Below are positions 1-64,000 of a stretch of DNA of 64,000 nt, piece by piece; position 1 is the first letter of the stretch; every line of letters starts with the position of its first letter. A program made the position numbers and the translations under genes. The stretch covers positions 124,001 through 188,000 of the forward strand of contig NZ_JASXSH010000006.1 of NCBI RefSeq assembly GCF_030315745.1, given 5' to 3'. The notes below the pieces were generated by a model. It saw nothing but the letters and a program-made list of their open reading frames with translations, was not told where the DNA came from and ran no database searches. Source of the DNA: Gordonia heveisoli (GTDB lineage: Bacteria > Actinomycetota > Actinomycetes > Mycobacteriales > Mycobacteriaceae).

Positions 1-1
1 C

Positions 2-364
2 ATGATGCCGGTGGTCGGCAGACCAGGGGAGCGCGGAGCGTTGACCGCACCCGGTTTCTACGAGAGCTACACCGCGATCGCCGGACCGTCGTGGCGCAAC
101 GAGGTCGACGCGGCCGTCACCACCGAGGTCGGTGGCTTCCGTGCCGATCAGCACGGCGATCGTATTCGTGGCAAGGTGCTGGTCCAGATCGCCGACTACG
201 ACCGGGGGGCACCGCCGCACGCGGCGGCGAAGGCGGCCTTCAGGGCGCACGCCGAGGTTCGTCACTACCCGTGCGATCACTTCGACGTCTTCGAACCCAA
301 CGACTGGTTCGAAGCGGCCGTGACCCACCAGCTGTCCTTCCTGACAAGGCATCTCGGCTCGTGA
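2..364 (+). CDS. alpha/beta hydrolase, C-terminal part (5' end outside window)
   Basis: This is the last 120 codons of a gene that begins before the window; the frame is open to the left edge. The visible part looks like the end of an alpha/beta-fold hydrolase. A strand reading GKVLVQIADYD would carry the acid residue, and about 30 residues later the motif YPCDHFDVF supplies the likely catalytic histidine. The nucleophile elbow is not in view, so substrate and catalytic competence cannot be judged. The stop codon overlaps the GTG start of the next gene (GTGA), so the two are probably translated together with the downstream dehydrogenase. The fold call is fairly safe; no specific function is supported. 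Confidence 0.7.
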   Translation: MMPVVGRPGERGALTAPGFYESYTAIAGPSWRNEVDAAVTTEVGGFRADQHGDRIRGKVLVQIADYDRGAPPHAAAKAAFRAHAEVRHYPCDHFDVFEPNDWFEAAVTHQLSFLTRHLGS

Positions 365-1125
365 GCACATCGTCGCCGGGGGTGGCGGTCGTGGTCGGCG
401 GGGCGTCGGGAATCGGGCTGGCGTCGGCTCGACGCCTGCGCGCGTCGGGTTTCGACCTGGTCATCGCCGATATCAACGACGAGGCCGCCGGCACCGTGGC
501 CGCCGAACTCGATGGCCGTGCGATTCATCTCGATGTCACCGACGAGGGGTCGGTGACAACGGGTTTCGCCGGTATCGAGGACCTGCGGGCCGTGGTCAAT
601 TGTGCCGGACTGTCCATTCCGGGAGCGATCACCGAACTGGAACTGGCCGGTTGGCAGACGACGGTCGACATCTGCCTCACGGGTAGCTTCCTGGTGCTCA
701 AACATGCCGGTCGGCACATCGCCGACGGGGGAAGTATCACGATGATCGCTTCACTAAACGGACGTCAGCCCGGAACCGGGATGGCCGCCTACTGCGCGGC
801 GAAGGCCGGTGTGCTGATGTTGGTCGAGGTTGCGGCGCTGGAACTGGCCGAACGTGGCGTGCGGGTCAATGCGGTGTCGCCGGGTCTCGTTCAGACCCCG
901 CTGACCGAGCCGCTGTCCTTCATTCCCGGGCTGACCGAGGAATATCTGGAGAACACCCCACTGGGACGGGTCGGGCAACCCGACGACGTCGCCGCCACGG
1001 TCGCCTTCCTCGCCTCCGCGGATGCCGGTTGGATGACCGGTGCCGCAATCGATCTCAACGGCGGTGCGCACCTGCAGCGGTACCCCGACATCCTCGGGAA
1101 GGTGCGCGCGCTGGCGCAGCCCTGA
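361..1125 (+). CDS. SDR family NAD(P)-dependent oxidoreductase
   Basis: A 254-residue classical short-chain dehydrogenase/reductase, the usual family length. The dinucleotide-binding motif GGASGIG lies near residue 13. The NCAG structural motif is near residue 80, the catalytic serine in SITMIAS near residue 125, and the active-site YCAAK near residue 142. The C-terminal GAAIDLNGG is typical of the family. The GTG start at 361 is chosen because it overlaps the upstream stop (GTGA) and puts the Rossmann motif at the usual distance from the N-terminus; the frame is open further upstream but that part has no family character. Substrate unknown; co-transcription with a hydrolase suggests a small catabolic unit. 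Confidence 0.88.
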   Translation: MSTSSPGVAVVVGGASGIGLASARRLRASGFDLVIADINDEAAGTVAAELDGRAIHLDVTDEGSVTTGFAGIEDLRAVVNCAGLSIPGAITELELAGWQTTVDICLTGSFLVLKHAGRHIADGGSITMIASLNGRQPGTGMAAYCAAKAGVLMLVEVAALELAERGVRVNAVSPGLVQTPLTEPLSFIPGLTEEYLENTPLGRVGQPDDVAATVAFLASADAGWMTGAAIDLNGGAHLQRYPDILGKVRALAQP

Positions 1126-1141
1126 CGCCGGGATCGGCTGA

Positions 1142-1843
1142 TCAGGCCGATGCCTGGACCAGTCGTTCGCCCACTTCGCCGGAGATCCGTTCGAGCACCC
1201 GCAGCGAACCTTCGGCGCGCACCTCGACGAATTGACCGGTAGCCAGTGCCTGGCAATAGATCTCGTAGGGCGGGCGGCCGCCGTCGGCCGGATCGGGGAA
1301 GACGTCGTGGATCAGCAGTGCCCCACCGACGCGAACCCACGGCGCCCAGCCGTCGAGGTCGTTCTGTGCTGCCTGCATGCTGTGACCGCCGTCGATGAAG
1401 ACGAAGTCGGCGGGGGATCCCCAGATTCGTGCGGCGACGGTGGACGGGGCCAGCACGCCGATCACGGTTCGTTCCAGGTCGGCTTCGAAGATGGTGCGGC
1501 GGAAGCGCGCCGACGTGTCCAGCGTGCCTGCGTGCGGGTCGACGAGCTCGGGATCATGGTATTCCCAGCCCGGCTGATGCTCTTCGGAACCTCGATGGTG
1601 GTCGACGGTGACGATGGTGGCGCCCAGTGGTGCGGCCGCGGATCCGAGAAAGACCGTCGACTTGCCGCAATAGGTGCCGATCTCGATACCCAGTCCGACC
1701 GAATCCGTTTGTGCCAAAATTCCTTCGGCGATCTCGAACAGCGTCATCGCCTCGTCGAGCGGCATGAATCCGGGTGCGGCTTCGGCGGCGGCGAGTCGCT
1801 CGGTGGTGAGTCCGCCGGTGGTCGAGGTCTGCGATGCGCTCAT
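1142..1843 (-). CDS. class I SAM-dependent methyltransferase (Methyltransf_24-like)
   Basis: A 233-residue protein with a Rossmann methyltransferase core. Motif I reads GIEIGTYCGKS, the acidic strand after it IVTVDHH, and a later strand FVFIDGGHS. The IDGGHS signature is common in the Methyltransf_24 group, whose members often act on small molecules or sugars. The ATG at 1843 is preferred over an earlier start at 1882 because the extra 13 residues are not family-like. The gene is convergent with the SDR gene (16 nt apart) and divergent from the oxidoreductase at 2026. The substrate cannot be inferred. Confidence 0.8.
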   Translation of the reverse strand: MSASQTSTTGGLTTERLAAAEAAPGFMPLDEAMTLFEIAEGILAQTDSVGLGIEIGTYCGKSTVFLGSAAAPLGATIVTVDHHRGSEEHQPGWEYHDPELVDPHAGTLDTSARFRRTIFEADLERTVIGVLAPSTVAARIWGSPADFVFIDGGHSMQAAQNDLDGWAPWVRVGGALLIHDVFPDPADGGRPPYEIYCQALATGQFVEVRAEGSLRVLERISGEVGERLVQASA

Positions 1844-2012
1844 GCCGCCGATCCTATCGAATGGGTGACCCGGGACACACATGAGGAACCGGTGGGCGCG
1901 CGCGAGGGGCCCCGGAGCCGTCCGCGCCTCGTGTCATCTCGATCGAAACGGTGCCCGACGTCGGCGCCCACCGGTGCGCGTCGAACCGTACGAACGTTCG
2001 ATCTGTGCCGAG

Positions 2013-2018
2013 TAGGGT
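2013..2018 (+). promoter_or_regulatory. -10 element for a probably leaderless transcript
   Basis: TAGGGT ends seven bases before the ATG at 2026, so transcription would start at or next to the start codon. No Shine-Dalgarno sequence is visible. No clear -35 was found. Confidence 0.45.
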
Positions 2019-2025
2019 TGGCCCC

Positions 2026-2994
2026 ATGAAAGCTCAGGTGCTCACCGCTGAAACCGGACCCTCCGCCCTCGAACTGACCGACCTGCCCGATCCGGTCCCG
2101 GCCGAGGGACAGGTGGTCGTCGACATCAAGTCCTGTGGCGTGTGTTTCCCGGATCTGCTGATGAGTCAGGGCAAATATCAGCTGCGCGTGCCGACGCCGT
2201 TCACGCCGGGTACCGAGGTGGCCGGTGTGGTGCGCAGCGCCTCCGCGGGCGCATCGGTCGCGGTGGGCGACAAGGTGCTGGTGGCCTCGATCGTCGGCGG
2301 ATTCGCCGAGCAGGTCGCAGCGGCACCCGAGCAACTCCTGCCGCTACCGGCAGGTCTGACCTTCGACCAGGGTGCCGCAATGGGCATCAACTACCAGACC
2401 GCGCTGTTCGCGCTGAAGGTGCGTGCACAGACCGCGCCGGGCGAGATCGTCGGCGTGCTGGGTGCCGCCGGTGGTGTGGGCACCGCGTCGATCGCCGTCG
2501 CCAAGGCGATGGGGGCCAAGGTGATCGCGATCGTGCACCGCACCGGCGCCGAAGAGCTACTCCGGGAGGCTGGTGCCGACGAGATCGTGCAACTCGAAGA
2601 GGGCTGGGGCGCCAAGCTCAAGGAGGTCGCGCCCGAAGGTGTCGACGTGATGATCGATCCGTCCGGTGGTGAGGTCTTCGACGAGGCGTTGCGGCAGGTC
2701 GCGCCGGACGGCCGCTACGTGGTCATCGGATTCGCAGCGGGTGGTATCCCGACGGTCAAGCTCAACCGGGTCCTGTTCCGCAACATCGCCGTGGTCGGCG
2801 CGGCATGGGGTGAGTATGTGCGCACCCACCCCGACCTGCCTGCTCTGCTGCATGACGAGCTCACCGAGATGATCGAGGCGGGTCTGGTGCCCCTGGTCAA
2901 TCAGACCTACACCCTCGATCAGCTGCCGCAGGCGTTGACCGATCTCGCCGAGGGGCGGATCCTGGGCAAGGCAGTCGTCAAGATCGCCGAGTGA
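2026..2994 (+). CDS. NADPH:quinone reductase-like zinc-type MDR oxidoreductase
   Basis: A 322-residue medium-chain dehydrogenase/reductase of the quinone oxidoreductase type. The N-terminal GroES-like domain includes SCGVCFPDLLMSQGKYQ and the TPFTPGTEVAGVV strand. The cofactor motif GAAGGVGTASIAVAKAMGA lies near residue 145, the NADP-binding AxxGxxG variant typical of quinone reductases. The structural-zinc cysteine cluster of alcohol dehydrogenases is missing, as expected for this subgroup. The ATG at 2026 gives the canonical MKAQVL opening and follows a -10 hexamer at leaderless spacing. A likely role is reduction of quinones or enones with NADPH; the physiological substrate is unknown. Confidence 0.85.
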   Translation: MKAQVLTAETGPSALELTDLPDPVPAEGQVVVDIKSCGVCFPDLLMSQGKYQLRVPTPFTPGTEVAGVVRSASAGASVAVGDKVLVASIVGGFAEQVAAAPEQLLPLPAGLTFDQGAAMGINYQTALFALKVRAQTAPGEIVGVLGAAGGVGTASIAVAKAMGAKVIAIVHRTGAEELLREAGADEIVQLEEGWGAKLKEVAPEGVDVMIDPSGGEVFDEALRQVAPDGRYVVIGFAAGGIPTVKLNRVLFRNIAVVGAAWGEYVRTHPDLPALLHDELTEMIEAGLVPLVNQTYTLDQLPQALTDLAEGRILGKAVVKIAE

Positions 2995-3034
2995 CCGGGC
3001 GCCCCCAGGGCCGCCCGATCTGAAGGAGTGCCGG

Positions 3035-3304
3035 ATGTGCCGCAACATAACCGAACTACGAGGCCTCGAACCGCCCGCCACCGGTGAGGAGGTGGAGGCG
3101 GCCGCGCGGCAGTATGTGCGCAAGGTCAGTGGTGTGCGGCACCCATCGGCGGCCAACGAGGAAGCCTTCGAAGCCGCGGTGGCGGCGGTCACGGCCGCCA
3201 CCAGGGTCCTCCTCGACGCGCTGCCGGACCGTCGACAGCCACCCAAGACCGTCCCGCCGCTGCGCCGGCCCGAGGTGCAGGCGCGCATCGCCGCACGCCA
3301 CTGA
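3035..3304 (+). CDS. DUF2277 family protein
   Basis: An 89-residue protein opening MCRNITELRGLEPPAT, the signature N-terminus of the small DUF2277 family. It continues with an arginine-rich helix (AARQYVRKVSGVRHPS) and a helical C-terminal half. A good ribosome binding site (GAAGGAG) lies six bases before the ATG. It follows the quinone-reductase-like gene by 40 nt on the same strand and may be co-transcribed. The family has no established function. Confidence 0.85.
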   Translation: MCRNITELRGLEPPATGEEVEAAARQYVRKVSGVRHPSAANEEAFEAAVAAVTAATRVLLDALPDRRQPPKTVPPLRRPEVQARIAARH

Positions 3305-3423
3305 CATCGGGTCATCGCCCGGGCAGATCGGATGACCGTCGGCACTACACCGTGAGGTAGATGTCCACCAGGGTTTATTGGTGTGACGCGTGGAATGTTT
3401 GCCTGCGAAGTCGCAGTACTCGT

Positions 3424-3429
3424 TAGTGT
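3424..3429 (+). promoter_or_regulatory. -10 element before the ABC transporter operon
   Basis: TAGTGT lies six bases before the GTG at 3436, the spacing expected for leaderless initiation. The 131-base gap upstream (3305-3435) shows no other convincing signal. Confidence 0.4.
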
Positions 3430-3435
3430 TCCTTA

Positions 3436-5256
3436 GTGACCAGAAGATCATCGGGCGCGGGTTCGGTGCCCGCGCGTACGCCCCGGTCCATCACCATCGT
3501 TGCTTTTGCGGTGCTGTTCGTTCTCGTCGGTATGCTCACCGCCTGCGGCGATGGCAGCACGTCGTCGTCGGATAGCTGTTCGCCGCCGGGGATCGAGTCG
3601 GCCTCGGCCGCGCCGGTGAACCTGGCCGCGGCCGCCCAGGGCGGGGAGGACCGCTACACCACCCCGACGACGACGCCGGTCGACCAGATTGACACGGGCT
3701 CGCTGGAACTGAACGTCCCCGGCACGATCTCGGTGGGCACCTTGTCCGACGCCGGGCCCAGCATCTGCCTCAACAGTGCCGGCAGCTTCACCGGCTTCGA
3801 CAATGAACTTCTCAAGGCGATCGCCGCCAAGCTCGGGCTGCGGATCGAGTTCGCCGGCACCGAGTTCTCGGGTCTGCTGGCACAGGTCGCCAACGACCGG
3901 TTCGACGTCGGCTCGTCGTCGATCACCACCACCGACGAACGCCGTCGGACCGTCGACTTCACCAACGGCTACGACTTCGGCTACTTCTCGCTGGTCGTCG
4001 CGCACGGCAGCCCGATCAAGGGCTTCGGCGCGCTGTCCGCCTCGACGCGCATCGGCGTCGTACAGGGCACCGTCCAGGACGATTACGTGGTCAACACGCT
4101 GAAGCTGGATCCGGTCAAGTTCCCCGACTACGCCACGGCATACGCCAACCTCAAGAGCGGCTTGATCGATGCCTGGGTCGCCCCGTCGCAGCAGGCCGAA
4201 GGTGCGGTCGCCGACGGTGGCGCGACGATCATCGAGAACACCTTCAGCGTCAACAATTTCGTCGGTTGGGCAGTCGCCAAGAACAAGCCGCGTCTGGTGG
4301 CGGCGCTGAACTCCGGGCTGGACGCGATCATCGCCGACGGAACTTACTCGCGGCTGTACACCGACTGGGTACCGCGGGAACTCCCACAGGGCTGGAAGCC
4401 GGGGAGCAAGGCCGCGCCGGCCCCGCAGCTGCCCGACATCGCCGCGATCGCCGCGGCCAACGCCGCGAACGGCGGCGGACCCGCCGAGGCCGCCGACGAG
4501 AAGAGCACCCTGCAGAAGCTGGGGGACACCTTCTTCGACTGGGGGCTGTACAAGGATTCCTTCCCCGATCTGATCAAGACCGGACTGGTCAACACGCTGA
4601 TCCTGTCGCTGGTATCCGGCATCCTGGGCACCATCCTGGGCATGCTGCTGGCGGTCGCGGGTATCTCGCGGACCCGCTGGCTGCGCTGGCCGGCACGGAT
4701 CTACACCGACATCTTCCGCGGTCTCCCAGCGGTCGTGATCATCCTGATCATCGGACTCGGTATCGGGCCGGTGGTCAAGGACCTCACCAACGGGAACCCG
4801 TACTGGCTTGGTGCGATTGCGCTGGCGCTGCTGGCCGCGGCCTATATCGGCGAGATCTTCCGGTCGGGCATTCAGAGCGTCGACGACGGCCAGATGGAGG
4901 CCTCGCGTGCCATCGGCCTGTCCTACCGGCAGTCGATGTGGCTGGTCATCGTCCCGCAGGGCGTACGACGGGTGTTGCCCGCCTTGATGAATCAGTTCAT
5001 CAGTCTCATCAAGGACAGTTCGCTGATCTACTTCCTGGGTCTGCTGGCCAGCCAACGTGAACTGTTCGCCGTCGGCCGGGATCTCAACGCCCAGACCGGT
5101 AACCTGTCGCCGCTGGTCGCGGCGGGCATCGTGTACCTGGCGCTGACCATTCCACTGACCCACCTGGTCAACTACATCGACAAACGGTTGCGTACCGGCC
5201 GACCCTCGACCATCGAGGATGACCCGCTGCCCGTCACCGCCGTGGAGAAGGGATAG
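3436..5256 (+). CDS. fused amino-acid ABC transporter: substrate-binding lipoprotein plus permease
   Basis: A 606-residue fusion. Residues 19-37 form a lipoprotein signal peptide ending in the lipobox GMLTAC. Residues about 95-325 are a family 3 solute-binding domain ([37 protein letters not shown]). A linker rich in Ala, Gly and Pro follows. Residues about 375-590 are a HisM/GlnP-type permease with several membrane helices and an EAA-like loop ([21 protein letters not shown]). Fusions of this kind resemble the GlnP architecture, in which the receptor is tethered to the translocation domain. The ATP-binding subunit follows two bases downstream. A polar amino acid such as glutamine or glutamate is the likely substrate class, by family only. 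GTG is the start; the transcript may be leaderless. Confidence 0.9.
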
Positions 5257-5258
5257 CC

Positions 5259-6038
5259 GTGTCGGACATCAACACCAGAGGGATCGACTCCCCGCGAATC
5301 AGCGACGGGCTGCCCGCGGTGTCGCTGACGGGTAGCGGACTGCACCTGTCCTTCGGCAAGCACCATGTGCTGCGCGGGGTCGACATCCAGGTGAATGCCG
5401 GAACGACGACGTCGGTGATCGGACCGTCGGGGTCGGGCAAATCGACGCTGCTGCGCGTACTCAACCGGCTGCACGAACCCGACGCCGGGGACATTCTGCT
5501 CGACGGGCGTTCGGTGCTGACGGACAACCCCGACGAGTTGCGGCGCCGGATCGGGATGGTCTTCCAGCAGTTCAACCTGTTCCCACATATGACGGTTGCG
5601 GAGAACATCGCCCTCGGGCCGCGCAAACTGCGTGGGCTGAACAAGGAGCAGGCGCGGGCACTGGCGCTAGAACAGCTGGCGATCGTCGGGCTGGTCAACA
5701 AGGCGGACGCTCGCCCCGGGAATCTGTCCGGTGGCCAGCAGCAGCGGGTGGCGATCGCACGTGCGCTCGCGATGGCGCCGCAGGTGATGTTCTTCGACGA
5801 GGCGACGTCTGCGCTGGATCCCGAACTGGTCAAGGGGGTGCTGGCGTTGATGGCCGACCTCGCCGGACAGGGGATGACGATGGTCGTCGTCACCCACGAG
5901 ATGGGTTATGCCCGCAATGTTTCCGACAACGTGCTGTTCATGGACCACGGTGCGGTCGTGGAAACCGGTGAGCCGGAACAGATCTTCACCGACGCCAAGT
6001 CCGAGCGGCTGCGCGCGTTCCTGTCGCAGGTGCTGTAG
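5259..6038 (+). CDS. amino-acid ABC transporter ATP-binding protein (GlnQ-like)
   Basis: A 259-residue ABC ATPase of the polar amino acid class. Walker A is GPSGSGKST at residues 55-63. The Q-loop is in [13 protein letters not shown], the signature is LSGGQQQR, Walker B is [12 protein letters not shown], and the switch histidine is in VVTHEMGYA. The FNLFPHMT segment is characteristic of glutamine/arginine/histidine importer ATPases. GTG at 5259 starts two bases after the permease-fusion stop, so the genes form one translational unit. An N-terminal extension of about 20 residues precedes the ABC core. With the fused binding protein-permease it makes a complete importer. Confidence 0.93.
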
Positions 6039-7262
6039 TCAGCACCGTGCGGCGACGAGCCGGCGTACCTCGACGTTGTCGGCGCCCAGTTCGGATGCCC
6101 GTGGGACGCCGCCCACACCCACAGGCGGCTGCGGTTCGGCGACCGCGGTATCCCCACTGGCGCGTTCGGCCGAAACAGGGGTGAGCGCCGCATATGTCGC
6201 GGCGACGTGTGCGAGTGCGATGTCGACGGTAACCCCGCCGCCGTTACCGAGAGCCGCGGCGACACTGGCCGCGGCCTCGATGCCGGTGAGCGGGTCGGCG
6301 ATGGCGTCGCCGCAGAATGTCGGGCCGGTGGGGGTGTCGGCGACCAGGCCACCTGCGACGGCAGCGTCGTCGCCGAAACCGATCCACTCGTCGCCCGGCG
6401 GTCGGGACCCGTGGGCCGTCAGTCGTACCCACACCTGACCGGGTCGCGGCGAGAGTTGATCTGCGGACAGCCCCAACGCCCGCAGAGCGCGCGGCCGGGA
6501 GCCCTCGATGACGACATCGGCGACACCGATCAGCTGGGCGAGATGATCCCGGTCGGTGTGGAAGTCGAGTGCGTACGAGAGCTTTCCGGCGTTCATCCAG
6601 TCGTAGAAGCGTGACTCGCCGCGGCGGGTGCCGTCCGGTCGGTGCGGGCTCTCGACCTTGACGACGGTGGCCCCGGCACGGCTCAGCAGACGGCTGCACA
6701 GCGGGCCGGCCCATAGCGAGGAGAGATCGGCGACGAGGATCTGCGACATCGGCGGACTCGCGGCTCGCTCACCCCGGCTGCGCACCTCCGGCGCGCGCGG
6801 CGCGGTCTCACCTCGAACGGCCGCAGGCAGGCCGAGGAGCCGTGCCCGGTCGACGACCTGCGCGGCGGGCCGGTGCCGGGAGTCGGCTACGACGGCCCGC
6901 CATGGGTCGCCGTCGACGTCCCCGCCGAGCAACGCGGGTACGAGCGCCAGATCGTCATTGCGGGCCAGCGACAAGGCGAACCATCCGTCGGCGGCGCGGA
7001 TCAGCCGGCACGCTCCGCCCACGGAGATCTGCCCGCGTCGGCGATGGCCGGTCAACCCGGCACGGCCCGCGAGGAGTTCGGCGGCATCCACGTCGCCGAG
7101 ATCGGTGCCATCTCCGCCGAATGCGGTGGCGAAGGCGGTCAGGCGGGCTCGGGCCTGCGCGAGGACCGGGGCGCGTGAGAGGTCGGGCGGACCGTCGGAC
7201 CGCCCGGTCACCGCGGCCAGGCCCGACCGCGCCCAGTCCTCGATACGCGGATCGGTGGCCAT
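6039..7262 (-). CDS. CaiB/BaiF-type CoA transferase with permuted-looking domain order
   Basis: A 407-residue class III CoA transferase relative. Residues about 175-360 match the usual N-terminal large domain: LVADLSSLWAGPLCSRLL, then VVKVESPHRPDGTR, then DWMNAGKLSYALDF, and a VDIAL segment whose Asp347 aligns with the catalytic aspartate of the family. Residues about 75-150 (CRLIRAADGWFALSLARND and RARLLGLPAAVRGE) resemble the small domain that normally follows the large one. The tail (GVPRASELGADNVEV) looks like a normal family C-terminus. The ATG at 7262 is chosen over 7313 because it gives a plausible N-terminus. The stop abuts the stop of the convergent ABC gene. The acyl-CoA partners are unknown. 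Confidence 0.78.
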   Translation of the reverse strand: MATDPRIEDWARSGLAAVTGRSDGPPDLSRAPVLAQARARLTAFATAFGGDGTDLGDVDAAELLAGRAGLTGHRRRGQISVGGACRLIRAADGWFALSLARNDDLALVPALLGGDVDGDPWRAVVADSRHRPAAQVVDRARLLGLPAAVRGETAPRAPEVRSRGERAASPPMSQILVADLSSLWAGPLCSRLLSRAGATVVKVESPHRPDGTRRGESRFYDWMNAGKLSYALDFHTDRDHLAQLIGVADVVIEGSRPRALRALGLSADQLSPRPGQVWVRLTAHGSRPPGDEWIGFGDDAAVAGGLVADTPTGPTFCGDAIADPLTGIEAAASVAAALGNGGGVTVDIALAHVAATYAALTPVSAERASGDTAVAEPQPPVGVGGVPRASELGADNVEVRRLVAARC

Positions 7263-7330
7263 CTGCTCTCCCGGGTCGGGGTGCGCCACCGGACATCGGT
7301 GACGAAACCACAAGTACCAGGTGTGCTGGC

Positions 7331-7336
7331 TAGGAT
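7331..7336 (+). promoter_or_regulatory. -10 element for leaderless amidohydrolase mRNA
   Basis: TAGGAT lies six bases before the ATG at 7343 in the short divergent gap with the CoA transferase gene. No ribosome binding site is visible. Confidence 0.45.
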
Positions 7337-7342
7337 GCGGGA

Positions 7343-8752
7343 ATGGGAGCGGGTGTGGTCGTGGTCGGTGCCGACACCGGATCGGATCGGCATCTACAGA
7401 TCCGCGTCGAGTCCCACGACGAGACGGCCGTCATCACCGAGATCGCCGAGAACCTCGATTCCGGCGGTGCGCCGGTCGTGGACGCCGGGGGCCGTGCGGT
7501 GCTGCCCGGATTCAGCGATCATCACCTCCATCTCTTCGCCCTCGCGGTCGCGGACGCCTCGGTGCGGTGTGGCCCTCCAGCGGTCGCCGACGCCGGACAG
7601 CTCGGTGCCGCGCTGAGGGCTGCGCGTCCGGACGGTGTGGGATGGATCCGGGGCACCGGCTACGTCGAGTCGGTTTCCGGGGACCTCACCGCGAAGCGCA
7701 TCGACGCGCTCGAATCGGCACGGCCCGTGCGTATTCAGCACCGCAGCGGTGCGATGTGGATGCTCAACAGCCGTGCCGTGGCGCAGTGCGGCCTGGCCGC
7801 CGCCCGCCATCCCGGCATCGAACGCGACGACGCGGGCTACCCAACCGGACGGGTCTGGCGGGCCGACGACTGGCTGCGGGAGCGGTTACCCGACACCGGT
7901 TTTCCCGCTCTCACCGGTGTCGGCGATCGCTTGCGTCAGCTGGGGATCGTCGAGGTCACCGACGCCACCCCCGATCTCGACGACCGGGCGGTCGCCGCCG
8001 TGGTCGACGCGGTGGACCGCGGCGAGATCAGTGGGCGCGTGCAGTTGTTGGGGGCCGGATCCGAGGTACGGATCGACCATCCGCGGATCACGGTGGGCCC
8101 GGTCAAGATCGTCATCGGCGACTCATCGCTACCCGGCCTCGACGAACTCGCACACGCCGTCGCGGCATCCCACGACGCCGGCCGGGCGGTCGCCGTGCAC
8201 TGCGTCAGCCGGGTCGCGCTGGCGTTGCTACTGGCCGCCTTCGACATCGCCGGGACGCGCCGCGGTGATCGTATCGAACATGGCGGCATGATTCCCGCCG
8301 ATGCTGTCGCCGACCTGGCCCGGCGAGGCCTGACCGTCGTGACCCAGCCGGGTTTCCTCGCCGACCGCGGCGACGACTTCCTGGCCGGCACCGCCCCCGC
8401 CGACCACGATGATCTGTATCGCTGCGGCAGCCTGATCGACGCCGGGGTTCCCGTCGCGCTGAGCAGCGATGCCCCCTACGGACCACTGAACCCGTGGACC
8501 ACCATCGCTGCGGCCGTCGACCGCCGCACCGCGTCGGGACGACGGGTCGGCGCGTCGGCGGAACGGATCACGGTGGCGCAGGCGCTCGCCCGGCACCGCA
8601 CCCCGATCGGTGCCCCGGCCGGAGCTGCGCGCCGCATCGCGGTCGGGCAGCCCGGCGACCTCATCGTCGCCGATCGCCCCTATGCCGCGGTGCTCGACGA
8701 TCCGGGGTCGGTGTCGGTGACCATCAGGGTCATCGGCGGCCGGGTCTGCTGA
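7343..8752 (+). CDS. YtcJ-like metal-dependent amidohydrolase
   Basis: A 469-residue amidohydrolase-superfamily protein. The metal-binding strand reads VLPGFSDHHLHLF near residue 55. Other superfamily features are AVAVHCVSR (histidine after strand 5), DRIEHGGMI (His near residue 313) and ALSSDAPYGPLNPW (the catalytic/metal aspartate in SSDAPYG). The AVEDRR-like helix and final composite-beta strands (GDLIVADRPYAAVL) complete the fold. It lacks an obvious signal peptide. The reaction is probably hydrolysis of a C-N or C-O bond in an unidentified substrate. It is divergent from the CoA transferase gene and convergent with the second amidohydrolase, forming a likely catabolic neighbourhood. Confidence 0.85.
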   Translation: MGAGVVVVGADTGSDRHLQIRVESHDETAVITEIAENLDSGGAPVVDAGGRAVLPGFSDHHLHLFALAVADASVRCGPPAVADAGQLGAALRAARPDGVGWIRGTGYVESVSGDLTAKRIDALESARPVRIQHRSGAMWMLNSRAVAQCGLAAARHPGIERDDAGYPTGRVWRADDWLRERLPDTGFPALTGVGDRLRQLGIVEVTDATPDLDDRAVAAVVDAVDRGEISGRVQLLGAGSEVRIDHPRITVGPVKIVIGDSSLPGLDELAHAVAASHDAGRAVAVHCVSRVALALLLAAFDIAGTRRGDRIEHGGMIPADAVADLARRGLTVVTQPGFLADRGDDFLAGTAPADHDDLYRCGSLIDAGVPVALSSDAPYGPLNPWTTIAAAVDRRTASGRRVGASAERITVAQALARHRTPIGAPAGAARRIAVGQPGDLIVADRPYAAVLDDPGSVSVTIRVIGGRVC

Positions 8753-9712
8753 TCAGATGCCGACACCGAACAGCTGTGCCGCATTGTGGTAGAGCACATT
8801 CCGCAGCCAATCGGCGCCGAGATCGAGACGGACCAGCGCTTCGACGGCGTGCGTGTAGGTGTACGGGATATTCGGGAAGTCGCTGCCGAAGAGCACTTTG
8901 TCCCCGAGCGCGGCCAGCCTCGGCCGCAACTCGACCGGGAACGGGGCGCTCGCCTCGGAGAAGTCGGTGAACGACATCGTCGTATCCAGTGCGACGTTGT
9001 CGAAACGCTCGGCGAGGTCGAGGAACTCCGCGTACTCGGGGGTGCCCATATGTGCGACGATCAGATGTAGGGACGGAAAGCGTTGCAGGAGAGCCGCAAT
9101 CGGCTCCGGGCCGGTGTAGTTTCCGGGAGCGGGGCCGGAGCCGCAATGAATGACGATCGGCGTACCAACGTCGGCCAGCTGGGCCCACACGCCGTCGAGC
9201 ATCGAGTCGAGTGCGGAGAAGTCGCCGACCTGGATATGGCATTTGAAGATTCGGGTTCCGGCGGCGATGGCCCGGCCGACGTAGGCCGGAGCCGACGGCT
9301 CGGGGTAGAACGTTGCGGTGTGCAGGCAGTCGTCATGTGCGGCGGCGAAATCCGCCGCCCACCCGTTGAGCCATTCAGCCATGTCGGCCTTGTGTGGATA
9401 CACCAGTGACGAATAGGCGCGAACACCGAACGCCCGAAGTGCGTCGATGCGGGCCTGTTCGTCGGCACGATAGGTGACGGGCCATTCGCGCCCGAGGAGC
9501 GGACCCGCCGAATCGAAATAGGCCCACACCTTGTCCATCACCCGACGGGGCATGAAATGGGTGTGCACATCGATGATGCCCGGCAGGCCCAGATCTGCGG
9601 AGAACGCTTGTACTGCTGCGGCTTCGGCATCGCTGAAGGGGGCGGCGTACCCATCCGAGGCGTTGTCCGGAGGGGCGCCGGTAGGCGTGCCGCAGCAGTC
9701 CGGGCCACTCAT
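8753..9712 (-). CDS. amidohydrolase family 2 protein (ACMSD-like TIM barrel)
   Basis: A 319-residue metal-dependent hydrolase of the Amidohydro_2 group. The HxH motif lies in IIDVHTHFMPRR near residue 50. Histidines follow in PIVIHCGSG and LIVAHMG, and the aspartate in VLFGSDFPNI near the end is typical. The group includes decarboxylases of the aminocarboxymuconate-semialdehyde type as well as hydrolases. The ATG overlaps the stop of the upstream TetR gene (ATGA), so the regulator and enzyme are translationally coupled, a strong hint that the TetR protein senses the substrate or product of this enzyme. Confidence 0.85.
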   Translation of the reverse strand: MSGPDCCGTPTGAPPDNASDGYAAPFSDAEAAAVQAFSADLGLPGIIDVHTHFMPRRVMDKVWAYFDSAGPLLGREWPVTYRADEQARIDALRAFGVRAYSSLVYPHKADMAEWLNGWAADFAAAHDDCLHTATFYPEPSAPAYVGRAIAAGTRIFKCHIQVGDFSALDSMLDGVWAQLADVGTPIVIHCGSGPAPGNYTGPEPIAALLQRFPSLHLIVAHMGTPEYAEFLDLAERFDNVALDTTMSFTDFSEASAPFPVELRPRLAALGDKVLFGSDFPNIPYTYTHAVEALVRLDLGADWLRNVLYHNAAQLFGVGI

Positions 9713-10455
9713 ACGGTCAGCCTACGCTCGGCCGCGGAGATCATTGCCTCGAAACCGAAGTCGAAGGCCATGTCCTCGACGTTGGTGATCTCGTGGCCCT
9801 TGCCCGCCAGATCGGTGAACAGTGGAATCGGTACGCGATCGCCGGTTCCGCGTCCGGGAGCACCGCCGGAATAGGTGCTGAACATCTCCTGGTAGTCGAC
9901 CATCGCGGCGCCACAGACGTGCGCCATGAGCGCGAGATAGATCTCCAGGGCGTCGTCGATCGCAAAGCCGACCTCGACCATCGCCGACACCACCGAGTCG
10001 ACGAGATCGGCGGTGGCGGGCTGTGATTGGGCGTTGAGCCGATCACGCCGGGAGCGCAGCAGGATCAGCTCGACGAGTACGGGACGACCACGCAGGATGC
10101 GACGGATCGCATTGAAGTGGCGGCGCAGGGCATCCTGCCAGCTGTCGACTCCGTCGAAGGGGGTCGTGTCGTGGTAGTAGCTGTAGGCCTCGTCGGTCAT
10201 CGCATCGAGCAGGTCTTCTTTCTTGCGGAAATGCCAGTAGAGACTCGTCACGCCGACGTCGAGGTGTTTGGCGAGCATCGGCATGCTGAAATCGGCCAGC
10301 GACACCTCGTTGGCGACCTCGAAGGCGGCGGTGACGATATCGGCCGCGGTCAGCGAACCGCGGGCGAGGCGCGCGTTGGCGCCCCGCTTGCGCCGCGGCT
10401 TCTCACCTGCCGTCTTCTTCGCTGCCGCACCGTTCGCGGTCCTGGCCGTCGTCAT
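9709..10455 (-). CDS. TetR family transcriptional regulator
   Basis: A 248-residue TetR-type repressor. After a basic tail (KPRRKRGANARLARG) the HTH runs through LTAADIVTAAFEVANE, FSMPMLAKHLDVGVTSLYWHF and ends KKEDLLDAM, near residues 40-85. The larger C-terminal domain has the helical TetR_C character. The ATG at 10455 is supported by GGGAG upstream, whereas the frame extends to 10635 without a plausible start context. The gene is coupled by ATGA overlap to the amidohydrolase and is divergent from the binding-lipoprotein gene at 10771. A palindrome in the 315-base gap is a candidate operator. Confidence 0.88.
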   Translation of the reverse strand: MTTARTANGAAAKKTAGEKPRRKRGANARLARGSLTAADIVTAAFEVANEVSLADFSMPMLAKHLDVGVTSLYWHFRKKEDLLDAMTDEAYSYYHDTTPFDGVDSWQDALRRHFNAIRRILRGRPVLVELILLRSRRDRLNAQSQPATADLVDSVVSAMVEVGFAIDDALEIYLALMAHVCGAAMVDYQEMFSTYSGGAPGRGTGDRVPIPLFTDLAGKGHEITNVEDMAFDFGFEAMISAAERRLTV

Positions 10456-10770
10456 CGTCTGTATCTCCCTGTCATCCGTGCCCGGCACGGCTCCGGACGT
10501 ATCCGACCCTACGTGGACGACCGCCCATCTGGCGGCCCGCGTAGCCGTGTCCGATGCCCGCACGGTTTCGTCTTCGGTGCCTGCACCCTGCCCGTCGGCG
10601 CCGGATCTCCCGCAAAAATCGCGAAACCGACCCATCGGCGCACAAGCGACGTTATCTTGCTCACAGAAGGTTCTACAGTGCCTCTTACTGTTGACACTTC
10701 AGTTCGACTTATTTGCTGGTCAGCAAGGTATTTGCGGATCAGTTGTGTCACAGAGCTCGAAGGGAAAAAC
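10456..10770. promoter_or_regulatory. divergent regulatory region between TetR gene and binding-lipoprotein gene
   Basis: These 315 bases hold no credible gene. They are noticeably more AT-rich toward the right end. They contain a perfect palindrome TTGCTG-GT-CAGCAA (10713-10726), an imperfect inverted repeat ACAGT-N7-ACTGT (10675-10691), and a consensus -35-like TTGACA (10691-10696) without a well-spaced -10. Confidence 0.55.
10713..10726. promoter_or_regulatory. candidate TetR operator palindrome
   Basis: TTGCTGGTCAGCAA is a perfect 6-2-6 inverted repeat 44 bases before the start of the lipoprotein gene and about 260 bases from the TetR start. Size and symmetry fit a TetR-family dimer site. 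No binding evidence exists. Confidence 0.45.
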
Positions 10771-12018
10771 GTGCACACATCATCTCGCCTGAAGCGGGTC
10801 CTGCGGTCGGTGACCATCGTCGGGGCGGCCGGAATGCTCGCACTGGGCGGACTGACCGCCTGCGCCGATGACAGCAGTGACAACGACGTCACCGCCAATG
10901 CAGGCTCGACGACCGAACTGCCGAACAATCCGGCCACCGGTGAGCCGATCAAGATCGGCTTCATCAGCGCGGAGGGCGGCGCGGTCGATGTCCCGTCGGT
11001 GCGCGAGGGCGGTGAGGCCGCGGTCCAGTACCTGAACAACAACGCCGGCGGTATCGGTGGGCACAAGGTCGAACTCGTCGTCTGCAAGCAGCACGAGGAG
11101 CCGACGTCGGCCACCAAGTGTGCGCAGCAGATGGTGGCGGCGAAGGTTGCCGCGGTCGTCAGCCCGATGGGTGCGCAGGGTGCGGTGATGCTACCGATCG
11201 TCACCGGCGCGGGCATCCCCTACATCGCGCAGGCGCCGGTCTCGCAGGCGGAGATGGCGGCACCCAACTCGTTCATGCTGTCCGGCGGCATCGTCGCGGC
11301 GCTCGGCGGTCAGGCGCAGGTCGCTGCGCGCGACGGCGTCAAGAAGGTGACCGTACTCGTCGGCGACACCGGCGACGCGGGTGCCGCGCTGAAGGCCCTC
11401 GGCGGGATGCTGTTCAAGCGGGCCGGGGTCGAACTCGACGTCGTCACGATTCCGCTGAGTGTCGCCGATCCCACCCCGCAGATCCAGGCCGCGTTGGCCG
11501 GCAAGCCGGGTGCGGTGTCGATCCTCGGTGACGGCCGTCAGTGCATCAGTGCGCTGAAGGTGCTGCAGACCGCCGCTCCGGACGTCGCGAAGTACCTGAT
11601 CTCGGCCTGCCTCGACCACAAGGTCGTCGAGGCAGTCGGCGCGGACGCGGTTGCCGGCGGTAAGGCGTTCACCACCGTCGCCATCGGTTCCGATGATCCC
11701 AGTGTCGTGCTCTACCGCTCGGTGATCGCCAAGTACGCCCCGAACACCGATCCGGCCGGCCTGGCGTACATGGGTTACCAGGTCATGGTCGCGCTCGGTG
11801 AGGTCGGCAAGTCGCTGACCGGTCCGGTAACCCCGAAGGCTGTCGCCGACGCCTTCAAGCAGGCCACCGATGTCCCGCTGCCCGCAGCACCCGGCATCAC
11901 GTTCAGCTGCAATGGCACGGCTTTCCCGCCGCTGCCGGCCCTGTGCAGTCGCGCCATCCTGGTCAGCGACGTCACCGACACCGGCAAGCTCGAGAACGCG
12001 ACCGTAGTCAACAACTGA
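10771..12018 (+). CDS. branched-chain amino acid-type ABC substrate-binding lipoprotein (orphan)
   Basis: A 415-residue periplasmic-binding-type protein. A lipoprotein signal peptide (MHTSSRLKRVLRS, hydrophobic stretch, lipobox LGGLTAC) is followed by a type I binding fold: PIKIGFISAEGGAVDVPSVREGG near residue 55 and YLNNNAGGIGGHKVELV, typical of Peripla_BP_6 / LivK-like receptors. The GTG at 10771 has AAGGG upstream and gives a normal signal peptide; the long frame upstream is not coding. No permease or ATPase gene lies next to it, so it either serves a transporter encoded elsewhere or is a sensor-type receptor. Its divergent TetR/amidohydrolase neighbours suggest an aromatic or acid ligand rather than an amino acid. 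Confidence 0.88.
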   Translation: MHTSSRLKRVLRSVTIVGAAGMLALGGLTACADDSSDNDVTANAGSTTELPNNPATGEPIKIGFISAEGGAVDVPSVREGGEAAVQYLNNNAGGIGGHKVELVVCKQHEEPTSATKCAQQMVAAKVAAVVSPMGAQGAVMLPIVTGAGIPYIAQAPVSQAEMAAPNSFMLSGGIVAALGGQAQVAARDGVKKVTVLVGDTGDAGAALKALGGMLFKRAGVELDVVTIPLSVADPTPQIQAALAGKPGAVSILGDGRQCISALKVLQTAAPDVAKYLISACLDHKVVEAVGADAVAGGKAFTTVAIGSDDPSVVLYRSVIAKYAPNTDPAGLAYMGYQVMVALGEVGKSLTGPVTPKAVADAFKQATDVPLPAAPGITFSCNGTAFPPLPALCSRAILVSDVTDTGKLENATVVNN

Positions 12019-12042
12019 CCGTCGCCTCTCCCTGATACCGGG

Positions 12043-12096
<54 letters not shown>

Positions 12097-12166
12097 TCGT
12101 CGTGGATGAGCGCATGCACCGTACCGCCGACGCACGGCCGATCAGCTCGCACGCCACGACGATCGG

Positions 12167-15013
12167 TCAGGGAACGACGTTGACCATCCGGCCCGGAACG
12201 ACGATCACCTTGCGCGGTTCACCGTCGAGCAGCGCCGCGATCTTCTCGTCGGCCAGGGCCGCGGCCCGGATCGTTGCCTCGTCCGCGTCCGCCGCCACCT
12301 GAATACGACTGCGCACCTTGCCCTTGACCTGGATCGGGATCTCGACGGTGTCCTCGACCAGCCACGCCTCGTCGGCGACCGGGAACGGCCCACGCACCAG
12401 GAGGGCGTCGTGACCGAGCCGGTGCCACAGTTCCTCGGCGATATGTGGGGCCAGCGGCGCCAGCATCAGCACCAGCGGTTCGACGATCTCGCGCGGCGCA
12501 CCGTCACCGTAGAACTTGGTGAGGTGATTGGTGAGTTCGGTCAGCTTCGCCACCGCCGTGTTGTTGCGGAGCGCGGCAAAGTCTTCGCGAACACCGGCAA
12601 TCGTCTTGTGTAGCAGCTTCTTCGCGTCGTCGGACGCCGCCACGTCGACGACCCGGGGACCCCCGGTCTCCTCGTCCACCACCAGTCGCCACACCCGCTG
12701 CAGGAACCGCTGCGCGCCGACGACGTCCTTGGTGGCCCACGGTCGCGACTGATCGAGCGGACCCATGAACATCTCGTAGACGCGCAAGGTGTCGGCCCCG
12801 TAATCGCGGCAGATGTCGTCGGGCGCCACCGAATTCTTCAGCGACTTGCCCATCTTGCCGTATTCCTGATTGACCGGCTGATCCTGATAGAAGAACTCGC
12901 CGTCCCGTTCGACGACCTCTTCGGCGGGAACGTAGACGCCGCGCGCGTCGGTGTAGGCATACGCCTGGATCATGCCCTGGTTGAACAGCTTTCGATACGG
13001 CTCCCGGCTGGTCACATAGCCGAGGTCGAAGAGCACCTTGTGCCAGAACCGCGAGTACAGCAGGTGCAGCACCGCATGCTCCACACCACCGATGTACAGA
13101 TCCAGTCCACCGGGATCGTTCGGGCCGTGCAATGCCGGACGCGGGCCCATCCAGTACGCCTCATTCTCCTTCGCGACGAACTCCTGCTCGTCGGTCGGGT
13201 CGATGTAGCGCAGCTGATACCAGGAACTACCCGCCCACTGCGGCATGACGTTGGTGTCGCGGGTGTAGGTCTTCGGGCCGTCACCCAGGTCGAGTTCGAC
13301 GGTCACCCAATCGGTGGCCTTGGCCAGCGGCGGCGACGGCTCGCTGTCGGCGTCGTCGGGGTCGAAAGACACCGGTGCGTAGTCGTCGACCTCCGGAAGT
13401 TCCACCGGCAGCATCGATTCCGGCAGAGCGTGGGCCTGCCCCTGCTCGTCGTACACGATCGGGAACGGTTCACCCCAGTAGCGCTGTCGGGCGAACAGCC
13501 AGTCCCGCAGCTTGTACTGGATGGTGCCCGAACCCTTGCCCTGCGATTCCAGCCAGTCGATCATGGCGGTCTTGGCGTCGTCGACCGGCAGACCGTCGAG
13601 GAAGCCGGAGTTCACCGCGGGCCCGTCACCGACGTAAGCCTCGGTCGCTACGCCCTGCTCGGAACCGATGACCTCGACGATCGGCAGTCCGAACACGGTC
13701 GCGAACTCGTAGTCGCGCAGGTCGTGCGCAGGCACCGCCATGATGGCACCGGTGCCGTACCCCATCAGCACATAGTCGGCGATGAACACCGGAATCGACT
13801 CACCGTTCACCGGATTGACGGCGAAGGTGCCGGTGAAGACGCCGGTCTTCTCCTTGTTCTCCTGCCGCTCCAGATCCGACTTCGCCGCGATACCCGCGCG
13901 GTAGCTCTTGATCGCCTCAGCCGGCGACGACGCGCCACCCTTCCAGCGCTCGTCGGTGCCCGCGGGCCACTCCGCCACGGTCAGCACGTCGACCAACTCG
14001 TGTTCGGGGGCCAGCACCATGTAAGTGGCGCCGAACAAGGTATCCGGACGGGTGGTGAACACCTCGATGGTGGCGTCGGTACCGGCCGCGGCGAAGTCGA
14101 CACGGGCACCCCGCGAACGCCCGATCCAGTTGCGCTGCATGGTCTTGACCTTCTCCGGCCAATCCAGCAGCTCCAGATCGTCGAGCAGCCGGTCGGAGTA
14201 GGCGGTGATGCGCATCATCCACTGCCGCAAATGTTTACGGAACACCGGGAAGTTGCCGCGATCGCTGCGGCCGTCGGCGGTGACCTCCTCGTTGGCCAGC
14301 ACGGTGCCCAGACCCGGGCACCAGTTGACCAGCGAATCACTCTGGTAGACCAGGCGGTGATCGTCGATGATCGCGGTCCGTTCCGCCGCGTCCAGCTCTG
14401 CCCAGACCCGACCACCCGGCACCGGACGGGTCCCGGCGGCGAACTCCTCGACCAGTTCGGAGATCCGACGCGCCTTCTGCCGATCGACGTCATACCAGGC
14501 GTTGTAGATCTGCAGGAAGATCCACTGGGTCCAGCGATAGAAGTCGACGTCGGTGGTGGCGACACGACGGCGTTCGTCGTGGCCGAGTCCCAGGCGTCGG
14601 ATCTGACCGAGATAGCGCTCGATATTCGCCTCGGTGGTGGTACGCGGATGGGTACCGGTCTGCACGGCGTACTGCTCGGCAGGCAGGCCGAAGGAGTCGA
14701 AGCCCATGGTGTGCAGCACGTTGGCGCCGGTCATCCGCTGGTAGCGCGCGTAGACGTCGCTGGCGATGAAACCCAGCGGATGCCCGACGTGCAGGCCCGC
14801 GCCCGAGGGATACGGGAACATGTCCTGGACGAACAGCTTGTCCGCGGCGTCCGCGCCGCTACCGTCGAACGCGCTCAGGTCACCGGCGAGCGGTCCGACC
14901 GGATTCGGCGCCTCGAAGGCGCCCTGTTCGGTCCACGTCTGCTGCCACCGCTGCTCGATCTCACCGGCCACGTCGGCGGTGTAACGGTTGCGGTCCGAAT
15001 CAGCTGAAGTCAC
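12167..15013 (-). CDS. leuS: leucyl-tRNA synthetase
   Basis: A 948-residue class I aminoacyl-tRNA synthetase that charges tRNA-Leu in the cytoplasm. The HIGH-like motif is in [13 protein letters not shown] near residue 75. The KMSKS loop is represented by KMGKSLKNS near residue 720. The large CP1 editing domain between them contains the T-rich [12 protein letters not shown] segment and [14 protein letters not shown]. The anticodon-binding region ([15 protein letters not shown]) and a C-terminal domain finish the protein. Length is normal for bacterial LeuRS. GTG is the start. In mycobacteria leuS lies near yqgE; here about 15 kb separates them. Confidence 0.97.
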
Positions 15014-15058
15014 CCGACCAGCGTAAATCGTCGTGTTTCGGCCGATCCAGCCGGTCCC

Positions 15059-15592
15059 TCACCCGCGCGGTGGTGCGGCCAGCTCGATGTTCACCGGCAC
15101 TGCGTGCGACAGCGTGTGACCCACCGGCGAGGAGGCCAGCACCTTGGTGTGCAGTTCGTCGATCTGTTCGGGCGCGGCCGAGGACGTGAGATGCACGGTC
15201 GCGGTGATCGACTCGAAACCGGCGTGCCCCTCCGCGAGCCCGAGGAAGACCCGCAGGTCCAGGTCGCCTTTCAGGTCGATGCGCAGGTCGTCGATCGCGA
15301 TCCCGGCAACGCTCGCGTTGGCGATGTAGCCGACCGTCAGGCAGTTGCCGAGTGCGCCGAGCAGCTGTTCGACCGGATTCGGGCCGGTGTCGCCGCCGCC
15401 GAGCGCGGCGGGTTCGTCGGAGCGGATCGGATCGAAGTTCCGGATGCGCGCCGACGATGCGAACGCGGAGTCCCAGCGCACGTGGGCGGCCCAGGTGGTC
15501 TGCGCCTTGCCTGGGTCGTCGTTGATCGCGTCCACCAGTCCGGTGACGGCGTCCAGGTCGACATCGTTGAGGCGGGTGGTGGCTTGGGTCAT
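15059..15592 (-). CDS. OsmC family protein
   Basis: A 177-residue OsmC/Ohr-superfamily protein, a group that includes thiol-dependent hydroperoxide reductases. The conserved first cysteine is Cys84 in ALGNCLTVGY, at the start of the central helix. The region of the second peroxidatic cysteine reads LASSPVGHTLSHAVPV, with serine where classical OsmC/Ohr proteins have cysteine. The protein may therefore not use the usual two-cysteine peroxidase cycle. The ATG at 15592 is preferred to one nine codons upstream. It lies 45 nt downstream of leuS on the same strand and may be read through from it. Confidence 0.82.
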   Translation of the reverse strand: MTQATTRLNDVDLDAVTGLVDAINDDPGKAQTTWAAHVRWDSAFASSARIRNFDPIRSDEPAALGGGDTGPNPVEQLLGALGNCLTVGYIANASVAGIAIDDLRIDLKGDLDLRVFLGLAEGHAGFESITATVHLTSSAAPEQIDELHTKVLASSPVGHTLSHAVPVNIELAAPPRG

Positions 15593-15681
15593 CGCGGTAC
15601 TCCGGTGTGTCGGGCCCACCCGGATGGGTCGGGCTTTCGCCGCCGACGCTAGGGCCGACCGGCGCCCGGGTCACCGATTGC

Positions 15682-15716
15682 GACCGGCCTCGGCGAAACT
15701 CTCGCCGAGGCCGGTC
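15682..15716 (-). terminator. perfect 15-bp hairpin after the CocE-type hydrolase gene
   Basis: GACCGGCCTCGGCGA and its exact complement are separated by five bases (AACTC). It sits about 40 bases past the stop of the hydrolase gene read on the minus strand. There is no U tract, as is common for actinobacterial terminators. Confidence 0.7.
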
Positions 15717-15757
15717 ATCGGTATCACGAGGCCCTTGCCGCCTCGGTTATCGCTCCG

Positions 15758-17812
15758 TCAGGGCAGCGGCTCCGACAGCGGAATGTTGACGAAGCTGGGC
15801 TGATTCGGATCCAGCTGGATGTGGATGGGACGCAGCTGCGATTCGTTCAGCAGCGGCCGCAACTGGAGTCCGCGCGGGAAATTCGACGCGAAGACGTCGA
15901 TGCGCAGCCGGTGTCCGGCCCGGATGAGCGCCTCGGTCGGCAGTAGACCGATGTCGAGGGTGACCGGACGTCCCGGCGTCACCCGCTGTCGGGACGACAG
16001 CGTCAGCTTGTAGAACGGGTCGATCACGTCGCCGTTGGCGGCGAAGGTCGACTGTGCCGGATCGATGGCCCGCAGCGACGCCATGATCTGGCCGGAGCTG
16101 ATCACCTTCGACGTGCCGTCGGGAGCGACGTCGTTGAGGGTCGCCGTGTAGTAGCCGTCGGTGGCGTCCATGACCGCGTTCAGGCGTAGGTTGCTGTAGC
16201 CCGAGACCGACCGTGTGCTCCGCACCGGTGCGGTGGTGAAGCTCAACGCGCCGTGTTCGGAGATCCAGGCGTTGTCGGAGCAGAACGGGAAGATCGCCAG
16301 CGCGCCGGCCATCTGCTGGGTCGCATCCCGCGAGCAGAGCGTCCACAGGTTCGGGGCGACGGTGAACCGTGCCCGCGAATTCGGTTTGCCGGTCGACAAC
16401 CCACCGTCGCGGACGGCGTGGGCGGCGGTACCGCTACGACGATCGGTCAGGTACAGCCGCTGGCGTTCCATACCTGCGCGGGGGAACTGCTGGGCCCGGA
16501 TCCACCGATCACCGACCTGCTTGAGCGTGGCCGGACCGTAGGTCTCGATGCCGTTGTCGATGCCCTTGATCCACTTGTCGAACCAGGCGCGTTGCAACAC
16601 ATCCAGCCGCGGCGGGCGACCCACGCCGCCCTGTCCGCCACCGATGGTGAGGTGGTAGCCGTCGCCCATCAGCAGCTGCTTCTGGCCTGCGGGTAGCGGG
16701 ATCTTGTTGAACATCCGCACCTCGCTGTTGGTGAACAGGTCGAACCAGCCGCCGTAGATGAAGGTCGGGACGTTGATCTGCTCGGCCCGGGCCTGCCAGG
16801 ACTCGCGCGGCTCGGTGCCGTCCTCCAGCAGTTCCTTGAGCTCCTTGGGTACCGACGGGATGTCGGGGGTGAGCAGCGCGGCGAACAGCTGCGGGAAGAA
16901 GGTCACCGGGTCGGCGACTCGGTCGGCGAGCCATTTCCAGTCGAAGGTGCCGTTCAACATCGACGCCACGTTCGGGATCATCTTGGTGGTGTTGACCAGG
17001 GTCAGCCACATCGGCAGGAAGCCGACACCGAGTGCGCCGCCGGGGGCGACGATGTCGCGGATCAGATCGCCACCCGGTTCCACCGGGAAGATCGCCTTGA
17101 GCGCCTTGGGCCGCTTGTTGGCCGCCTGGATCTGGTTGATGCCCGAGTAGGACACGCCGGACATGCCGACCCGGCCGTCCGACCACGATTGCTTGGCGGC
17201 CCAGTCGATCACCTCGACCGAGTCCTGTTGCTCACGCGACTGGAAGACGTTCCATCGGCCCTGCGACCAGCCGGTACCGCGGACGTCGACGACGACCTGC
17301 GTGTAGCCGCTGCGGACGAGTGCGGTGTCGACGGCGAAGTTGCGGACGCCGCCGTCCCGGGCAGCACCGATGAGCTGGTCGAATCCCGACAGCGGGGTGC
17401 CGCCGAGCTGAATGGCGTTGAGGATCTGCTTGAGATACGGCTCGAGGACCGGGTTCTGCAGGGTCGCCACGGCGAGCGAGGTGACCATCTTGGTGTAAGG
17501 CGTCAGATTGAGGATGACCGGCGTCTTCTTCGCGATCGGACGCTGCGCACGATCGGCGGGCCGGTAGATGTTGCCGCGCAACACGGTGCCGTCGCTCATC
17601 CGGATCGGCACATTCCACTGGACCGCGACACCCGGATATTGCTGCGGACCGTCGTGCGTCCGCGCCCACCCGACGCCCTGCGCGCCCGCATCCACACGTG
17701 GTGACGCGCCGACCGTCGCCGGTGTCACGACCAGCGTCAGCGCGGTCAGCACCGACCCCACTCCGATGACCATGCGTTTCGAGGACAAGCGCGCGAGGCG
17801 ACCTCGTCTCAT
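15758..17812 (-). CDS. secreted CocE/NonD family hydrolase (X-Pro dipeptidyl-peptidase S15 type)
   Basis: A 684-residue secreted serine hydrolase. A basic N-terminus and hydrophobic segment end near VGASP, consistent with a Sec signal peptide. The S15 domain begins around VPIRMSDGTVLRGNIYRP. The nucleophile elbow is GVSYSG near residue 220, following VVVDVRGTGWSQG. A C-terminal PepX_C beta-sandwich includes VTLDIGLLPTEALIRAGHRLRIDV. Relatives hydrolyse acyl esters or amide bonds. The ATG at 17812 has a GGGGGG run just upstream. A close paralogue lies at 47397-49437 but is frameshifted. The divergent promoter region contains a TACCG-AA-CGGTA palindrome. Confidence 0.87.
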   Translation of the reverse strand: MRRGRLARLSSKRMVIGVGSVLTALTLVVTPATVGASPRVDAGAQGVGWARTHDGPQQYPGVAVQWNVPIRMSDGTVLRGNIYRPADRAQRPIAKKTPVILNLTPYTKMVTSLAVATLQNPVLEPYLKQILNAIQLGGTPLSGFDQLIGAARDGGVRNFAVDTALVRSGYTQVVVDVRGTGWSQGRWNVFQSREQQDSVEVIDWAAKQSWSDGRVGMSGVSYSGINQIQAANKRPKALKAIFPVEPGGDLIRDIVAPGGALGVGFLPMWLTLVNTTKMIPNVASMLNGTFDWKWLADRVADPVTFFPQLFAALLTPDIPSVPKELKELLEDGTEPRESWQARAEQINVPTFIYGGWFDLFTNSEVRMFNKIPLPAGQKQLLMGDGYHLTIGGGQGGVGRPPRLDVLQRAWFDKWIKGIDNGIETYGPATLKQVGDRWIRAQQFPRAGMERQRLYLTDRRSGTAAHAVRDGGLSTGKPNSRARFTVAPNLWTLCSRDATQQMAGALAIFPFCSDNAWISEHGALSFTTAPVRSTRSVSGYSNLRLNAVMDATDGYYTATLNDVAPDGTSKVISSGQIMASLRAIDPAQSTFAANGDVIDPFYKLTLSSRQRVTPGRPVTLDIGLLPTEALIRAGHRLRIDVFASNFPRGLQLRPLLNESQLRPIHIQLDPNQPSFVNIPLSEPLP

Positions 17813-17845
17813 TTCGAACCCCCCACTGATAAGAACCTGAGAAAC

Positions 17846-17857
17846 TACCGAACGGTA
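17846..17857. promoter_or_regulatory. palindromic operator candidate TACCGAACGGTA
   Basis: A perfect 12-base palindrome 34 bases upstream of the CocE-type hydrolase start, within the divergent gap with the SdpI-like gene. Half-sites of the form ACCG/CGGT are common among TetR-family operators. The cognate regulator is not identifiable from the window. Confidence 0.4.
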
Positions 17858-17960
17858 ACACGAAGGTTGCACAGATCACAGAAGGGTCTCGCAGGTGGTT
17901 CCGGCCACCGCGCAGCGCTGGGTGGTGGACCGCAATTCGGCCAGGTGACGGCGACGGTCG

Positions 17961-17966
17961 TATGGT
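17961..17966 (+). promoter_or_regulatory. -10 element for SdpI-like gene
   Basis: TATGGT lies seven bases before the GTG at 17974, which supports that codon as the leaderless start rather than the in-frame ATG at 17962 that sits inside the hexamer itself. Confidence 0.4.
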
Positions 17967-17973
17967 TGTGACC

Positions 17974-18543
17974 GTGAGTGTGCTGTCCATCGTTATCGCA
18001 TCGCTGCTGATCGTCCTGGCCGTGGTGTGGTCGACGACCGGCATCCTCGGGCTGACCGGCCGCCTGCAACGCAATCGCTGGATCGGTGTGCGCGCCGACG
18101 AGACGATGCGTTCCGCAGCCGGCTTCACCCTGGCCAACCGGGTCGCCGGTCCCGGTCTACTGGGCGCGAGCCTCATCCTGGTCCTCGGCGCGGTGCTCAC
18201 CGTCGCGATCTCCGGCTGGTTTTCACTGCTGTGCGCCGTCGTCGCCCTGACCGCCGCACTGGCCGTCGTCGGTGTGGTGAGCGGACTCGGTGTCCGCGCG
18301 GCCGCCACCATCCCGGCCGAGTCGGCCGACGGGGGCTGCGGGTGCTGTTCCGGCGGTGACGATCACGCGCACGACGCGCCTGCGGCCAGCACTTCTGGGG
18401 GCACCACTTCTGGGGGCACCACTTCTGGGGCCGACGCCGGATGCGCCGCACCGCACGACGACCCCGCGGCCGACTGTGGCACCAGCAGCTGTGGGGCGTG
18501 CTCGCTGCGCGGTATGTGCACCACCGAAACCGCGCAGGCCTGA
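17974..18543 (+). CDS. SdpI-family membrane protein with Cys/His-rich C-terminal tail
   Basis: About 189 residues. The N-terminal two thirds are an SdpI-like domain: a first membrane helix, the conserved GRLQRNRWIGVRADETM loop, then ANRVAGPG and two more hydrophobic helices. The last 60 or so residues are different: GCGCCSGG, DDHAHD, a low-complexity TSGGT repeat, then DCGTSSCGACSLRGMC. Eight cysteines and three histidines suggest metal binding or redox sensing, but no known metal-site pattern is matched. SdpI proteins in Bacillus confer immunity to a peptide toxin; most actinobacterial relatives are uncharacterised. The BASS transporter gene starts 13 bases downstream, so the two probably share an mRNA. 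Confidence 0.75.
   Translation: MSVLSIVIASLLIVLAVVWSTTGILGLTGRLQRNRWIGVRADETMRSAAGFTLANRVAGPGLLGASLILVLGAVLTVAISGWFSLLCAVVALTAALAVVGVVSGLGVRAAATIPAESADGGCGCCSGGDDHAHDAPAASTSGGTTSGGTTSGADAGCAAPHDDPAADCGTSSCGACSLRGMCTTETAQA
18391..18431 (+). repeat. 15-bp in-frame tandem repeat in SdpI-like gene
   Basis: ACTTCTGGGGGCACC occurs twice exactly (18391-18405, 18406-18420) followed by a partial third copy (from 18421). Each unit encodes Thr-Ser-Gly-Gly-Thr. Copy number could vary by slippage without shifting the frame. Confidence 0.9.
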
Positions 18544-18556
18544 GGCCCGCGAGCCG

Positions 18557-19558
18557 GTGCCGATCATCGACTTCTTCCGCAGGCTGCTGCAACGATCCCC
18601 GATCGACGGCTTTGTCCTATCGATCCTGGCCGCCGTCGTCATCGCCGCCTTCCTGCCCGCCGAGGGCGCCACGGCCGACATACTGGACTGGGTCGTCACG
18701 ATCGCGATCGGTGCGCTGTTCTTCCTCTACGGCACCCGCCTGCATCCGCGGGAGGCCCTCGACGGACTCCGACACTGGCGTTTGCACCTGACGATCCTGG
18801 CCTTCACCTTTGTCGCGTTCCCGTTGATCGGCCTGGCACTTCGGCCGATCGCCGAACCACTCGTCGGCGACGATCTGTACGCAGGTCTGCTGTTTCTGTG
18901 TCTGGTTCCGTCGACCGTTCAGTCCTCGATCGCCTTCACCTCGATCGCGCGCGGCAACGTGGCCGGCGCCATCGTCAGCGCGTCGACGTCGAACATCCTC
19001 GGCGTGTTCCTGACGCCGCTGCTGGTGGTCGCGCTGATGAGTACCGCGGGCGACATCCACATCGACGCGTCGTCGGTGTTGAAGATCGTGGCCCAGATCC
19101 TGGTGCCGTTCATCGTCGGCCAGATCGCGCGGCCGTGGGTGGGACCGTTCTTCAGCAGGCACGCCGCGCCCACCAAATACGCCGATCGCAGCGCGATCGT
19201 GCTCGTCGTCTACGTCGCCTTCAGCGAGGGTGTGCGTGAGGGCATCTGGTCGCTGGTGAGTGCCGCCGACGTCATCGCCGTCGCGATCATCTCGCTGCTG
19301 TTGGTGATCGTGATGCTCTTCGTGACCCGCTGGCTACCTCAGCGCCTCGGCTTCGACCGCGCCGACACCATCGCCATCCAGTTCTGTGGCACCAAGAAGA
19401 GCCTGGCAACCGGCCTGCCGATGGCCACCGTGCTGTTCTCCGGATCGGTCGTCGGTCTGATCGTGTTGCCGCTGATGATCTTTCATCAGATCCAGCTGAT
19501 TCTGTGTTCGTGGCTGTCGGCGCGCTACGCCCGCGAGCTCGACGAGTCGACCGACTGA
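18557..19558 (+). CDS. bile acid:sodium symporter family transporter (SBF-like)
   Basis: A 333-residue integral membrane protein with about ten hydrophobic helices. Family traits include the crossing-helix regions VPSTVQSSIAFTSIARGN and QFCGTKKSLATGLPMA, both typical of the SBF_like branch of the BASS superfamily (the YfeH/PF13593 type). Such proteins move organic anions with sodium; substrates in bacteria are mostly unknown. The GTG at 18557 is chosen because the open frame upstream overlaps the SdpI-like gene and has no membrane character. Very short spacing after the SdpI-like gene argues for a shared function, perhaps export or tolerance. Confidence 0.83.
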   Translation: MPIIDFFRRLLQRSPIDGFVLSILAAVVIAAFLPAEGATADILDWVVTIAIGALFFLYGTRLHPREALDGLRHWRLHLTILAFTFVAFPLIGLALRPIAEPLVGDDLYAGLLFLCLVPSTVQSSIAFTSIARGNVAGAIVSASTSNILGVFLTPLLVVALMSTAGDIHIDASSVLKIVAQILVPFIVGQIARPWVGPFFSRHAAPTKYADRSAIVLVVYVAFSEGVREGIWSLVSAADVIAVAIISLLLVIVMLFVTRWLPQRLGFDRADTIAIQFCGTKKSLATGLPMATVLFSGSVVGLIVLPLMIFHQIQLILCSWLSARYARELDESTD

Positions 19559-19630
19559 CATCACGGCCGGTTGTCGGGGCCCGTCACTACAGTGGGCTTG
19601 CACGATGGAAGCAGAGGGGACGAGACGGGT

Positions 19631-22600
19631 ATGGCTTTGTTCCGGCGAGCCGACCGCACGACGCCGACTACCGCCGATCGTGAGTTCATCGCCGCCCTCC
19701 GCCGGTCCATCGCCACCGACCCCGCCATCGCCGACCCGGACGAGCGGCAGGCCATCGCCGATCGGGTGGCCGACCAGTTGCGCACCGGCACCGATCCCGA
19801 AGTCGCGGCCGCGATCGCCCGCGCTCACGGCGGCTGGTGGTCGTCGTCGTACCTGAACGACACCGTCCCCGACCTCCGGCACCGGGCCTATGCACTCCTC
19901 GATCAGGTCACCCCGATCGTCGCCCGACGCTGGGCACAGGTCCTCACCGGCTATCGGGCGTCGCCACCCACGCTGACACCCGTCGCAGGGGACCACGGCG
20001 CCGAACGGTTGATCGACGACATCGCCAAGTGTTTCCGGCATCGGGCCGGATTCGCCTCATCCGGGCCGCTCCCGGTCCACCTGGCCACCCTCGATGCGAT
20101 CGTGGTCGCCGGCGGTGGCCGCCCGGGCGAACTGCTCGAGGCGGTGTTCTCCTACGACACCACATTTCGCTACGCGGGACTGACCGGTATTCGCAACATC
20201 ATTCGCGATCTGCCCGACTTCGAGGTGGCGGTCGCCGCGGACAGCGAGGTCCTCGCCGCGCTGGCGGCCCGACAACCAGCCAAGGCCCGCACGGTACTGC
20301 TGGAGTTGTTCGACGGTCTCGCCGACGCCGCGTTGGCGCCCTTCGCCGACGTCATCACCGCCGCCCTGGTCGGCACGTCGGTGACCACGGCCGTGGCCGC
20401 GGAGAAGTCGGCCACCCGGTGCCCCGCTGATGCGATGATCGAATCCCTCAAACGGGCGGCCAACGAGGGTGACAGCAGTACCCAGATCCGTGCGCTGCGG
20501 GCGATCTGGAAACTCGGCCCCACCCCCGACGACCGACGCTGGGCGATCGACTTCGCCGCCCGCGCCACGTCCGCCGCCGCGAAGGCGCTCGCGCGCGAAT
20601 GGGCCCACCGCGTCACCCAGCTGCCGACCGACGCCGACACTCTCTCGGACACCACGGGTACACGCACTGGCACACCGGCCGAATGGCGCATCGAGATCAC
20701 CCCGAGCCTGCGCGATGCGATAACGCGGTTCGTCCGTGACATCGGCCATCCCGACGCCGACGCCGACCTGGTCCGGGCGCTCACCAGCGGCCGACGACCG
20801 GCCACCGACCGACGCTTCCGCGACCTGTTGCCCTACCAGGCGCAGGACGCGATCGTCCCGGCACTCACCGCATTGTGGCGCTGCCCCGATATGACACCGA
20901 CCGCCACACTCATCACCCTGCAGTTCATGAACCTGCTGCGCATCCCCAGCGGCGCTGCGCTGAGTACCGCTGCGGTGGAGGCGATCGAGGCCGGCCACGC
21001 CGACCGGCCCGGTTTCGACCTTGCCCACCTGCAACTATTGCTCGACACCATGGGTCTGCCCGGTGCCGATCTCCTCGTCGACGCCTACCGCATGTCCTGG
21101 AAACGACTGGGCCACGACTGGCCGGCCGCCGATGTCGCCCCGTTCGCGGCCGCCAACCGTGATCGGTTTGTCGCGGCGCTGGCCGACGATACGTCCTACT
21201 CCGCCGATCCGACCGCACCTTTCCGCGCCTTCGCCACGTTGCCCGCGCTACCCGCCGACCTCACCGACACCCTGTTTCGGATCGCGCTCGGATCGTCGTC
21301 GCGCACCCGTGTCACCGCCCAGGATGTGCTGGTGCCCAACGGCTTCGATGTTCCTGCTGACCGCATCGGCCGCATCCACACCGCGGTCTGTGATCCGGCG
21401 GCCGACACCCGCGCGGTCGCCGCGACGTGGTTGGGCCGGATCGGAGCCGCCGGGGCAGATTCCCCCGACGTCGAGGTCATCGAAAGTGCGTACGCCACCG
21501 AACGTACCGAACGTGTCCTACAAGCTCAGCTGAATGCCCTTGCCGCCCTGGGACGTTCCCCCGACGTGTACCTCAATAGGGTCACTCTGGCGGCGCAGGT
21601 CGCCAAAGCCGCGCGCAAGGGCGGGCCACCTGGCCTGGACTGGCTCGACGTCGGTGCACTGCCGCCCGTACGCTGGGCCGATGATGGCGAACCCGTCCCC
21701 GTCGAGACACTTCGCTGGCTGCTCGGTACCGCGGTCCGACTGAAGGATCCGGAACCCACCGTCGCACTGCGCTACTACTGCGCGCTGTTCGACGCCACCG
21801 ACCGAGCGCGCCTGGGTGACCATCTCCTCGACACCTGGCTGGTCGTCGGAAGTATCAAAACCAAAGGAGTACTGGCGATCTGCGCGTCATGCTGCACGGA
21901 CAACGCGGCCCCGATCGCCGAACACTACATCCGCACCAACTACGGTCTGGCCGCCGCCCAGTGCAAAGCCCTGCTGGCGATGCTGAGCTGGGTGGACGCC
22001 GACAACGCCGTGCAGACCCTGCTGGCGATCTCCACGCGGTTCCGCACGCGCGGTATCCAGGAGGTCGCCGGTATGCAGGTCCGCGCGCTGGCGCAACGGC
22101 GGGGCTGGACTCCCGACCAGCTGGCGGACCGGACCGTGCCCGACGGTGGGTTCTCCACGGGCGGCCGGTTGCTCCTGGACTACGGGCCGCGCGAGTTCAG
22201 CGCGCGCATCGGACCGGGTCTCACCCTCGCGCTGTTCAACCCGGACGGCAAACCGGTCAAGTCGCTGCCCGCACCGCGCGCCACCGACGATCCCGAGGCG
22301 GTGGCCGCGTCGAAGCGGCGGCTCACCGCCGCCCGCAAGGCCGTCAAGACCACCGTGGTCGCACAGCGGGATCGCCTCTACGAGGCGATGTGCACCGAAC
22401 GACGCTGGTCGGTCGTCGAATGGAGCACCTACCTGCGGCCGCATCCGATCGTCGGGCAGTTGGCCGGTCGGCTCATCTGGCTCGCCGTGGCCGGTGATGA
22501 GCACCCGATCGCCTTCCGACCCCTCGACGACGGATCGCTGACCGACGCCGACGACGAGGAGGTGCAGCTCCAGGCGGAGGCCACCATCAGCCTGGTCCAC

Positions 22601-23092
22601 CCCGGCGCGCTGGCCCCGGCCGCGGTGACCGCCTGGCGCACCCACCTCGTCGACTATGAGGTAGATCCGCTGTTCGACCAGCTTGGCGAACCCATCGCCA
22701 TCGATGACGTCTCCGACGCGGCCACCTCCTACGACGGCTATGAGGGCTATCTGCTCGACGCCTTCACGCTGCGTGCCGCGACGACCCGGCGCGGGTATCT
22801 CCGCGGCCCGACCGGCGACGGCGGCATCGTCACCTCCTATGTGAAACGGTTCCCCAGCTCGGGTATCGAGGTGGTACTCGGCTTCTCCGGCATCGCACTC
22901 CCGGAGGAGAACCTGAGCGTCGCCCTGACGCATCTGCACTTCACGGATGTCTCCGACGGCGGCAACGGTCGCTGGATACGCTTCGGCGACGTCCCCGCAG
23001 TGCTGCTGCGCGAGTCGATCGGCGATCTCGCATCGGTCGCGGCGCTGGGGGCCCACGATCCGAACTGGCGCGGAAAGGTGCGCATCACATGA
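19631..23092 (+). CDS. DUF4132 family protein, first gene of MoxR-VWA-SWIM operon
   Basis: A 1153-residue cytoplasmic protein. The long N-terminal part (about residues 1-800) is alpha-helical with repeated Leu/Ala-rich helices that look like HEAT- or ARM-type scaffolding. The DUF4132 signature starts near residue 830: GWTPDQLADRTVPDGGF, LLDYGPREFSARIGPGL, then SLPAPRATDDPEAV, a lysine-rich helix, and RRWSVVEWSTYLRPHPIVGQLAGRLIWLA. A metazoan-like WGR domain, often found with this family, is not evident. The ATG at 19631 has GAGGGGA upstream; a possible -10 (TACAGT) is at 19588. Its stop overlaps the MoxR start (ATGA). E. coli MolR/YehI is a family member as I recall; no biochemical role is established. 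Confidence 0.85.
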   Translation: MALFRRADRTTPTTADREFIAALRRSIATDPAIADPDERQAIADRVADQLRTGTDPEVAAAIARAHGGWWSSSYLNDTVPDLRHRAYALLDQVTPIVARRWAQVLTGYRASPPTLTPVAGDHGAERLIDDIAKCFRHRAGFASSGPLPVHLATLDAIVVAGGGRPGELLEAVFSYDTTFRYAGLTGIRNIIRDLPDFEVAVAADSEVLAALAARQPAKARTVLLELFDGLADAALAPFADVITAALVGTSVTTAVAAEKSATRCPADAMIESLKRAANEGDSSTQIRALRAIWKLGPTPDDRRWAIDFAARATSAAAKALAREWAHRVTQLPTDADTLSDTTGTRTGTPAEWRIEITPSLRDAITRFVRDIGHPDADADLVRALTSGRRPATDRRFRDLLPYQAQDAIVPALTALWRCPDMTPTATLITLQFMNLLRIPSGAALSTAAVEAIEAGHADRPGFDLAHLQLLLDTMGLPGADLLVDAYRMSWKRLGHDWPAADVAPFAAANRDRFVAALADDTSYSADPTAPFRAFATLPALPADLTDTLFRIALGSSSRTRVTAQDVLVPNGFDVPADRIGRIHTAVCDPAADTRAVAATWLGRIGAAGADSPDVEVIESAYATERTERVLQAQLNALAALGRSPDVYLNRVTLAAQVAKAARKGGPPGLDWLDVGALPPVRWADDGEPVPVETLRWLLGTAVRLKDPEPTVALRYYCALFDATDRARLGDHLLDTWLVVGSIKTKGVLAICASCCTDNAAPIAEHYIRTNYGLAAAQCKALLAMLSWVDADNAVQTLLAISTRFRTRGIQEVAGMQVRALAQRRGWTPDQLADRTVPDGGFSTGGRLLLDYGPREFSARIGPGLTLALFNPDGKPVKSLPAPRATDDPEAVAASKRRLTAARKAVKTTVVAQRDRLYEAMCTERRWSVVEWSTYLRPHPIVGQLAGRLIWLAVAGDEHPIAFRPLDDGSLTDADDEEVQLQAEATISLVHPGALAPAAVTAWRTHLVDYEVDPLFDQLGEPIAIDDVSDAATSYDGYEGYLLDAFTLRAATTRRGYLRGPTGDGGIVTSYVKRFPSSGIEVVLGFSGIALPEENLSVALTHLHFTDVSDGGNGRWIRFGDVPAVLLRESIGDLASVAALGAHDPNWRGKVRIT

Positions 23093-24204
23093 GCAGTACC
23101 GAGGTTCCCGGACCCGCCGGACCGGTTCTCCGCGCCCCCGCCGAGCAGGTATACGCCACGGAACTGGCCGCCCTCGCGGCCGCGGATGCCGGCGCTCGGC
23201 CACCGGGATGGCGGTTGTCCCCGCGGGCGGTCCGCAGCTTCGTCGTCGGCGACCGCAGCGCTGGAGTGGTACCGAAGTTCTACGGCGACAACGCCCTCGT
23301 GGAGCGCTGCATCGTCACCCTGATGAGCAATCGCGGATTGCTGCTCGCCGGTGAACCGGGGACGGCCAAATCGATGTTGTCGGAACTTCTCTCGGCCGCC
23401 ATCTCCGGTACGTCTGGACAGGTGGTGCAGGGCAGTACCGGCACCACCGAGGACAAGATCGCGTATTCGTGGAATTACGCGCTGCTCCTGGCCGAGGGTC
23501 CGTCGCAGCGGGCGCTCGTCCGCGGTCCGCTGTACACCGCGATGGAAACCGGCACCCTGTGCCGTTTCGAGGAGATCACCCGGGTCCAGCCGGAGATCTC
23601 CGACGCACTGATCGGGGTGCTCTCCGACAAGGCCCTACATATCCCGGAACTCCCCGACGATGATGCGATTCTGTTCGCCCGCAACGGTTTCAACGTCATC
23701 GCCACCGCCAACCTGCGCGACCGCGGGGTACATGAGATGTCCTCGGCGCTCAAGCGTCGCTTCAACTTCGAGACGGTGACCCCGATCCGTGATCGCGCGC
23801 TCCAGGCCGAGCTGATCACCGGCCAGACCGCGGCCCTCCTCACCGAAGCCGGGGTGGGTACGCGTCTCGGCGAGGATGTGGTCGCGCTGCTGATCGACGT
23901 CTTCGACGATCTGCGTACCGGCGTCACCGCCGATGGGGTCGCGGTGGAGAGGCCGGCCGCGGTGATGTCGGCGGCCGAGGCGGTCGCGGTCGGCTATGCC
24001 GCCGCCCTCGACGCCCACTATTTCGGTGACGGCGCGGTGGACGGCAATCATGTCGCACGGCAGCTGATCGGCACCGTCCTCAAGGACAACCCCGACGACG
24101 CCACAAAGCTCGACCAGTATTTCGACGTCGTCGTCCGTCGTCGGGCGAAACGTGGCAACGCCTGGTCGGCTGCGCTGGCCGCCCACCGCGAACACACCGC
24201 CTGA
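23089..24204 (+). CDS. MoxR-type AAA+ ATPase
   Basis: A 371-residue AAA+ ATPase. Walker A is GEPGTAKS at residues 88-95. The Walker B position reads CRFEEITR near 158, the sensor 1 asparagine is in VIATANLRDRG near 205, and the arginine-finger region is SSALKRRFNFETV. The order and spacing match MoxR/RavA-type ATPases, which act as chaperone-like remodellers together with VWA proteins. Residues 60-80 form a substrate/lid region before the ATP site. The start overlaps the DUF4132 stop; the DUF5682 gene starts four bases after its stop. In this operon it is the obvious energy source, with the VWA protein as likely partner. Confidence 0.92.
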   Translation: MSSTEVPGPAGPVLRAPAEQVYATELAALAAADAGARPPGWRLSPRAVRSFVVGDRSAGVVPKFYGDNALVERCIVTLMSNRGLLLAGEPGTAKSMLSELLSAAISGTSGQVVQGSTGTTEDKIAYSWNYALLLAEGPSQRALVRGPLYTAMETGTLCRFEEITRVQPEISDALIGVLSDKALHIPELPDDDAILFARNGFNVIATANLRDRGVHEMSSALKRRFNFETVTPIRDRALQAELITGQTAALLTEAGVGTRLGEDVVALLIDVFDDLRTGVTADGVAVERPAAVMSAAEAVAVGYAAALDAHYFGDGAVDGNHVARQLIGTVLKDNPDDATKLDQYFDVVVRRRAKRGNAWSAALAAHREHTA

Positions 24205-24208
24205 ACCG

Positions 24209-26647
24209 ATGTCTGCGCTGATCGATGCGTCCGCGGCGCGGGCAACGGCTGCCGGGCTGGTCACCGATGATCTCGTCATCGTGCCGGTCCGGCACCATTC
24301 ACCGGCGTGTGCGTTGCAGGTGCGTCGTGCCCTGGATCTCCACCGCCCGGCCGTCGTGCTGGTGGAGGGACCGCGATCGTTCACCCCGCTGATCGCCGAT
24401 TTGGTCGACCCCCGCGCGCAAGCACCGCTGGCCGTCTACGCCTACACCGATCCGGCCCGCCGCGGGCCCGACACCCCACGCCGGGGCGCCTACTATCCGT
24501 TCTGCGACTTCTCCCCCGAACTGGTCGCGCTGCGCACGGCCGCCGCACGCGACATCCCGGCCCGCTTCATCGATCTCGACTTCGGCGAGCAGTTGCGGGT
24601 CGAACACATCGGTGCGGATGCGCCGGCTCCGTCGCTCATCGACGAACACCATCTGGCGATGAGCCACCGCTTGTCGGCCCTGGCACAGCGACTCGGCTGC
24701 CGAGACCACGATGACCTGTGGGAGCACCTCTTCGAGGCCGATGCCGATGCCGTCGATCTCGCCGAACACCTGGCCCGCATGAGTGCGTACTGCCTGCTGG
24801 CCCGGGCCGATGCAGAGGCGACACCGGGATTGCTCGATCGCGACGGCACCACCGCGCGCGAGGCGGAGATGGCCTGGCACGTCGGTCAGGCGATCGCCGA
24901 ACCCGGACGCGACGGCCCGGTCCTGGTCGTGGTCGGCGGCTTCCATGCGGTCGTGCTGGCCGACCTCGTCGCCGCGGGCGTGCCCCGACCTCGGGTACCC
25001 GCGACCGCCGAACGGTGCGCGGTCATCCGTTTCGCCTTCGACCGGGTGGAGAAGGTCAGCGGCTACGCCGCCGGAATACCGTCGCCCGCCTGGCAGCAAC
25101 GCATCCACGACGGTCTTGCCGGGCCGGCACAGCCGTCCGGGAGCACCGACCATCCGCCGCGCGTCGCAGCCACTCTGGAGATGCTGCTCGACATCGCCGC
25201 CGACCTCGAGGTGCTCGGCCGTCCGGTCGGTCAGCCCACCCTCGCCGACGCCTTCGCGCACACCCTCGCCCTCGCTGACCTCCGTGGGCATGCCGCGCCG
25301 CTGCGCACAGATCTGCTCGACGGGATCACCGCAACCTTCATCAAGGGGGACGCCGACCTGGAGGGCACCGCGATCCTCGCCGCCGCGCACCGCGTGCTCA
25401 CCGGCACCCGGATCGGCGTGTTACCGCCGACGGTCACCGCGCCGCCGCTGGTGGCCGACACCCTCGATCGGCTGCGCCGGGCCCGACTCGCCGTCGACAC
25501 CCCGATCCCCGCCCAGGTCACACTGTCGATCTACCGGTCGGCCGGTCATCGTCGGACGAGCCGATTACTGCACGGCCTGTGCGCTCTGGACATCCCGTTC
25601 GCCACACCGGTCGCCGGTCCCGATTTCGTCGGTGGCACCGATCTGCATCTGATCGGCGAGCGGTGGGATTACCGCTGGTCCCCAACCACCGAGTCGGCGC
25701 TCGTGGAGGCCGCCCGCTACGGAGACACTCTGCCCGACGCCGTCGCCGCCCGCTTCGACGAACTGCTGTCGGGGTTCAGCGTCGCGGGCGGCGCACACGA
25801 CGCGACGATCGCGACCAGCCTGCTGATGCAGGCCTGTCGGCTGGGTTTACACGCCCACGCACACCGATGCCTGACCGTGGTGGCGCAGGTACTCGCGCGC
25901 GATGCGTCCTTCATCGGCGTTGTCCGCGCATGCGGCACCCTCGAACTCCTCGTCCATGCCCGCGAACCACTGGAGGCCGGCGGTCTCGACGGTCTGGGGA
26001 CACTGCTGCGCACCGCCGTCGAACGAGCCATCTACCTGGGTCGGACGCTGCCCGGCGAACCGCCGGACGAGGTCGTCTCAGCGCTCAGCACGCTCGCCGA
26101 GGTGGTCGCCGACCCCGCGCTGATCGACGATCCGGTCGACGTCGACGGTTTCTGGGATCTGGTGACGACGCTGCGCACCGATCATCCCGACGCACAGATC
26201 CGCGGGGCGGCCACCGGGCTGGACTACTCGTCGGGTCGCCTGGACGCCGCCCGGACCGCGGCCGCGGTCACCGGTGCGCTCAGCGGCACCGTCGAACCCG
26301 GTGCCGCGGTGGACTTCCTGCGCGGCGTGTTGCGAACTGCTCGTGAGATCGCCTGGCAGATCGATGATCTCGTCGATGCGATCGGTGATCTGCTGGCCGG
26401 CTGGGCACCGGAGGTGTTTGTCTCCTTCCTGCCCGGTCTGCGACTTGCCTTCGCCGAACTGACCCCGGCCGAGATCGATCGGGTCGCCGCGGTGATCGCC
26501 CGCCGGTTGGGGATCACCGATCCGCTGACATTAGCCCCCGCGGTTCCGCTCGACGCGGCGACGGTGACGGAGAACCTGGCGTGGTCGGCGCGCGCCCACG
26601 CGCTGCTGGTGGCCGACGGACTCGCCGACTGGGTGGTGTCCGGATGA
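24209..26647 (+). CDS. DUF5682 family protein (TraB/EreA-like N-terminal region)
   Basis: An 812-residue protein. Its N-terminus carries the family hallmark VRHHSPACA at residues 26-34, then VVLVEGPRSF near 45, then YYPFCDFSPEL. These histidine and glutamate motifs recall the TIKI/TraB/erythromycin-esterase superfamily, whose members use metal or His/Glu chemistry to cut peptides or esters. A further motif VVGGFHAVVLADL near 235 fits that fold. The remaining 550 residues are mostly helical and unassigned. The ATG at 24209 is four bases after the MoxR stop. The stop overlaps the VWA start (ATGA). In the operon it is the best candidate for an effector enzyme, but activity is not shown. Confidence 0.82.
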   Translation: MSALIDASAARATAAGLVTDDLVIVPVRHHSPACALQVRRALDLHRPAVVLVEGPRSFTPLIADLVDPRAQAPLAVYAYTDPARRGPDTPRRGAYYPFCDFSPELVALRTAAARDIPARFIDLDFGEQLRVEHIGADAPAPSLIDEHHLAMSHRLSALAQRLGCRDHDDLWEHLFEADADAVDLAEHLARMSAYCLLARADAEATPGLLDRDGTTAREAEMAWHVGQAIAEPGRDGPVLVVVGGFHAVVLADLVAAGVPRPRVPATAERCAVIRFAFDRVEKVSGYAAGIPSPAWQQRIHDGLAGPAQPSGSTDHPPRVAATLEMLLDIAADLEVLGRPVGQPTLADAFAHTLALADLRGHAAPLRTDLLDGITATFIKGDADLEGTAILAAAHRVLTGTRIGVLPPTVTAPPLVADTLDRLRRARLAVDTPIPAQVTLSIYRSAGHRRTSRLLHGLCALDIPFATPVAGPDFVGGTDLHLIGERWDYRWSPTTESALVEAARYGDTLPDAVAARFDELLSGFSVAGGAHDATIATSLLMQACRLGLHAHAHRCLTVVAQVLARDASFIGVVRACGTLELLVHAREPLEAGGLDGLGTLLRTAVERAIYLGRTLPGEPPDEVVSALSTLAEVVADPALIDDPVDVDGFWDLVTTLRTDHPDAQIRGAATGLDYSSGRLDAARTAAAVTGALSGTVEPGAAVDFLRGVLRTAREIAWQIDDLVDAIGDLLAGWAPEVFVSFLPGLRLAFAELTPAEIDRVAAVIARRLGITDPLTLAPAVPLDAATVTENLAWSARAHALLVADGLADWVVSG

Positions 26648-27822
26648 CCGAGATCGACCGGTGGCGTCTGGTGCTGGGGCGCTACGCGCAGCCACAACTC
26701 GGTGCACCACAGGAGGGTTCGCCGATCGAACGGCAAGCGCAGGCGCTGGATTTCCTCTACGGACGCGCCTACGCCGGCCGCGGTGTCCTCGATGCCGACG
26801 GCGGCGGACAGCAACCAGGCGGCGGCCCGGGGCCGGGCGGCGGCGACCTCGGGCCTGGCGGCGGTGACCAATCCGATCCACGGGTCACCCACTGGCTCGG
26901 CGAGATTCACGACCTTTTCCCACCCGACGTCTCCGAGGTCATCGTCCATCACGCACTCGAACGGTTCGGGCTGACCGAGGTGATGGCCGATCCGCGAGTC
27001 CTGCGCGACGTCACACCGAGTCCCGAGCTGCTGGCGCTGCTTCTCACCCTGCGACGCACCCTCCCCGCAGCGGTCGACGCCCAACTGCGGCGGATGGTGA
27101 CCGAGGTCGTCGACGAGTTGCGCCGCCGTCTCGAACCCGAGGTGCGGCGGGTGCTGGCCGGCGCCCGGCGCGGATACACCCACTCCCCTCTGCCGGTCGC
27201 GGCGAACTTCGATGTGCAGGGCACCATCCGGCGCAACCTCAAGAATTACGACCCGAACCGGCGTCGGTTGGTGACCACCGACCTGCGGTTCTTCGACCGC
27301 CACGCCCGGCGACTGTCCTGGGACGTGATCATCTGTATCGATCAGAGCGGCAGCATGGCCGAATCGGTCATCCACAGCGCCGTCCTGGCCGCCATCCTCG
27401 CCGGGCTGCCGAATCTGCGGACCGCACTGATCGTCTTCGACACGTCGATCATCGATCTCTCCGCCCACGCCGACGACCCGATCACCGTTCTGATGTCGGT
27501 GCAGCTCGGGGGCGGCACCGATATCGGCCAGGCCGTCCGCTACGCCACCACGCTGGTGGAGAACCCGACGCGGACCATCGTCGTGCTGATCACCGACTTC
27601 TGCGAGGGCGGCCCACCGTCCGAACTGGTGCGCGCGGTCGGCGCCCTCGTCGAAGGCGGGGTGCGGACCCTGGGCCTCGCGTCGCTCGCCGAGCAGTCGC
27701 CCGGCCGACCGGTGCCCCACTATGACCGCGCGATGGCCCAGCGGCTGGCCGACGAGGGGATGGAGATCGCGGCCTGCACGCCCCGACAACTGGCCGACTG
27801 GCTGGTCGAGGCAACCTCATGA
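26644..27822 (+). CDS. VWA domain protein (CoxE-like), MoxR partner
   Basis: A 392-residue protein. A helical N-terminus is followed by a Gly/Pro linker (residues about 53-78, repeated GGG units). A middle helical domain comes next, then a von Willebrand A domain from about residue 220. The metal-ion-dependent adhesion site is complete: DQSGSM near 233, the threonine in GGGTDIGQ, and the aspartate in ITDFCEGG. The region before it (DLRFFDRHARRLSWDV) is characteristic of VWA proteins paired with MoxR ATPases. It overlaps both neighbours by four bases. It probably docks onto the MoxR ATPase and presents or selects a target, as known for RavA-ViaA type pairs. Confidence 0.9.
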   Translation: MTEIDRWRLVLGRYAQPQLGAPQEGSPIERQAQALDFLYGRAYAGRGVLDADGGGQQPGGGPGPGGGDLGPGGGDQSDPRVTHWLGEIHDLFPPDVSEVIVHHALERFGLTEVMADPRVLRDVTPSPELLALLLTLRRTLPAAVDAQLRRMVTEVVDELRRRLEPEVRRVLAGARRGYTHSPLPVAANFDVQGTIRRNLKNYDPNRRRLVTTDLRFFDRHARRLSWDVIICIDQSGSMAESVIHSAVLAAILAGLPNLRTALIVFDTSIIDLSAHADDPITVLMSVQLGGGTDIGQAVRYATTLVENPTRTIVVLITDFCEGGPPSELVRAVGALVEGGVRTLGLASLAEQSPGRPVPHYDRAMAQRLADEGMEIAACTPRQLADWLVEATS

Positions 27823-29573
27823 GCTCCGAGTTCGGTGTGACCGCTCAGGTTGTGGCAACTGTGTACGCGCGGATCACCGACGAGCAGTGGGCCACCCTCG
27901 CCTCACCGGGTCTCCTCCGGCGCGGCCGCAAGGATCTGAGCGCACACACCCCGACCTTGGCTGGCCAGACCGGTGAGTCGGTGCCGATCGATGTCGGCGA
28001 ACATCGAGTCACCTTGGCGGCGAGCGGCCCCGACCGCGCGGCGTGCAGTTGTCCGGCCATCGGGATCTGCCGGCACATCGTGACCGCCGGACTGTGGTTG
28101 GGATCCCTTGGTGAACAGACTGATTCGGGCCCAGTCGGCGCAGCTTCGGACAGCCGGCCGGATCGGGCCGAGGATCTTCCCAGCGCCGGTCCGCCACCGC
28201 AGCGCGGCCCGGGACCCCGGAGCAGCCCGGCGCGCGAACGCCGGAGCGCCGATCACGCTCGACTACGGGCGTCGATCCGCACCCTGCTGTCCGACACCGT
28301 CGCCCTGGGCACCGCACATGTGTCCGACTCGATGACCGCACGCTTCCGGGCGGCGGCGATCTCGGCCCAGACCGCCGACCACTTCCGCCTGGCTGCCCTG
28401 CTCCGGCGGATCGCCGATCACTGCGCGCAGATCGTGGCACGTACCGCCGGGGCCGGGGAAAGCCATGTCGCCGAAGATCTCTCGATCGCACTGGCATTGC
28501 TGACGGCGCTGGCCGCGGCCGGCGAGCCTGCGCCCGAACGACTCCGCGGTGTCGGACGGGGCGCCTACCTGGCGATCGGGGACGTCGACCTCGTCGGTCT
28601 CGGCAGCTACCCGTGGCGCACCGCGTCGGGCTATCAGGGTGTGACCGCCGCCTTCTACGCGCCGGAACATCAGCGGTTCCTCACCGTCAGCGATGCCCGG
28701 CCGCGCCACACACCCGACACCTTCGACGCCGACGCGATCTATCACCGACGATCCCCCGTGTGGCCCGGACTCGTCTCGCTGTCGGCGGCCACCGGCGCCC
28801 ACGTCGCGTTGCACGACGCCCGGGTCAGCGACTCCGGGCGATTGTCGCGCGGCGCCGAGACCACTGCGCTGGTCACCGTCACCGAGATCGGCGCGATGCG
28901 CGCGCAACTCCACCCGATCCGGCGGTGGGCGCACCTGGGCGCCGACACCGGGCGGCCGCTGCTCGATCCGCCCGACCCGAACCAGGCATGGACAGTCATG
29001 GCGCCCAGCGACTTCGGCGAGATGGAATTCGACGAGGTGACGCAGACACTGCACTGGACGCTCGCCGACGACGTCGGGGCAACGCTGGATGCGACGCTTC
29101 CCTACTCGGATGTGACCGCCCATGCCGTCGCGCGGCTGCGCCACCTGCCGGCACCGCGCCCGGGCACCCTCGTCGTCGGGCGACTGACGAACGGCACCGA
29201 TCTGGCGGTGGAACCGATCAGCCTCATCCCGCCGACCGACGCGCCGGACGATGTCGTCGTCGATGCACTGCATTTCGCTCCCGCCGGACCGTCCGCCACC
29301 TCGGACCCACGCCCGGCCGGGACGAGCAGGGCAGCAATCCCCTCCTCCGCAGGCACCGCGCTGGTCGACTCATTGCAAGGACATCTGATCCGTGCCATCG
29401 AACGTGGCACGACGGGCCGCGATGCCGCGGTACGCAGCGAACTGGCACAGCTACTGACCTCGATGCGGGCTGCGGGTCTGACGCTGTTCGCACCACCCGC
29501 CGACGACGTGCCGACACCCGAACTGCTGCTGCGTACCTACGCGGTGACGCTGCAACTGCGCCGCCTGCGCTGA
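27819..29573 (+). CDS. SWIM zinc finger protein
   Basis: A 584-residue protein with a SWIM-type zinc finger, CSCPAIGICRH (CxC...CxH), near residues 76-86, followed by a hydrophobic helix (IVTAGLWLGSLG). A low-complexity Pro/Arg/Ser stretch spans about residues 100-145. The remainder is a helical and beta-rich region without a recognised domain. SWIM fingers bind nucleic acid or protein. The ATG overlaps the VWA stop (ATGA), making this the last gene of the five-gene operon. No terminator hairpin was found in the 35-base gap before the convergent DedA gene. Confidence 0.87.
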   Translation: MSSEFGVTAQVVATVYARITDEQWATLASPGLLRRGRKDLSAHTPTLAGQTGESVPIDVGEHRVTLAASGPDRAACSCPAIGICRHIVTAGLWLGSLGEQTDSGPVGAASDSRPDRAEDLPSAGPPPQRGPGPRSSPARERRSADHARLRASIRTLLSDTVALGTAHVSDSMTARFRAAAISAQTADHFRLAALLRRIADHCAQIVARTAGAGESHVAEDLSIALALLTALAAAGEPAPERLRGVGRGAYLAIGDVDLVGLGSYPWRTASGYQGVTAAFYAPEHQRFLTVSDARPRHTPDTFDADAIYHRRSPVWPGLVSLSAATGAHVALHDARVSDSGRLSRGAETTALVTVTEIGAMRAQLHPIRRWAHLGADTGRPLLDPPDPNQAWTVMAPSDFGEMEFDEVTQTLHWTLADDVGATLDATLPYSDVTAHAVARLRHLPAPRPGTLVVGRLTNGTDLAVEPISLIPPTDAPDDVVVDALHFAPAGPSATSDPRPAGTSRAAIPSSAGTALVDSLQGHLIRAIERGTTGRDAAVRSELAQLLTSMRAAGLTLFAPPADDVPTPELLLRTYAVTLQLRRLR

Positions 29574-29608
29574 TTCACCCGTCTCTCGGCACGCCGCACC
29601 GCCGGGAA

Positions 29609-30223
29609 TCAGCAGGTCCGGGCGCGGGTGCGCAGCCAGCGGATTCCGTACCAGCCGAGCGCGCCCAACGCGGCCGCCACCCCGGTGTAGAACAGGATCG
29701 TCGTACCGAGCGCGGCACCGGCGAAGTAGCCGAGTAACACCACCGCCGACGCCCAACTCGCGGTGCCGACCACATCGGCCGCGGCGAACCGCCTGCGGTG
29801 CATACCGGTCATCCCCGCCACCGGCGGCACCACGGTGCGCACGAAACCGATCCAGCGGCCGGTTGCGACGGCGACGAAACCACCGGAGTCGACGTGGTCG
29901 CGGGCTCGTTGCCAGCGATGCTCGCCGATTCGGCGCCCGAAACCCGACGCCATCACGCGCGGTCCCGACCGTCGGCCGATCTCATATCCGGTGAGGTCAC
30001 CGGCGATCGCGGCGATGATGGCCGCCGGGAGTAGACCACCGACATCGGTCGGGCCGACCGCCGCGGCGACACCTGCGGCCACCAGGACCGCCTCGCTGGG
30101 CATGATCAGTCCGACGACCAGCGTCGCGGTCTCCACGTAGACGACGCCGCAGGCCACCAGATAGACCGCCCACGATGGAACCGAGGCGATGAGGTCGACC
30201 AGCCGGTCGGCAAGCGTATGCAC
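29609..30223 (-). CDS. DedA family membrane protein
   Basis: A 204-residue VTT/DedA-type integral membrane protein. The first helix region reads VYVETATLVVGLIMPSEAVL, with the family glutamate, and the second key loop is ATGRWIGFVRTVVPPVAGM, with the conserved arginine pair. DedA proteins act in lipid carrier recycling and membrane homeostasis. GTG is the start. The YqgE gene lies 21 bases upstream on the same strand, so they may be co-transcribed. Confidence 0.9.
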   Translation of the reverse strand: MHTLADRLVDLIASVPSWAVYLVACGVVYVETATLVVGLIMPSEAVLVAAGVAAAVGPTDVGGLLPAAIIAAIAGDLTGYEIGRRSGPRVMASGFGRRIGEHRWQRARDHVDSGGFVAVATGRWIGFVRTVVPPVAGMTGMHRRRFAAADVVGTASWASAVVLLGYFAGAALGTTILFYTGVAAALGALGWYGIRWLRTRARTC

Positions 30224-30244
30224 GTATCTCGCAGATCTGGGCGG

Positions 30245-30925
30245 TCAGTTCACCGAGACGTCGATCGGGTGGGTGGCGAGCAGCGGTATCGGCCACGGCT
30301 GGCGCCGCACGATGTCCGACCACACGTCGATCGTCGGCGGTGCCAGCACATCGCGCGGCAACGCCGAGGCCAGCATCCAGCTGCCCTGGTCGATCTCGTC
30401 GTCGAGCTGCCCGATACCCCAGCCGGCATAGCCGGCGAAGATGCGCACGCCGTCGAGAACGTCGGCGAAATCCTCGGGATCGGCATCGAGATCGACGAGG
30501 ACGACCCGTCCGTCGATCGGCCGGAGCGCGCTGAAGCCACTGATGTCGGCCCCCGGCTTCACCACCCCCAGACACAGCGCGGCATCCTGCTTCACGGGAC
30601 CGCCGACGAACAACGCGCGTGGCGACGCCGCCAGATCGGTCCACTGCGGCAGCAGATTGTGCACCGCGGTCTGACTCATCCGGTTCAGGACGACTCCGAG
30701 ACTGCCCGCGTCATTGTGCTCGATGACATAAATGATCGACCGCGCAAAATTCGGGTCGAGTAGATCGGTGGCGGAGATCAGCGCGGTGCCTGCACGAACC
30801 CGTCGTGCCGAATCCTCCTGCCAGGCAGCGCCGGACGTGCGTCCACCACCACCGGTCCCCGCCGGATGTCCATCGTCGGCGCGGGAGTCGGGGGTCGGAT
30901 CGTCTGCGTCTTCTGCTCCGGCCAC
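30245..30925 (-). CDS. YqgE/AlgH family protein
   Basis: About 226 residues. The YqgE fold starts at RVRAGTALISATDLLDPNF, with the signature HNDAGSLGVVLNR and later FVGGPVKQDAALCL. The C-terminal GWGIGQLDDEI is also typical. Function is unknown although AlgH has been linked to alginate gene expression in Pseudomonas. The start is uncertain: GTG at 30925 gives a short acidic, low-complexity tail and avoids overlap with the divergent MFS gene; the frame is open to 31132. The arrangement of this gene next to a divergent MFS gene is the same as Rv0038/Rv0037c in M. tuberculosis. Confidence 0.85.
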   Translation of the reverse strand: MAGAEDADDPTPDSRADDGHPAGTGGGGRTSGAAWQEDSARRVRAGTALISATDLLDPNFARSIIYVIEHNDAGSLGVVLNRMSQTAVHNLLPQWTDLAASPRALFVGGPVKQDAALCLGVVKPGADISGFSALRPIDGRVVLVDLDADPEDFADVLDGVRIFAGYAGWGIGQLDDEIDQGSWMLASALPRDVLAPPTIDVWSDIVRRQPWPIPLLATHPIDVSVN

Positions 30926-30962
30926 ACCTCCATCATGGCACGCCGCCCGAGCCGGATGTCGG

Positions 30963-30968
30963 TACTCT
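30963..30968 (+). promoter_or_regulatory. -10 element for leaderless MFS transporter mRNA
   Basis: TACTCT lies six bases before the GTG at 30975, typical leaderless spacing. It lies in the 49-base gap with the divergent yqgE gene. Confidence 0.45.
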
Positions 30969-30974
30969 GGATCG

Positions 30975-32297
30975 GTGAGCACCACGCCTTCGGGCACGCA
31001 TCTCCACTGGCGTTCCTTCGTCAGCTCAGTCCGGCATTCCCCCGGTCTCGGTCGTCTGCTCGCAGTACGTCTGACCAGCCAGGGCGCCGACGGTATCTTC
31101 CAAGCCGCCCTCGTCGGCGCCGTGCTGTTCAACCCCGAACGGCACGCCGACCCACTCGCCGTCGCCGGTGGCTTCGCGGTGCTGCTGCTGCCCTACTCAC
31201 TGATCGGTCCGTTCGCCGGAGCCCTGCTCGACCACTGGGACCGCCGCAACGTGCTGCTGTACGCCAACCTGCTGCGCGCCGCGATCATCGGCATCGTCGC
31301 CATCTCGGTCGCCGCCGGTTCGCCGGATACGGTCGTGCTGATCAGTGCGCTCGCCGCGACCGGTGCGAGTCGATTCGTCGCGGCCGGCCTGTCCGCCGGA
31401 CTTCCCCATGTCGCGGCGCGCGAGGCAATCGTCGGCATCAACGCCCTGTTCACCACTCTGGGCGGGGCGATGCTCAGCGTCGGGATCGGTGTCACCCTCG
31501 CGCTACGGACCGTCTTCGGCGATGACAACACCGGCAGTGCCCTGACCATGATCGCGGGTATCGTGATCGCGATCGTCGCCGGACTACTCGCGCACGGCTT
31601 CGGACAACTCGAACTCGGACCCGATGAACCCGACGATCCCGGCCGGTCTGCGCTACACGCGGTGTCGGTGGGTCTGCTGCACGGCGCCCGGGCGGTAGTG
31701 CGCTGCCGTCCGGTGGCAGGTGCATTGTCGGCGATCGGTGCACACCGGCTGGTGTTCGGCATGAACACACTGATGATCCTGGTCATGGCCCGGCACAGCG
31801 GCGCGGGCAACAACGGGGTCGACCAGCTCAGCGTCGTCGTCGGCTTCACCGCTGCGGGTGCCCTGATCGCCGCCATCCTGACCCCGATCTCGGTAGACCG
31901 CCTCGGCCGGCGGGCAACCCTGATGGGTGCGCTGATCGTCGGTGCGGCCGCCCAACTGACACTGCTGAGCTTCAACATGGCCGTCATCTGCGCGGCCGCC
32001 CTGGTCCTCGGGCTGATCGGTCAGATGGCCAAACTGTGCGGCGACGTCGCCATGCAACTCGACATCGACGACATGGTCCGCGGCCAGGTGTTCTCGGTGC
32101 AGGATGCCGTGTTCAACATCGCCTACGTCGGCGCGCTGACGATTGCCGCGCTGGCCGTCCCCACCGACGGCCGGGCCACCGGCCTGGTGGTGCTGGGCGT
32201 CGCGCTGTACCTGCTCGGTGTGGTCGTGGTGCGGTTCCTCCACACCACCGGCCCACGGCCGCCCGCCGACCTCCAGCCCACCGTGGAAACCGCCTGA
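30975..32297 (+). CDS. MFS transporter
   Basis: A 440-residue major facilitator with about twelve hydrophobic helices. The helix 2-3 loop reads GALLDHWDRRNVLLYANLLRA, the usual DxxxRR signal. A similar but weaker element (VDRLGRRATLM) follows the central loop at the helix 8-9 position. No substrate signature is visible; the nearest known context match is Rv0037c beside Rv0038 in M. tuberculosis. GTG at 30975 is chosen over 30732 because the upstream part is antisense to yqgE and lacks membrane character. Confidence 0.88.
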   Translation: MSTTPSGTHLHWRSFVSSVRHSPGLGRLLAVRLTSQGADGIFQAALVGAVLFNPERHADPLAVAGGFAVLLLPYSLIGPFAGALLDHWDRRNVLLYANLLRAAIIGIVAISVAAGSPDTVVLISALAATGASRFVAAGLSAGLPHVAAREAIVGINALFTTLGGAMLSVGIGVTLALRTVFGDDNTGSALTMIAGIVIAIVAGLLAHGFGQLELGPDEPDDPGRSALHAVSVGLLHGARAVVRCRPVAGALSAIGAHRLVFGMNTLMILVMARHSGAGNNGVDQLSVVVGFTAAGALIAAILTPISVDRLGRRATLMGALIVGAAAQLTLLSFNMAVICAAALVLGLIGQMAKLCGDVAMQLDIDDMVRGQVFSVQDAVFNIAYVGALTIAALAVPTDGRATGLVVLGVALYLLGVVVVRFLHTTGPRPPADLQPTVETA

Positions 32298-32301
32298 CCC
32301 G

Positions 32302-32841
32302 TCAGAACCTCGGGTCGCCGGGGCGTAGCGCCAGATCGGCTCGGCCGTCACCGTCGGTATCCACGAGCACCTGATCGTGCGCACCGTCGCCGTCGGAGTC
32401 GACGTACAACCGCCCGCCGAGCCGGCCGGTGACCGCCGGACCCACCAGTTCGGCTTCCGGCCGCCCATCACGATCGAGGTCCAGCGGCACACGTGGCGGT
32501 GGCGTCGGATGTGGTGATGTCGGATGTGGTGGCGGAGACGGCCGGGGTAGTCGCTCTGACAGGTCCCCGATCCCGGCGCGCGGCCGGTCCCACAACCCAG
32601 CCCCGGAATCCCCGAAGAAGGCCTCGCAAACACCGTCGTCGTCCAGGTCGAGCGCGCTCATGTCGGCCACCCCGTCAGCATCGATATCGACCATCGCATC
32701 ATCGGCCCGGCCATCCCCGTCGAAGTCCAGCGCGACCGCCTCGCGCACACCGTCACCATCGATATCCAGGTCGGCAGCACTGTGCCACGTCGTCCTCGAC
32801 CCGTCACCCGGGCCGAAGAAGTACTCGATCACCGGATCCAT
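32302..32841 (-). CDS. DxDxDG-repeat protein, probable calcium binder
   Basis: A 179-residue acidic protein without a signal peptide. It is built from about seven short repeats of the form [hydrophobic]-D-x-D-x-D-G-x-x-[D/E], for example DLDIDGDGVRE, LDFDGDGRAD, VDIDADGVAD, LDLDDDGVCE, VDSDGDGAHD and VDTDGDGRAD. A Pro/His/Ser spacer separates the fourth and fifth repeats. Such loops bind calcium in dockerins, thrombospondin type 3 repeats and FG-GAP-like modules. Lack of a secretion signal is odd because calcium-binding repeats usually act outside the cell. It is convergent with the MFS gene, five bases away. I do not recognise a named family. Confidence 0.72.
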   Translation of the reverse strand: MDPVIEYFFGPGDGSRTTWHSAADLDIDGDGVREAVALDFDGDGRADDAMVDIDADGVADMSALDLDDDGVCEAFFGDSGAGLWDRPRAGIGDLSERLPRPSPPPHPTSPHPTPPPRVPLDLDRDGRPEAELVGPAVTGRLGGRLYVDSDGDGAHDQVLVDTDGDGRADLALRPGDPRF

Positions 32842-32933
32842 GTCCTATTCGACGCAGCGCAGCCGTTCCCGGTTCCATCCAGCCGTTCGCCCGATGGTTC
32901 GCCCGCAGTCGGAATCGAGTAGGTTCATGCCCT

Positions 32934-34025
32934 ATGTACGTGAGCGAACTCGGCGAACAGTGGCACGCGGCCCGAGTCGAACCCGCCTTCGCTCATCTCG
33001 ACTCGGCATCCGCGGGCAGATCATCCGATGCCGTCATCGAAGCGATCACCGCCCATCTGTGGCGTGAGTCCGAGCGCGGATCGTACGTCGCCGCCGACGA
33101 GCTCTCCGACGAAATCGCCAGTGACCGTAGGGATCTTGCTTCACTCGTGGGCCACACCGCCGACGAGATCGCCTTCCGGGAAAGCGCCCGCGCATCCCTG
33201 CGCGCCCTGCTGACCCACTGGAGTCTGCCGGTCGCCTCCACAGTGTGGGTAGCCAAGAACGAATTCGGGCCGAACCTCGTCGAATTCGAGCGCCGTGGCT
33301 ACGCCGTGCGGGTGATGCCCGACGGCGACATCTACGGTCACGTCGACACCGACGCGCTGGAGAACATGCTGCAGTTCGAGCAGCCCGACTTCATCCACAT
33401 CTGCCACATCGGCTCGATGTCGGGGGTCGTGCAGCCGGTCACCCGGATCGTCGAGATCGCCCACCAGGTCGGCGTGCCCGTCGTCGTGGACATGGCCCAG
33501 TCGGTTGGGCACGTCCCCACCGTCACCGGCGCCGACATCATCTACGGCACCAGCCGCAAGTGGCTGACCGGCCCGCGTGGCGTCGGATTCGTCGGCGTCC
33601 GGCGTGATGCCCTGCGACATGTCGAGATCGACAGTTCCGAAGCCTTCATCGCCGGCCGACTGGGCCTGGGTGTGGCGGTGTCGGAGGTGCACGCGACCGG
33701 ACAGCAGCGTGTCTTCCGGGAACTCGCCAAGGTCGGACAGGCCACCCGTGAACGTCTGCACGGCATCGCCAGCTGGGAGGTGCTCGAGCCGATCGACGAA
33801 CCGTCGGCGATCGTCACCCTGGCTCCGCCACCGGGCTGGCAGCCGAGTGACGTCGCCGCCGCACGTGACAAACTCCTCGGCCTGGGCATCCTCGTCACGG
33901 CAGCCGATTCCTGGCGTGCCCCGCTGGCCGGTGAAGGATCTGTCCTGCGGCTGAGTCCCCATCTTGACCTGCGTCGCGACGACCTCGACCGGGTTGCCGA
34001 TGCCCTACGCACCATGGGCTACTGA
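32934..34025 (+). CDS. EgtE-like class V aminotransferase-fold PLP enzyme
   Basis: A 363-residue PLP-dependent enzyme of the class V fold. The lysine that should bind PLP is in GTSRKWLTGPRGVG near residue 208. VVDMAQSVGH carries the cofactor-contacting aspartate near residue 185. The segments ESERGSYVAADE and PNLVEFERRGY and the HIGSMSGVVQPV region resemble mycobacterial EgtE, the ergothioneine C-S lyase. The ergothioneine genes egtA-D are not in this window, so the assignment is by sequence likeness only; other cysteine desulfurase relatives remain possible. The ATG at 32934 follows a TAGGTT hexamer by eight bases. Confidence 0.72.
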   Translation: MYVSELGEQWHAARVEPAFAHLDSASAGRSSDAVIEAITAHLWRESERGSYVAADELSDEIASDRRDLASLVGHTADEIAFRESARASLRALLTHWSLPVASTVWVAKNEFGPNLVEFERRGYAVRVMPDGDIYGHVDTDALENMLQFEQPDFIHICHIGSMSGVVQPVTRIVEIAHQVGVPVVVDMAQSVGHVPTVTGADIIYGTSRKWLTGPRGVGFVGVRRDALRHVEIDSSEAFIAGRLGLGVAVSEVHATGQQRVFRELAKVGQATRERLHGIASWEVLEPIDEPSAIVTLAPPPGWQPSDVAAARDKLLGLGILVTAADSWRAPLAGEGSVLRLSPHLDLRRDDLDRVADALRTMGY

Positions 34026-34056
34026 GCCCCGTCGTCACGCCTGACACCGGGGCCGA

Positions 34057-35598
34057 CTACCGTCGCGCGACCTCGGCCACGATCTGTTCCACAGCCGGAC
34101 GAGCACGCTCGGCATCGGCGACCACCAACCCGAGGCGGGTACGCCGGTCCAGGATGTCGTCGGCATCCAGCGCCCCTTCGTGGGTGAGCGCGAACTCCAC
34201 CTCTGCTCGCAGCACGTCGATGCCGGGTGCCAGCGGCTGCCCCGGGTCGACGACCTCGGCGGCGTCGAGGACCGCCTGCGCCTCCGCCCCGAATCGCGCG
34301 ACCAAAGACGGGTATTGGGCGAGCAGCACATCCGATTGCTCGGCGCCCACCGCCCCGACCAGCGGAATCGAGGTGGTGACACAGCGACCCGCAGTCAGTC
34401 CGGCGGCCCGGACCGCGGTGTCGACGGCGTCCTGGGCGAGGCGCCGATATGTGGTCAGCTTCCCGCCGACCGCGCTGATCAGCGTGCCGTCGGTGATCTG
34501 CACCTGATGCTTACGGGACAGGTCGGCGAGGGCGCCGTCCTCGCCGGGTCGGCCACCCACGTCGATGAGGGGACGCAGACCCGCGAAGGTGCCCAGCACG
34601 TCGGCCCGCGTAACCGGCCGGGCCAGCCCGACGTTGATCGCGTCGAGGAGAAAATCGATCTCGGTGTCGTCGGGTTGCGGGGCGTCGACGATCGGTCCGT
34701 TCTCGGCGACGTCGGTGAGGCCGACGTACACGCGGCCGAGTTGGGCGGGCAACGCGAAGACGAAGCGGGACAGCGACCCGTCCACCGGCACGGTCAGCGC
34801 GCCGGTCGGATGCCCGAAGGTGGCCGCATCGAAGACGAGATGCGTTCCGCGACTTGGTTGTAATGCCAGATTGGGATCGACCTGCGGCGCCCAGACGCCG
34901 GTCGCGTTGATCACCGCGCGGGCGGCGACCTCCAGCCGTTCCCCGCTACGCAGATCGGTCAGGGTGGCGCCGCGACCGTCCACCGCGGTGGCCCGGGTGT
35001 ACGTGCAGATCGTCGCGCCGTAGGCGGCTGCGGTCCGGGCCACGCCGACGACGAGTCGCGCGTCGTCGACGAGCTGTCCGTCGGTGTTGGCCACTCCACC
35101 GCGAAGGCCGTCGCGCCGCACCGTCGGACAGTGTCCGAGCACTTCCAGCGCCGCCATCTGCATCGGCGGCGCCAGCAGCTGCGGTGATGTCCGGGCGGTC
35201 CGCCGCAGTACGTCACCGGCCCGAAAACCCATCCGGATGAGGCTGATCGGTCGTCGGGGACCGACGTCGGGAACGATCTGGCGCAATGGGCGGATCAGGT
35301 GCGGGGCGATGGTGGTCATCAGGTGATGGCGTTCGACGGCACTCTCGCGCGCGATCCGCAGGTCGCCCTGGGCCAGATACCGCAACCCGCCGTGTACGAG
35401 TTTGCTGCTCCATCGCGACGTACCCGACGCCAGGTCGCCGCGATCGACGAGGGCGACGCGCAACCCCCGCGATGCCGCATCCAAAGCCGCTCCGGCACCG
35501 GTGATTCCGCCACCGATAACCAGCACATCGAGGGGTTCGGTAGCCGAGCCCAGCCGTTCGAGTCCGTCGAGTCGCGTCTGCGCCGACAAGATGGCCAT
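34057..35598 (-). CDS. glpD: FAD-dependent glycerol-3-phosphate dehydrogenase
   Basis: A 513-residue flavoprotein oxidising sn-glycerol 3-phosphate to dihydroxyacetone phosphate at the membrane. The FAD motif GGGITGAGAALDAA is near residue 27. LASGTSRWSSKLVHGGLRYL follows, a hallmark of GlpD proteins, and ISAVGGKLTTYRRLAQD lies in the second half. A C-terminal helical domain closes the protein. The ATG at 35598 overlaps the stop of the upstream TetR gene by one base (TGATG), so regulator and enzyme are coupled. The frame runs on upstream, but that segment is antisense overlap with the TetR gene. Confidence 0.92.
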   Translation of the reverse strand: MAILSAQTRLDGLERLGSATEPLDVLVIGGGITGAGAALDAASRGLRVALVDRGDLASGTSRWSSKLVHGGLRYLAQGDLRIARESAVERHHLMTTIAPHLIRPLRQIVPDVGPRRPISLIRMGFRAGDVLRRTARTSPQLLAPPMQMAALEVLGHCPTVRRDGLRGGVANTDGQLVDDARLVVGVARTAAAYGATICTYTRATAVDGRGATLTDLRSGERLEVAARAVINATGVWAPQVDPNLALQPSRGTHLVFDAATFGHPTGALTVPVDGSLSRFVFALPAQLGRVYVGLTDVAENGPIVDAPQPDDTEIDFLLDAINVGLARPVTRADVLGTFAGLRPLIDVGGRPGEDGALADLSRKHQVQITDGTLISAVGGKLTTYRRLAQDAVDTAVRAAGLTAGRCVTTSIPLVGAVGAEQSDVLLAQYPSLVARFGAEAQAVLDAAEVVDPGQPLAPGIDVLRAEVEFALTHEGALDADDILDRRTRLGLVVADAERARPAVEQIVAEVARR

Positions 35599-36197
35599 CA
35601 GGCGAGCCTGTCCCCCGCGCCCGGACGCAGATAGCCGACGAGCAGGCGATACAGCTCGGCCTTCCAGTCGTCGGCGAGGATGTCGTCGAAGAGGACACCC
35701 GATTGCAGGAAGGACTGGGCGATCAGCATGACCATCGCGGCCTGTTTCTTGGCATCGCCCGCCCGCGCCCGGCCGTGCTCCTGCGCCTGCGCGATCAGAT
35801 CGGCCAGCACCGCGAGTACACCCTGCTGGGAGGTGCCCAGGCGGTCGAACACGTAGGGCGCCATGAATTCTCGTCGGCCGGTCCAGAGCACCTGCATCAG
35901 CTCGTTCTCGCGGAGTGCGGCCACGCAGTGCACCACGATCTGCGGTAGATCGTCGATGACCACGACGCCCCGGTCGCTCATCCCGGTGGTCCGTTCGACG
36001 GTGCCGAGTACCTCGCGCGTCAGCAGCGCCCGGAAGATCTCGTTGATGTCCGGCCAACGGCGATAGACCGTCGGCCGGCTGAATCCGGCTTCGCGGGCGA
36101 CCTCGGATACCGTCACTTTGGCGCCGTTGCCTCGAATGAGGCATCGGCGAGCGGCGTCCAGAACGAGATCCCCGATCTCCTCGTTACGGATTGGCAT
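35598..36197 (-). CDS. TetR family regulator upstream of glpD
   Basis: A 199-residue TetR-type repressor. The HTH is formed by LVLDAARRCLIRGNG, VTVSEVAREAGFSRPTVYRRW and PDINEIFRALL at residues 8-60. The ligand domain is helical and unassigned. Its stop overlaps the glpD start, so it very likely controls glycerol-3-phosphate use. The ATG at 36197 is chosen rather than one four codons earlier because it places the HTH at the usual distance. The lipid-kinase gene is divergent, 20 bases away, so one operator can serve both promoters. Confidence 0.87.
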   Translation of the reverse strand: MPIRNEEIGDLVLDAARRCLIRGNGAKVTVSEVAREAGFSRPTVYRRWPDINEIFRALLTREVLGTVERTTGMSDRGVVVIDDLPQIVVHCVAALRENELMQVLWTGRREFMAPYVFDRLGTSQQGVLAVLADLIAQAQEHGRARAGDAKKQAAMVMLIAQSFLQSGVLFDDILADDWKAELYRLLVGYLRPGAGDRLA

Positions 36198-36201
36198 GAT
36201 G

Positions 36202-36213
36202 TGTAACACTGTA
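36202..36213. promoter_or_regulatory. overlapping divergent promoter elements, possible TetR operator
   Basis: In the 20-base gap between the TetR and lipid-kinase genes, TAACAC on the plus strand and TACAGT on the minus strand both look like -10 elements and overlap. A repressor bound here would block both genes. Confidence 0.4.
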
Positions 36214-36217
36214 GCGC

Positions 36218-37189
36218 ATGAAGCCCGGGCCAGACGGCCATTTCGAATCCACCGGCCCCGCCACGGTGACCCTGCTGGTCAATCCGTTCTCCCGGCACGG
36301 CACCGGCCGTCGCGTCGGCGATGAAGCCGAAGAAGTGTTTCGCCGCAACGGAATTGACGTCAAGAAGCTGGTCGGCGCGAATGCCGACGAGGCGGCCCGG
36401 ATGGCTGCCGACGCCGCTGCCGACGCCAACGACGCCCTCGTCGTGGTCGGCGGCGACGGCACTGTGCGTCTCGCCGTCCAGGCCGCGTACGGAACCGGGA
36501 AACCCCTCGCCATCATTCCCGCGGGCAGCGGTAACGACGTCGCGCGCAATCTCGGCATCCCGGTCGACGACGTGGCAGGCGCGGTCGCCGCGGCCATCCA
36601 CGGCCACCGGCGCACCATCGACATCGGCCGGCTGACCTTCCCCGACGGCCGGTCCGAGTTGTTCACCACGATCGCCGCGACCGGCTTCGACGCCGAGGTC
36701 ACCGCACGTGCCATCGACATGCGTTGGCCGCGTGGACAATCCCGTTACACCATCGCCGCCCTGCGGGAGCTGATCCGGCTTCGCTCACGGCACTACCAGG
36801 TACGCGTCGACGACGAGCAGTTCGAACACGACCTCGTCTTCGCCGCCATCGGCAACACCAATTCCTACGGCGGCGGCATGCTGATCACCCCGGCCGCCGA
36901 TGTGTCCGACGGGTTGCTCGACATCACCCTCGCGGTCCGGCCCTCACGCTTCGCCCGAATGACCCTCGCCCGCGTCTTCCCCAAGGTCTTCACCGGCGCA
37001 CACGTCCACCACCCGATGGTGCACACGCTGCGCGGGCGAGAGATCGAACTGTACTGCGACCCGCCCGCCCGGGTCTCGGTCGACGGCGATCTGGTCGGGC
37101 TGCTCCCGATCACCATCGACGTGCTCCCGGCGTCCATGGACTTCTTCGTCCCCGCCGGCGCCGATCCGGGCCGGACCCCGACAACCTAG
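36218..37189 (+). CDS. diacylglycerol kinase catalytic-domain (DagK/YegS-type) lipid kinase
   Basis: A 323-residue soluble lipid kinase. Motifs include LLVNPFSRHGTG near residue 18, the nucleotide loop VVVGGDGTVR near 75, and IIPAGSGNDVARNLGIP near 95, all diagnostic of the DAGK_cat family. The C-terminal beta-sandwich ends with ARVSVDGDLVGLLPITIDV. Members phosphorylate diacylglycerol, ceramide, sphingosine or related lipids. Divergence from the glpD regulator links it to glycerolipid metabolism. The start ATG at 36218 has no ribosome binding site, suggesting a short or absent leader. Confidence 0.9.
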   Translation: MKPGPDGHFESTGPATVTLLVNPFSRHGTGRRVGDEAEEVFRRNGIDVKKLVGANADEAARMAADAAADANDALVVVGGDGTVRLAVQAAYGTGKPLAIIPAGSGNDVARNLGIPVDDVAGAVAAAIHGHRRTIDIGRLTFPDGRSELFTTIAATGFDAEVTARAIDMRWPRGQSRYTIAALRELIRLRSRHYQVRVDDEQFEHDLVFAAIGNTNSYGGGMLITPAADVSDGLLDITLAVRPSRFARMTLARVFPKVFTGAHVHHPMVHTLRGREIELYCDPPARVSVDGDLVGLLPITIDVLPASMDFFVPAGADPGRTPTT

Positions 37190-37205
37190 GCCCGCGAGAA
37201 CCAGT

Positions 37206-37243
37206 CAGACCCACGTCAACCGGTCAGGCCCACGTCAACCGGT
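37206..37243. repeat. 19-bp tandem duplication at pcnA 3' end
   Basis: CAGRCCCACGTCAACCGGT is present twice with one mismatch, directly downstream of the pcnA stop on the minus strand and ending at it. The gap to the lipid-kinase gene is only 53 bases and holds nothing else. Confidence 0.85.
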
Positions 37244-38688
37244 CAGGCGCCGCGGGCCGCCCACCATTCCCGTAGGGCCTCCTCGGCCTCCTCCCGGCTG
37301 AGCGGGCCACGGTCGAGACGCAACTCCTTGAGATGCTTCCAGGCCTCGCCGACCAGCGGACCCGGCGGCAGGCCGAGCAGTTCCATGATGGCGTTGCCGT
37401 CGAGGTCGGGCCGGACGCGATCGAGATCCTCGGCGGCCTGCAGCTCGCCGATCCGCTGCTCGAGGTCGTCGTAGTTCTGCTGCAGCCGGCGCGCCCGCCT
37501 CTTGTTGCGCGTCGTGCAGTCGGCACGCACGAGTTTGTGCAGCCGGTCGAGCAGGGGACCGGCATCGGTGACGTAGCGCCGCACCGCCGAATCGGTCCAG
37601 GCGCCGTCACCATAACCGTGAAACCGCAGATGCAGGTACACCAGATCGGCGACCTCGGACACGATCGCCTTCGGATACTTCAGCGCCCGCATCCGTTTGC
37701 GGACCATCTTCGCACCCACCACCTCGTGGTGATGAAAGCTGACCCCGCCGCCGCCCTCATGGCGACGTGTCGCCGGTTTGCCGATGTCGTGCAGCAGCGC
37801 CGCCCAGCGCAACACCAGGTCGGGGTCGGATTCCTCCAGGTCGATCGCCTGCCGCAGCACCGTCAGCGAATGCTGGTACACGTCCTTGTGCTGATGATGC
37901 TCGTCGATGGTGAGCCTCATACCCGGGATCTCGGGCAGGATCCGATCCGCCAGCCCGGTCTCGACCAGCGCGTCGATCGCCTCGATCGGATGCTGGCCGC
38001 AGATCAGCTTGTCGAGTTCGGCGCGGACCCGCTCGGCGGTGATCCGGTCGATCTCGTCGGCCATCGAGCTGATCGCCTCGACGACGCGGGGCACAGGTCG
38101 GAAACCCAGCTGGGAGATGAAGCGCACGGCACGCAGCATCCGCAGCGGGTCGTCGTTGAAGGAATCCTCCGGTGCACCCGGGGTATCGATGACGCCGGCC
38201 AGCAGAGCGGTGATTCCATCCAGCGGATCACAGAATTCCGCGGCACCGGTACGACCGACGCGGACGGCCATCGCGTTGATGGTGAAGTCGCGGCGGATCA
38301 GGTCGCCGTCGAGCGTGTCCCCGAAGGTCACCTCGGGATTGCGGCCGACACGGTCATAGCTGTCGGCGCGATAGGTGGTGATCTCGATGAGATGCTCGCC
38401 CTTGCGCAGACCGACGGTGCCGAAGTCGATGCCGACATCCCACACCGCGTCCGCCCACCCCGCGATGAGTTCGGTGATCTGTTCGGGGCGGGCGTCGGTG
38501 GTGAAGTCCAGGTCGTTGCCGAGCCGGCCGAGCACCGCGTCGCGCACCGAACCGCCGACGAGGTACAGCTCGTGCCCGGCGTCCTCGAACAGGGCGCCCA
38601 GCGGCGCGAGGACGTCGTCGAGTGCGTGCAGCGCGACCGCGGCGGCGGCCAGCAAGCGGGTACGACGATCGGGCGGAGTGTCTGTCAC
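37243..38688 (-). CDS. pcnA: CCA tRNA nucleotidyltransferase
   Basis: A 481-residue enzyme that adds or repairs the 3' CCA of tRNA. The nucleotidyltransferase core has LVGGSVRDAVLGR near residue 43 and the metal-binding DLDFTTDA just after it. The neck and body follow with RRDFTINAMA. An HD domain is visible as LLHDIGKPATRRHE near residue 300 with HHEVVGAKM after it. Length and domain order match mycobacterial PcnA. GTG is the start. In the chromosomal order it stands first in the origin-proximal block, as in M. tuberculosis. Confidence 0.95.
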   Translation of the reverse strand: MTDTPPDRRTRLLAAAAVALHALDDVLAPLGALFEDAGHELYLVGGSVRDAVLGRLGNDLDFTTDARPEQITELIAGWADAVWDVGIDFGTVGLRKGEHLIEITTYRADSYDRVGRNPEVTFGDTLDGDLIRRDFTINAMAVRVGRTGAAEFCDPLDGITALLAGVIDTPGAPEDSFNDDPLRMLRAVRFISQLGFRPVPRVVEAISSMADEIDRITAERVRAELDKLICGQHPIEAIDALVETGLADRILPEIPGMRLTIDEHHQHKDVYQHSLTVLRQAIDLEESDPDLVLRWAALLHDIGKPATRRHEGGGGVSFHHHEVVGAKMVRKRMRALKYPKAIVSEVADLVYLHLRFHGYGDGAWTDSAVRRYVTDAGPLLDRLHKLVRADCTTRNKRRARRLQQNYDDLEQRIGELQAAEDLDRVRPDLDGNAIMELLGLPPGPLVGEAWKHLKELRLDRGPLSREEAEEALREWWAARGA

Positions 38689-38788
38689 GGCATGTCACCC
38701 TACCGCCGCGGTGGCCGCAGCCGGTGTCCAGTTCACACCCGCGACTCACCGCCCGAGGACTCCGGGCAAACTGCAGGTGACCAGCCGC

Positions 38789-38794
38789 TAGCAT
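38789..38794 (+). promoter_or_regulatory. -10 element before Nudix gene
   Basis: TAGCAT lies seven bases before the GTG at 38802. An in-frame GTG at 38796 would fall before the predicted transcript start, so 38802 is preferred. Confidence 0.4.
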
Positions 38795-38801
38795 CGTGAA
38801 G

Positions 38802-39968
38802 GTGTCCACCAATTCCTCGACCAATCCTTCAGACGTCGCCGGCGACGTCTCGTCGGCCGGTCCGCATGAGGGTGGACAGCATTCCGGGCAACCGTCTCCG
38901 ACCGGTGGCCGACGCAACCGGCGTGGTCGTCGGCGCCGAGGTCGTCGCAGGTCAGAGGGGGCATCAGCGGCAGTAGCCGGTTCCGATCAGGCGGCCGTGG
39001 AGCCGTCCGCCGGCCCGACCCCCAACGACATGGCCCACGCCCGCAAGCCCGGGACGGGTAAGTCGGTGAAGAAGCCGTCGGGACCCAAACCCGGTCCGCG
39101 GCCGGGTCCCCGGCAGCAGGCCCCGAAGTCGGCCGCCGCGCCGGACACACTGTCCGCACATACCGACGACGACGGGCCGGTGGCCCCCGATCGGGCGCGC
39201 GCTCGGGTGACAGCGCCCAAACCGTCGGATCTGGTGTCGGTGACCGCGACCATCACCAAGACCGGACTGGCCCAGCCGGCCAAACCCACCGGGAAGAACC
39301 GGCGTCGCCCACCACGTCCGGAGCGGCCCGGTGGTGAACGGCTGCGCACGGTGCGCGAAACCTCGGCCGGCGGATTGGTGATCTCCGATCTCGGGCTGCC
39401 GGTCGACGACCTCGCCGCCGCCCTCATCGGGCGGGTCGATCGTCGGGGCCGGATGATGTGGTCGCTGCCCAAGGGTCACATCGAGACGGGGGAGACCGCC
39501 GAGCAGACCGCGATCCGCGAGGTCGCCGAGGAGACCGGCATCCAGGGCACGGTCGTCGCGCCGCTGGGCAAGATCGACTATTGGTTCGTCAGTGAGGGTC
39601 GTCGGATCCACAAGACGGTGCACCACTATCTCCTCCGCAGCATCGGCGGTGAGCTGTCCGACGACGACTACGAGGTCACCGAAGTGGCGTGGGTGCCGCT
39701 ACACGAACTGCCCCGCAGGCTCACGTACTCTGACGAACGGCGATTGGCCCGGATGGCCCGCGGCGTGATCGCCGATCTCGCCGCCGATCCGCATCGCCTC
39801 GCGGAATCCGAGGCGATGAGCATTCGCACCGAACCCAACGCGTATGAGAAAGCCGCAGCCGCGCGCAATGAGCGCCGCAACGAGACGCCGCCCCCGGCGC
39901 GATCTCGTCGGCGTCGGCGTCGGCCCCGACGGCCCGCGGGCGGTGGCTCGGCAACCGGTGATGCCTGA
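38802..39968 (+). CDS. Nudix hydrolase with long basic disordered N-terminus (MutT4-like)
   Basis: About 388 residues. The Nudix box is intact: [20 protein letters not shown] near residues 225-244, within a normal domain starting at [13 protein letters not shown]. The N-terminal 170 residues are low-complexity, with Arg tracts ([15 protein letters not shown]), prolines and serines, and the C-terminus ends in a second Arg run. In M. tuberculosis the gene at this position, mutT4, is much shorter. The charged tails could bind RNA or membranes. The enzyme probably hydrolyses a nucleoside polyphosphate. The next gene starts inside its last codons. Confidence 0.87.
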
Positions 39969-42582
39969 CCGCCGCCGGGTCGGTCGTCGGCTCGCCGCGG
40001 TGATGGCGTCGGTGGTGTTGACGCTGCTGCTCGCGTCACCGGGAATGACCACCGCCGCCCCCGAGACGACCCCCGGGACCACCGCCCCGGACACCACACC
40101 GGCCGCACGTTTCGCGACGATCACCATCGATTCGATGACGCCGTCGATCGTCACCAGCACGAGCACGCCCCGCGTGGTTCTCACCGGTCAGGTACGCAAC
40201 ACCGGCGACCGCACCATCCACGACCTGACGATCCGCCTCGAACGTGGTGACGCGGTGACCTCGGCGGCCGGGCTGCGCACCAGCCTGACCGAGGAGCATC
40301 CGCCGGTCGCGATCGCCGCACCGTTTCGCGAACTGACCGCCGAACTCGCGCCGGGCGCACAGGTCGGATTCCGGATCGATCTGCCGTTGTCGGGGGCCGA
40401 CCGATCGGGCACCCCCGGACTGGAGATCTCCCGCCCCGGCGTCTATCCCGTCCAGGTGAACGTCAACGGGATACCGGATTACGGCTCCACCGCGCAGGTC
40501 GCCGGCTCCCGCACGCTGTTGCCGGTGCTGTCCCTCCCGCCGGACGCCACCCGCGCCGACGGCTACGAGGGCACCGATGCCGAACGCACCGGCGACGGGA
40601 TTCCCGGGCTCGGACGTGACGGCTCGGTGTCGCCGAACCTGAGCAGTCCGGCACGGATGACCCTGCTGTACCCGCTGGCCGCACCGCCGCAGCTGTCGCC
40701 GGGTATCCCCGGCGGCAACACCCAGCCGGTTCGCCTGGCCAACGAGAACATGGCCCGGTCGCTGTCACCCGGTGGCCGCCTGCACAATCTGCTGACCGCA
40801 CTCGACGGCGCCGACAGCTCGAGCTCGACCAAGGTGACCGAGGGACTCTGTCTGGCCATCGACCCGGATCTGCTCGTCACCGTTCGCGCCATGTCGCTGG
40901 GCTATGAGGTCTCCGACGATCCCGGCAATCCCGAGTCGGGCACCTACGACGGCACCGGGGTGGACGCGGCCGGCGACTGGCTGTCCACCCTCCGCCGGAT
41001 CGCGGCCAATCTGTGCGTCGTGGCGCTGCCCTTCGCCCAGGCCGACCTGAACTCGCTGGCGCAGATCGACAGCCCGGGCCTGAGCATGGCCGCGCTCACC
41101 GCCCCGGCGGACGTGGTGGATGCGATCCTCGGCGTCCGCAGCGTCCGCAACCTCACCATCCCGGCACTCGGGGCCATCGACGATGCCGGCGCCAAGGTGC
41201 TGACCGACAGTCGGGTGACCTCGGTGGCACTCACCGCCGGTTCCGTCGACCCGACGCGCAGTCCGTCGCCGTCGGGGATGTATCAGGTCGGCGCTCTGGG
41301 GGTGCAGACCTACGACGCCCCGATCACCGCGGCCTTCGGCGGGCTGGGCACTGCCCCGTCCACCCCCGCCATCACCCCCGTCGGGCAACGCGTCGATCTG
41401 TCCGCCGAGTCACCACTGAGCCGTCGGCAGGCCGCACTCGCGGCGATGGCCTATCCCGCCATCGCCGCCCCGCCCGCCGACTCCGGACGCCGCGAGCCCA
41501 CCTCGACACCCGACTCACCGCGGGTCGGCCGCAGTGAACTGCTCATGCCGCCGACCTACTGGTCGCCGACCACCGACGACGCGAGCGCACTGTTCACCAC
41601 GGCCCGGCTTCTGCTGTCCTCGGGCGCGGCGGTCGCCACCCCGCTGTCGACGCTGGTCAACGAGCTGCCCGGGGCATCGACCTCGGCCAGGTTTGTACGC
41701 CCACCGGGAGTGACGTCACTCGAGCGGACCGGTTCTGTCCTCGATCCGGTCACCACCCGCGCCATCGCCGACGCCACGGAGGTGAGCTGGCAGCTGCAGG
41801 GTTCACTGGTCCGGTCGGCGGATGTCGCCGCCACCCCCGAGCGTTACCTGTCACCGTTGCGCGAGGATCTGCTGCGCGCCATCCGCAGCCCGGACCAGGC
41901 GGGTGCCGCGGTCCGGGCCGAACTCACCGCCGAGCAGCGGACACGAGTCCGAGCGGTCGGGTCGACGCTCGGCCGGATGCGGTCGCAGGTGACCATTCTC
42001 GACCCCGGTGCCCGCTACACCCTCGCGTCCGAACGCAGTCCGATCCTGCTCGTCGTCCGCAACGGCCTGGAACTGCCCGTCCGGGTAAAGATCACCGCCG
42101 CGGCACCGGCCGAACTCGACATCGGCGATCTCGGTGTCATCGAGATCCCGGCGAACGGCACCCGCCAGATCCAGTTGCCAACGCATGCGAACTCGTCAGA
42201 GGCGCTGACCGTCAAGATCACCCTGACGACGACGACCGGCCTGTCACTGGGGGAGCCGATAGCGCTGTCGTTGCGGTCCAACGCCTACGGTAAGCCGCTG
42301 TTCATCATCACCATCATCGCGGCCGCCGCACTGGTCCTGCTGACCGCGCGCCGGTTGTGGCATCGATTCCGCGGTCAGCCCGATCCGGCCGACGCCGATC
42401 GTCCCGAACCCGATGAGCTGGAACGACTGCTCGCGGGGAGCAGCTACCAGACGCGCCGCCGTACCCTGCAGCACGAGGAGACAGACTCCGACGAATACGG
42501 TGATCCACAAGCCGTGCATCACAATGGTGAAGCAGGTCCACGGTCAGATCGGACAGAACGGGAACAGGGACAGCAGGAATGA
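39961..42582 (+). CDS. DUF6049 family secreted/membrane protein (Rv3909-like)
   Basis: An 873-residue exported protein. A signal peptide ([24 protein letters not shown]) ends near TTAAP. A large extracytoplasmic region follows with an NEW3/Ig-like start ([20 protein letters not shown]). Near the end [15 protein letters not shown] precedes a single membrane helix ([15 protein letters not shown]) and a cytoplasmic tail of about 75 residues. Position and layout match M. tuberculosis Rv3909, which lies next to murJ. The ATG at 39961 overlaps the Nudix stop. It also overlaps murJ (ATGA), so the three genes are one transcription unit and the protein probably acts with MurJ in envelope assembly. Confidence 0.85.
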
Positions 42583-45500
42583 GTCAGCCGCCACGAGGCC
42601 AACGGCCACCCGGCACGGCGATCGACCTCAAAGAGGGCGACTCGTCGACCGGTCTGGCACGTGACTCGGATGCGAGCATCCTGCGGACCAGCGGCTCCAT
42701 CGCGCTGGCCACCCTGACGAGCCGTATCACCGGCTTCATTCGCACCGTGCTGGTGCTGGCGATGCTCGGCCCGGCGATCTCGTCGGCCTTCCAGGCGGCC
42801 TATGTGCTGCCGAACATGATCGCCGAAGTCGTGCTGGGTGCGGTGCTGACGGCCATCGTCATCCCGGTGCTGGTGCGGGCCGAGGCCGAGGACGACGACG
42901 GTGGTGCCGGTTTCATCAACCGGATCTTCACTCTGACGGTGACGGTGCTCGGCGCCGCCACGATCATCGCGCTGATCGCGGCCCCACTGCTGACCCTGCT
43001 CAACGTCGGCGACGGCGAGGTCAACCGACCACTCACCACGGCGCTGGCCTATCTGCTGCTGCCGGAGATCCTGTTCTACGGCCTGTCCGCCCTGTTCATC
43101 GCGATCCTCAACATGAAGGGGTTGTTCAAACCGGGTGCCTGGGCGCCGGTGCTGAACAACATCGTGCAGATCGTCACGCTGGTGCTGTACTTCGTGATGC
43201 CCGGCGAGATCACCTTGAATCCGGTGCGGATGACCAATCCGCAGCTGCTGGTTCTCGGTATCGGCACCACCCTGGGCGTGGTGTTGCAGGCCGGCGTCCT
43301 GCTGCCGTATCTGAAGCGGGCCGGGGTGCGCCTGCAGTGGCGTTTCGGCATCGACGACCGGCTGCGGCGTTTCGGCACGATGGCCCTGGCGATCGTCATC
43401 TACGTGGCGATCCTGCAGGTCGGCCTGGTGATCACCTACCGCATCGCGTCGTCGGCCACCGACTCCGGCATCAGCGTGTATGCCACCCACTGGCAGTTGC
43501 TGCAGCTGCCCTACGGCGTCCTCGGCGTCACCATCCTGACCGCGATCATGCCTCGCCTGTCCCGCAACGCGGCCGCCGACGATACGCAGTCGGTCGTCGA
43601 CGACCTGTCGCTGGCGACCCGTCTGACGATGGTGGCGCTGGTGCCGACGGTCGCCTACATGACGTTCTTCGGTCCGGCGCTTGGTGTCGCGATCTTCAAC
43701 TTCGGCAAGTTCGGCGAACAGGATGCCGGGCAACTCGGCTCGGTGCTGGCCTGGGGTGCGTTCACCCTGATCCCGTACGCGATGACGCTGGTGCAGCTGC
43801 GGGTGTTCTATGCCCGCGAGGACGCCTGGACTCCGACGCTGATGGTGCTGGGCATCACCGTGATCAAGGTGGTCTCCTCGTATCTGGGACCGGTCTTGTT
43901 CGACGATCCCGATCTGGTGGTGCGCTGGCTCGCACTGTCGAATGGACTCGGCTATCTCGTCGGCGCCGTCGTCGGCCATTACCTGCTGCGCAACAAGCTG
44001 CACAACGCGCATCTGGTCGACGTCAAACGCACCACCATCGTCTCGATCGCGGTGTCGGTGGGGGTCGCGCTGGCGGTCTGGGCGATCGCCACCTGGTCCG
44101 GACTGGACGGGCTGGTCGGCGAATTCGGCAAGGTCGGCTCGATCGTGTACCTCGGCCTGACCGCCGCGGTGGTGCTCGGTGTCACCTATGCGCTGCTCGC
44201 CGCGGCCAAGGTGCCCGACGTGGTCGCGATCGGCAACGCGGTGCGCCGCGTGCTCGGCCGGTTCATCCCGGCGCTCGCCCCGCCGCCGTCGCCGCAGTCG
44301 GAGAGTTCCCCGACGATCACGGTTCAGTTTCCGCGGATCACCGCCGACGAATCCCTCCCGTACTCTGGTCAGGTACAGCTCGTGCGCCGCTTCGATCGGG
44401 GCACGGCTACCTGGCAGTCGTATTCCGTGCATTCCGGTGGCGTCACCGGCAACCGGGATGCACCGCGCCTGCAACCCGCTCCGCCCCCGGCTGGAGCACC
44501 CCGTGACATCAGGTATCGGCGGAAAGGAGTCCGGCACGTGAGTGACAGCGATGTCGGCACCACTGCTCCCCGCGACGCCGAGCAGCCCGCATCCGCGCCC
44601 GAACCCGAGAACACCTCGGCGGCAACGCAAGCGGGTCGCCCGACCGAGCAGGTCAACGCATCCCGGCCCCGTGGCCCGCGCCTGGTGCCGGGTGCGGCGG
44701 TGGCCGGCGGGCGGTATCGATTGCTGGATCACCACGGGGGTACCCGTGGCCTACAGTTCTGGCGCGCCCTCGACGTCAATCTGGACCGGCAGGTCGCACT
44801 GACCTTCGTCGACGCGGAGCAGCTCGCGCCGCCGCTGGAACACGGCGCGGAGGTCAAGGCCACCGATCACGGCCCGCAGGCGGTGCTGTCGCGGACACTT
44901 CAGCTCGGGCAGCTCAGCTCGGCCGGTGTGGCCCGCGTCCTCGACGTGGTCCGCGGGTCGTCGGGTGGCATCGTCGTGACCGAATGGGTCAACGGTTCAT
45001 CCCTCGCCGACGTGGCCCGGGCCGAGCCGTCCGCGATCGGGGCCGCGCGTGCCGTCCGGTCGCTCGCGGCCGCGGCCGAGATGGCACACCGTGCGGGCGG
45101 CGCACTGTCGATCGATCATCCCGACCGTATCCGCATCAGCAACGACGGAAACGCGGTACTCGCCTTCCCCGGGACCCTCGCCGGTGACGACCGTGCCTCG
45201 GACGTCCGCGGACTGGGTGCCGTGCTGTATGCGCTGCTGCTCGAACGCTGGCCCCTCGACGCCGAGACCGGTCACCAGCTGGTGACCACTGCCGCCACCC
45301 GCACGCCGGTCGGCGGTCTCGCCATCGCCGATCCTGGCCGCGACGGTGCACCGGTGGAACCGCGTGAGGTCGACGCCGAGATCCCCTTCGAGATCTCTGC
45401 GGTCGCCGCGCGCGCCCTCGACGGCAGCAAGGGCATCCGGACCGCCGCGACCGTGCAGCATGTGCTCGATCAGGCGACGGTCCTCGATCTGCAGACCGAC

Positions 45501-46244
45501 ATGCTGCCCGCCATCACCGACGTCGACGGGCCGGCACCGGTACGGGCCACCCCGACCAAGACCCGAACAGCCACCAGCGGGGCAGGCACGACCGGGGACG
45601 CCGATGACGAGACGCCGCGCAGGCGCAACATCGGGCTGCTCGTGGGCATCGCGATGCTTGTGCTGTTCCTGATCATCGCGGTGATCGTGTGGGCGTCGGG
45701 GATGTTCAAATCGGAGGACCCGGCGACTGATCTCAACTCGCTGCTCACCACCACCTCGGCGCCGCCCGCAGCGGGTGCAACCCCGGCGCCGGCACCGGTG
45801 ACCGGAGCCGACATCACCCTGACGGCAGTGCGCCTGGTCGACTTCTCCGGGCAGAGCGGTGACAGTTCGGCGACGGTGCGCAACGTGCTCGCCGGGACTG
45901 GTTCGCCGTGGCAGTCGGATTCCTATTTCGGCCCGAATTTCGCGGGCCTGAAGAAGGGCCTGGGATTGTCCTTCGACCTCGGCGATCCGCAGTCGGTCAC
46001 GTCGGTGACCGTCCGCACCCCGTCTCCAGGCTTCAAGGTGTCGGTGCGGACCTCGCCTACCGCACAGCCGACCAATCTGGACCAGACCACCGAGATCGGC
46101 TCTGGCAGAATCGATCAGCAGTCGACGACGCTGCGAATCAGCGGCTCCCCGCAAGCCCAGCACATTCTGCTGTGGATCACTGAACCGCCCGCGGTCGGCG
46201 GCGGTTACCGGGTGGCGATCAACCAGGTCAGCATGACCAACTGA
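42579..46244 (+). CDS. murJ: lipid II flippase MurJ fused to a pseudokinase and C-terminal extracytoplasmic domain
   Basis: A 1221-residue fusion. Residues about 40-570 are the MurJ/MviN flippase with fourteen hydrophobic helices, moving lipid II across the membrane (for example SRITGFIRTVLVLAMLG). A disordered linker follows. Residues about 705-965 look like a Ser/Thr protein kinase fold (GGRYRLLDHHGG, HRAGGALSIDHPDRIRI) in which the VAIK lysine is replaced (VALTFV) and DFG reads AFPG, so it is a pseudokinase. A membrane helix near 1017-1040 leads to a jelly-roll-like domain. In mycobacteria the corresponding pseudokinase is phosphorylated by PknB and binds FhaA. A strong ribosome binding site and GTG inside the linker could start a separate pseudokinase protein. 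Confidence 0.93.
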   Translation: MSQPPRGQRPPGTAIDLKEGDSSTGLARDSDASILRTSGSIALATLTSRITGFIRTVLVLAMLGPAISSAFQAAYVLPNMIAEVVLGAVLTAIVIPVLVRAEAEDDDGGAGFINRIFTLTVTVLGAATIIALIAAPLLTLLNVGDGEVNRPLTTALAYLLLPEILFYGLSALFIAILNMKGLFKPGAWAPVLNNIVQIVTLVLYFVMPGEITLNPVRMTNPQLLVLGIGTTLGVVLQAGVLLPYLKRAGVRLQWRFGIDDRLRRFGTMALAIVIYVAILQVGLVITYRIASSATDSGISVYATHWQLLQLPYGVLGVTILTAIMPRLSRNAAADDTQSVVDDLSLATRLTMVALVPTVAYMTFFGPALGVAIFNFGKFGEQDAGQLGSVLAWGAFTLIPYAMTLVQLRVFYAREDAWTPTLMVLGITVIKVVSSYLGPVLFDDPDLVVRWLALSNGLGYLVGAVVGHYLLRNKLHNAHLVDVKRTTIVSIAVSVGVALAVWAIATWSGLDGLVGEFGKVGSIVYLGLTAAVVLGVTYALLAAAKVPDVVAIGNAVRRVLGRFIPALAPPPSPQSESSPTITVQFPRITADESLPYSGQVQLVRRFDRGTATWQSYSVHSGGVTGNRDAPRLQPAPPPAGAPRDIRYRRKGVRHVSDSDVGTTAPRDAEQPASAPEPENTSAATQAGRPTEQVNASRPRGPRLVPGAAVAGGRYRLLDHHGGTRGLQFWRALDVNLDRQVALTFVDAEQLAPPLEHGAEVKATDHGPQAVLSRTLQLGQLSSAGVARVLDVVRGSSGGIVVTEWVNGSSLADVARAEPSAIGAARAVRSLAAAAEMAHRAGGALSIDHPDRIRISNDGNAVLAFPGTLAGDDRASDVRGLGAVLYALLLERWPLDAETGHQLVTTAATRTPVGGLAIADPGRDGAPVEPREVDAEIPFEISAVAARALDGSKGIRTAATVQHVLDQATVLDLQTDMLPAITDVDGPAPVRATPTKTRTATSGAGTTGDADDETPRRRNIGLLVGIAMLVLFLIIAVIVWASGMFKSEDPATDLNSLLTTTSAPPAAGATPAPAPVTGADITLTAVRLVDFSGQSGDSSATVRNVLAGTGSPWQSDSYFGPNFAGLKKGLGLSFDLGDPQSVTSVTVRTPSPGFKVSVRTSPTAQPTNLDQTTEIGSGRIDQQSTTLRISGSPQAQHILLWITEPPAVGGGYRVAINQVSMTN
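44521..44540 (+). promoter_or_regulatory. internal ribosome binding site and in-frame GTG in murJ
   Basis: GGAAAGGAG at 44521-44529 lies eight bases before GTG at 44538, which is in frame (codon 654) and sits at the junction between the flippase linker and the pseudokinase. It would yield a 568-residue pseudokinase with its own membrane helix. Confidence 0.5.
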
Positions 46245-46263
46245 ACCACCCCCGGGCTTCTTG

Positions 46264-47301
46264 TCAGCCGGGCGGATTGCCCGGGGCAAACCTCTGCTGC
46301 AATCGACCGAGGGTGTCTCCGCTGGGATCCACCAGCAACTCGACGATCTCCCGATATCCGATCGCCCGTGGATGGGCCGGCATGCCGTGCGCACCACCCG
46401 GAATCACCAGCATCTCGACCGGGGCTCCCGCTCGCCGCGCGACGGTGACGTAGCTGCGTGACCAGGCGATCGGCACCAGCCGGTCGCGGTCGCCGTGCAC
46501 CACGATCACCGGCATCAGCGGATCGATGGTCGCCGCCGGGTCGACCTGCCGGTAGCGGTCGGCCACCTCGTCGGGGGTGCCACCGAGGATGTTGACGATC
46601 CGGTCGTTACCGTCCCGCACCGCATGCACCAGGTCCAGCGGACCCGAGATGGCGACGATCCGGGCTGGGCGAAACCGCGGCCTTCCACCGATATCGTTGG
46701 GCGCCAACCTATTTCGGGTTCCCGCCCAGGCCGCGAGCTGCGCCCCGGAGCTGTGGCCGACCAGCGTTGCCCGGTCGATGTCGAGTTGCGGATGGGTGCT
46801 GCGCAAGGAGCTGACCGCGTCGAGGGCGTCGGCGACGTCGGTGAAGGTCGTCGGCCAGCCGCCACCGGTGCCGATCCGGCGGAACTCGATGTTGTAGACG
46901 GCAACTCCGCGGCGGGCCAGGTCGGTCGCGAGATGGCGCAGGTCGTTCAGGTCGATATCCGATCGCCACGATCCACCGTGGATGAGGAGGACCAGCGGCA
47001 CCGTCGCCACTGCGTGATCTCCTACCGGCAGATAGAGATCCGCGAAGTTCTGCACCGGATCGGCGACCCCGCGGGTCGGATAGGCGACGCGGGTGGTGGT
47101 GAATCGTCGGGGTCCCGACGGGATGGGGGCAGGCACCGCGACCGGGGTGATGGTCTGCGACGACGCCGACCCAGAGATCGGGGTGGCGACCGCGGATGGG
47201 GGAGTGGCCTCCGGTCGCGGCGAGGTGCCGCAGGCCGTCGTGACGGCCAGAACTGCGACGACACCGGCGAGTGCCCCTCGTTTGCCGGCCGTCGCAGTCA
47301 T
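46264..47301 (-). CDS. alpha/beta hydrolase lipoprotein (esterase-like)
   Basis: A 345-residue lipoprotein. The signal peptide ends in the lipobox VTTAC near residue 24, followed by a Pro/Ser/Thr linker. The catalytic domain has LLIHGGSWR (oxyanion loop, HGG type), the nucleophile in LVGHSSGAQLAAWAG near residue 195, aspartate in VVHGDRDRLVP and histidine in IPGGAHGMPAH. HGG-type hydrolases are typically esterases or arylformamidase-like enzymes. It is convergent with murJ with a 19-base gap. Substrate unknown; it is anchored to the outer face of the cytoplasmic membrane. Confidence 0.87.
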   Translation of the reverse strand: MTATAGKRGALAGVVAVLAVTTACGTSPRPEATPPSAVATPISGSASSQTITPVAVPAPIPSGPRRFTTTRVAYPTRGVADPVQNFADLYLPVGDHAVATVPLVLLIHGGSWRSDIDLNDLRHLATDLARRGVAVYNIEFRRIGTGGGWPTTFTDVADALDAVSSLRSTHPQLDIDRATLVGHSSGAQLAAWAGTRNRLAPNDIGGRPRFRPARIVAISGPLDLVHAVRDGNDRIVNILGGTPDEVADRYRQVDPAATIDPLMPVIVVHGDRDRLVPIAWSRSYVTVARRAGAPVEMLVIPGGAHGMPAHPRAIGYREIVELLVDPSGDTLGRLQQRFAPGNPPG

Positions 47302-47346
47302 AGTGGTGCCCAGTTTACTGGCGCCGGACCGTTATTCCGCGGTCCG

Positions 47347-47377
47347 GCCCGCGGCGCATTTCACACCCGCCGCGGGC
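47347..47377 (-). terminator. possible hairpin after second CocE gene
   Basis: A 10-bp perfect stem (GCCCGCGGCG and complement) with an 11-base loop lies just downstream of the 47397 stop on the minus strand. Confidence 0.4.
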
Positions 47378-47396
47378 GGCGCATCCACTACCGGCG

Positions 47397-49437
47397 TCAG
47401 CCGATCGGTCGATTGCTGGGCACGCTGATCCAACTCGGCTGGGCCGGATCGATCAGGACGTGTTCTGGCTTGAGTCCGCTGTCGCGGCTGACCGGCCCGA
47501 AGCTGACCGCCCGCGGTGCATTAAAGGCATACACGCTGACACGGAGCCGGTGGCCCGGTGCCAGCAGTGCGTCGGTACCCAGGGCCCCGATGTCGAGGAA
47601 CTGCGTCGCACCGGGTTTCACCATGTCGCGGTTGAATGCGTCGAGTGCATAGATCGGATCGGTGACATCCCCGTTGGGTGCGTAACTCGACAGCGCCGGG
47701 ACGACCTGATTGCGGATGGAGACGGTCATGGTCCCGGTGGTCAGGACGCGGGACGCACCGTCCGGTGCGACGTCGCTGACGACGGCGGCGTAGAAGCCGT
47801 CGGTCGCGTCGACCTGGGTGCGCAGGTGGACGTTGATCGGTCCGTTGATCGACGTCGCCTGCCGCACCGGCCGGGAGGTGAAGGTCAGTGCACCGCGTTC
47901 GGCGATCCGATTGTCGTTGCTGCAGAAGTCGAATGAGCTCAGGAAGCCGATCTGGTCGCGGTTGGTGTCACCGGAGCAGAGGGTGGTGATTCCCGGGGCA
48001 ACGGTCCACTTGGCGCGCTGGGTGGGTGCGCCACCGGTCAGCGATCCGTCCCGCACCGAGGTGGGGGAGGTACCGCTGCGCCGGGAGTTGAGGTACAGGC
48101 GGCGGTGCTGCTGATCCGCGCGCGGGAAGGTGTTCGATTGCACCCAGCGTCCGCCCTGCTGGTGGCTGGTGGCCGACGGGTATTCGTCGATGCGGTTGCG
48201 GACACCCTTGATCCACTTGTCGAACCAGGCGCGTTGCAGGACACTCATTGACGGCGGCTGTCCGGCGACGCCCCGCATGTCCCAGCCGTTGGTCATGTGC
48301 TGGCCGGTGCTCATGATCAGCTTCTTCTGGGCCGCAGGCACGCTCTTGAGCTGATCGAGGGTCCGCCACTCCATGTTGGTGAACAGGTCCTGCCAGCCGC
48401 CCACGACGAAGGTGGGCACCGTGACGGCGGCCGCGTCGGTGGTCAGCGCTCGACGATATGCCGAATCCAGTTGCACGATCTGTTTGGTACGGCCGTCCAG
48501 CGACCGGACACTCGGTGCGGTCAGCCCCTGGAGGAACTCTCGGACGAAGACCGCCGGGTTCTGCAACCGATCGCGCAACCACACCGGATCGAACTGTCCG
48601 CGAAGGAGACTCGGCAGGTCGGGCATCAGTTTGGTCGTGTTCACGGCGAACAGCCACAGCGCGAGGAAGCCCGCGCCGTATCCCGATCCGGGAGCGACGA
48701 CGTCGGCGACGATGTCGGTCATCGGTGCGGCCGGGAAGATCGCCTTGAGACCCTTCGGGTGCTTCGAGGCCGCCTGCAGTTGGTTGATCGCCGAGTATGA
48801 ATAGCCCGACATCCCCAGATCACCGTTGGAGTAGGGGCGGGTGCGTGCCCACTCCAGCACCTCGAGCGTGTCCTTCTGTTCACGCGGTCCGAAGACATCC
48901 CAAACACCTTGCGATGCACCGGTTCCACGGACGTCGACGACGACCTGGGTATAGCCGCTGCGGATCAACTGGGGGTCGACGGCGAAGACGCTGGGCAGTC
49001 CGCCGTTGGCGACCTTGAGTAGCCGTTCGGTACCCGATATCGGGGTGCCACTCAGGTTGATGCCGGCCAGCAGATCGAAGGCCGGCTTCGACAGACCGGG
49101 CACATTCGACCCGATGGTCGCCACCATGCTGACCAGCTTGCTGTACGGCGTCATGTTGACGATGACGGGATTCTTGGCGCGTGCCGGCCGACCGGCCGGC
49201 CCGGTCCGCCGGGCGATAGACGTCGGCGCGCAGGACGGTGCCGTCGGACATCCGGATCGGCACACTCGCGGTCACCGACACGCCCGCATACTTCTGCTTC
49301 GGCGCGTTGTAGGTCTTGGTCCACTGGATCGGGTTCAGCCCGATCGGTGCAGCCTGCGCGGGGGAGACCCCGCCACTCAGTGCCACCACTGAGACCAGCA
49401 CAGCCAGCACTGTGCCCCGCCGCCACAAATTCGACAT
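47397..49437 (-). pseudogene. CocE/NonD family secreted hydrolase, frameshifted
   Basis: Two frames together make one protein like the hydrolase at 15758. The N-terminal part (from ATG at 49437) has a signal peptide (GTVLAVLVSVVALSGG...AQAAP) and runs through VPIRMSDGTVLRADVYRPADRAG. The rest, from about PARAKNPVIVNMTPYSK, is in another frame and continues to the stop at 47397 with the nucleophile motif SGYSYSAINQ and a PepX_C domain. The switch lies about 49180-49215 in a GGCCGGCC-rich stretch. Total length is 2041 nt, one base over a multiple of three, so a single inserted base explains it. It may be a real pseudogene or a sequencing error in GC-rich DNA. Confidence 0.82.
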
Positions 49438-49655
49438 CCTGCCCCCAACTCGGCCTGACATCGGTGCGCCGCTCGTCTATCCCCCCGACGCACCGATGTG
49501 ATGAGCGCCGATCAACCCCGGTCGGGTGATCAGCGCCATAATCCTCTTACTGGCTAGTAGGGAAGTCAAGACCCGATCTCACCTGGAGTTCAACTCACCA
49601 ACCGGACATCGTGGCGTGAATTGCGACAATCTAGGCAACCCACCACGTCGACGGT

Positions 49656-50033
49656 CTAGTCCGTCGATTCGCCCTGCTCGGCGTCGCGACGACGTTGTGC
49701 TTCCTGCTCACGTGCGATCCGGCGCTGTTCCTCGGCGCGGTCGCGTAGTTGCTGCAAGAACTCCCGGTCTGCCTCGGGATCGGCGGGCACATATCGTCCG
49801 GGCCGGTCGTACTCAGGAAACTCCGCGCCGTTGCGCGTCCGAGGCCGCGGTGCGTCGTCGGCCGTCGGCCGTCCGATGGCCAGCCACAGCAGTGCACCGA
49901 CCAGTGGCACCAGCACCACCAGGATGATCCAGCCGAACTTCGGCAACCCGCGTACCGACGATTCGTCGGTGTTGATGATGTCGATCAACGCGATGACCAA
50001 GACGGCAAGCATGATCAGCCCGAAATATGGCAT
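49656..50033 (-). CDS. PLDc_N domain small membrane protein
   Basis: A 125-residue protein. Two hydrophobic helices span about residues 4-20 and 32-52. The short motif between them (DIINTDESSVRGLPKFGWI) and the following WLAIGRP match the PLDc_N (phospholipase D nuclease N-terminal) domain found alone in many small actinobacterial membrane proteins. The last 60 residues are charged and coiled-coil-like (REFLQQLRDRAEEQRRIA). Function unknown. It is divergent from the regulator gene at 50266. The 218 bases between it and the CocE gene hold only a weak hairpin (49505-49536). Confidence 0.82.
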   Translation of the reverse strand: MPYFGLIMLAVLVIALIDIINTDESSVRGLPKFGWIILVVLVPLVGALLWLAIGRPTADDAPRPRTRNGAEFPEYDRPGRYVPADPEADREFLQQLRDRAEEQRRIAREQEAQRRRDAEQGESTD

Positions 50034-50140
50034 TCGTTCCCCCCGACCGCAATTTACTTGAGCGAATACTCATCCGCACTATATGCGACTCGGAATACTC
50101 GTGCTGTCTGGGCCGCGCACCCCGGCAGTACGGGCGCGGA

Positions 50141-50157
50141 TGTGCCAACTTGGGACA
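50141..50157. promoter_or_regulatory. operator 1: TGTGCCA-ACT-TGGGACA
   Basis: An inverted repeat with one mismatch, about 110 bases before the regulator start. The same element, TGTCCCA-TCT-TGGGACG, occurs at 52201 before the monooxygenase operon. Two matching copies in front of a regulator and its adjacent operon suggest they bind that regulator. Confidence 0.6.
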
Positions 50158-50265
50158 CGTTATCGGTGGGAATGATCGTCAGAAGCGAGCACAATCGTGA
50201 TGTGTCTCCCGTCACACCACTACGGGTCGCCACTCTGCACGGAACGTCGACCGGAGGTTTCCCTG

Positions 50266-52185
50266 ATGTCCGGTGACCGCGACAGCCTCGAGGTGGCCGC
50301 TGCGCGCGCCGACTTTCTCCGCGATGAGCAACGACCGGGCGTGCGCGCCGTCTCCGATCTCGTCGCGGCGTCCTGGATCCGGAGTAGGTCGGCGGGTGTC
50401 GACATCGAACGGCAGTCGCCGCATTACAGCGACGAGATCGACACCTCGTCACGTCTCGTACGCTGCGCTGATCCGGTCCTCCAACAGCTGGGCGCCGACA
50501 TCTCCGACGTCGCGCTGATCATCGCGCTCAGTGACAACAGAGCCAGGATGATCAAGCGGGTGGATCTGAGCACCAAGGTGGCGCGGATGGTCGATCGCGT
50601 CGAGTTCGCGCCCGGGTACAGCTACGCCGAGGACACCATGGGAACCAATGGCGTGGGCACCGCGATCCAATCGGGTCAGTCGATCTCCATCGTGGGGCCA
50701 GCGCACTATTCCGAGCAGCTCCAGCCGTTCGCCTGTACCGCCGCACCCATCATCGATCCGATCACCGGCCGGATCGAGGGCATCCTCGACGTGTCCACCG
50801 TGGCTCAGTCGTGGAGTCCGCTCATGCACACGCTGGTCAAGGCCGCCGCCAAGGACATCGGCCGCAACCTGCTCGACGACCGTGGCCAAGCACAGCGGAT
50901 TCTCTTCAACACCTATCTGCACACCGACGCGCGCGCCACCAACCGCCAGGCGGTTTTCGGGTTTGCCGACGCCATGTGCATGGCCAACGCCGCGGCCCAG
51001 TCACTGTTCTCCGCCGAGGAGCAGGCCGCGATTCGCGACCACGTCGGTTTCGTGACGACAGGCCGGGACCGGATCGCCGATACGCTGGTTCTGTCGTCGG
51101 GTCGCGCCGTACGCCTTCGCGGTATCCGCATCGTGGGTGGTGTGCAGACGGCCGGGACGGTGGTTGTCGCCGAGCCGATCGTCGACGCCGGCGCGACAAT
51201 CGATCTGGCCGCTTCCTCGCCCGAGCACCGGTCGCCCGATCCGTGTTCGAGATATGCGGCCAGGCACACCCTCCGCCCCGGAGTTCGCGGCAGTACGTCG
51301 GCACGGCTTGCGGCGGCGACGTCGCCGACCTTTCGGCGTGCCTGCCAACAGCTGCGCGACGCACTGGCCTGCGGTGAACCGACGCTGGTCTTCGGTGAAC
51401 AGGGTGTCGGAAAGTTCACGTTGGCCACTGAACTATTCGGGCCAGAATTATTCGGGCCAGAACTATTTGGACCAGAACTGGTCGGTACCGAAGAGCATTC
51501 GGCGTCTGCGGGTTCCAGCACCCTGTGTATCGACACCAGTCTCCTCGGAAGGCCGGGCGGAGCTGACCTCGACGAGCTGATCCCCGAGGGTGTCGACCGG
51601 CCCACGCTCATTGTGGCCCGCGGTATCGACAGGCTCGACGAGACTGGTTCGGCGAACCTCGATCAACTGATCGACCGGGTCGAGTCGATGTCCGCGCCGG
51701 TCGTATTCGCCGCCACCGCAACCGTTTCCGACGGCGATGACTGCCGCCTGCCCGACGAGCTGCTGTCCCGGTTCCGGGCGTCGGTGACTATCCCCCCGTT
51801 GCGTTACCGCACCGAGGACCTCGTGCATGTGACCAACCAGCTCCTCGGTGAGCTCGCGCCACGACGACACGTTCGCGTCTCCGTTGCGGCGCAACGGATC
51901 CTGGCGAACTACACATGGCCGGGTAACATCGCCGAGCTGCGCGCCGCCCTCATCCACGCCCTCCGGTCACGTCCCGTCGGGGATATCGAGGTGCAGGATC
52001 TGCCGCAGCATTGCCAGACGTCGGCCAAGCGGAGCAACCTGTCGCCGATCCAGATCGCCGAGCGCGACACCATCATCCGGGCGCTACAGGTGTGCGCAGG
52101 CAACCGGGCCGCGGCCGCCGCGCAGATCGGCATCTCCCGCAGCGGTCTCTATCGGAAGATCCGAAGCTACGGAATCACCGGATAG
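50266..52185 (+). CDS. GAF/AAA+/Fis-type activator (AcoR-like, degenerate sigma-54 domain)
   Basis: A 639-residue regulator laid out like AcoR-type sigma-54 activators. An N-terminal helical segment comes first (VAASWIRSRSAGVD). A GAF-like domain spans about residues 80-200 (YAEDTMGTNGVGTAI, ACTAAPIIDP). An AAA+ region spans about 360-560, and a Fis-type HTH lies at the end (NRAAAAAQIGISRSGLYRKI). The ATP site is degenerate: Walker A reads GEQGVGKFT with Phe after the lysine, and the sigma-54-contact GAFTGA loop is absent. Actinobacteria lack sigma-54, so it must act through other sigma factors. An ELFGP triplet repeat follows Walker A. The ATG at 50266 has GGAGG upstream. It probably controls the monooxygenase operon 102 bases downstream. 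Confidence 0.85.
   Translation: MSGDRDSLEVAAARADFLRDEQRPGVRAVSDLVAASWIRSRSAGVDIERQSPHYSDEIDTSSRLVRCADPVLQQLGADISDVALIIALSDNRARMIKRVDLSTKVARMVDRVEFAPGYSYAEDTMGTNGVGTAIQSGQSISIVGPAHYSEQLQPFACTAAPIIDPITGRIEGILDVSTVAQSWSPLMHTLVKAAAKDIGRNLLDDRGQAQRILFNTYLHTDARATNRQAVFGFADAMCMANAAAQSLFSAEEQAAIRDHVGFVTTGRDRIADTLVLSSGRAVRLRGIRIVGGVQTAGTVVVAEPIVDAGATIDLAASSPEHRSPDPCSRYAARHTLRPGVRGSTSARLAAATSPTFRRACQQLRDALACGEPTLVFGEQGVGKFTLATELFGPELFGPELFGPELVGTEEHSASAGSSTLCIDTSLLGRPGGADLDELIPEGVDRPTLIVARGIDRLDETGSANLDQLIDRVESMSAPVVFAATATVSDGDDCRLPDELLSRFRASVTIPPLRYRTEDLVHVTNQLLGELAPRRHVRVSVAAQRILANYTWPGNIAELRAALIHALRSRPVGDIEVQDLPQHCQTSAKRSNLSPIQIAERDTIIRALQVCAGNRAAAAAQIGISRSGLYRKIRSYGITG
51430..51474 (+). repeat. three 15-bp in-frame repeats after Walker A
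   Basis: GAACTATTCGGGCCA is followed by two copies with one to two changes each, encoding Glu-Leu-Phe-Gly-Pro three times (residues 389-403). AT content is higher than in the surrounding gene. Confidence 0.9.
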
Positions 52186-52200
52186 TCCACTCCCCACATT

Positions 52201-52217
52201 TGTCCCATCTTGGGACG
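52201..52217. promoter_or_regulatory. operator 2: TGTCCCA-TCT-TGGGACG
   Basis: A near-perfect inverted repeat 71 bases before the monooxygenase start and 16 bases after the regulator stop. The right half-site TGGGAC is identical to that at 50141-50157. Confidence 0.62.
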
Positions 52218-52287
52218 CGCCTTCTGTGTCGCAGCACACAACGATGAACTCACCGTGAAATCGGCACACAGAAGGGTATTCGAGATC

Positions 52288-53946
52288 ATGACTCAGAAAT
52301 TCGCCGACACCGACACGCCCGACGCCGGCGCCGTTGGATCCGCCACCGAACTCGACGCGCTGATCATCGGCGCCGGGGTCGCCGGACTCTATCAGCTCTA
52401 TCAGCTCCGCAAGCAAGGACTCCATGTCCGCGCCTATGACGCCGCCACCGACGTCGGCGGTACCTGGTACTGGAACCGTTATCCCGGAGCACGTTTCGAC
52501 TCCGAGGCCTATATCTACCAGTACATGTTCTCGGAGGAGCTGTACAAGGGCTGGAGTTGGAGCAAGAGGTTCCCGGCACAGCCCGAGATCGAACAATGGT
52601 TGCACTATGTCGCCGATACCCTCGACCTCCGCAAGGACATCCAGTTCTCGACGGTGATCGAAAGTGCGCATTACGACGAGGATTCCGGACGGTGGTCGGT
52701 GCGAACCGGCGACGGCGAGATCATCGACACGCAGTTCCTGGTCACCTGTGCCGGCATGCTTTCGGCCCCGATGGAGAGGGTGTTCGAGGGTCAGGAGTCC
52801 TTCGCCGGCGACATCTTTCACACCTCCCGGTGGCCTCGATCCGGCGGGGAGGTGGCGGGTAAGCGGGTCGCCGTCATCGGCATCGGAGCCACCGGAATTC
52901 AAGTCATCCAGACCATCGCCGACGAGGTGGACCATCTCAAGGTCTTCATCCGCACACCCCAGTACACGCTGCCGATGCTCAACCCCGACTACGGTCCCGA
53001 CGAAGTCGCCTGGTACCACAGCAGATTCGAGGAGCTGCGCGATACCGTCCCGCACACCTTCTCCGGCTTCGAGTACGACTGGGTACACGAGTGGGCGACC
53101 ACTCCGGCCGACAAGCGACAGGCGATTCTGGAGGAGGTCTACGCCGACGGCTCACTCAAGCTGTGGTTGGCCGGTTTCGGTGAGATGTTCTTCGAGAAGG
53201 AAGTCAGCGACGAGATCTCGGCTTTCGTCGCGGACAAGATGCGCGCACGTCTACAAGATCCCGCACTCTGCGATCTGCTCATTCCCAAACCCGACGAGTA
53301 CGGCTTCGGCACCCACCGCGTCCCGCTGGAACGCGGATACCTGGAGAAGTATCACCGCCCGAACGTCGAAGCGATCGGCGTCAAGGACAACCCGATCGCT
53401 CGGATCGTCCCGGAGGGCATCGAACTGGCCGATGGCACGCGCCATGAGGTCGACGTCATCATCCTCGCCACCGGATTCGATGCCGGCACCGGCGCCTTGA
53501 CCCGCATCGATATCCGTGGCCGCGGCGGGCGATCACTCGCCCAGGACTGGGGCCGGGAGATCCGCTCGACGATGGGTCTGATGGTGCACGGCTATCCGAA
53601 TATGCTCACGACCGCGATCCCGCTCGCTCCCTCGGCCGCGCTGTGCAACATGACGACGTGCCTGCAGCAGCAGACGGAGTGGATCAGCGACTGCATCGAC
53701 CACATGCGGCGCAACGATTACACGATCATCGAACCCACCGCGGAGGGCGAGGAAGCCTGGGTTCGCCACCACGACGAAACCGCCAACGCGACTCTCGTCT
53801 CCAAGACGAACTCCTGGTACAACGGCGCAAACGTACCCGGTAAGCCTCGCGGCCGGGTCCTGTCCTACATCGGCGGCGTCGGCCTGTATCGCGAAAAGGC
53901 CACCGAGGCCGCCGCGGCCGGGTATACCGGCTTCGGATTCGAGTGA
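52288..53946 (+). CDS. Baeyer-Villiger flavin monooxygenase
   Basis: A 552-residue type I Baeyer-Villiger monooxygenase that uses FAD, NADPH and O2 to turn a ketone into an ester or lactone. The FAD motif GAGVAGL lies near residue 32, followed by GGTWYWNRYPGARFD, the classical BVMO stretch. The fingerprint FAGDIFHTSRWP (FxGxxxHxxxWP) is at residues 172-183. The NADPH motif GIGATGIQ lies near 198, and ILATGFDAGTG near 395. The ATG at 52288 has AGAAGGG upstream. The stop is 42 bases before the esterase start. Substrate cannot be read from sequence; its partner suggests methyl or short-chain ketones. Confidence 0.94.
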   Translation: MTQKFADTDTPDAGAVGSATELDALIIGAGVAGLYQLYQLRKQGLHVRAYDAATDVGGTWYWNRYPGARFDSEAYIYQYMFSEELYKGWSWSKRFPAQPEIEQWLHYVADTLDLRKDIQFSTVIESAHYDEDSGRWSVRTGDGEIIDTQFLVTCAGMLSAPMERVFEGQESFAGDIFHTSRWPRSGGEVAGKRVAVIGIGATGIQVIQTIADEVDHLKVFIRTPQYTLPMLNPDYGPDEVAWYHSRFEELRDTVPHTFSGFEYDWVHEWATTPADKRQAILEEVYADGSLKLWLAGFGEMFFEKEVSDEISAFVADKMRARLQDPALCDLLIPKPDEYGFGTHRVPLERGYLEKYHRPNVEAIGVKDNPIARIVPEGIELADGTRHEVDVIILATGFDAGTGALTRIDIRGRGGRSLAQDWGREIRSTMGLMVHGYPNMLTTAIPLAPSAALCNMTTCLQQQTEWISDCIDHMRRNDYTIIEPTAEGEEAWVRHHDETANATLVSKTNSWYNGANVPGKPRGRVLSYIGGVGLYREKATEAAAAGYTGFGFE

Positions 53947-53987
53947 ACCCGCAATCTGTGGACAACCGCGCAAAGGAGCGCTCTCTC

Positions 53988-55049
53988 ATGATCGAGAATC
54001 CCTATTACAGCCACGAATTCCACGGAGATTACGACCTGATCAGCGTCGGTGAGCTCCAACTGGAAGAGGGTGGCACCATCCCCGACTGCCAACTCGCGGT
54101 CGCCACCTTCGGGACCCTGAATGCCGCCAAGGACAACGCGATCCTCATCCCGACCTGGTACTCGGGTACTCACCAGATCTGGCGCGATGTCTACATCGGC
54201 CCTGACCACGCCCTCAACCCGGACAAGTACTTCATCGTGTGCGTCGACCAGATCGGCAGTGGTCTGTCGACCTCACCGCACAACGCCGGCGGCCCGAATG
54301 AGTCGATCTCGATGTCCAAGTTCCCCCACGTGCGGATCGGCGACAACGTCGTCGCCCAGGAGCGGTTGCTCCGTGAGCATTTCGGCATCGACCGGCTCGC
54401 TCTCGTCGTCGGCGGTTCGATGGGTGCACAACAGACCTATGAGTGGGCCGTCCGCTTCCCCGACAAGGTGCTCCGTGCGGCTCCGATCGCGGGCACCGCG
54501 CAGAACACGCCCGGTGACTTCCTCATCGCCGAGGCGATGCGGGAGGCGATTCAATCCGACCCGGGCTTCAACGGCGTTGAATACCAATCGAATACGGATG
54601 TCGAGGATGGTCTGCGGAGGCAGGCGCACATCTGGGCGGTCGTCGGATTCTCCACCGAGTTCTGGAAGCAAGAAGTCTGGCGGGCACTGGACTTCGACTC
54701 GCGTGAGGCCTTCCTGGCGGGATTCCTCGACCCGTACTTCACTGCGATGGATCCGAATGATCTGCTCACCCAGTCCTGGGCCTGGCAACGCGGTGACGTC
54801 GCCCGGCATACCGGCGGCGACCTCGCCGCGGCACTCGCCCGCATCACCGCGAAGACGTTCGTGATGCCGATCGATGAGGATCAGTTGTTCCCGCCGCGGG
54901 ACTGCGCTGCCGAGCAGGACTTGATCCCCGGTAGCCAGCTGCGGGTGATCGAAGACGTCCTCGGTCATCTTGGCCTGTTCGGTGTCGCACCGACCTACCT
55001 GCCGCAGATCGACAAGCACCTCGCCGAACTGTTGGCGACCGAGGTCTGA
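53988..55049 (+). CDS. MekB/homoserine acetyltransferase-like alpha/beta hydrolase
   Basis: A 353-residue alpha/beta hydrolase of the MetX-like branch. The nucleophile serine is Ser144 in VVGGSMGAQQTYEWA, aspartate is in MPIDEDQLFPP near residue 298, and histidine is in VLGHLGLFG near 327. In Pseudomonas veronii the esterase MekB, which cleaves the acetate ester made by its Baeyer-Villiger partner, belongs to this branch. Pairing with a BVMO gene argues for that role rather than methionine synthesis. The ATG at 53988 has AAGGAG upstream and is preferred to the GTG at 53943, which overlaps the BVMO stop. Confidence 0.87.
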   Translation: MIENPYYSHEFHGDYDLISVGELQLEEGGTIPDCQLAVATFGTLNAAKDNAILIPTWYSGTHQIWRDVYIGPDHALNPDKYFIVCVDQIGSGLSTSPHNAGGPNESISMSKFPHVRIGDNVVAQERLLREHFGIDRLALVVGGSMGAQQTYEWAVRFPDKVLRAAPIAGTAQNTPGDFLIAEAMREAIQSDPGFNGVEYQSNTDVEDGLRRQAHIWAVVGFSTEFWKQEVWRALDFDSREAFLAGFLDPYFTAMDPNDLLTQSWAWQRGDVARHTGGDLAAALARITAKTFVMPIDEDQLFPPRDCAAEQDLIPGSQLRVIEDVLGHLGLFGVAPTYLPQIDKHLAELLATEV

Positions 55050-55063
55050 GCCGGACATCCGGA

Positions 55064-55095
55064 TGATCCTGTGCCCGGCTTCGGGCGCAGGATCA
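55064..55095 (+). terminator. hairpin after ketone operon
   Basis: A 13-bp stem with one G-T pair and a GCTT tetraloop starts 15 bases after the esterase stop (arms about 55065-55077 and 55082-55094). Confidence 0.6.
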
Positions 55096-55119
55096 GCTGT
55101 GCGACAGGAGAATGAGACG

Positions 55120-55154
55120 CCGAGGGCCTTCGGCCGCCAGCCGAAGGCCCTCGG
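55120..55154. terminator. perfect 15-bp hairpin upstream of sigM
   Basis: CCGAGGGCCTTCGGC and its complement enclose the loop CGCCA. It lies between the esterase and sigM and would insulate sigM from read-through. The 246-base gap holds no gene. Confidence 0.6.
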
Positions 55155-55295
55155 GTTGCAGCCGAGCCCACAACGCTCCCCGAGAAGTGGATTCGCACCG
55201 AATCCACCGCCACACCACCGGTTCGCTGACTTGAACAATTGGCCCTGTGCACAACACCCCACGCAACCGCGGTGCACCAACTAATCTCCACTCCC

Positions 55296-55871
55296 ATGAC
55301 CCGGGGGAAACGGCCGCTACACGTCGTCGACGAGCGCACCGACGAGCAACTCCTCGCCGACCACGTCACCGGTGACCCCACCGCCTTCGCGGCCCTCGTC
55401 CACCGCCACCTCAACTACCTCTATTCCATTGCCTACCGCACCACCGGAAACCCCGAAGACGCCAACGACGCCGTCCAGGACGCGCTCCTCAACGCCCACC
55501 GGACCGCCGGTCAATACCGTTCGGATGCCAAGGTCATCGGCTGGTTACACCGCATCGTGGTCAACGCGTCACTCGACCGGATCCGCCGCAACCGTGTCCG
55601 GCCAACCGTCCCACTGCCGGAACGTGTCGGCACCGAACTCGCAGATCCGACCGATCACACTGTCGCCGTTGATCTTTCCCTGTCCATCGGCCGTGCGTTG
55701 GATGTACTTCCGGCCAAGCAGCGCGCCGCCATCGTCGCCGTCGACATCGAGGGCTACTCGATAGCCGACGCCGCGATACTGCTCGGCGTCGCCGAAGGTA
55801 CGGTCAAGAGTCGTTGCGCACGCGGACGCCTGCGACTCGCGAAAGTCCTCGGACATCTCCGCGAGTGCTGA
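55296..55871 (+). CDS. sigM: ECF RNA polymerase sigma factor SigM
   Basis: A 191-residue extracytoplasmic-function sigma factor. Region 2 runs through DPTAFAALVHRHLNYLYSIAYR and the region 2.3-2.4 helix GNPEDANDAVQDALLNA. Region 4 has the helix-turn-helix DIEGYSIADAAILLGVAEGT followed by VKSRCARGRLRLA. The position directly before an anti-sigma gene and trxB-trxA matches sigM (Rv3911) of M. tuberculosis. The ATG at 55296 is chosen over 55239 because it gives a family-length protein. No convincing SigM-type promoter was found upstream. Confidence 0.88.
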   Translation: MTRGKRPLHVVDERTDEQLLADHVTGDPTAFAALVHRHLNYLYSIAYRTTGNPEDANDAVQDALLNAHRTAGQYRSDAKVIGWLHRIVVNASLDRIRRNRVRPTVPLPERVGTELADPTDHTVAVDLSLSIGRALDVLPAKQRAAIVAVDIEGYSIADAAILLGVAEGTVKSRCARGRLRLAKVLGHLREC

Positions 55872-55978
55872 CCGACGATCACAATGGAACCGCACCAAGG
55901 TCCAGTGCGTCCTAGTAGACAGCCCACCGACTACCGCTTGCCGTCCCGCCACCACTCGGACCGAAAGACTTCACGACG

Positions 55979-56695
55979 ATGATCCCGCCCGGAGCCCACA
56001 ACACTCCGCCGCATCCGGCGGCTCTACCCGAGCCGCCCTATTCCACTGAACTGCTGGCAGACCTGCATGCGGGGGTGCTCGCATCGGACGTCGCCGCCCA
56101 CATGCGCGTACGCATCGCCGCCGATGCCGACGCCCAGGCGGTGCTGGCCGCTCTTGATGCCACCCAGGCCGACCTGGCGGATTCCCCGGTCGACATCGTC
56201 GGGGCACCTGACGCGGTTCATCTCGCGACCGCGAACACCCTGGCGGGCCTGTCGGCACCCAGCGCTCCCGCCGAGCGTCCTCGCCGGTCCACCGCGTGGC
56301 TGACCGCGGCGGCGGCAGCGGCCGTCCTCATCATCGGCGGACTCGGCCTGGCCTCCACCCTCGGTCACGACGACGACACCGCCCCAATACCGACAGATCC
56401 ATCGTCGCCGGCGGCGGTGTCCCTTGACCGTGCCGCGGCCTTCCGCGTTCTCGGACGCACCGACAACGCCCCCTTCGACTCGGCGGCCGCCGTCCGCCGA
56501 TGTGTCGCGGCCAACGGGGTCTCCGACAGTGCGGTCGTCGTCGGATCCGGCCCTATCGCCATCGACGGCGAATCCGCGGCCATCATCCTGCTGTCCACGG
56601 GTGTCGCCGGCCGATTCGACGCTCTCGTCGTCGGACTCGACTGTGACACCGGGAACCCCGCCACCATCACCAGAACCATCGTCGGCGCCGGTTGA
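55979..56695 (+). CDS. probable anti-sigma-M factor (single-pass membrane protein)
   Basis: A 238-residue protein. A cytoplasmic N-terminal domain (STELLADLHAGVLASDVAAHMRVRI) precedes a single membrane helix near residues 105-125 (AAAAAVLIIGGLGLAS). An extracytoplasmic domain of about 110 residues follows, with two cysteines (RRCVAANGV and VGLDCDTG) that could form a disulfide. Layout and position match Rv3912/RsmA, the SigM antagonist in M. tuberculosis. A zinc-type HxxxCxxC anti-sigma motif is not present. It lies 107 bases after sigM. Confidence 0.8.
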   Translation: MIPPGAHNTPPHPAALPEPPYSTELLADLHAGVLASDVAAHMRVRIAADADAQAVLAALDATQADLADSPVDIVGAPDAVHLATANTLAGLSAPSAPAERPRRSTAWLTAAAAAAVLIIGGLGLASTLGHDDDTAPIPTDPSSPAAVSLDRAAAFRVLGRTDNAPFDSAAAVRRCVAANGVSDSAVVVGSGPIAIDGESAAIILLSTGVAGRFDALVVGLDCDTGNPATITRTIVGAG

Positions 56696-56830
56696 CCATC
56701 ACGAATCCGTGCACACCGCGCACGGTGCGCATGGCTTCGGGAACATCTCCGCTTACCCTTGTGTTGAAGCAGCCGTGACACCGACCTTGTCATCGGGGTC
56801 TGTCGCGCGAAGTCGAGCACGGAGGAAGAA

Positions 56831-57820
56831 TTGAGCCAGTCCGAGACCCAGCAGATCCACGACATCATCATCATCGGATCGGGACCTGCCGGATACACCG
56901 CAGCCGTCTACGCGGCCCGCGCTGAGCTCGCACCGATCGTCTTCGAAGGCACCCAGTTCGGCGGCGCGCTGATGACCACCACCGAGGTGGAGAACTTCCC
57001 GGGCTTCCAGAACGGTATCCAGGGACCTGCCCTCATGGACGAGATGCGCGAACAAGCACTGCGGTTCGGCGCGGACCTGCGCATGGAAGACGTCGACGCC
57101 GTGCGCCTGACCGGCCCGATCAAGGAGATCGAGGCCGGGGGAGAGACCTACTACGCCCGCGCCGTGATCCTCGCCATGGGAGCCGCCGCACGCTACCTCG
57201 GCGTCGACGGTGAACAGAAGCTCCTGGGACGTGGCGTCTCGGCCTGCGCCACCTGCGACGGCTTCTTCTTCAAGGACCAGGACATCGCCGTCATCGGCGG
57301 CGGCGACTCGGCGATGGAAGAGGCGACCTTCCTCACCAAGTTCGCCAAGTCGGTAACCCTCGTGCACCGTCGCGAAGAGTTCCGCGCCTCGAAGATCATG
57401 CTCGAGCGGGCCCGCGCGAACGACAAGATCAACTTCGTCACCAACGCCGGCGTCCGCTCGGTGCTCGGCGACAGTTCGGTCAGTGGTCTTCAGCTCGAAG
57501 ACACCCGGACCGGTGAGGCCCGTCAGCTCGACGTGACCGGCATGTTCGTCGCCATCGGTCATGACCCGCGCAGCGAGCTCGTCCGCGGCCAGGTCGACCT
57601 CGATGACGAGGGTTACGTCCTCGTCCAGGGTCGCACCACCTACACGTCGCTGCCCGGTGTGTTCGCCGCAGGCGACCTCGTCGACCACACCTACCGGCAG
57701 GCGATCACCGCCGCAGGCAGCGGGTGTTCCGCCGCCATCGACGCCGAGCGCTGGCTCGCCGAACAAGAATCCGACATCGAGCTGGTGGCCGACGTGGCCA
57801 CCGCTGACGCCACCGCCTGA
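56831..57820 (+). CDS. trxB: thioredoxin reductase
   Basis: A 329-residue NADPH-dependent flavoenzyme that reduces thioredoxin. FAD motif [10 protein letters not shown] is near residue 18; the redox-active CATC lies near residue 139 in [11 protein letters not shown]; the NADPH motif [10 protein letters not shown] follows. [23 protein letters not shown] closes the FAD site. The TTG start at 56831 is supported by GGAGGAAG just upstream. The thioredoxin gene follows 54 bases downstream. Confidence 0.95.
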
Positions 57821-57874
57821 CCGCACGCCGCACGGCACCGCTCAGGCACCGAAACGTCCAACAAGGAGGACAAC

Positions 57875-58213
57875 ATGGGTGCAAACACCGTTGTGGTGAA
57901 CGACACGACGTTCAAGGACACCGTTCTCGGCTCCGACAAGCCGGTTCTGGTGGACTTCTGGGCGACCTGGTGTGGACCGTGCCGGATGGTGGCACCCGTC
58001 CTCGAGGAAATCGCCCGTGACCACGGCGACAAGCTCACCGTGGCCAAGCTGGACGTCGACGAGAGCCCCGCGACGGCGCGCGATTTCCAGATCATGTCGA
58101 TCCCGACCATGATCCTCTTCGAGAACGGTCAGCCGACCAAGACGATCGTCGGCGCCGCGGGCAAGGCCAAGCTGCTGCGTGAACTCGACTCCGTAGTCGG
58201 CACCACCGCCTGA
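57875..58213 (+). CDS. trxA: thioredoxin
   Basis: A 112-residue thioredoxin, the cytoplasmic disulfide reductase. The active site is VDFWATWCGPCRMVAPV at residues 26-42, with Cys33 and Cys36 as the redox pair. The conserved cis-proline is in MSIPTMILF, and the final GAAGKAKLL is also typical. A near-perfect Shine-Dalgarno (AAGGAGG) precedes the ATG. It is probably co-transcribed with trxB; a strong hairpin ends the unit. Confidence 0.97.
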   Translation: MGANTVVVNDTTFKDTVLGSDKPVLVDFWATWCGPCRMVAPVLEEIARDHGDKLTVAKLDVDESPATARDFQIMSIPTMILFENGQPTKTIVGAAGKAKLLRELDSVVGTTA

Positions 58214-58258
58214 GTTTCCGCTCCGCCCGTCCGTCGGGCCGCATAACCTGCAGGTCAG

Positions 58259-58295
58259 GACTTCGACACCGCCAGTATTTGGCGGTGTCGAAGTC
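58259..58295 (+). terminator. 16-bp perfect hairpin after trxA
   Basis: GACTTCGACACCGCCA-like arms (58259-58274 and 58280-58295) pair fully around GTATT. It separates trxB-trxA from cwlM. Confidence 0.8.
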
Positions 58296-58337
58296 AACTG
58301 AGAGAATGCAGCCTGACAACCACGAGGAGACCGCGAG

Positions 58338-59525
58338 ATGCCATTGTTCCGCCTGGGGGACCACGGGTCGGCCGTAGCCGAGATCCGCTCCATCCTGGTC
58401 GGTCGTGGACTCCTCACCGCCGACGCCCGCCCGCCCGCGTCCCGTGGCCTGATCACCACCACCGACGGCTGGGCAACACCGGACGAAGTCTTCGACGAGG
58501 CGTGCGATCATGCGGTGCGCGCGTTCCAGCAGGAACGCGGACTGATCGTCGACGGCATCGTCGGCCCCGCCACCTACCGCTCGTTGCGCGAGGCGTCCTA
58601 CCAGCTCGGCGCGCGCGTCCTGCTGTACCGACTGTCGGCGCCGATGGTCGGCGATGATGTCGCCGAACTCCAGAACCGCCTGCAGAACCTGGGCTACTAC
58701 ACCAACCTGGTCGACGGAACCTTCGGCGAAACGACCCACAACGCGGTCTGCCTGTATCAGAGCGAATATGGCTTGGCGGCCGATGGCATCTGTGGCCCCG
58801 CAACCCTGCGGTCCCTAGAACGACTCGGCACCCGCGTCACCGGGGGATCGCCCTACGCCATCCGTCAGGAAGAGCACGTCCGCCGCCTCGGCCCACGTCT
58901 ATCCGGCAAACGCATCCTCATCGACCCGGGGACCGGCGGCCTCCACGAACTCTCCAGCGGTGAACTCGCCGAAACCGAATCTTCGCTGCTTTGGGACCTC
59001 GCCTCCCGCCTCGAAGGCCGGATGTCGGCGGCCGGAATGGAAACCTTCCTATCCCACGACGGCCGCGGCCGTCCCGCCGACGACGAACGTGCACGCGTCG
59101 CCAACATGGTCGACGCCGATGTGATGATCTCGCTGCGCTGCGGACACTATGAGAACCCCCAGGCCAAAGGCGTGGCGTCGTTCTACTTCGGCAACAGCCA
59201 CGGATCGTTCTCGACGATCGGACGCAACCTCGCCGGCTTCATCCAGCGCGAGGTCGCCGCACGCACCCCGCTGACCGACTGCCGCACCCATGAACGCACC
59301 TGGGACATCTTGCGGCTCACCCGGATGCCCGTCGCACTCATCGACGTCGGGTATATCACCAATCCGGAAGACCGTGCGCTGCTTGCGGATCCGAGCTACC
59401 GCAACGTCATCGCCGAAGCCATCCTGATCGCCGTCAAGCGTCTCTACCTCCTCGGCCAGGACGATCAGCCAACCGGCAGCTTCACTTTCGCGGATCTACT
59501 TGCCGCCGAAGAGCTCTCGCACTAG
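58338..59525 (+). CDS. cwlM: CwlM, amidase-like peptidoglycan synthesis regulator
   Basis: A 395-residue cytoplasmic protein: two peptidoglycan-binding domains (about residues 5-80 and 95-165; GLIVDGIVGPATYRSL and GLAADGICGPATLRSL) followed by an N-acetylmuramoyl-L-alanine amidase fold. The first zinc-ligand motif reads IDPGTGG rather than DPGHGG, and the histidine expected in SIHxD is replaced (SLRCGHYE), so it should not bind catalytic zinc. In mycobacteria CwlM lacks a signal peptide, is phosphorylated by PknB, activates MurA and interacts with MurJ and FhaA. The same position and missing catalytic residues fit. A GAGGAG site precedes the ATG. Confidence 0.93.
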   Translation: MPLFRLGDHGSAVAEIRSILVGRGLLTADARPPASRGLITTTDGWATPDEVFDEACDHAVRAFQQERGLIVDGIVGPATYRSLREASYQLGARVLLYRLSAPMVGDDVAELQNRLQNLGYYTNLVDGTFGETTHNAVCLYQSEYGLAADGICGPATLRSLERLGTRVTGGSPYAIRQEEHVRRLGPRLSGKRILIDPGTGGLHELSSGELAETESSLLWDLASRLEGRMSAAGMETFLSHDGRGRPADDERARVANMVDADVMISLRCGHYENPQAKGVASFYFGNSHGSFSTIGRNLAGFIQREVAARTPLTDCRTHERTWDILRLTRMPVALIDVGYITNPEDRALLADPSYRNVIAEAILIAVKRLYLLGQDDQPTGSFTFADLLAAEELSH

Positions 59526-59587
59526 ACACTGAACCGTGGCGCGGCGCCGTGGCCTGCCCACCGCAGAACACGGCTCGTCGAGGCACG

Positions 59588-60340
59588 CTATCGGTGTGAA
59601 CCGGTCACTGTCCGATGGGTCGAACATCCGACTGGTACTGCGGCGCGCTCGGCACCGGTGAGATCGAGCGCCGCCATCACCACCAGCTTCTCCAACGCGC
59701 TCTCCACTTCGAATTTCCAGCTCAGACCTTCGTCAAGCTCGAGGCGAAAGCGGGGAAACCGCGGATGACTGGACACCACGTCGAAAGCTGAATCCTTCAG
59801 GAACGCGGCATCGATCATGCATTTGGTACACAGATCCGATTGTGGGCCGTCGAGGATCTCGCGCGCCACCTCGACGATGGATTCGTCGGTCCACGTGCTG
59901 ATGTCACCGAACCCCGCATCGCCGGCGCGGACCAATCCGAATGATTCCACCGCGCGAACCCCGCGGCGGATGAGATCGCCGAGAACCGCATCCAGGAGAA
60001 CACCGGCGATCTCCTCGTGGCCCGGCTCGGTGCGGATACTCGACAGCAGTACCGCGTCGTGGCTTACCGGGGAAGTGGGGAAAGAACGCGACCGCGGAAC
60101 TCGGTTCGGCGGTGCATAGAAAGCGGTACCGACCACGGACTGGGTGGACGTCTCGATCGCGACCTGCCCACAGGTACCCCAATCCAGCAGGAGTCCCGAG
60201 ATCCAGGCCTCCTTGTCGAACTCGCTCTCGAAGGTATGGCCCGACACTGCCGGATCGACTTCCCAGAAGACACACCGCCGGGTGTGCAGGGGCAACGACT
60301 CGAAGAATCCGAGATCGAGACGCGAAATCGAGACGCCCAT
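59588..60340 (-). CDS. GNAT-like N-acetyltransferase (Rv3916c-like)
   Basis: A 250-residue protein. The N-terminal half (RCVFWEVDPAVSGHTFESEFDKEAWI) and the strand VGTAFYAPPNRVPRSR followed by LLSSIRTEPGHEEIAGVLLDAVL resemble a GNAT acetyl-CoA fold with a degenerate R/Q-x-x-G-x-G/A loop. The second half has CTKCMIDAAFLKDSAF. Position between cwlM and parB matches Rv3916c of M. tuberculosis. The ATG at 60340 gives a compact family-like start. A palindrome (60432-60444) lies upstream. Target unknown. Confidence 0.75.
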   Translation of the reverse strand: MGVSISRLDLGFFESLPLHTRRCVFWEVDPAVSGHTFESEFDKEAWISGLLLDWGTCGQVAIETSTQSVVGTAFYAPPNRVPRSRSFPTSPVSHDAVLLSSIRTEPGHEEIAGVLLDAVLGDLIRRGVRAVESFGLVRAGDAGFGDISTWTDESIVEVAREILDGPQSDLCTKCMIDAAFLKDSAFDVVSSHPRFPRFRLELDEGLSWKFEVESALEKLVVMAALDLTGAERAAVPVGCSTHRTVTGSHR

Positions 60341-60431
60341 GTCACCTACACCCACTCGACGTGCTTCTGATTTCGAATGACATTGTGGCACAACAATATT
60401 CGGAAACGTCGACACCCCGACGGCGGCTCTT

Positions 60432-60444
60432 TGTCACAGTGACA
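60432..60444. promoter_or_regulatory. palindrome TGTCAC-A-GTGACA upstream of GNAT gene
   Basis: A perfect 13-base palindrome 92 bases before the GNAT gene start and 54 bases past the parB stop. Its shape suggests a dimeric regulator site; none is assigned. Confidence 0.4.
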
Positions 60445-60497
60445 TTACGAGCGTGGACCCTGGGGTGCGGATTCTCCGACATGATGTGCCTATCGGA

Positions 60498-61592
60498 TCA
60501 CTTGCTCGGATCGAGCAGACCGACGATCCGCTCGAGATCATCTACCGACCCGAACTCGACCACGATCTTGCCCTTTCGCTTGCCCAATCCGACTGTAACC
60601 CTGGTGTCCAGGCGATCGGATAGGCGCTCAGCGAGATCCTGCAGTCCGGGCATCTGCATCTGACGGCGCTTCGCGGGCGGCTGTTTGGCGCTCGGACCAT
60701 CGCCGCGATTGGCGAGGGTCACCGCCTCCTCGGTCGCCCGGACGGACAGACCTTCGGCGACGATCCGCGCGGCCAGCGCCTCCTGCTCATCACTTCCGGT
60801 CTCCAGGGAGAGCAACGCCCGCGCGTGGCCGGCGGACAGGACTCCGGCGGCCACGCGCCGCTGCACCGGAATCGGCAACTTCAGGAGACGAATCATGTTG
60901 CTGATGAGCGGGCGCGACCTACCCAGCCGGTTCGCCAACTCCTCATGGGTGACACCGAACTCGTCGAGCAGTTGCTGATATGCGGCCGCTTCTTCGAGTG
61001 GATTGAGCTGTGCGCGGTGGATGTTCTCCAGCAGAGCGTCGCGCAGCATGTCGCCATCCGCGGTCTCACGCACGATCGCGGGGATCGCTTCGAGGCCGGC
61101 TTCCTGACTCGCGCGCCAGCGGCGCTCACCCATCACGAGCTGATAGCGCGCACCCGCGGCCGTCGGCGCGGACAGTCGCCGCACGACGATCGGCTGCATG
61201 AGGCCGAATTCCTTGATCGAATGCACCAGCTCGGCGAGGGCCTCTTCATCAAAGACGGTTCGCGGCTGGTTGGGGTTCGGTTCGATCTCGGCGGGCGGAA
61301 TCTCGCGGTAGACCGCCCCTACCTCATCCGCCGACAGCGTCTGGGTTCCGGATGCGGCGGTGTCACCATCCGCTGATGCGGCGCCAGTGGTGGCGTCCAC
61401 GGCAGCGTTTCCCGCGGCGATGTTTCCCGTGAAACCATCGGCCTTGGCGGGCGCTTTGCCGCCGATCACCACATCGGCTGCGGCCGACCCGAGGCGGGGG
61501 CCACCCAGATCCTCTGCGGGACCCGTGGGAATGAGGGCCGCCAATCCACGACCGAGTCCACCTCGACGCTGCGTGGTATCGCGCTGGCTCAT
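60498..61592 (-). CDS. parB: chromosome partitioning protein ParB
   Basis: A 364-residue ParB. The opening [14 protein letters not shown] is typical of actinobacterial ParB. The N-terminal CTP-binding domain contains [18 protein letters not shown] and [15 protein letters not shown] (GERRxRA motif). The HTH that reads parS is [23 protein letters not shown]-terminal dimerisation domain ends [27 protein letters not shown] precedes the ATG. ParB loads at parS and spreads as a clamp. A one-mismatch parS lies within this gene. Confidence 0.96.
61422..61435. other. degenerate parS-like site inside parB
   Basis: GTTTCCCGTGAAAC differs from the parS core at one base (A to C). It lies in the low-complexity coding region of parB. 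Confidence 0.5.
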
Positions 61593-61651
61593 ACTCGTCC
61601 CTCCGGGGTGTTCGTCACTACGTGTGGATCCATCATGCGCATAGCCGACAA

Positions 61652-62767
61652 TCAGGCCTGTGCCGCATCAGCGGCAGGGGAGCGGAGGGCGAGCTCACGG
61701 GCGGCATCGAGGTAGCTCATCGCGCCACGCGAGCCGGGGTCGTATTCGATGATCGTCATCGCGTAGCCCGGTGCCTCCGAAACCTTGACGCTGCGCGGGA
61801 TGATCGTGCTCAGCACCTTGTCGCCGAAGTGGCGCCGCACCTCGTCGGCAACCTGATCGGCCAGCTTGGTACGTCCGTCGTACATCGTCAGAAGAATCGT
61901 CGATACATGCAGCGCCGGATTGAGGTGCGCCTGCACGAGCTCGATGTTGCGGAGCAACTGACCGACACCCTCGAGTGCGTAGTACTCGCATTGGATCGGG
62001 ATCAGCACTTCCCGCGCGGCGACCATCGCGTTGACCGTCAACAGGCCGAGCGACGGTGGACAGTCGATCAGTACGTAGTCGATCTCGTACTCGGCGAGGA
62101 TCTCGTCGTTGAGGGCGTTGCGGAGACGATTCTCGCGAGCGACCAGCGACACGAGTTCGATTTCGGCACCGGCCAGGTCCAGCGTCGCCGGGACACAGAA
62201 GAGGCCGTCCTGGCTCGGGCTCTGCTGAATCGCCTCGGACAGGGTGACTTCGCCGAGCAGAAGCTCGTACACCGAAGCCACATCGGGAGCTCGATGATCG
62301 ATGCCCAGGGCGGTACTGGCGTTGCCCTGTGGGTCCAGATCGACGACGAGCACGCGCAATCCATGCAAGGCCAGTCCGGCCGCGATGTTCACCGCGGTAG
62401 TGGTCTTACCGACGCCACCCTTCTGATTCGCGACGGTCATGATCCGAACGCTCGCCGGGCGGGGGAGTTGTCCCGAGCCGCCTGGGGTCAACACCTGACT
62501 GGCCCGTGCCGCGGCCGCGGCGATCGGAGTGTCGGCGAACTGCTGGGCGACCGAACCGGTGGGACCGGTTTCACGTGAAACATTCTGATCTCGCTTCACG
62601 CTCTCCGAGTTGTCGACCACCCCAGAACTCCTTTGCCCGACCTCATAGCCGTTCGTGGTATTCGCTCCACCCCCGGCGTCGGGAGAGGCGCTCTGACCGC
62701 CACCGGCGATGTCGGCAGCACGCTTTCTATTCTGCGCCTTACGCGGACTCCATACCACTTTGCTCAC
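61652..62767 (-). CDS. parA: chromosome partitioning ATPase ParA
   Basis: A 371-residue Walker-type ParA (Soj). An extended, low-complexity N-terminus of about 100 residues contains VSRET, encoded by a parS site. The deviant Walker A is KGGVGKTT at residues 116-123, Walker B is in [17 protein letters not shown], and [11 protein letters not shown] follows. The N-terminal tail likely carries polar or membrane targeting. The GTG start overlaps the rsmG stop (GTGA). ParB follows 59 bases after its stop. Confidence 0.95.
62568..62581. other. parS centromere site (inside parA)
   Basis: GTTTCACGTGAAAC, the exact 14-base parS core palindrome bound by ParB, lies within the coding sequence for the ParA N-terminal tail. 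Confidence 0.9.
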
Positions 62768-63507
62768 CGCTTCTTTCTACGATCGCGACCAGATCCACCG
62801 CTCGCCGATTTGGTACCCACCACAACCGTGGTGGGGGAGGGGAGGACATCGACGCCGCATACCTGCACCCGCAGCCCGCTGATGCCGTAGCGGCCGACCA
62901 CTGCGGCGTCGCGCTCGATCTCCTCGGCTGCCGACGAACCCTTGATCGCCACCATCCGTCCACCATCGCGAACCAGCGGCGCCGACCATTTGCTCAGACG
63001 CTCCAGTGGAGCAACGGCACGTGACGTAACGACATCGGCACCAGAGATGGCACTCAACACAGCCTTCTCCTCCGCCCGTCCGCGTAGAACCCGCACATCG
63101 AGACCCAACGCCTCAACCGTTCGCTCCAGGAAAGTACTCCGCCGCAACAGCGGCTCCAGCAGAACGATCCGGAGGTCGGGTCGAGCGATGGCCAGCGGAA
63201 TACCCGGCAGGCCGGCACCGCTACCGATGTCGACAACGCGTTCGTCGCGCTCGATCACATCGGCGATCACCGCACAGTTGAGAATGTGCCGGTCCCACAG
63301 ACGCGGAATTTCCCGCGGTCCCATCAACCCATGGTCGATGCCATCGGTAGCCAGGATCCGGTGATAGGCCACAGCCAGGTCAAGTCGATCTCCGAAGACA
63401 ACGACAGCGCAATCAGGCGCAGGGTCAGGGTGATCACCGACGGTCGGGGGAGCGTCCGCCTGGACGTTGTCTTCATCGTGGTGTTCGGGCACCAACAGCC
63501 TTCCCAT
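62764..63507 (-). CDS. rsmG: 16S rRNA (guanine-N7)-methyltransferase RsmG
   Basis: A 247-residue GidB/RsmG methyltransferase that modifies G527 of 16S rRNA. The SAM motif is [16 protein letters not shown] near residue 92; [13 protein letters not shown] follows, and [16 protein letters not shown] is characteristic of GidB. In mycobacteria loss of this enzyme gives low-level streptomycin resistance. A charged N-terminal extension of about 30 residues is present. The stop overlaps parA by four bases, so gid-parA-parB is an operon. Confidence 0.95.
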
Positions 63508-63536
63508 TCGTCTCTGTCACGGTGTAGGAGTCCAGT

Positions 63537-63550
63537 GTTTCACGTGAAAC
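63537..63550. other. parS centromere site 2
   Basis: Exact GTTTCACGTGAAAC, 30 bases upstream of rsmG, first of three in the jag-rsmG gap. Confidence 0.92.
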
Positions 63551-63582
63551 CGACACCACCGAACAGCAGGCCCGCCGCGCAA

Positions 63583-63596
63583 GTTTCACGTGAAAC
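63583..63596. other. parS centromere site 3
   Basis: Exact GTTTCACGTGAAAC followed by A, 46 bases from site 2 (start to start). Confidence 0.92.
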
Positions 63597-63625
63597 ACAC
63601 GCTCGTCCATGTCGTACGGGAGTCG

Positions 63626-63639
63626 GTTTCACGTGAAAC
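63626..63639. other. parS centromere site 4
   Basis: Exact GTTTCACGTGAAAC, 43 bases from site 3 (start to start). Confidence 0.92.
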
Positions 63640-63678
63640 GCAGCCAAACCACACCGATGTAATTCCCACCCGAGAAAG

Positions 63679-63714
63679 CAGTGAAGGCCCCGGCCTGAGC
63701 CGGGACCTTCACTG
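63679..63714 (-). terminator. hairpin after jag
   Basis: A 16-bp stem with one mismatch and loop CTGA, 74 bases beyond the jag stop on the minus strand. It separates jag from the rsmG-parA-parB operon. Confidence 0.65.
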
Positions 63715-63718
63715 ATTC

Positions 63719-63800
63719 TCTCTCACAGTGCGTTGTCTCTCACAGTGCGCAATCAAACGCCGGAGCAATCAAACGCTGGGCGATCGATCAAGCGCTGGGC
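63719..63800. repeat. short tandem repeats around the jag stop codon
   Basis: TCTCTCACAGTGCG occurs twice (63719, 63736), then a 16-base unit CAATCAAACGCYGGRS occurs twice (63750, 63766) with a third diverged copy (63785) that contains the jag stop. The pattern looks like duplication of the gene's 3' end. Confidence 0.8.
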
Positions 63801-64000
63801 AGGACCACCACACGCCGCTTGGGTTCAGCACCCTCGCTCTCGCTGACCACACCGTCAACGCCGGCCACCGCGTCGTGGACGATCTTGCGTTCGAAGGGGG
63901 TCATCGGATCCAGTGCCTCGCGCTCACCGGAGGACAGCACCCGCTCGGCGACCTCGCGGCCTAGACGGGCCAGCCGCTCACGACGGTCGGCGCGCCAGCG
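63788..64000 (-). CDS. jag: Jag/KhpB-type RNA-binding protein, C-terminal part (5' end outside window)
   Basis: The last 70 codons of a gene that continues past the right edge. The visible end has the R3H-type signature: RRERLARLGREVAERVLSSG, then LDPMTPFERKIVHDAVA, and a terminal RRVVVLPSA. This matches the R3H domain of SpoIIIJ-associated protein Jag (KhpB), an RNA-binding partner of KhpA, next to rsmG as in other actinobacteria. The N-terminal Jag_N and KH parts are not in the window. Confidence 0.88.
   Translation of the reverse strand, partial: RWRADRRERLARLGREVAERVLSSGEREALDPMTPFERKIVHDAVAGVDGVVSESEGAEPKRRVVVLPSA

Follow-up and report, generated by a model that had tools for sequence, protein, structure and literature searches.

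A five-gene operon in Gordonia heveisoli

A 64,000-nucleotide stretch of the Gordonia heveisoli genome (contig NZ_JASXSH010000006.1, positions 124,001 to 188,000; hereafter the window) carries five consecutive genes that raise the question of what a MoxR ATPase, a VWA protein, a SWIM protein and two proteins named only by domain, DUF4132 and DUF5682, do together. The first-pass annotation of this DNA described a coupled operon in which three junctions are ATGA overlaps and the remaining one spans 4 nt, and the junction DNA bears this out. All five reading frames lie on the + strand in the order DUF4132 - MoxR - DUF5682 - VWA - SWIM, the DUF4132/MoxR, DUF5682/VWA and VWA/SWIM genes overlap, and 4 nt separate the MoxR stop (24204) from the DUF5682 ATG (24209). 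The DUF5682 start was fixed from this junction; the Pfam query had one extra codon, from 24206. The features are:

19631..23092, + strand: DUF4132 protein, 1153 aa, HEAT-repeat-like scaffold with C-terminal DUF4132 domain (Pfam PF13569, 1.3e-39)
23089..24204, + strand: YehL-type MoxR AAA+ ATPase, 371 aa (AAA_5, 4.3e-32; phmmer against YehL, 315 bits; family alignment A6)
23350..23373, + strand: MoxR Walker A, GEPGTAKS (sequence; columns invariant or nearly so in A6)
24209..26647, + strand: DUF5682 protein, 812 aa, predicted TraB-like N-terminal domain and longer C-terminal part (Pfam PF18934, 1.5e-97)
24257..24979, + strand: predicted TraB-like domain of DUF5682, residues 18-258 numbered from codon 24206 (hhalign)
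24290..24304, + strand: RHHSP motif of DUF5682 (first His in 64/64 sequences, second His in 62/64)
24365..24367, + strand: Glu of the VLVEGP motif of DUF5682 (conserved in 64/64)
24935..24946, + strand: GGFH motif of DUF5682 (first Gly and His, both 64/64)
26644..27822, + strand: VWA adaptor, CoxE/YehP-type, with MIDAS (Pfam VWA_CoxE, 3.6e-45)
27819..29573, + strand: SWIM zinc-finger protein, YehQ-type (SWIM 13.2 bits, below cut-off; in family alignment A5)
28044..28076, + strand: SWIM motif, CSCPAIGICRH (CxC...CxH present in 83/86 family members)

Pfam profile searches of all five proteins, one of the checks that had been proposed, returned DUF4132, AAA_5, DUF5682 and VWA_CoxE, with SWIM below its curated cut-off. 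Scans for promoters and terminators (19300-30300) and for Rfam families (15000-33000) found nothing.

The earlier descriptions of the individual proteins mostly held. As claimed, the ATPase has the intact motifs of an AAA+ motor (GEPGTAKS, a Walker B EE, ATAN and LKRRF), and the VWA protein has a complete MIDAS (DxSGS, GGTD and TD). The mean column identity of the MoxR family alignment A6 is 59%. Among ten candidates scored in this genome, the window MoxR is the sole match at E<=1e-60 to the YehL-type family profile, and a VWA_CoxE gene, the kind of nearby partner that marks the YehL subfamily, lies two genes downstream. Judged by sequence, the window ATPase is a member of this MoxR subfamily, which is named but functionally unexplained. 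The proposed helical, scaffold-like protein is DUF4132, which at family level is HEAT-repeat-like (family profile against alphaRep/HEAT structures, E 1e-28). PF13569 is the sole Pfam match of the window copy, which has no WGR domain, while WGR is found in 12 of the 42 proteins of our DUF4132 set, YehF among them. The predicted zinc finger of the window protein stays under the curated threshold (E 0.066; 13.2 bits where 19.6 are required), but the CxC...CxH pattern recurs in nearly all relatives. The same set had been ascribed to E. coli, correctly, for there we found yehI-yehK-yehL-yehM-yehP-yehQ. phmmer matched the E. coli proteins to the window DUF4132, MoxR, DUF5682 and VWA proteins; YehQ gave no direct phmmer match to the window SWIM protein, and some relatives matched weakly.

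DUF5682 has a TraB-like N-terminal domain

DUF5682 had been described as TraB/EreA-like, and the two halves of this description had different fates. When the N-terminal domain was compared with three TraB proteins, chosen after their motifs were known, hhalign gave a probability of 91.4% (E 8.9e-7) over 199 columns, and none of 100 column shuffles scored as high (best shuffle 20.7, against 53.3). A wider, cleaned set of 19 TraB proteins, from which 10 of 29 family proteins had been left out as lacking the GxxH pattern or otherwise unfit, gave 81% (E 1.2e-5). The 16 GumN-type members of the 19 alone gave 12%, and the three TraB sequences taken one by one gave 25, 3 and 74. When the DUF5682 side was restricted to a single type, the values were 3 for type A, 7 for type D and 73 for type C. 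Similarity to EreA (PF05139) was rejected, with probabilities of 0.3-1.0 over four DUF5682 sets, near the controls (0.05-0.7). Pfam assigns the window protein to DUF5682 alone, with no TraB match, and a PDB profile search returned four matches, the strongest of them (E 0.015) being a designed protein, and no credible relative.

The alignment with TraB takes in the His, Glu, R-x-x-M and V-x-G-x-x-H motifs, and the His, Glu, Asp and Arg positions of DUF5682 are invariant in 64/64 sequences from all four architectures. From the active-site set of two His and two Glu described for the superfamily in the available text of PMC6254334, two His motifs and one Glu match in DUF5682, again in 64/64. That text describes TraB function as only partly understood, with metal use varying among superfamily members. 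We conclude from these profile comparisons that the N-terminal domain of DUF5682 is TraB-like, a likeness newly recognised here, which names candidate active-site residues.

MoxR, DUF5682 and VWA form the conserved core

The five proteins had been proposed to form one machine, which can be compared with their co-occurrence in the 197 sampled genomes of the class, taken as one draw for the family searches since the listed handles agree. At first look, at most five DUF5682, ten MoxR and six SWIM candidates were scored per genome, and the co-occurrence count left out three DUF5682 and two DUF4132 matches under the curated cut-off. A YehL-type MoxR lies within 5 kb of every DUF5682 locus (76/76). 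Conversely, 76 of the 81 YehL-type MoxR loci have DUF5682 over the cut-off, and at the remaining five the neighbour is a divergent DUF5682, which makes 81/81. This strict pairing names a partner for pull-down. DUF4132 behaves differently: 27 of its 47 copies are located away from the cassette, and in a sister architecture DUF5691 stands in its place. Since DUF4132 is common elsewhere and can be substituted, the indispensable part is MoxR-DUF5682-VWA, in most cases accompanied by SWIM. Judged by the refuting condition set in the first-pass annotation, the single five-protein machine is only partly right. Profile comparison gave no significant homology between DUF5691 and DUF4132 (2.4%), though a HEAT protein within one cassette has a weak DUF5691 match (E 0.001, below cut-off).

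Conservation across phyla, also claimed earlier, is evident: the five genes are all on one strand at 69 of 80 loci from several phyla, in three gene orders; an Agrobacterium plasmid supplies a fourth. DUF5682 and VWA are fused in two lineages (L103, and L068/L069 of type B). An apparent third fusion (L127) was withdrawn because its coordinates fit a frameshift in DUF5682, part of which lies in a different frame running up to the start of VWA. One locus has MoxR and DUF5682 without VWA, SWIM or DUF4132 (L124), and in another MoxR was not detected (L121). A conserved sixth gene was sought and rejected, the listed clusters of flanking ORFs being mostly genus-limited.

The cassette is horizontally transferred

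The cassette had been described as an insertion between leuS and yqgE, which is right and which we refine to the interval between SBF and YqgE. In 10 Gordonia stretches (9 reach leuS, and L223 ends at the contig end) no cassette proteins lie between SBF and YqgE. The empty site is marked in L218, where 97 nt separate the matches to SBF and DedA, which point towards each other. DUF5682 matches are patchy in the genus (11/25 Gordonia genomes), and the tree was built from 82 rows after near-duplicate loci were removed. The cassette moves horizontally and has spread between phyla; despite this movement it is core in E. coli, with yehL-yehQ in 5301/5426 genomes.

A proposed function and its competitors

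The explanation we favour, with confidence evenly divided, is a horizontally acquired YehL-class machine in which a MoxR-VWA motor acts on the TraB-like DUF5682, while DUF4132 and SWIM recognise targets. MoxR would assemble into an ATPase ring that works via its VWA partner, as NorQ does via NorD in the available texts (PMC9976466, PMC13036017). DUF5682 would be its dedicated partner or client, with an N-terminal domain that is a putative metallohydrolase or protease of the TraB family. ATP-driven twisting by MoxR-VWA might then activate DUF5682, load its metal, or pass remodelled substrate to it. The HEAT-repeat DUF4132 (DUF5691 in the sister architecture, with WGR in some copies) and the SWIM protein may bring this motor-enzyme core to its targets, perhaps in a stress or DNA-damage setting. 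In favour of this reading are the MoxR-DUF5682 linkage, the one-strand arrangement over several phyla, the DUF5682-VWA fusions, the TraB similarity with its invariant residues, the HEAT repeats of the DUF4132 family, the NorQ-NorD analogue and the jumbo-phage MoxR-vWA mentioned below; against it count the low TraB values obtained with some sequence sets, loci L124 and L121, and the lack of SOS boxes.

That setting is the substance of one competitor, a DNA-damage tolerance machine in which WGR/HEAT and SWIM proteins attach to DNA lesions and MoxR-VWA-DUF5682 strips off the proteins bound there. We consider this rather unlikely; being a statement on process, it is compatible with the favoured machine and its chances overlap with those of the latter. 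A LexA-like box lies 7 nt ahead of E. coli yehF, the WGR gene preceding yehH-yehI, and we take molR to be yehF/yehH. LexA-regulated gene lists include molR (PMC11039860, PMC3978071 and PMC4576408, in their available parts), and DdrO depletion raises Deinococcus genes with DUF4132 or WGR (available text of PMC8533742). The WGR domains of the DUF4132 set point the same way, as does a UvrD helicase gene within one cassette. Against this, the window DUF4132 lacks WGR, and a terminator-like hairpin seen by eye between yehK and yehL means that yehL-yehQ may be outside LexA control. Moreover, an exact SOS box, searched with consensus patterns, is missing in 91 of 92 scanned loci, the window included, in a scan confined to DNA upstream of cassette genes and so not taking in yehF. 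For SOS control as a general cassette feature this upstream scan was negative. GAAC-N4-GTTC is absent from the window, and the one single-mismatch site in 17801-19700, at 19676, falls within the DUF4132 gene.

Alternatively, the cassette could encode a chaperone for metal or cofactor maturation of an enzyme encoded elsewhere (compare NorQD, CoxDE and RavA-ViaA), with DUF5682 as scaffold, which we regard as quite unlikely. This would fit the old name MolR, reportedly given after molybdate use (Lee, in 1990), and the best Pfam match of the VWA protein, VWA_CoxE. It also fits the general tendency of MoxR proteins to aid maturation of other complexes (available text of PMC3893208). However, the constant neighbour of MoxR is DUF5682 itself, no Pfam family occurs in more than three of 113 flanking ORFs (the top metalloenzyme among the 25 of 145 families listed is nitrite/sulphite reductase, with two), and molybdenum genes did not follow in Deinococcus in the available part of PMC8533742. 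A conflict-related role, raised in the first-pass annotation, gains little support: that MoxR-VWA controls DUF5682 as an effector acting upon infection, as in a biological-conflict or anti-phage system, strikes us as improbable. In its favour, predicted conflict systems are built around MoxR-vWA modules (PMC7159879, as far as available), the cassette has spread between phyla and is patchy within Gordonia, and one plasmid copy is IS-flanked and beside a type I restriction system. On the other hand, PADLOC-DB 2.0.0 gave a single match for the five proteins (REase_II for MoxR, E 0.033) and none below E 0.03, and for 113 of 143 listed flanking ORFs, run without a control set, it gave scattered matches with no defence family in more than 2/113. 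Near-universality in E. coli, the conserved rather than diversifying core residues of DUF5682, and viral contigs with no relative found and one weak phage match also count against it. Furthermore, the bpMoxR match reaches 19.1 bits against a 27-bit cut-off, no published MoxR-vWA conflict subsystem matched above cut-off, and the main text of the paper on these systems (PMC7159879) has no mention of YehL, SWIM, DUF5682, DUF4132 or MolR.

A bolder form of the favoured machine, which we rate as unlikely, is a new ATP-dependent hydrolytic machine in which a MoxR ring and VWA clutch drive a TraB/Tiki-type protease whose targets are found by interchangeable HEAT/WGR and zinc-finger proteins. If true, this machine would match Clp/Lon/FtsH in kind while being made from unrelated parts, and it would be present in nearly all E. 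coli. The YehL machine occurs in several phyla and is near-universal in E. coli, and titles and abstract openings in the literature yielded no paper on its function. E. coli has two MoxR systems, and with candidate residues and a named partner the role of this one becomes directly testable in a laboratory strain.

Comparison with known systems

The closest system is E. coli yehI-K-L-M-P-Q, with the same five families in an order identical to that of the window. It has in addition the WGR gene yehF, the DUF4132 pseudogene yehH and yehK, and YehQ has two SWIM motifs where the window protein has one. We know of no DUF5682, DUF4132 or SWIM partner in NorQ-NorD, CbbQ-CbbO, CoxD-CoxE or RavA-ViaA. 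These pairs likewise consist of a MoxR ring, predicted for the window, and a VWA partner with MIDAS (available text of PMC9976466), but belong to other MoxR subfamilies (list in the available text of PMC3893208). The MoxR-vWA ternary conflict systems also have adjacent MoxR and vWA genes plus a third component, but those components (VMAP, iSTAND, FtsH, beta-propeller) are absent from the window's five proteins by Pfam. MoxR-vWA with a metallopeptidase domain is reported in jumbo phages (PMC7824862, available text). With the TraB/PrgY/Tiki family (PF01963), finally, the similarity covers the N-terminal domain of DUF5682, to which DUF5682 adds its long C-terminal part and its tie to the MoxR-VWA motor.

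The operon and its genomic setting

The five coupled genes that the first-pass annotation described in the window are indeed arranged as an operon, and the junction DNA consists of three ATGA overlaps and one 4-nt gap. The operon and its two neighbours are:

18290-19558: SBF-like transporter gene, bordering the cassette on one side
19631-29573, + strand: five-gene operon
29609-30223: DedA-family gene, bordering the cassette on the other side

Pfam clearly assigned DUF4132, AAA_5, DUF5682 and VWA_CoxE to the window proteins. SWIM stayed under the Pfam cut-off in the window protein; the CxC...CxH motif is present in 83 of 86 members of that family. Neither HEAT_2 nor WGR reached threshold in the window DUF4132 copy. 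In a DUF4132 set of 42 proteins, the E. coli WGR protein YehF among them, Pfam found HEAT_2 in 22 and WGR in 12; a search with the family profile matched structures of HEAT repeats (E 1e-28). At the empty site of locus L218 there is no cassette, and 97 nt lie between the facing SBF and DedA matches. The cassette is also absent from the otherwise kept surrounding framework in ten Gordonia stretches, among them those of genomes G005 and G008, where it is located at another place.

Conservation and architecture of the gene set

E. coli had been said to hold the same set, and the K-12 order yehI-yehK-yehL-yehM-yehP-yehQ bears this out. Among the best 80 of 526 loci from a genome scan, 69 have all five families on one strand, ordered DUF4132-MoxR-DUF5682-VWA-SWIM (60 loci), VWA-SWIM-DUF4132-MoxR-DUF5682 (7) or MoxR-DUF5682-VWA-SWIM-DUF4132 (2); a fourth order is found on a plasmid of Agrobacterium vitis. 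That the set is retained despite shuffled order argues for a joint function. As for the 11 remaining loci, a contig end cuts five (L078, L115, L123, L128, L131), and in L086 and L089 the set runs to the edge of the fetched stretch. DUF4132 is on the opposite strand in L129 and was not seen in L110, MoxR was not seen within 4.3 kb upstream in L121, and L124 is without VWA, SWIM and DUF4132.

In a Lachnospiraceae MAG, the cassette has a UvrD-type helicase gene between MoxR and DUF5682 (L110:5535-8888); in Ereboglobus, the gene in that position (L118:8765-9931) partially matches DNA gyrase B. A Bax1-I family membrane protein gene separates DUF4132 from MoxR in Acidovorax (L086:4292-5005) and Giesbergeria (L098:7756-8469).

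We defined four architectures from 25 loci picked to span the score range. Type C, that of the window, has the five genes in all 10 chosen window-like loci. Type A clusters SWIM (motif in 5/5 loci), DUF5691 (4/5; not found in L067), MoxR, DUF5682 and VWA; its DUF5691 is likewise annotated on a Deinococcus plasmid, and in L065 the SWIM-DUF5691 pair is directed away from the remaining genes. Types A and C have homologous SWIM proteins (hhalign 92.6%, E 4.5e-7). Type D (8 loci) comprises VWA, MoxR and a divergent DUF5682; the SWIM motif and DUF4132 were not found in these loci. Type B (L068, L069) has DUF5682 fused to VWA, together with MoxR, SWIM, a small DUF4132 gene and a protein of about 1600 aa. 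Its large proteins, of which that of L068 had no Pfam match, are encoded at:

L068:1533-6584
L069:11883-16637

Nocardioides albus (L103) likewise has DUF5682 fused to VWA, and such fusions argue for contact between both proteins.

Co-inheritance was measured in 197 genomes of the class (YehL-type MoxR at E<=1e-60, DUF5682 over its cut-off), with counts resting on the best 5 DUF5682 and best 10 MoxR candidates per genome. Among the matches listed, DUF5682 occurs in 56 genomes, YehL-type MoxR in 58 and both in 56; a YehL-type MoxR lies within 5 kb at 76/76 DUF5682 loci, and DUF5682 exceeds the cut-off at 76/81 MoxR loci. The other five MoxR genes neighbour a divergent DUF5682-family gene. The idea that all five genes are inherited as one machine thus holds for the strict MoxR-DUF5682 pair, but not for DUF4132, which is within 12 kb of DUF5682 at 20 of 47 places and apart from it at 27.

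DUF5682 as a TraB-like protein

The N-terminal domains of 64 DUF5682 proteins, from all four types, matched three TraB proteins (L193, L201, L207, chosen once their motifs had been seen) with probability 91.4 and E 8.9e-7 over 199 columns. The score was 53.3, against a best of 20.7 in 100 column shuffles and 10.3 for the reversed profile. With the 19 TraB/GumN proteins left after cleaning the probability was 81 (E 1.2e-5), and with the 16 GumN-type ones among them alone it was 12; control profiles (MoxR, VWA, DUF5691, SWIM) gave 0.1-0.3. EreA reached only 0.4, near these controls, and was rejected. TraB sequences taken singly gave 25, 3 and 74; DUF5682 types taken alone gave 73 (C), 3 (A) and 7 (D). 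In these profile comparisons it is the joint profile that carries the signal, and DUF5682 is a predicted TraB-like protein.

Invariant in 64/64 DUF5682 proteins are H30, E54, E105, D123, W172, E177, R200, R218, E219, M222, G244 and H247, and H31 is kept in 62/64 (numbered from codon 24206; minus one for the ATG start). Tiki proteins are described as metalloproteases in the accessible part of PMC12329661, and a 2His/2Glu set is catalytic, with metal dispensable, in one TraB/Tiki superfamily member (excerpts of PMC6254334). Taken together, the TraB likeness, the invariant residues and this literature make DUF5682 a likely, if putative, hydrolase.

Mobility and possible cellular roles

In a MoxR tree, the Gordonia copies cluster with two gammaproteobacterial copies and one other actinobacterial copy (SH-aLRT 99), and type C Actinomycetota fall in at least three separate places. 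E. coli YehL stands next to a Streptomyces/Lentzea clade (SH-aLRT 93), a placement made unsure by its long branch. Relatives occur in 35 plasmid-collection records, several chromosome-sized. On Iodobacter plasmid pl1 (L225), the five-gene cassette lies between insertion sequences, with a type I restriction-modification system after it. No relatives were found in the viral contigs searched, and a phage search gave one weak match. One ST131 sublineage has a resistance transposon in its DUF4132/yeh region (accessible text of PMC9334617).

Of the cellular processes considered, DNA-damage tolerance is the leading candidate, though at odds well below even. In E. coli K-12, 7 nt separate yehF from the end of an upstream LexA-like box (L002:6448-6467, AACTGGATAAAATTACAGGG); yehF is a WGR gene and precedes the DUF4132 pseudogene yehH and yehI. 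The molR of LexA-regulated lists is presumably yehF/yehH. Such lists include molR (parts of PMC11039860, PMC3978071 and PMC4576408), DdrO depletion raises Deinococcus genes with DUF4132 or WGR (parts of PMC8533742), and L110 has its UvrD helicase gene. However, 91 of 92 scanned loci, including the window, had no exact SOS box upstream of cassette genes, and by eye a hairpin and T run lie between yehK and yehL. Less probable still is a role in biological conflict or anti-phage defence, to which analogy and mobility point: PADLOC gave nothing beyond one match at E 0.033, the yehL-yehQ core is present in 5301 of 5426 E. coli genomes (in 5162 at >=80% of length), and amid scattered PADLOC hits no defence family occurred in more than two of 113 flanking ORFs, a count made without a control set. 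The molybdate role implied by an old name finds no support here. Separately, combined deletion of molR1 and lepA slows E. coli growth (excerpts of PMC4245954).

Comparison with known systems

The YehL subfamily has been named, with no role stated in the accessible parts of PMC3893208 and PMC11432383. In the literature searched, which omits most subscription journals, DUF5682 and DUF5691 have no mention, nor does 'SWIM zinc finger' together with MoxR; DUF4132 is mentioned in three papers, and another search gave three that contain at least two of the yeh/molR names, judged by title and abstract start. We offer as new, being absent from that literature, the TraB assignment, the strict MoxR-DUF5682 pairing, the fusions and the four architectures. 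A MoxR-VWA motor may act on the TraB-like enzyme, a mechanism for which we judge the balance to be even. The window MoxR and VWA proteins are alike in kind to NorQ and NorD, where a VWA finger is reported to sit in the AAA+ pore and the MIDAS to contact the target (available sections of PMC9976466 and PMC13036017).
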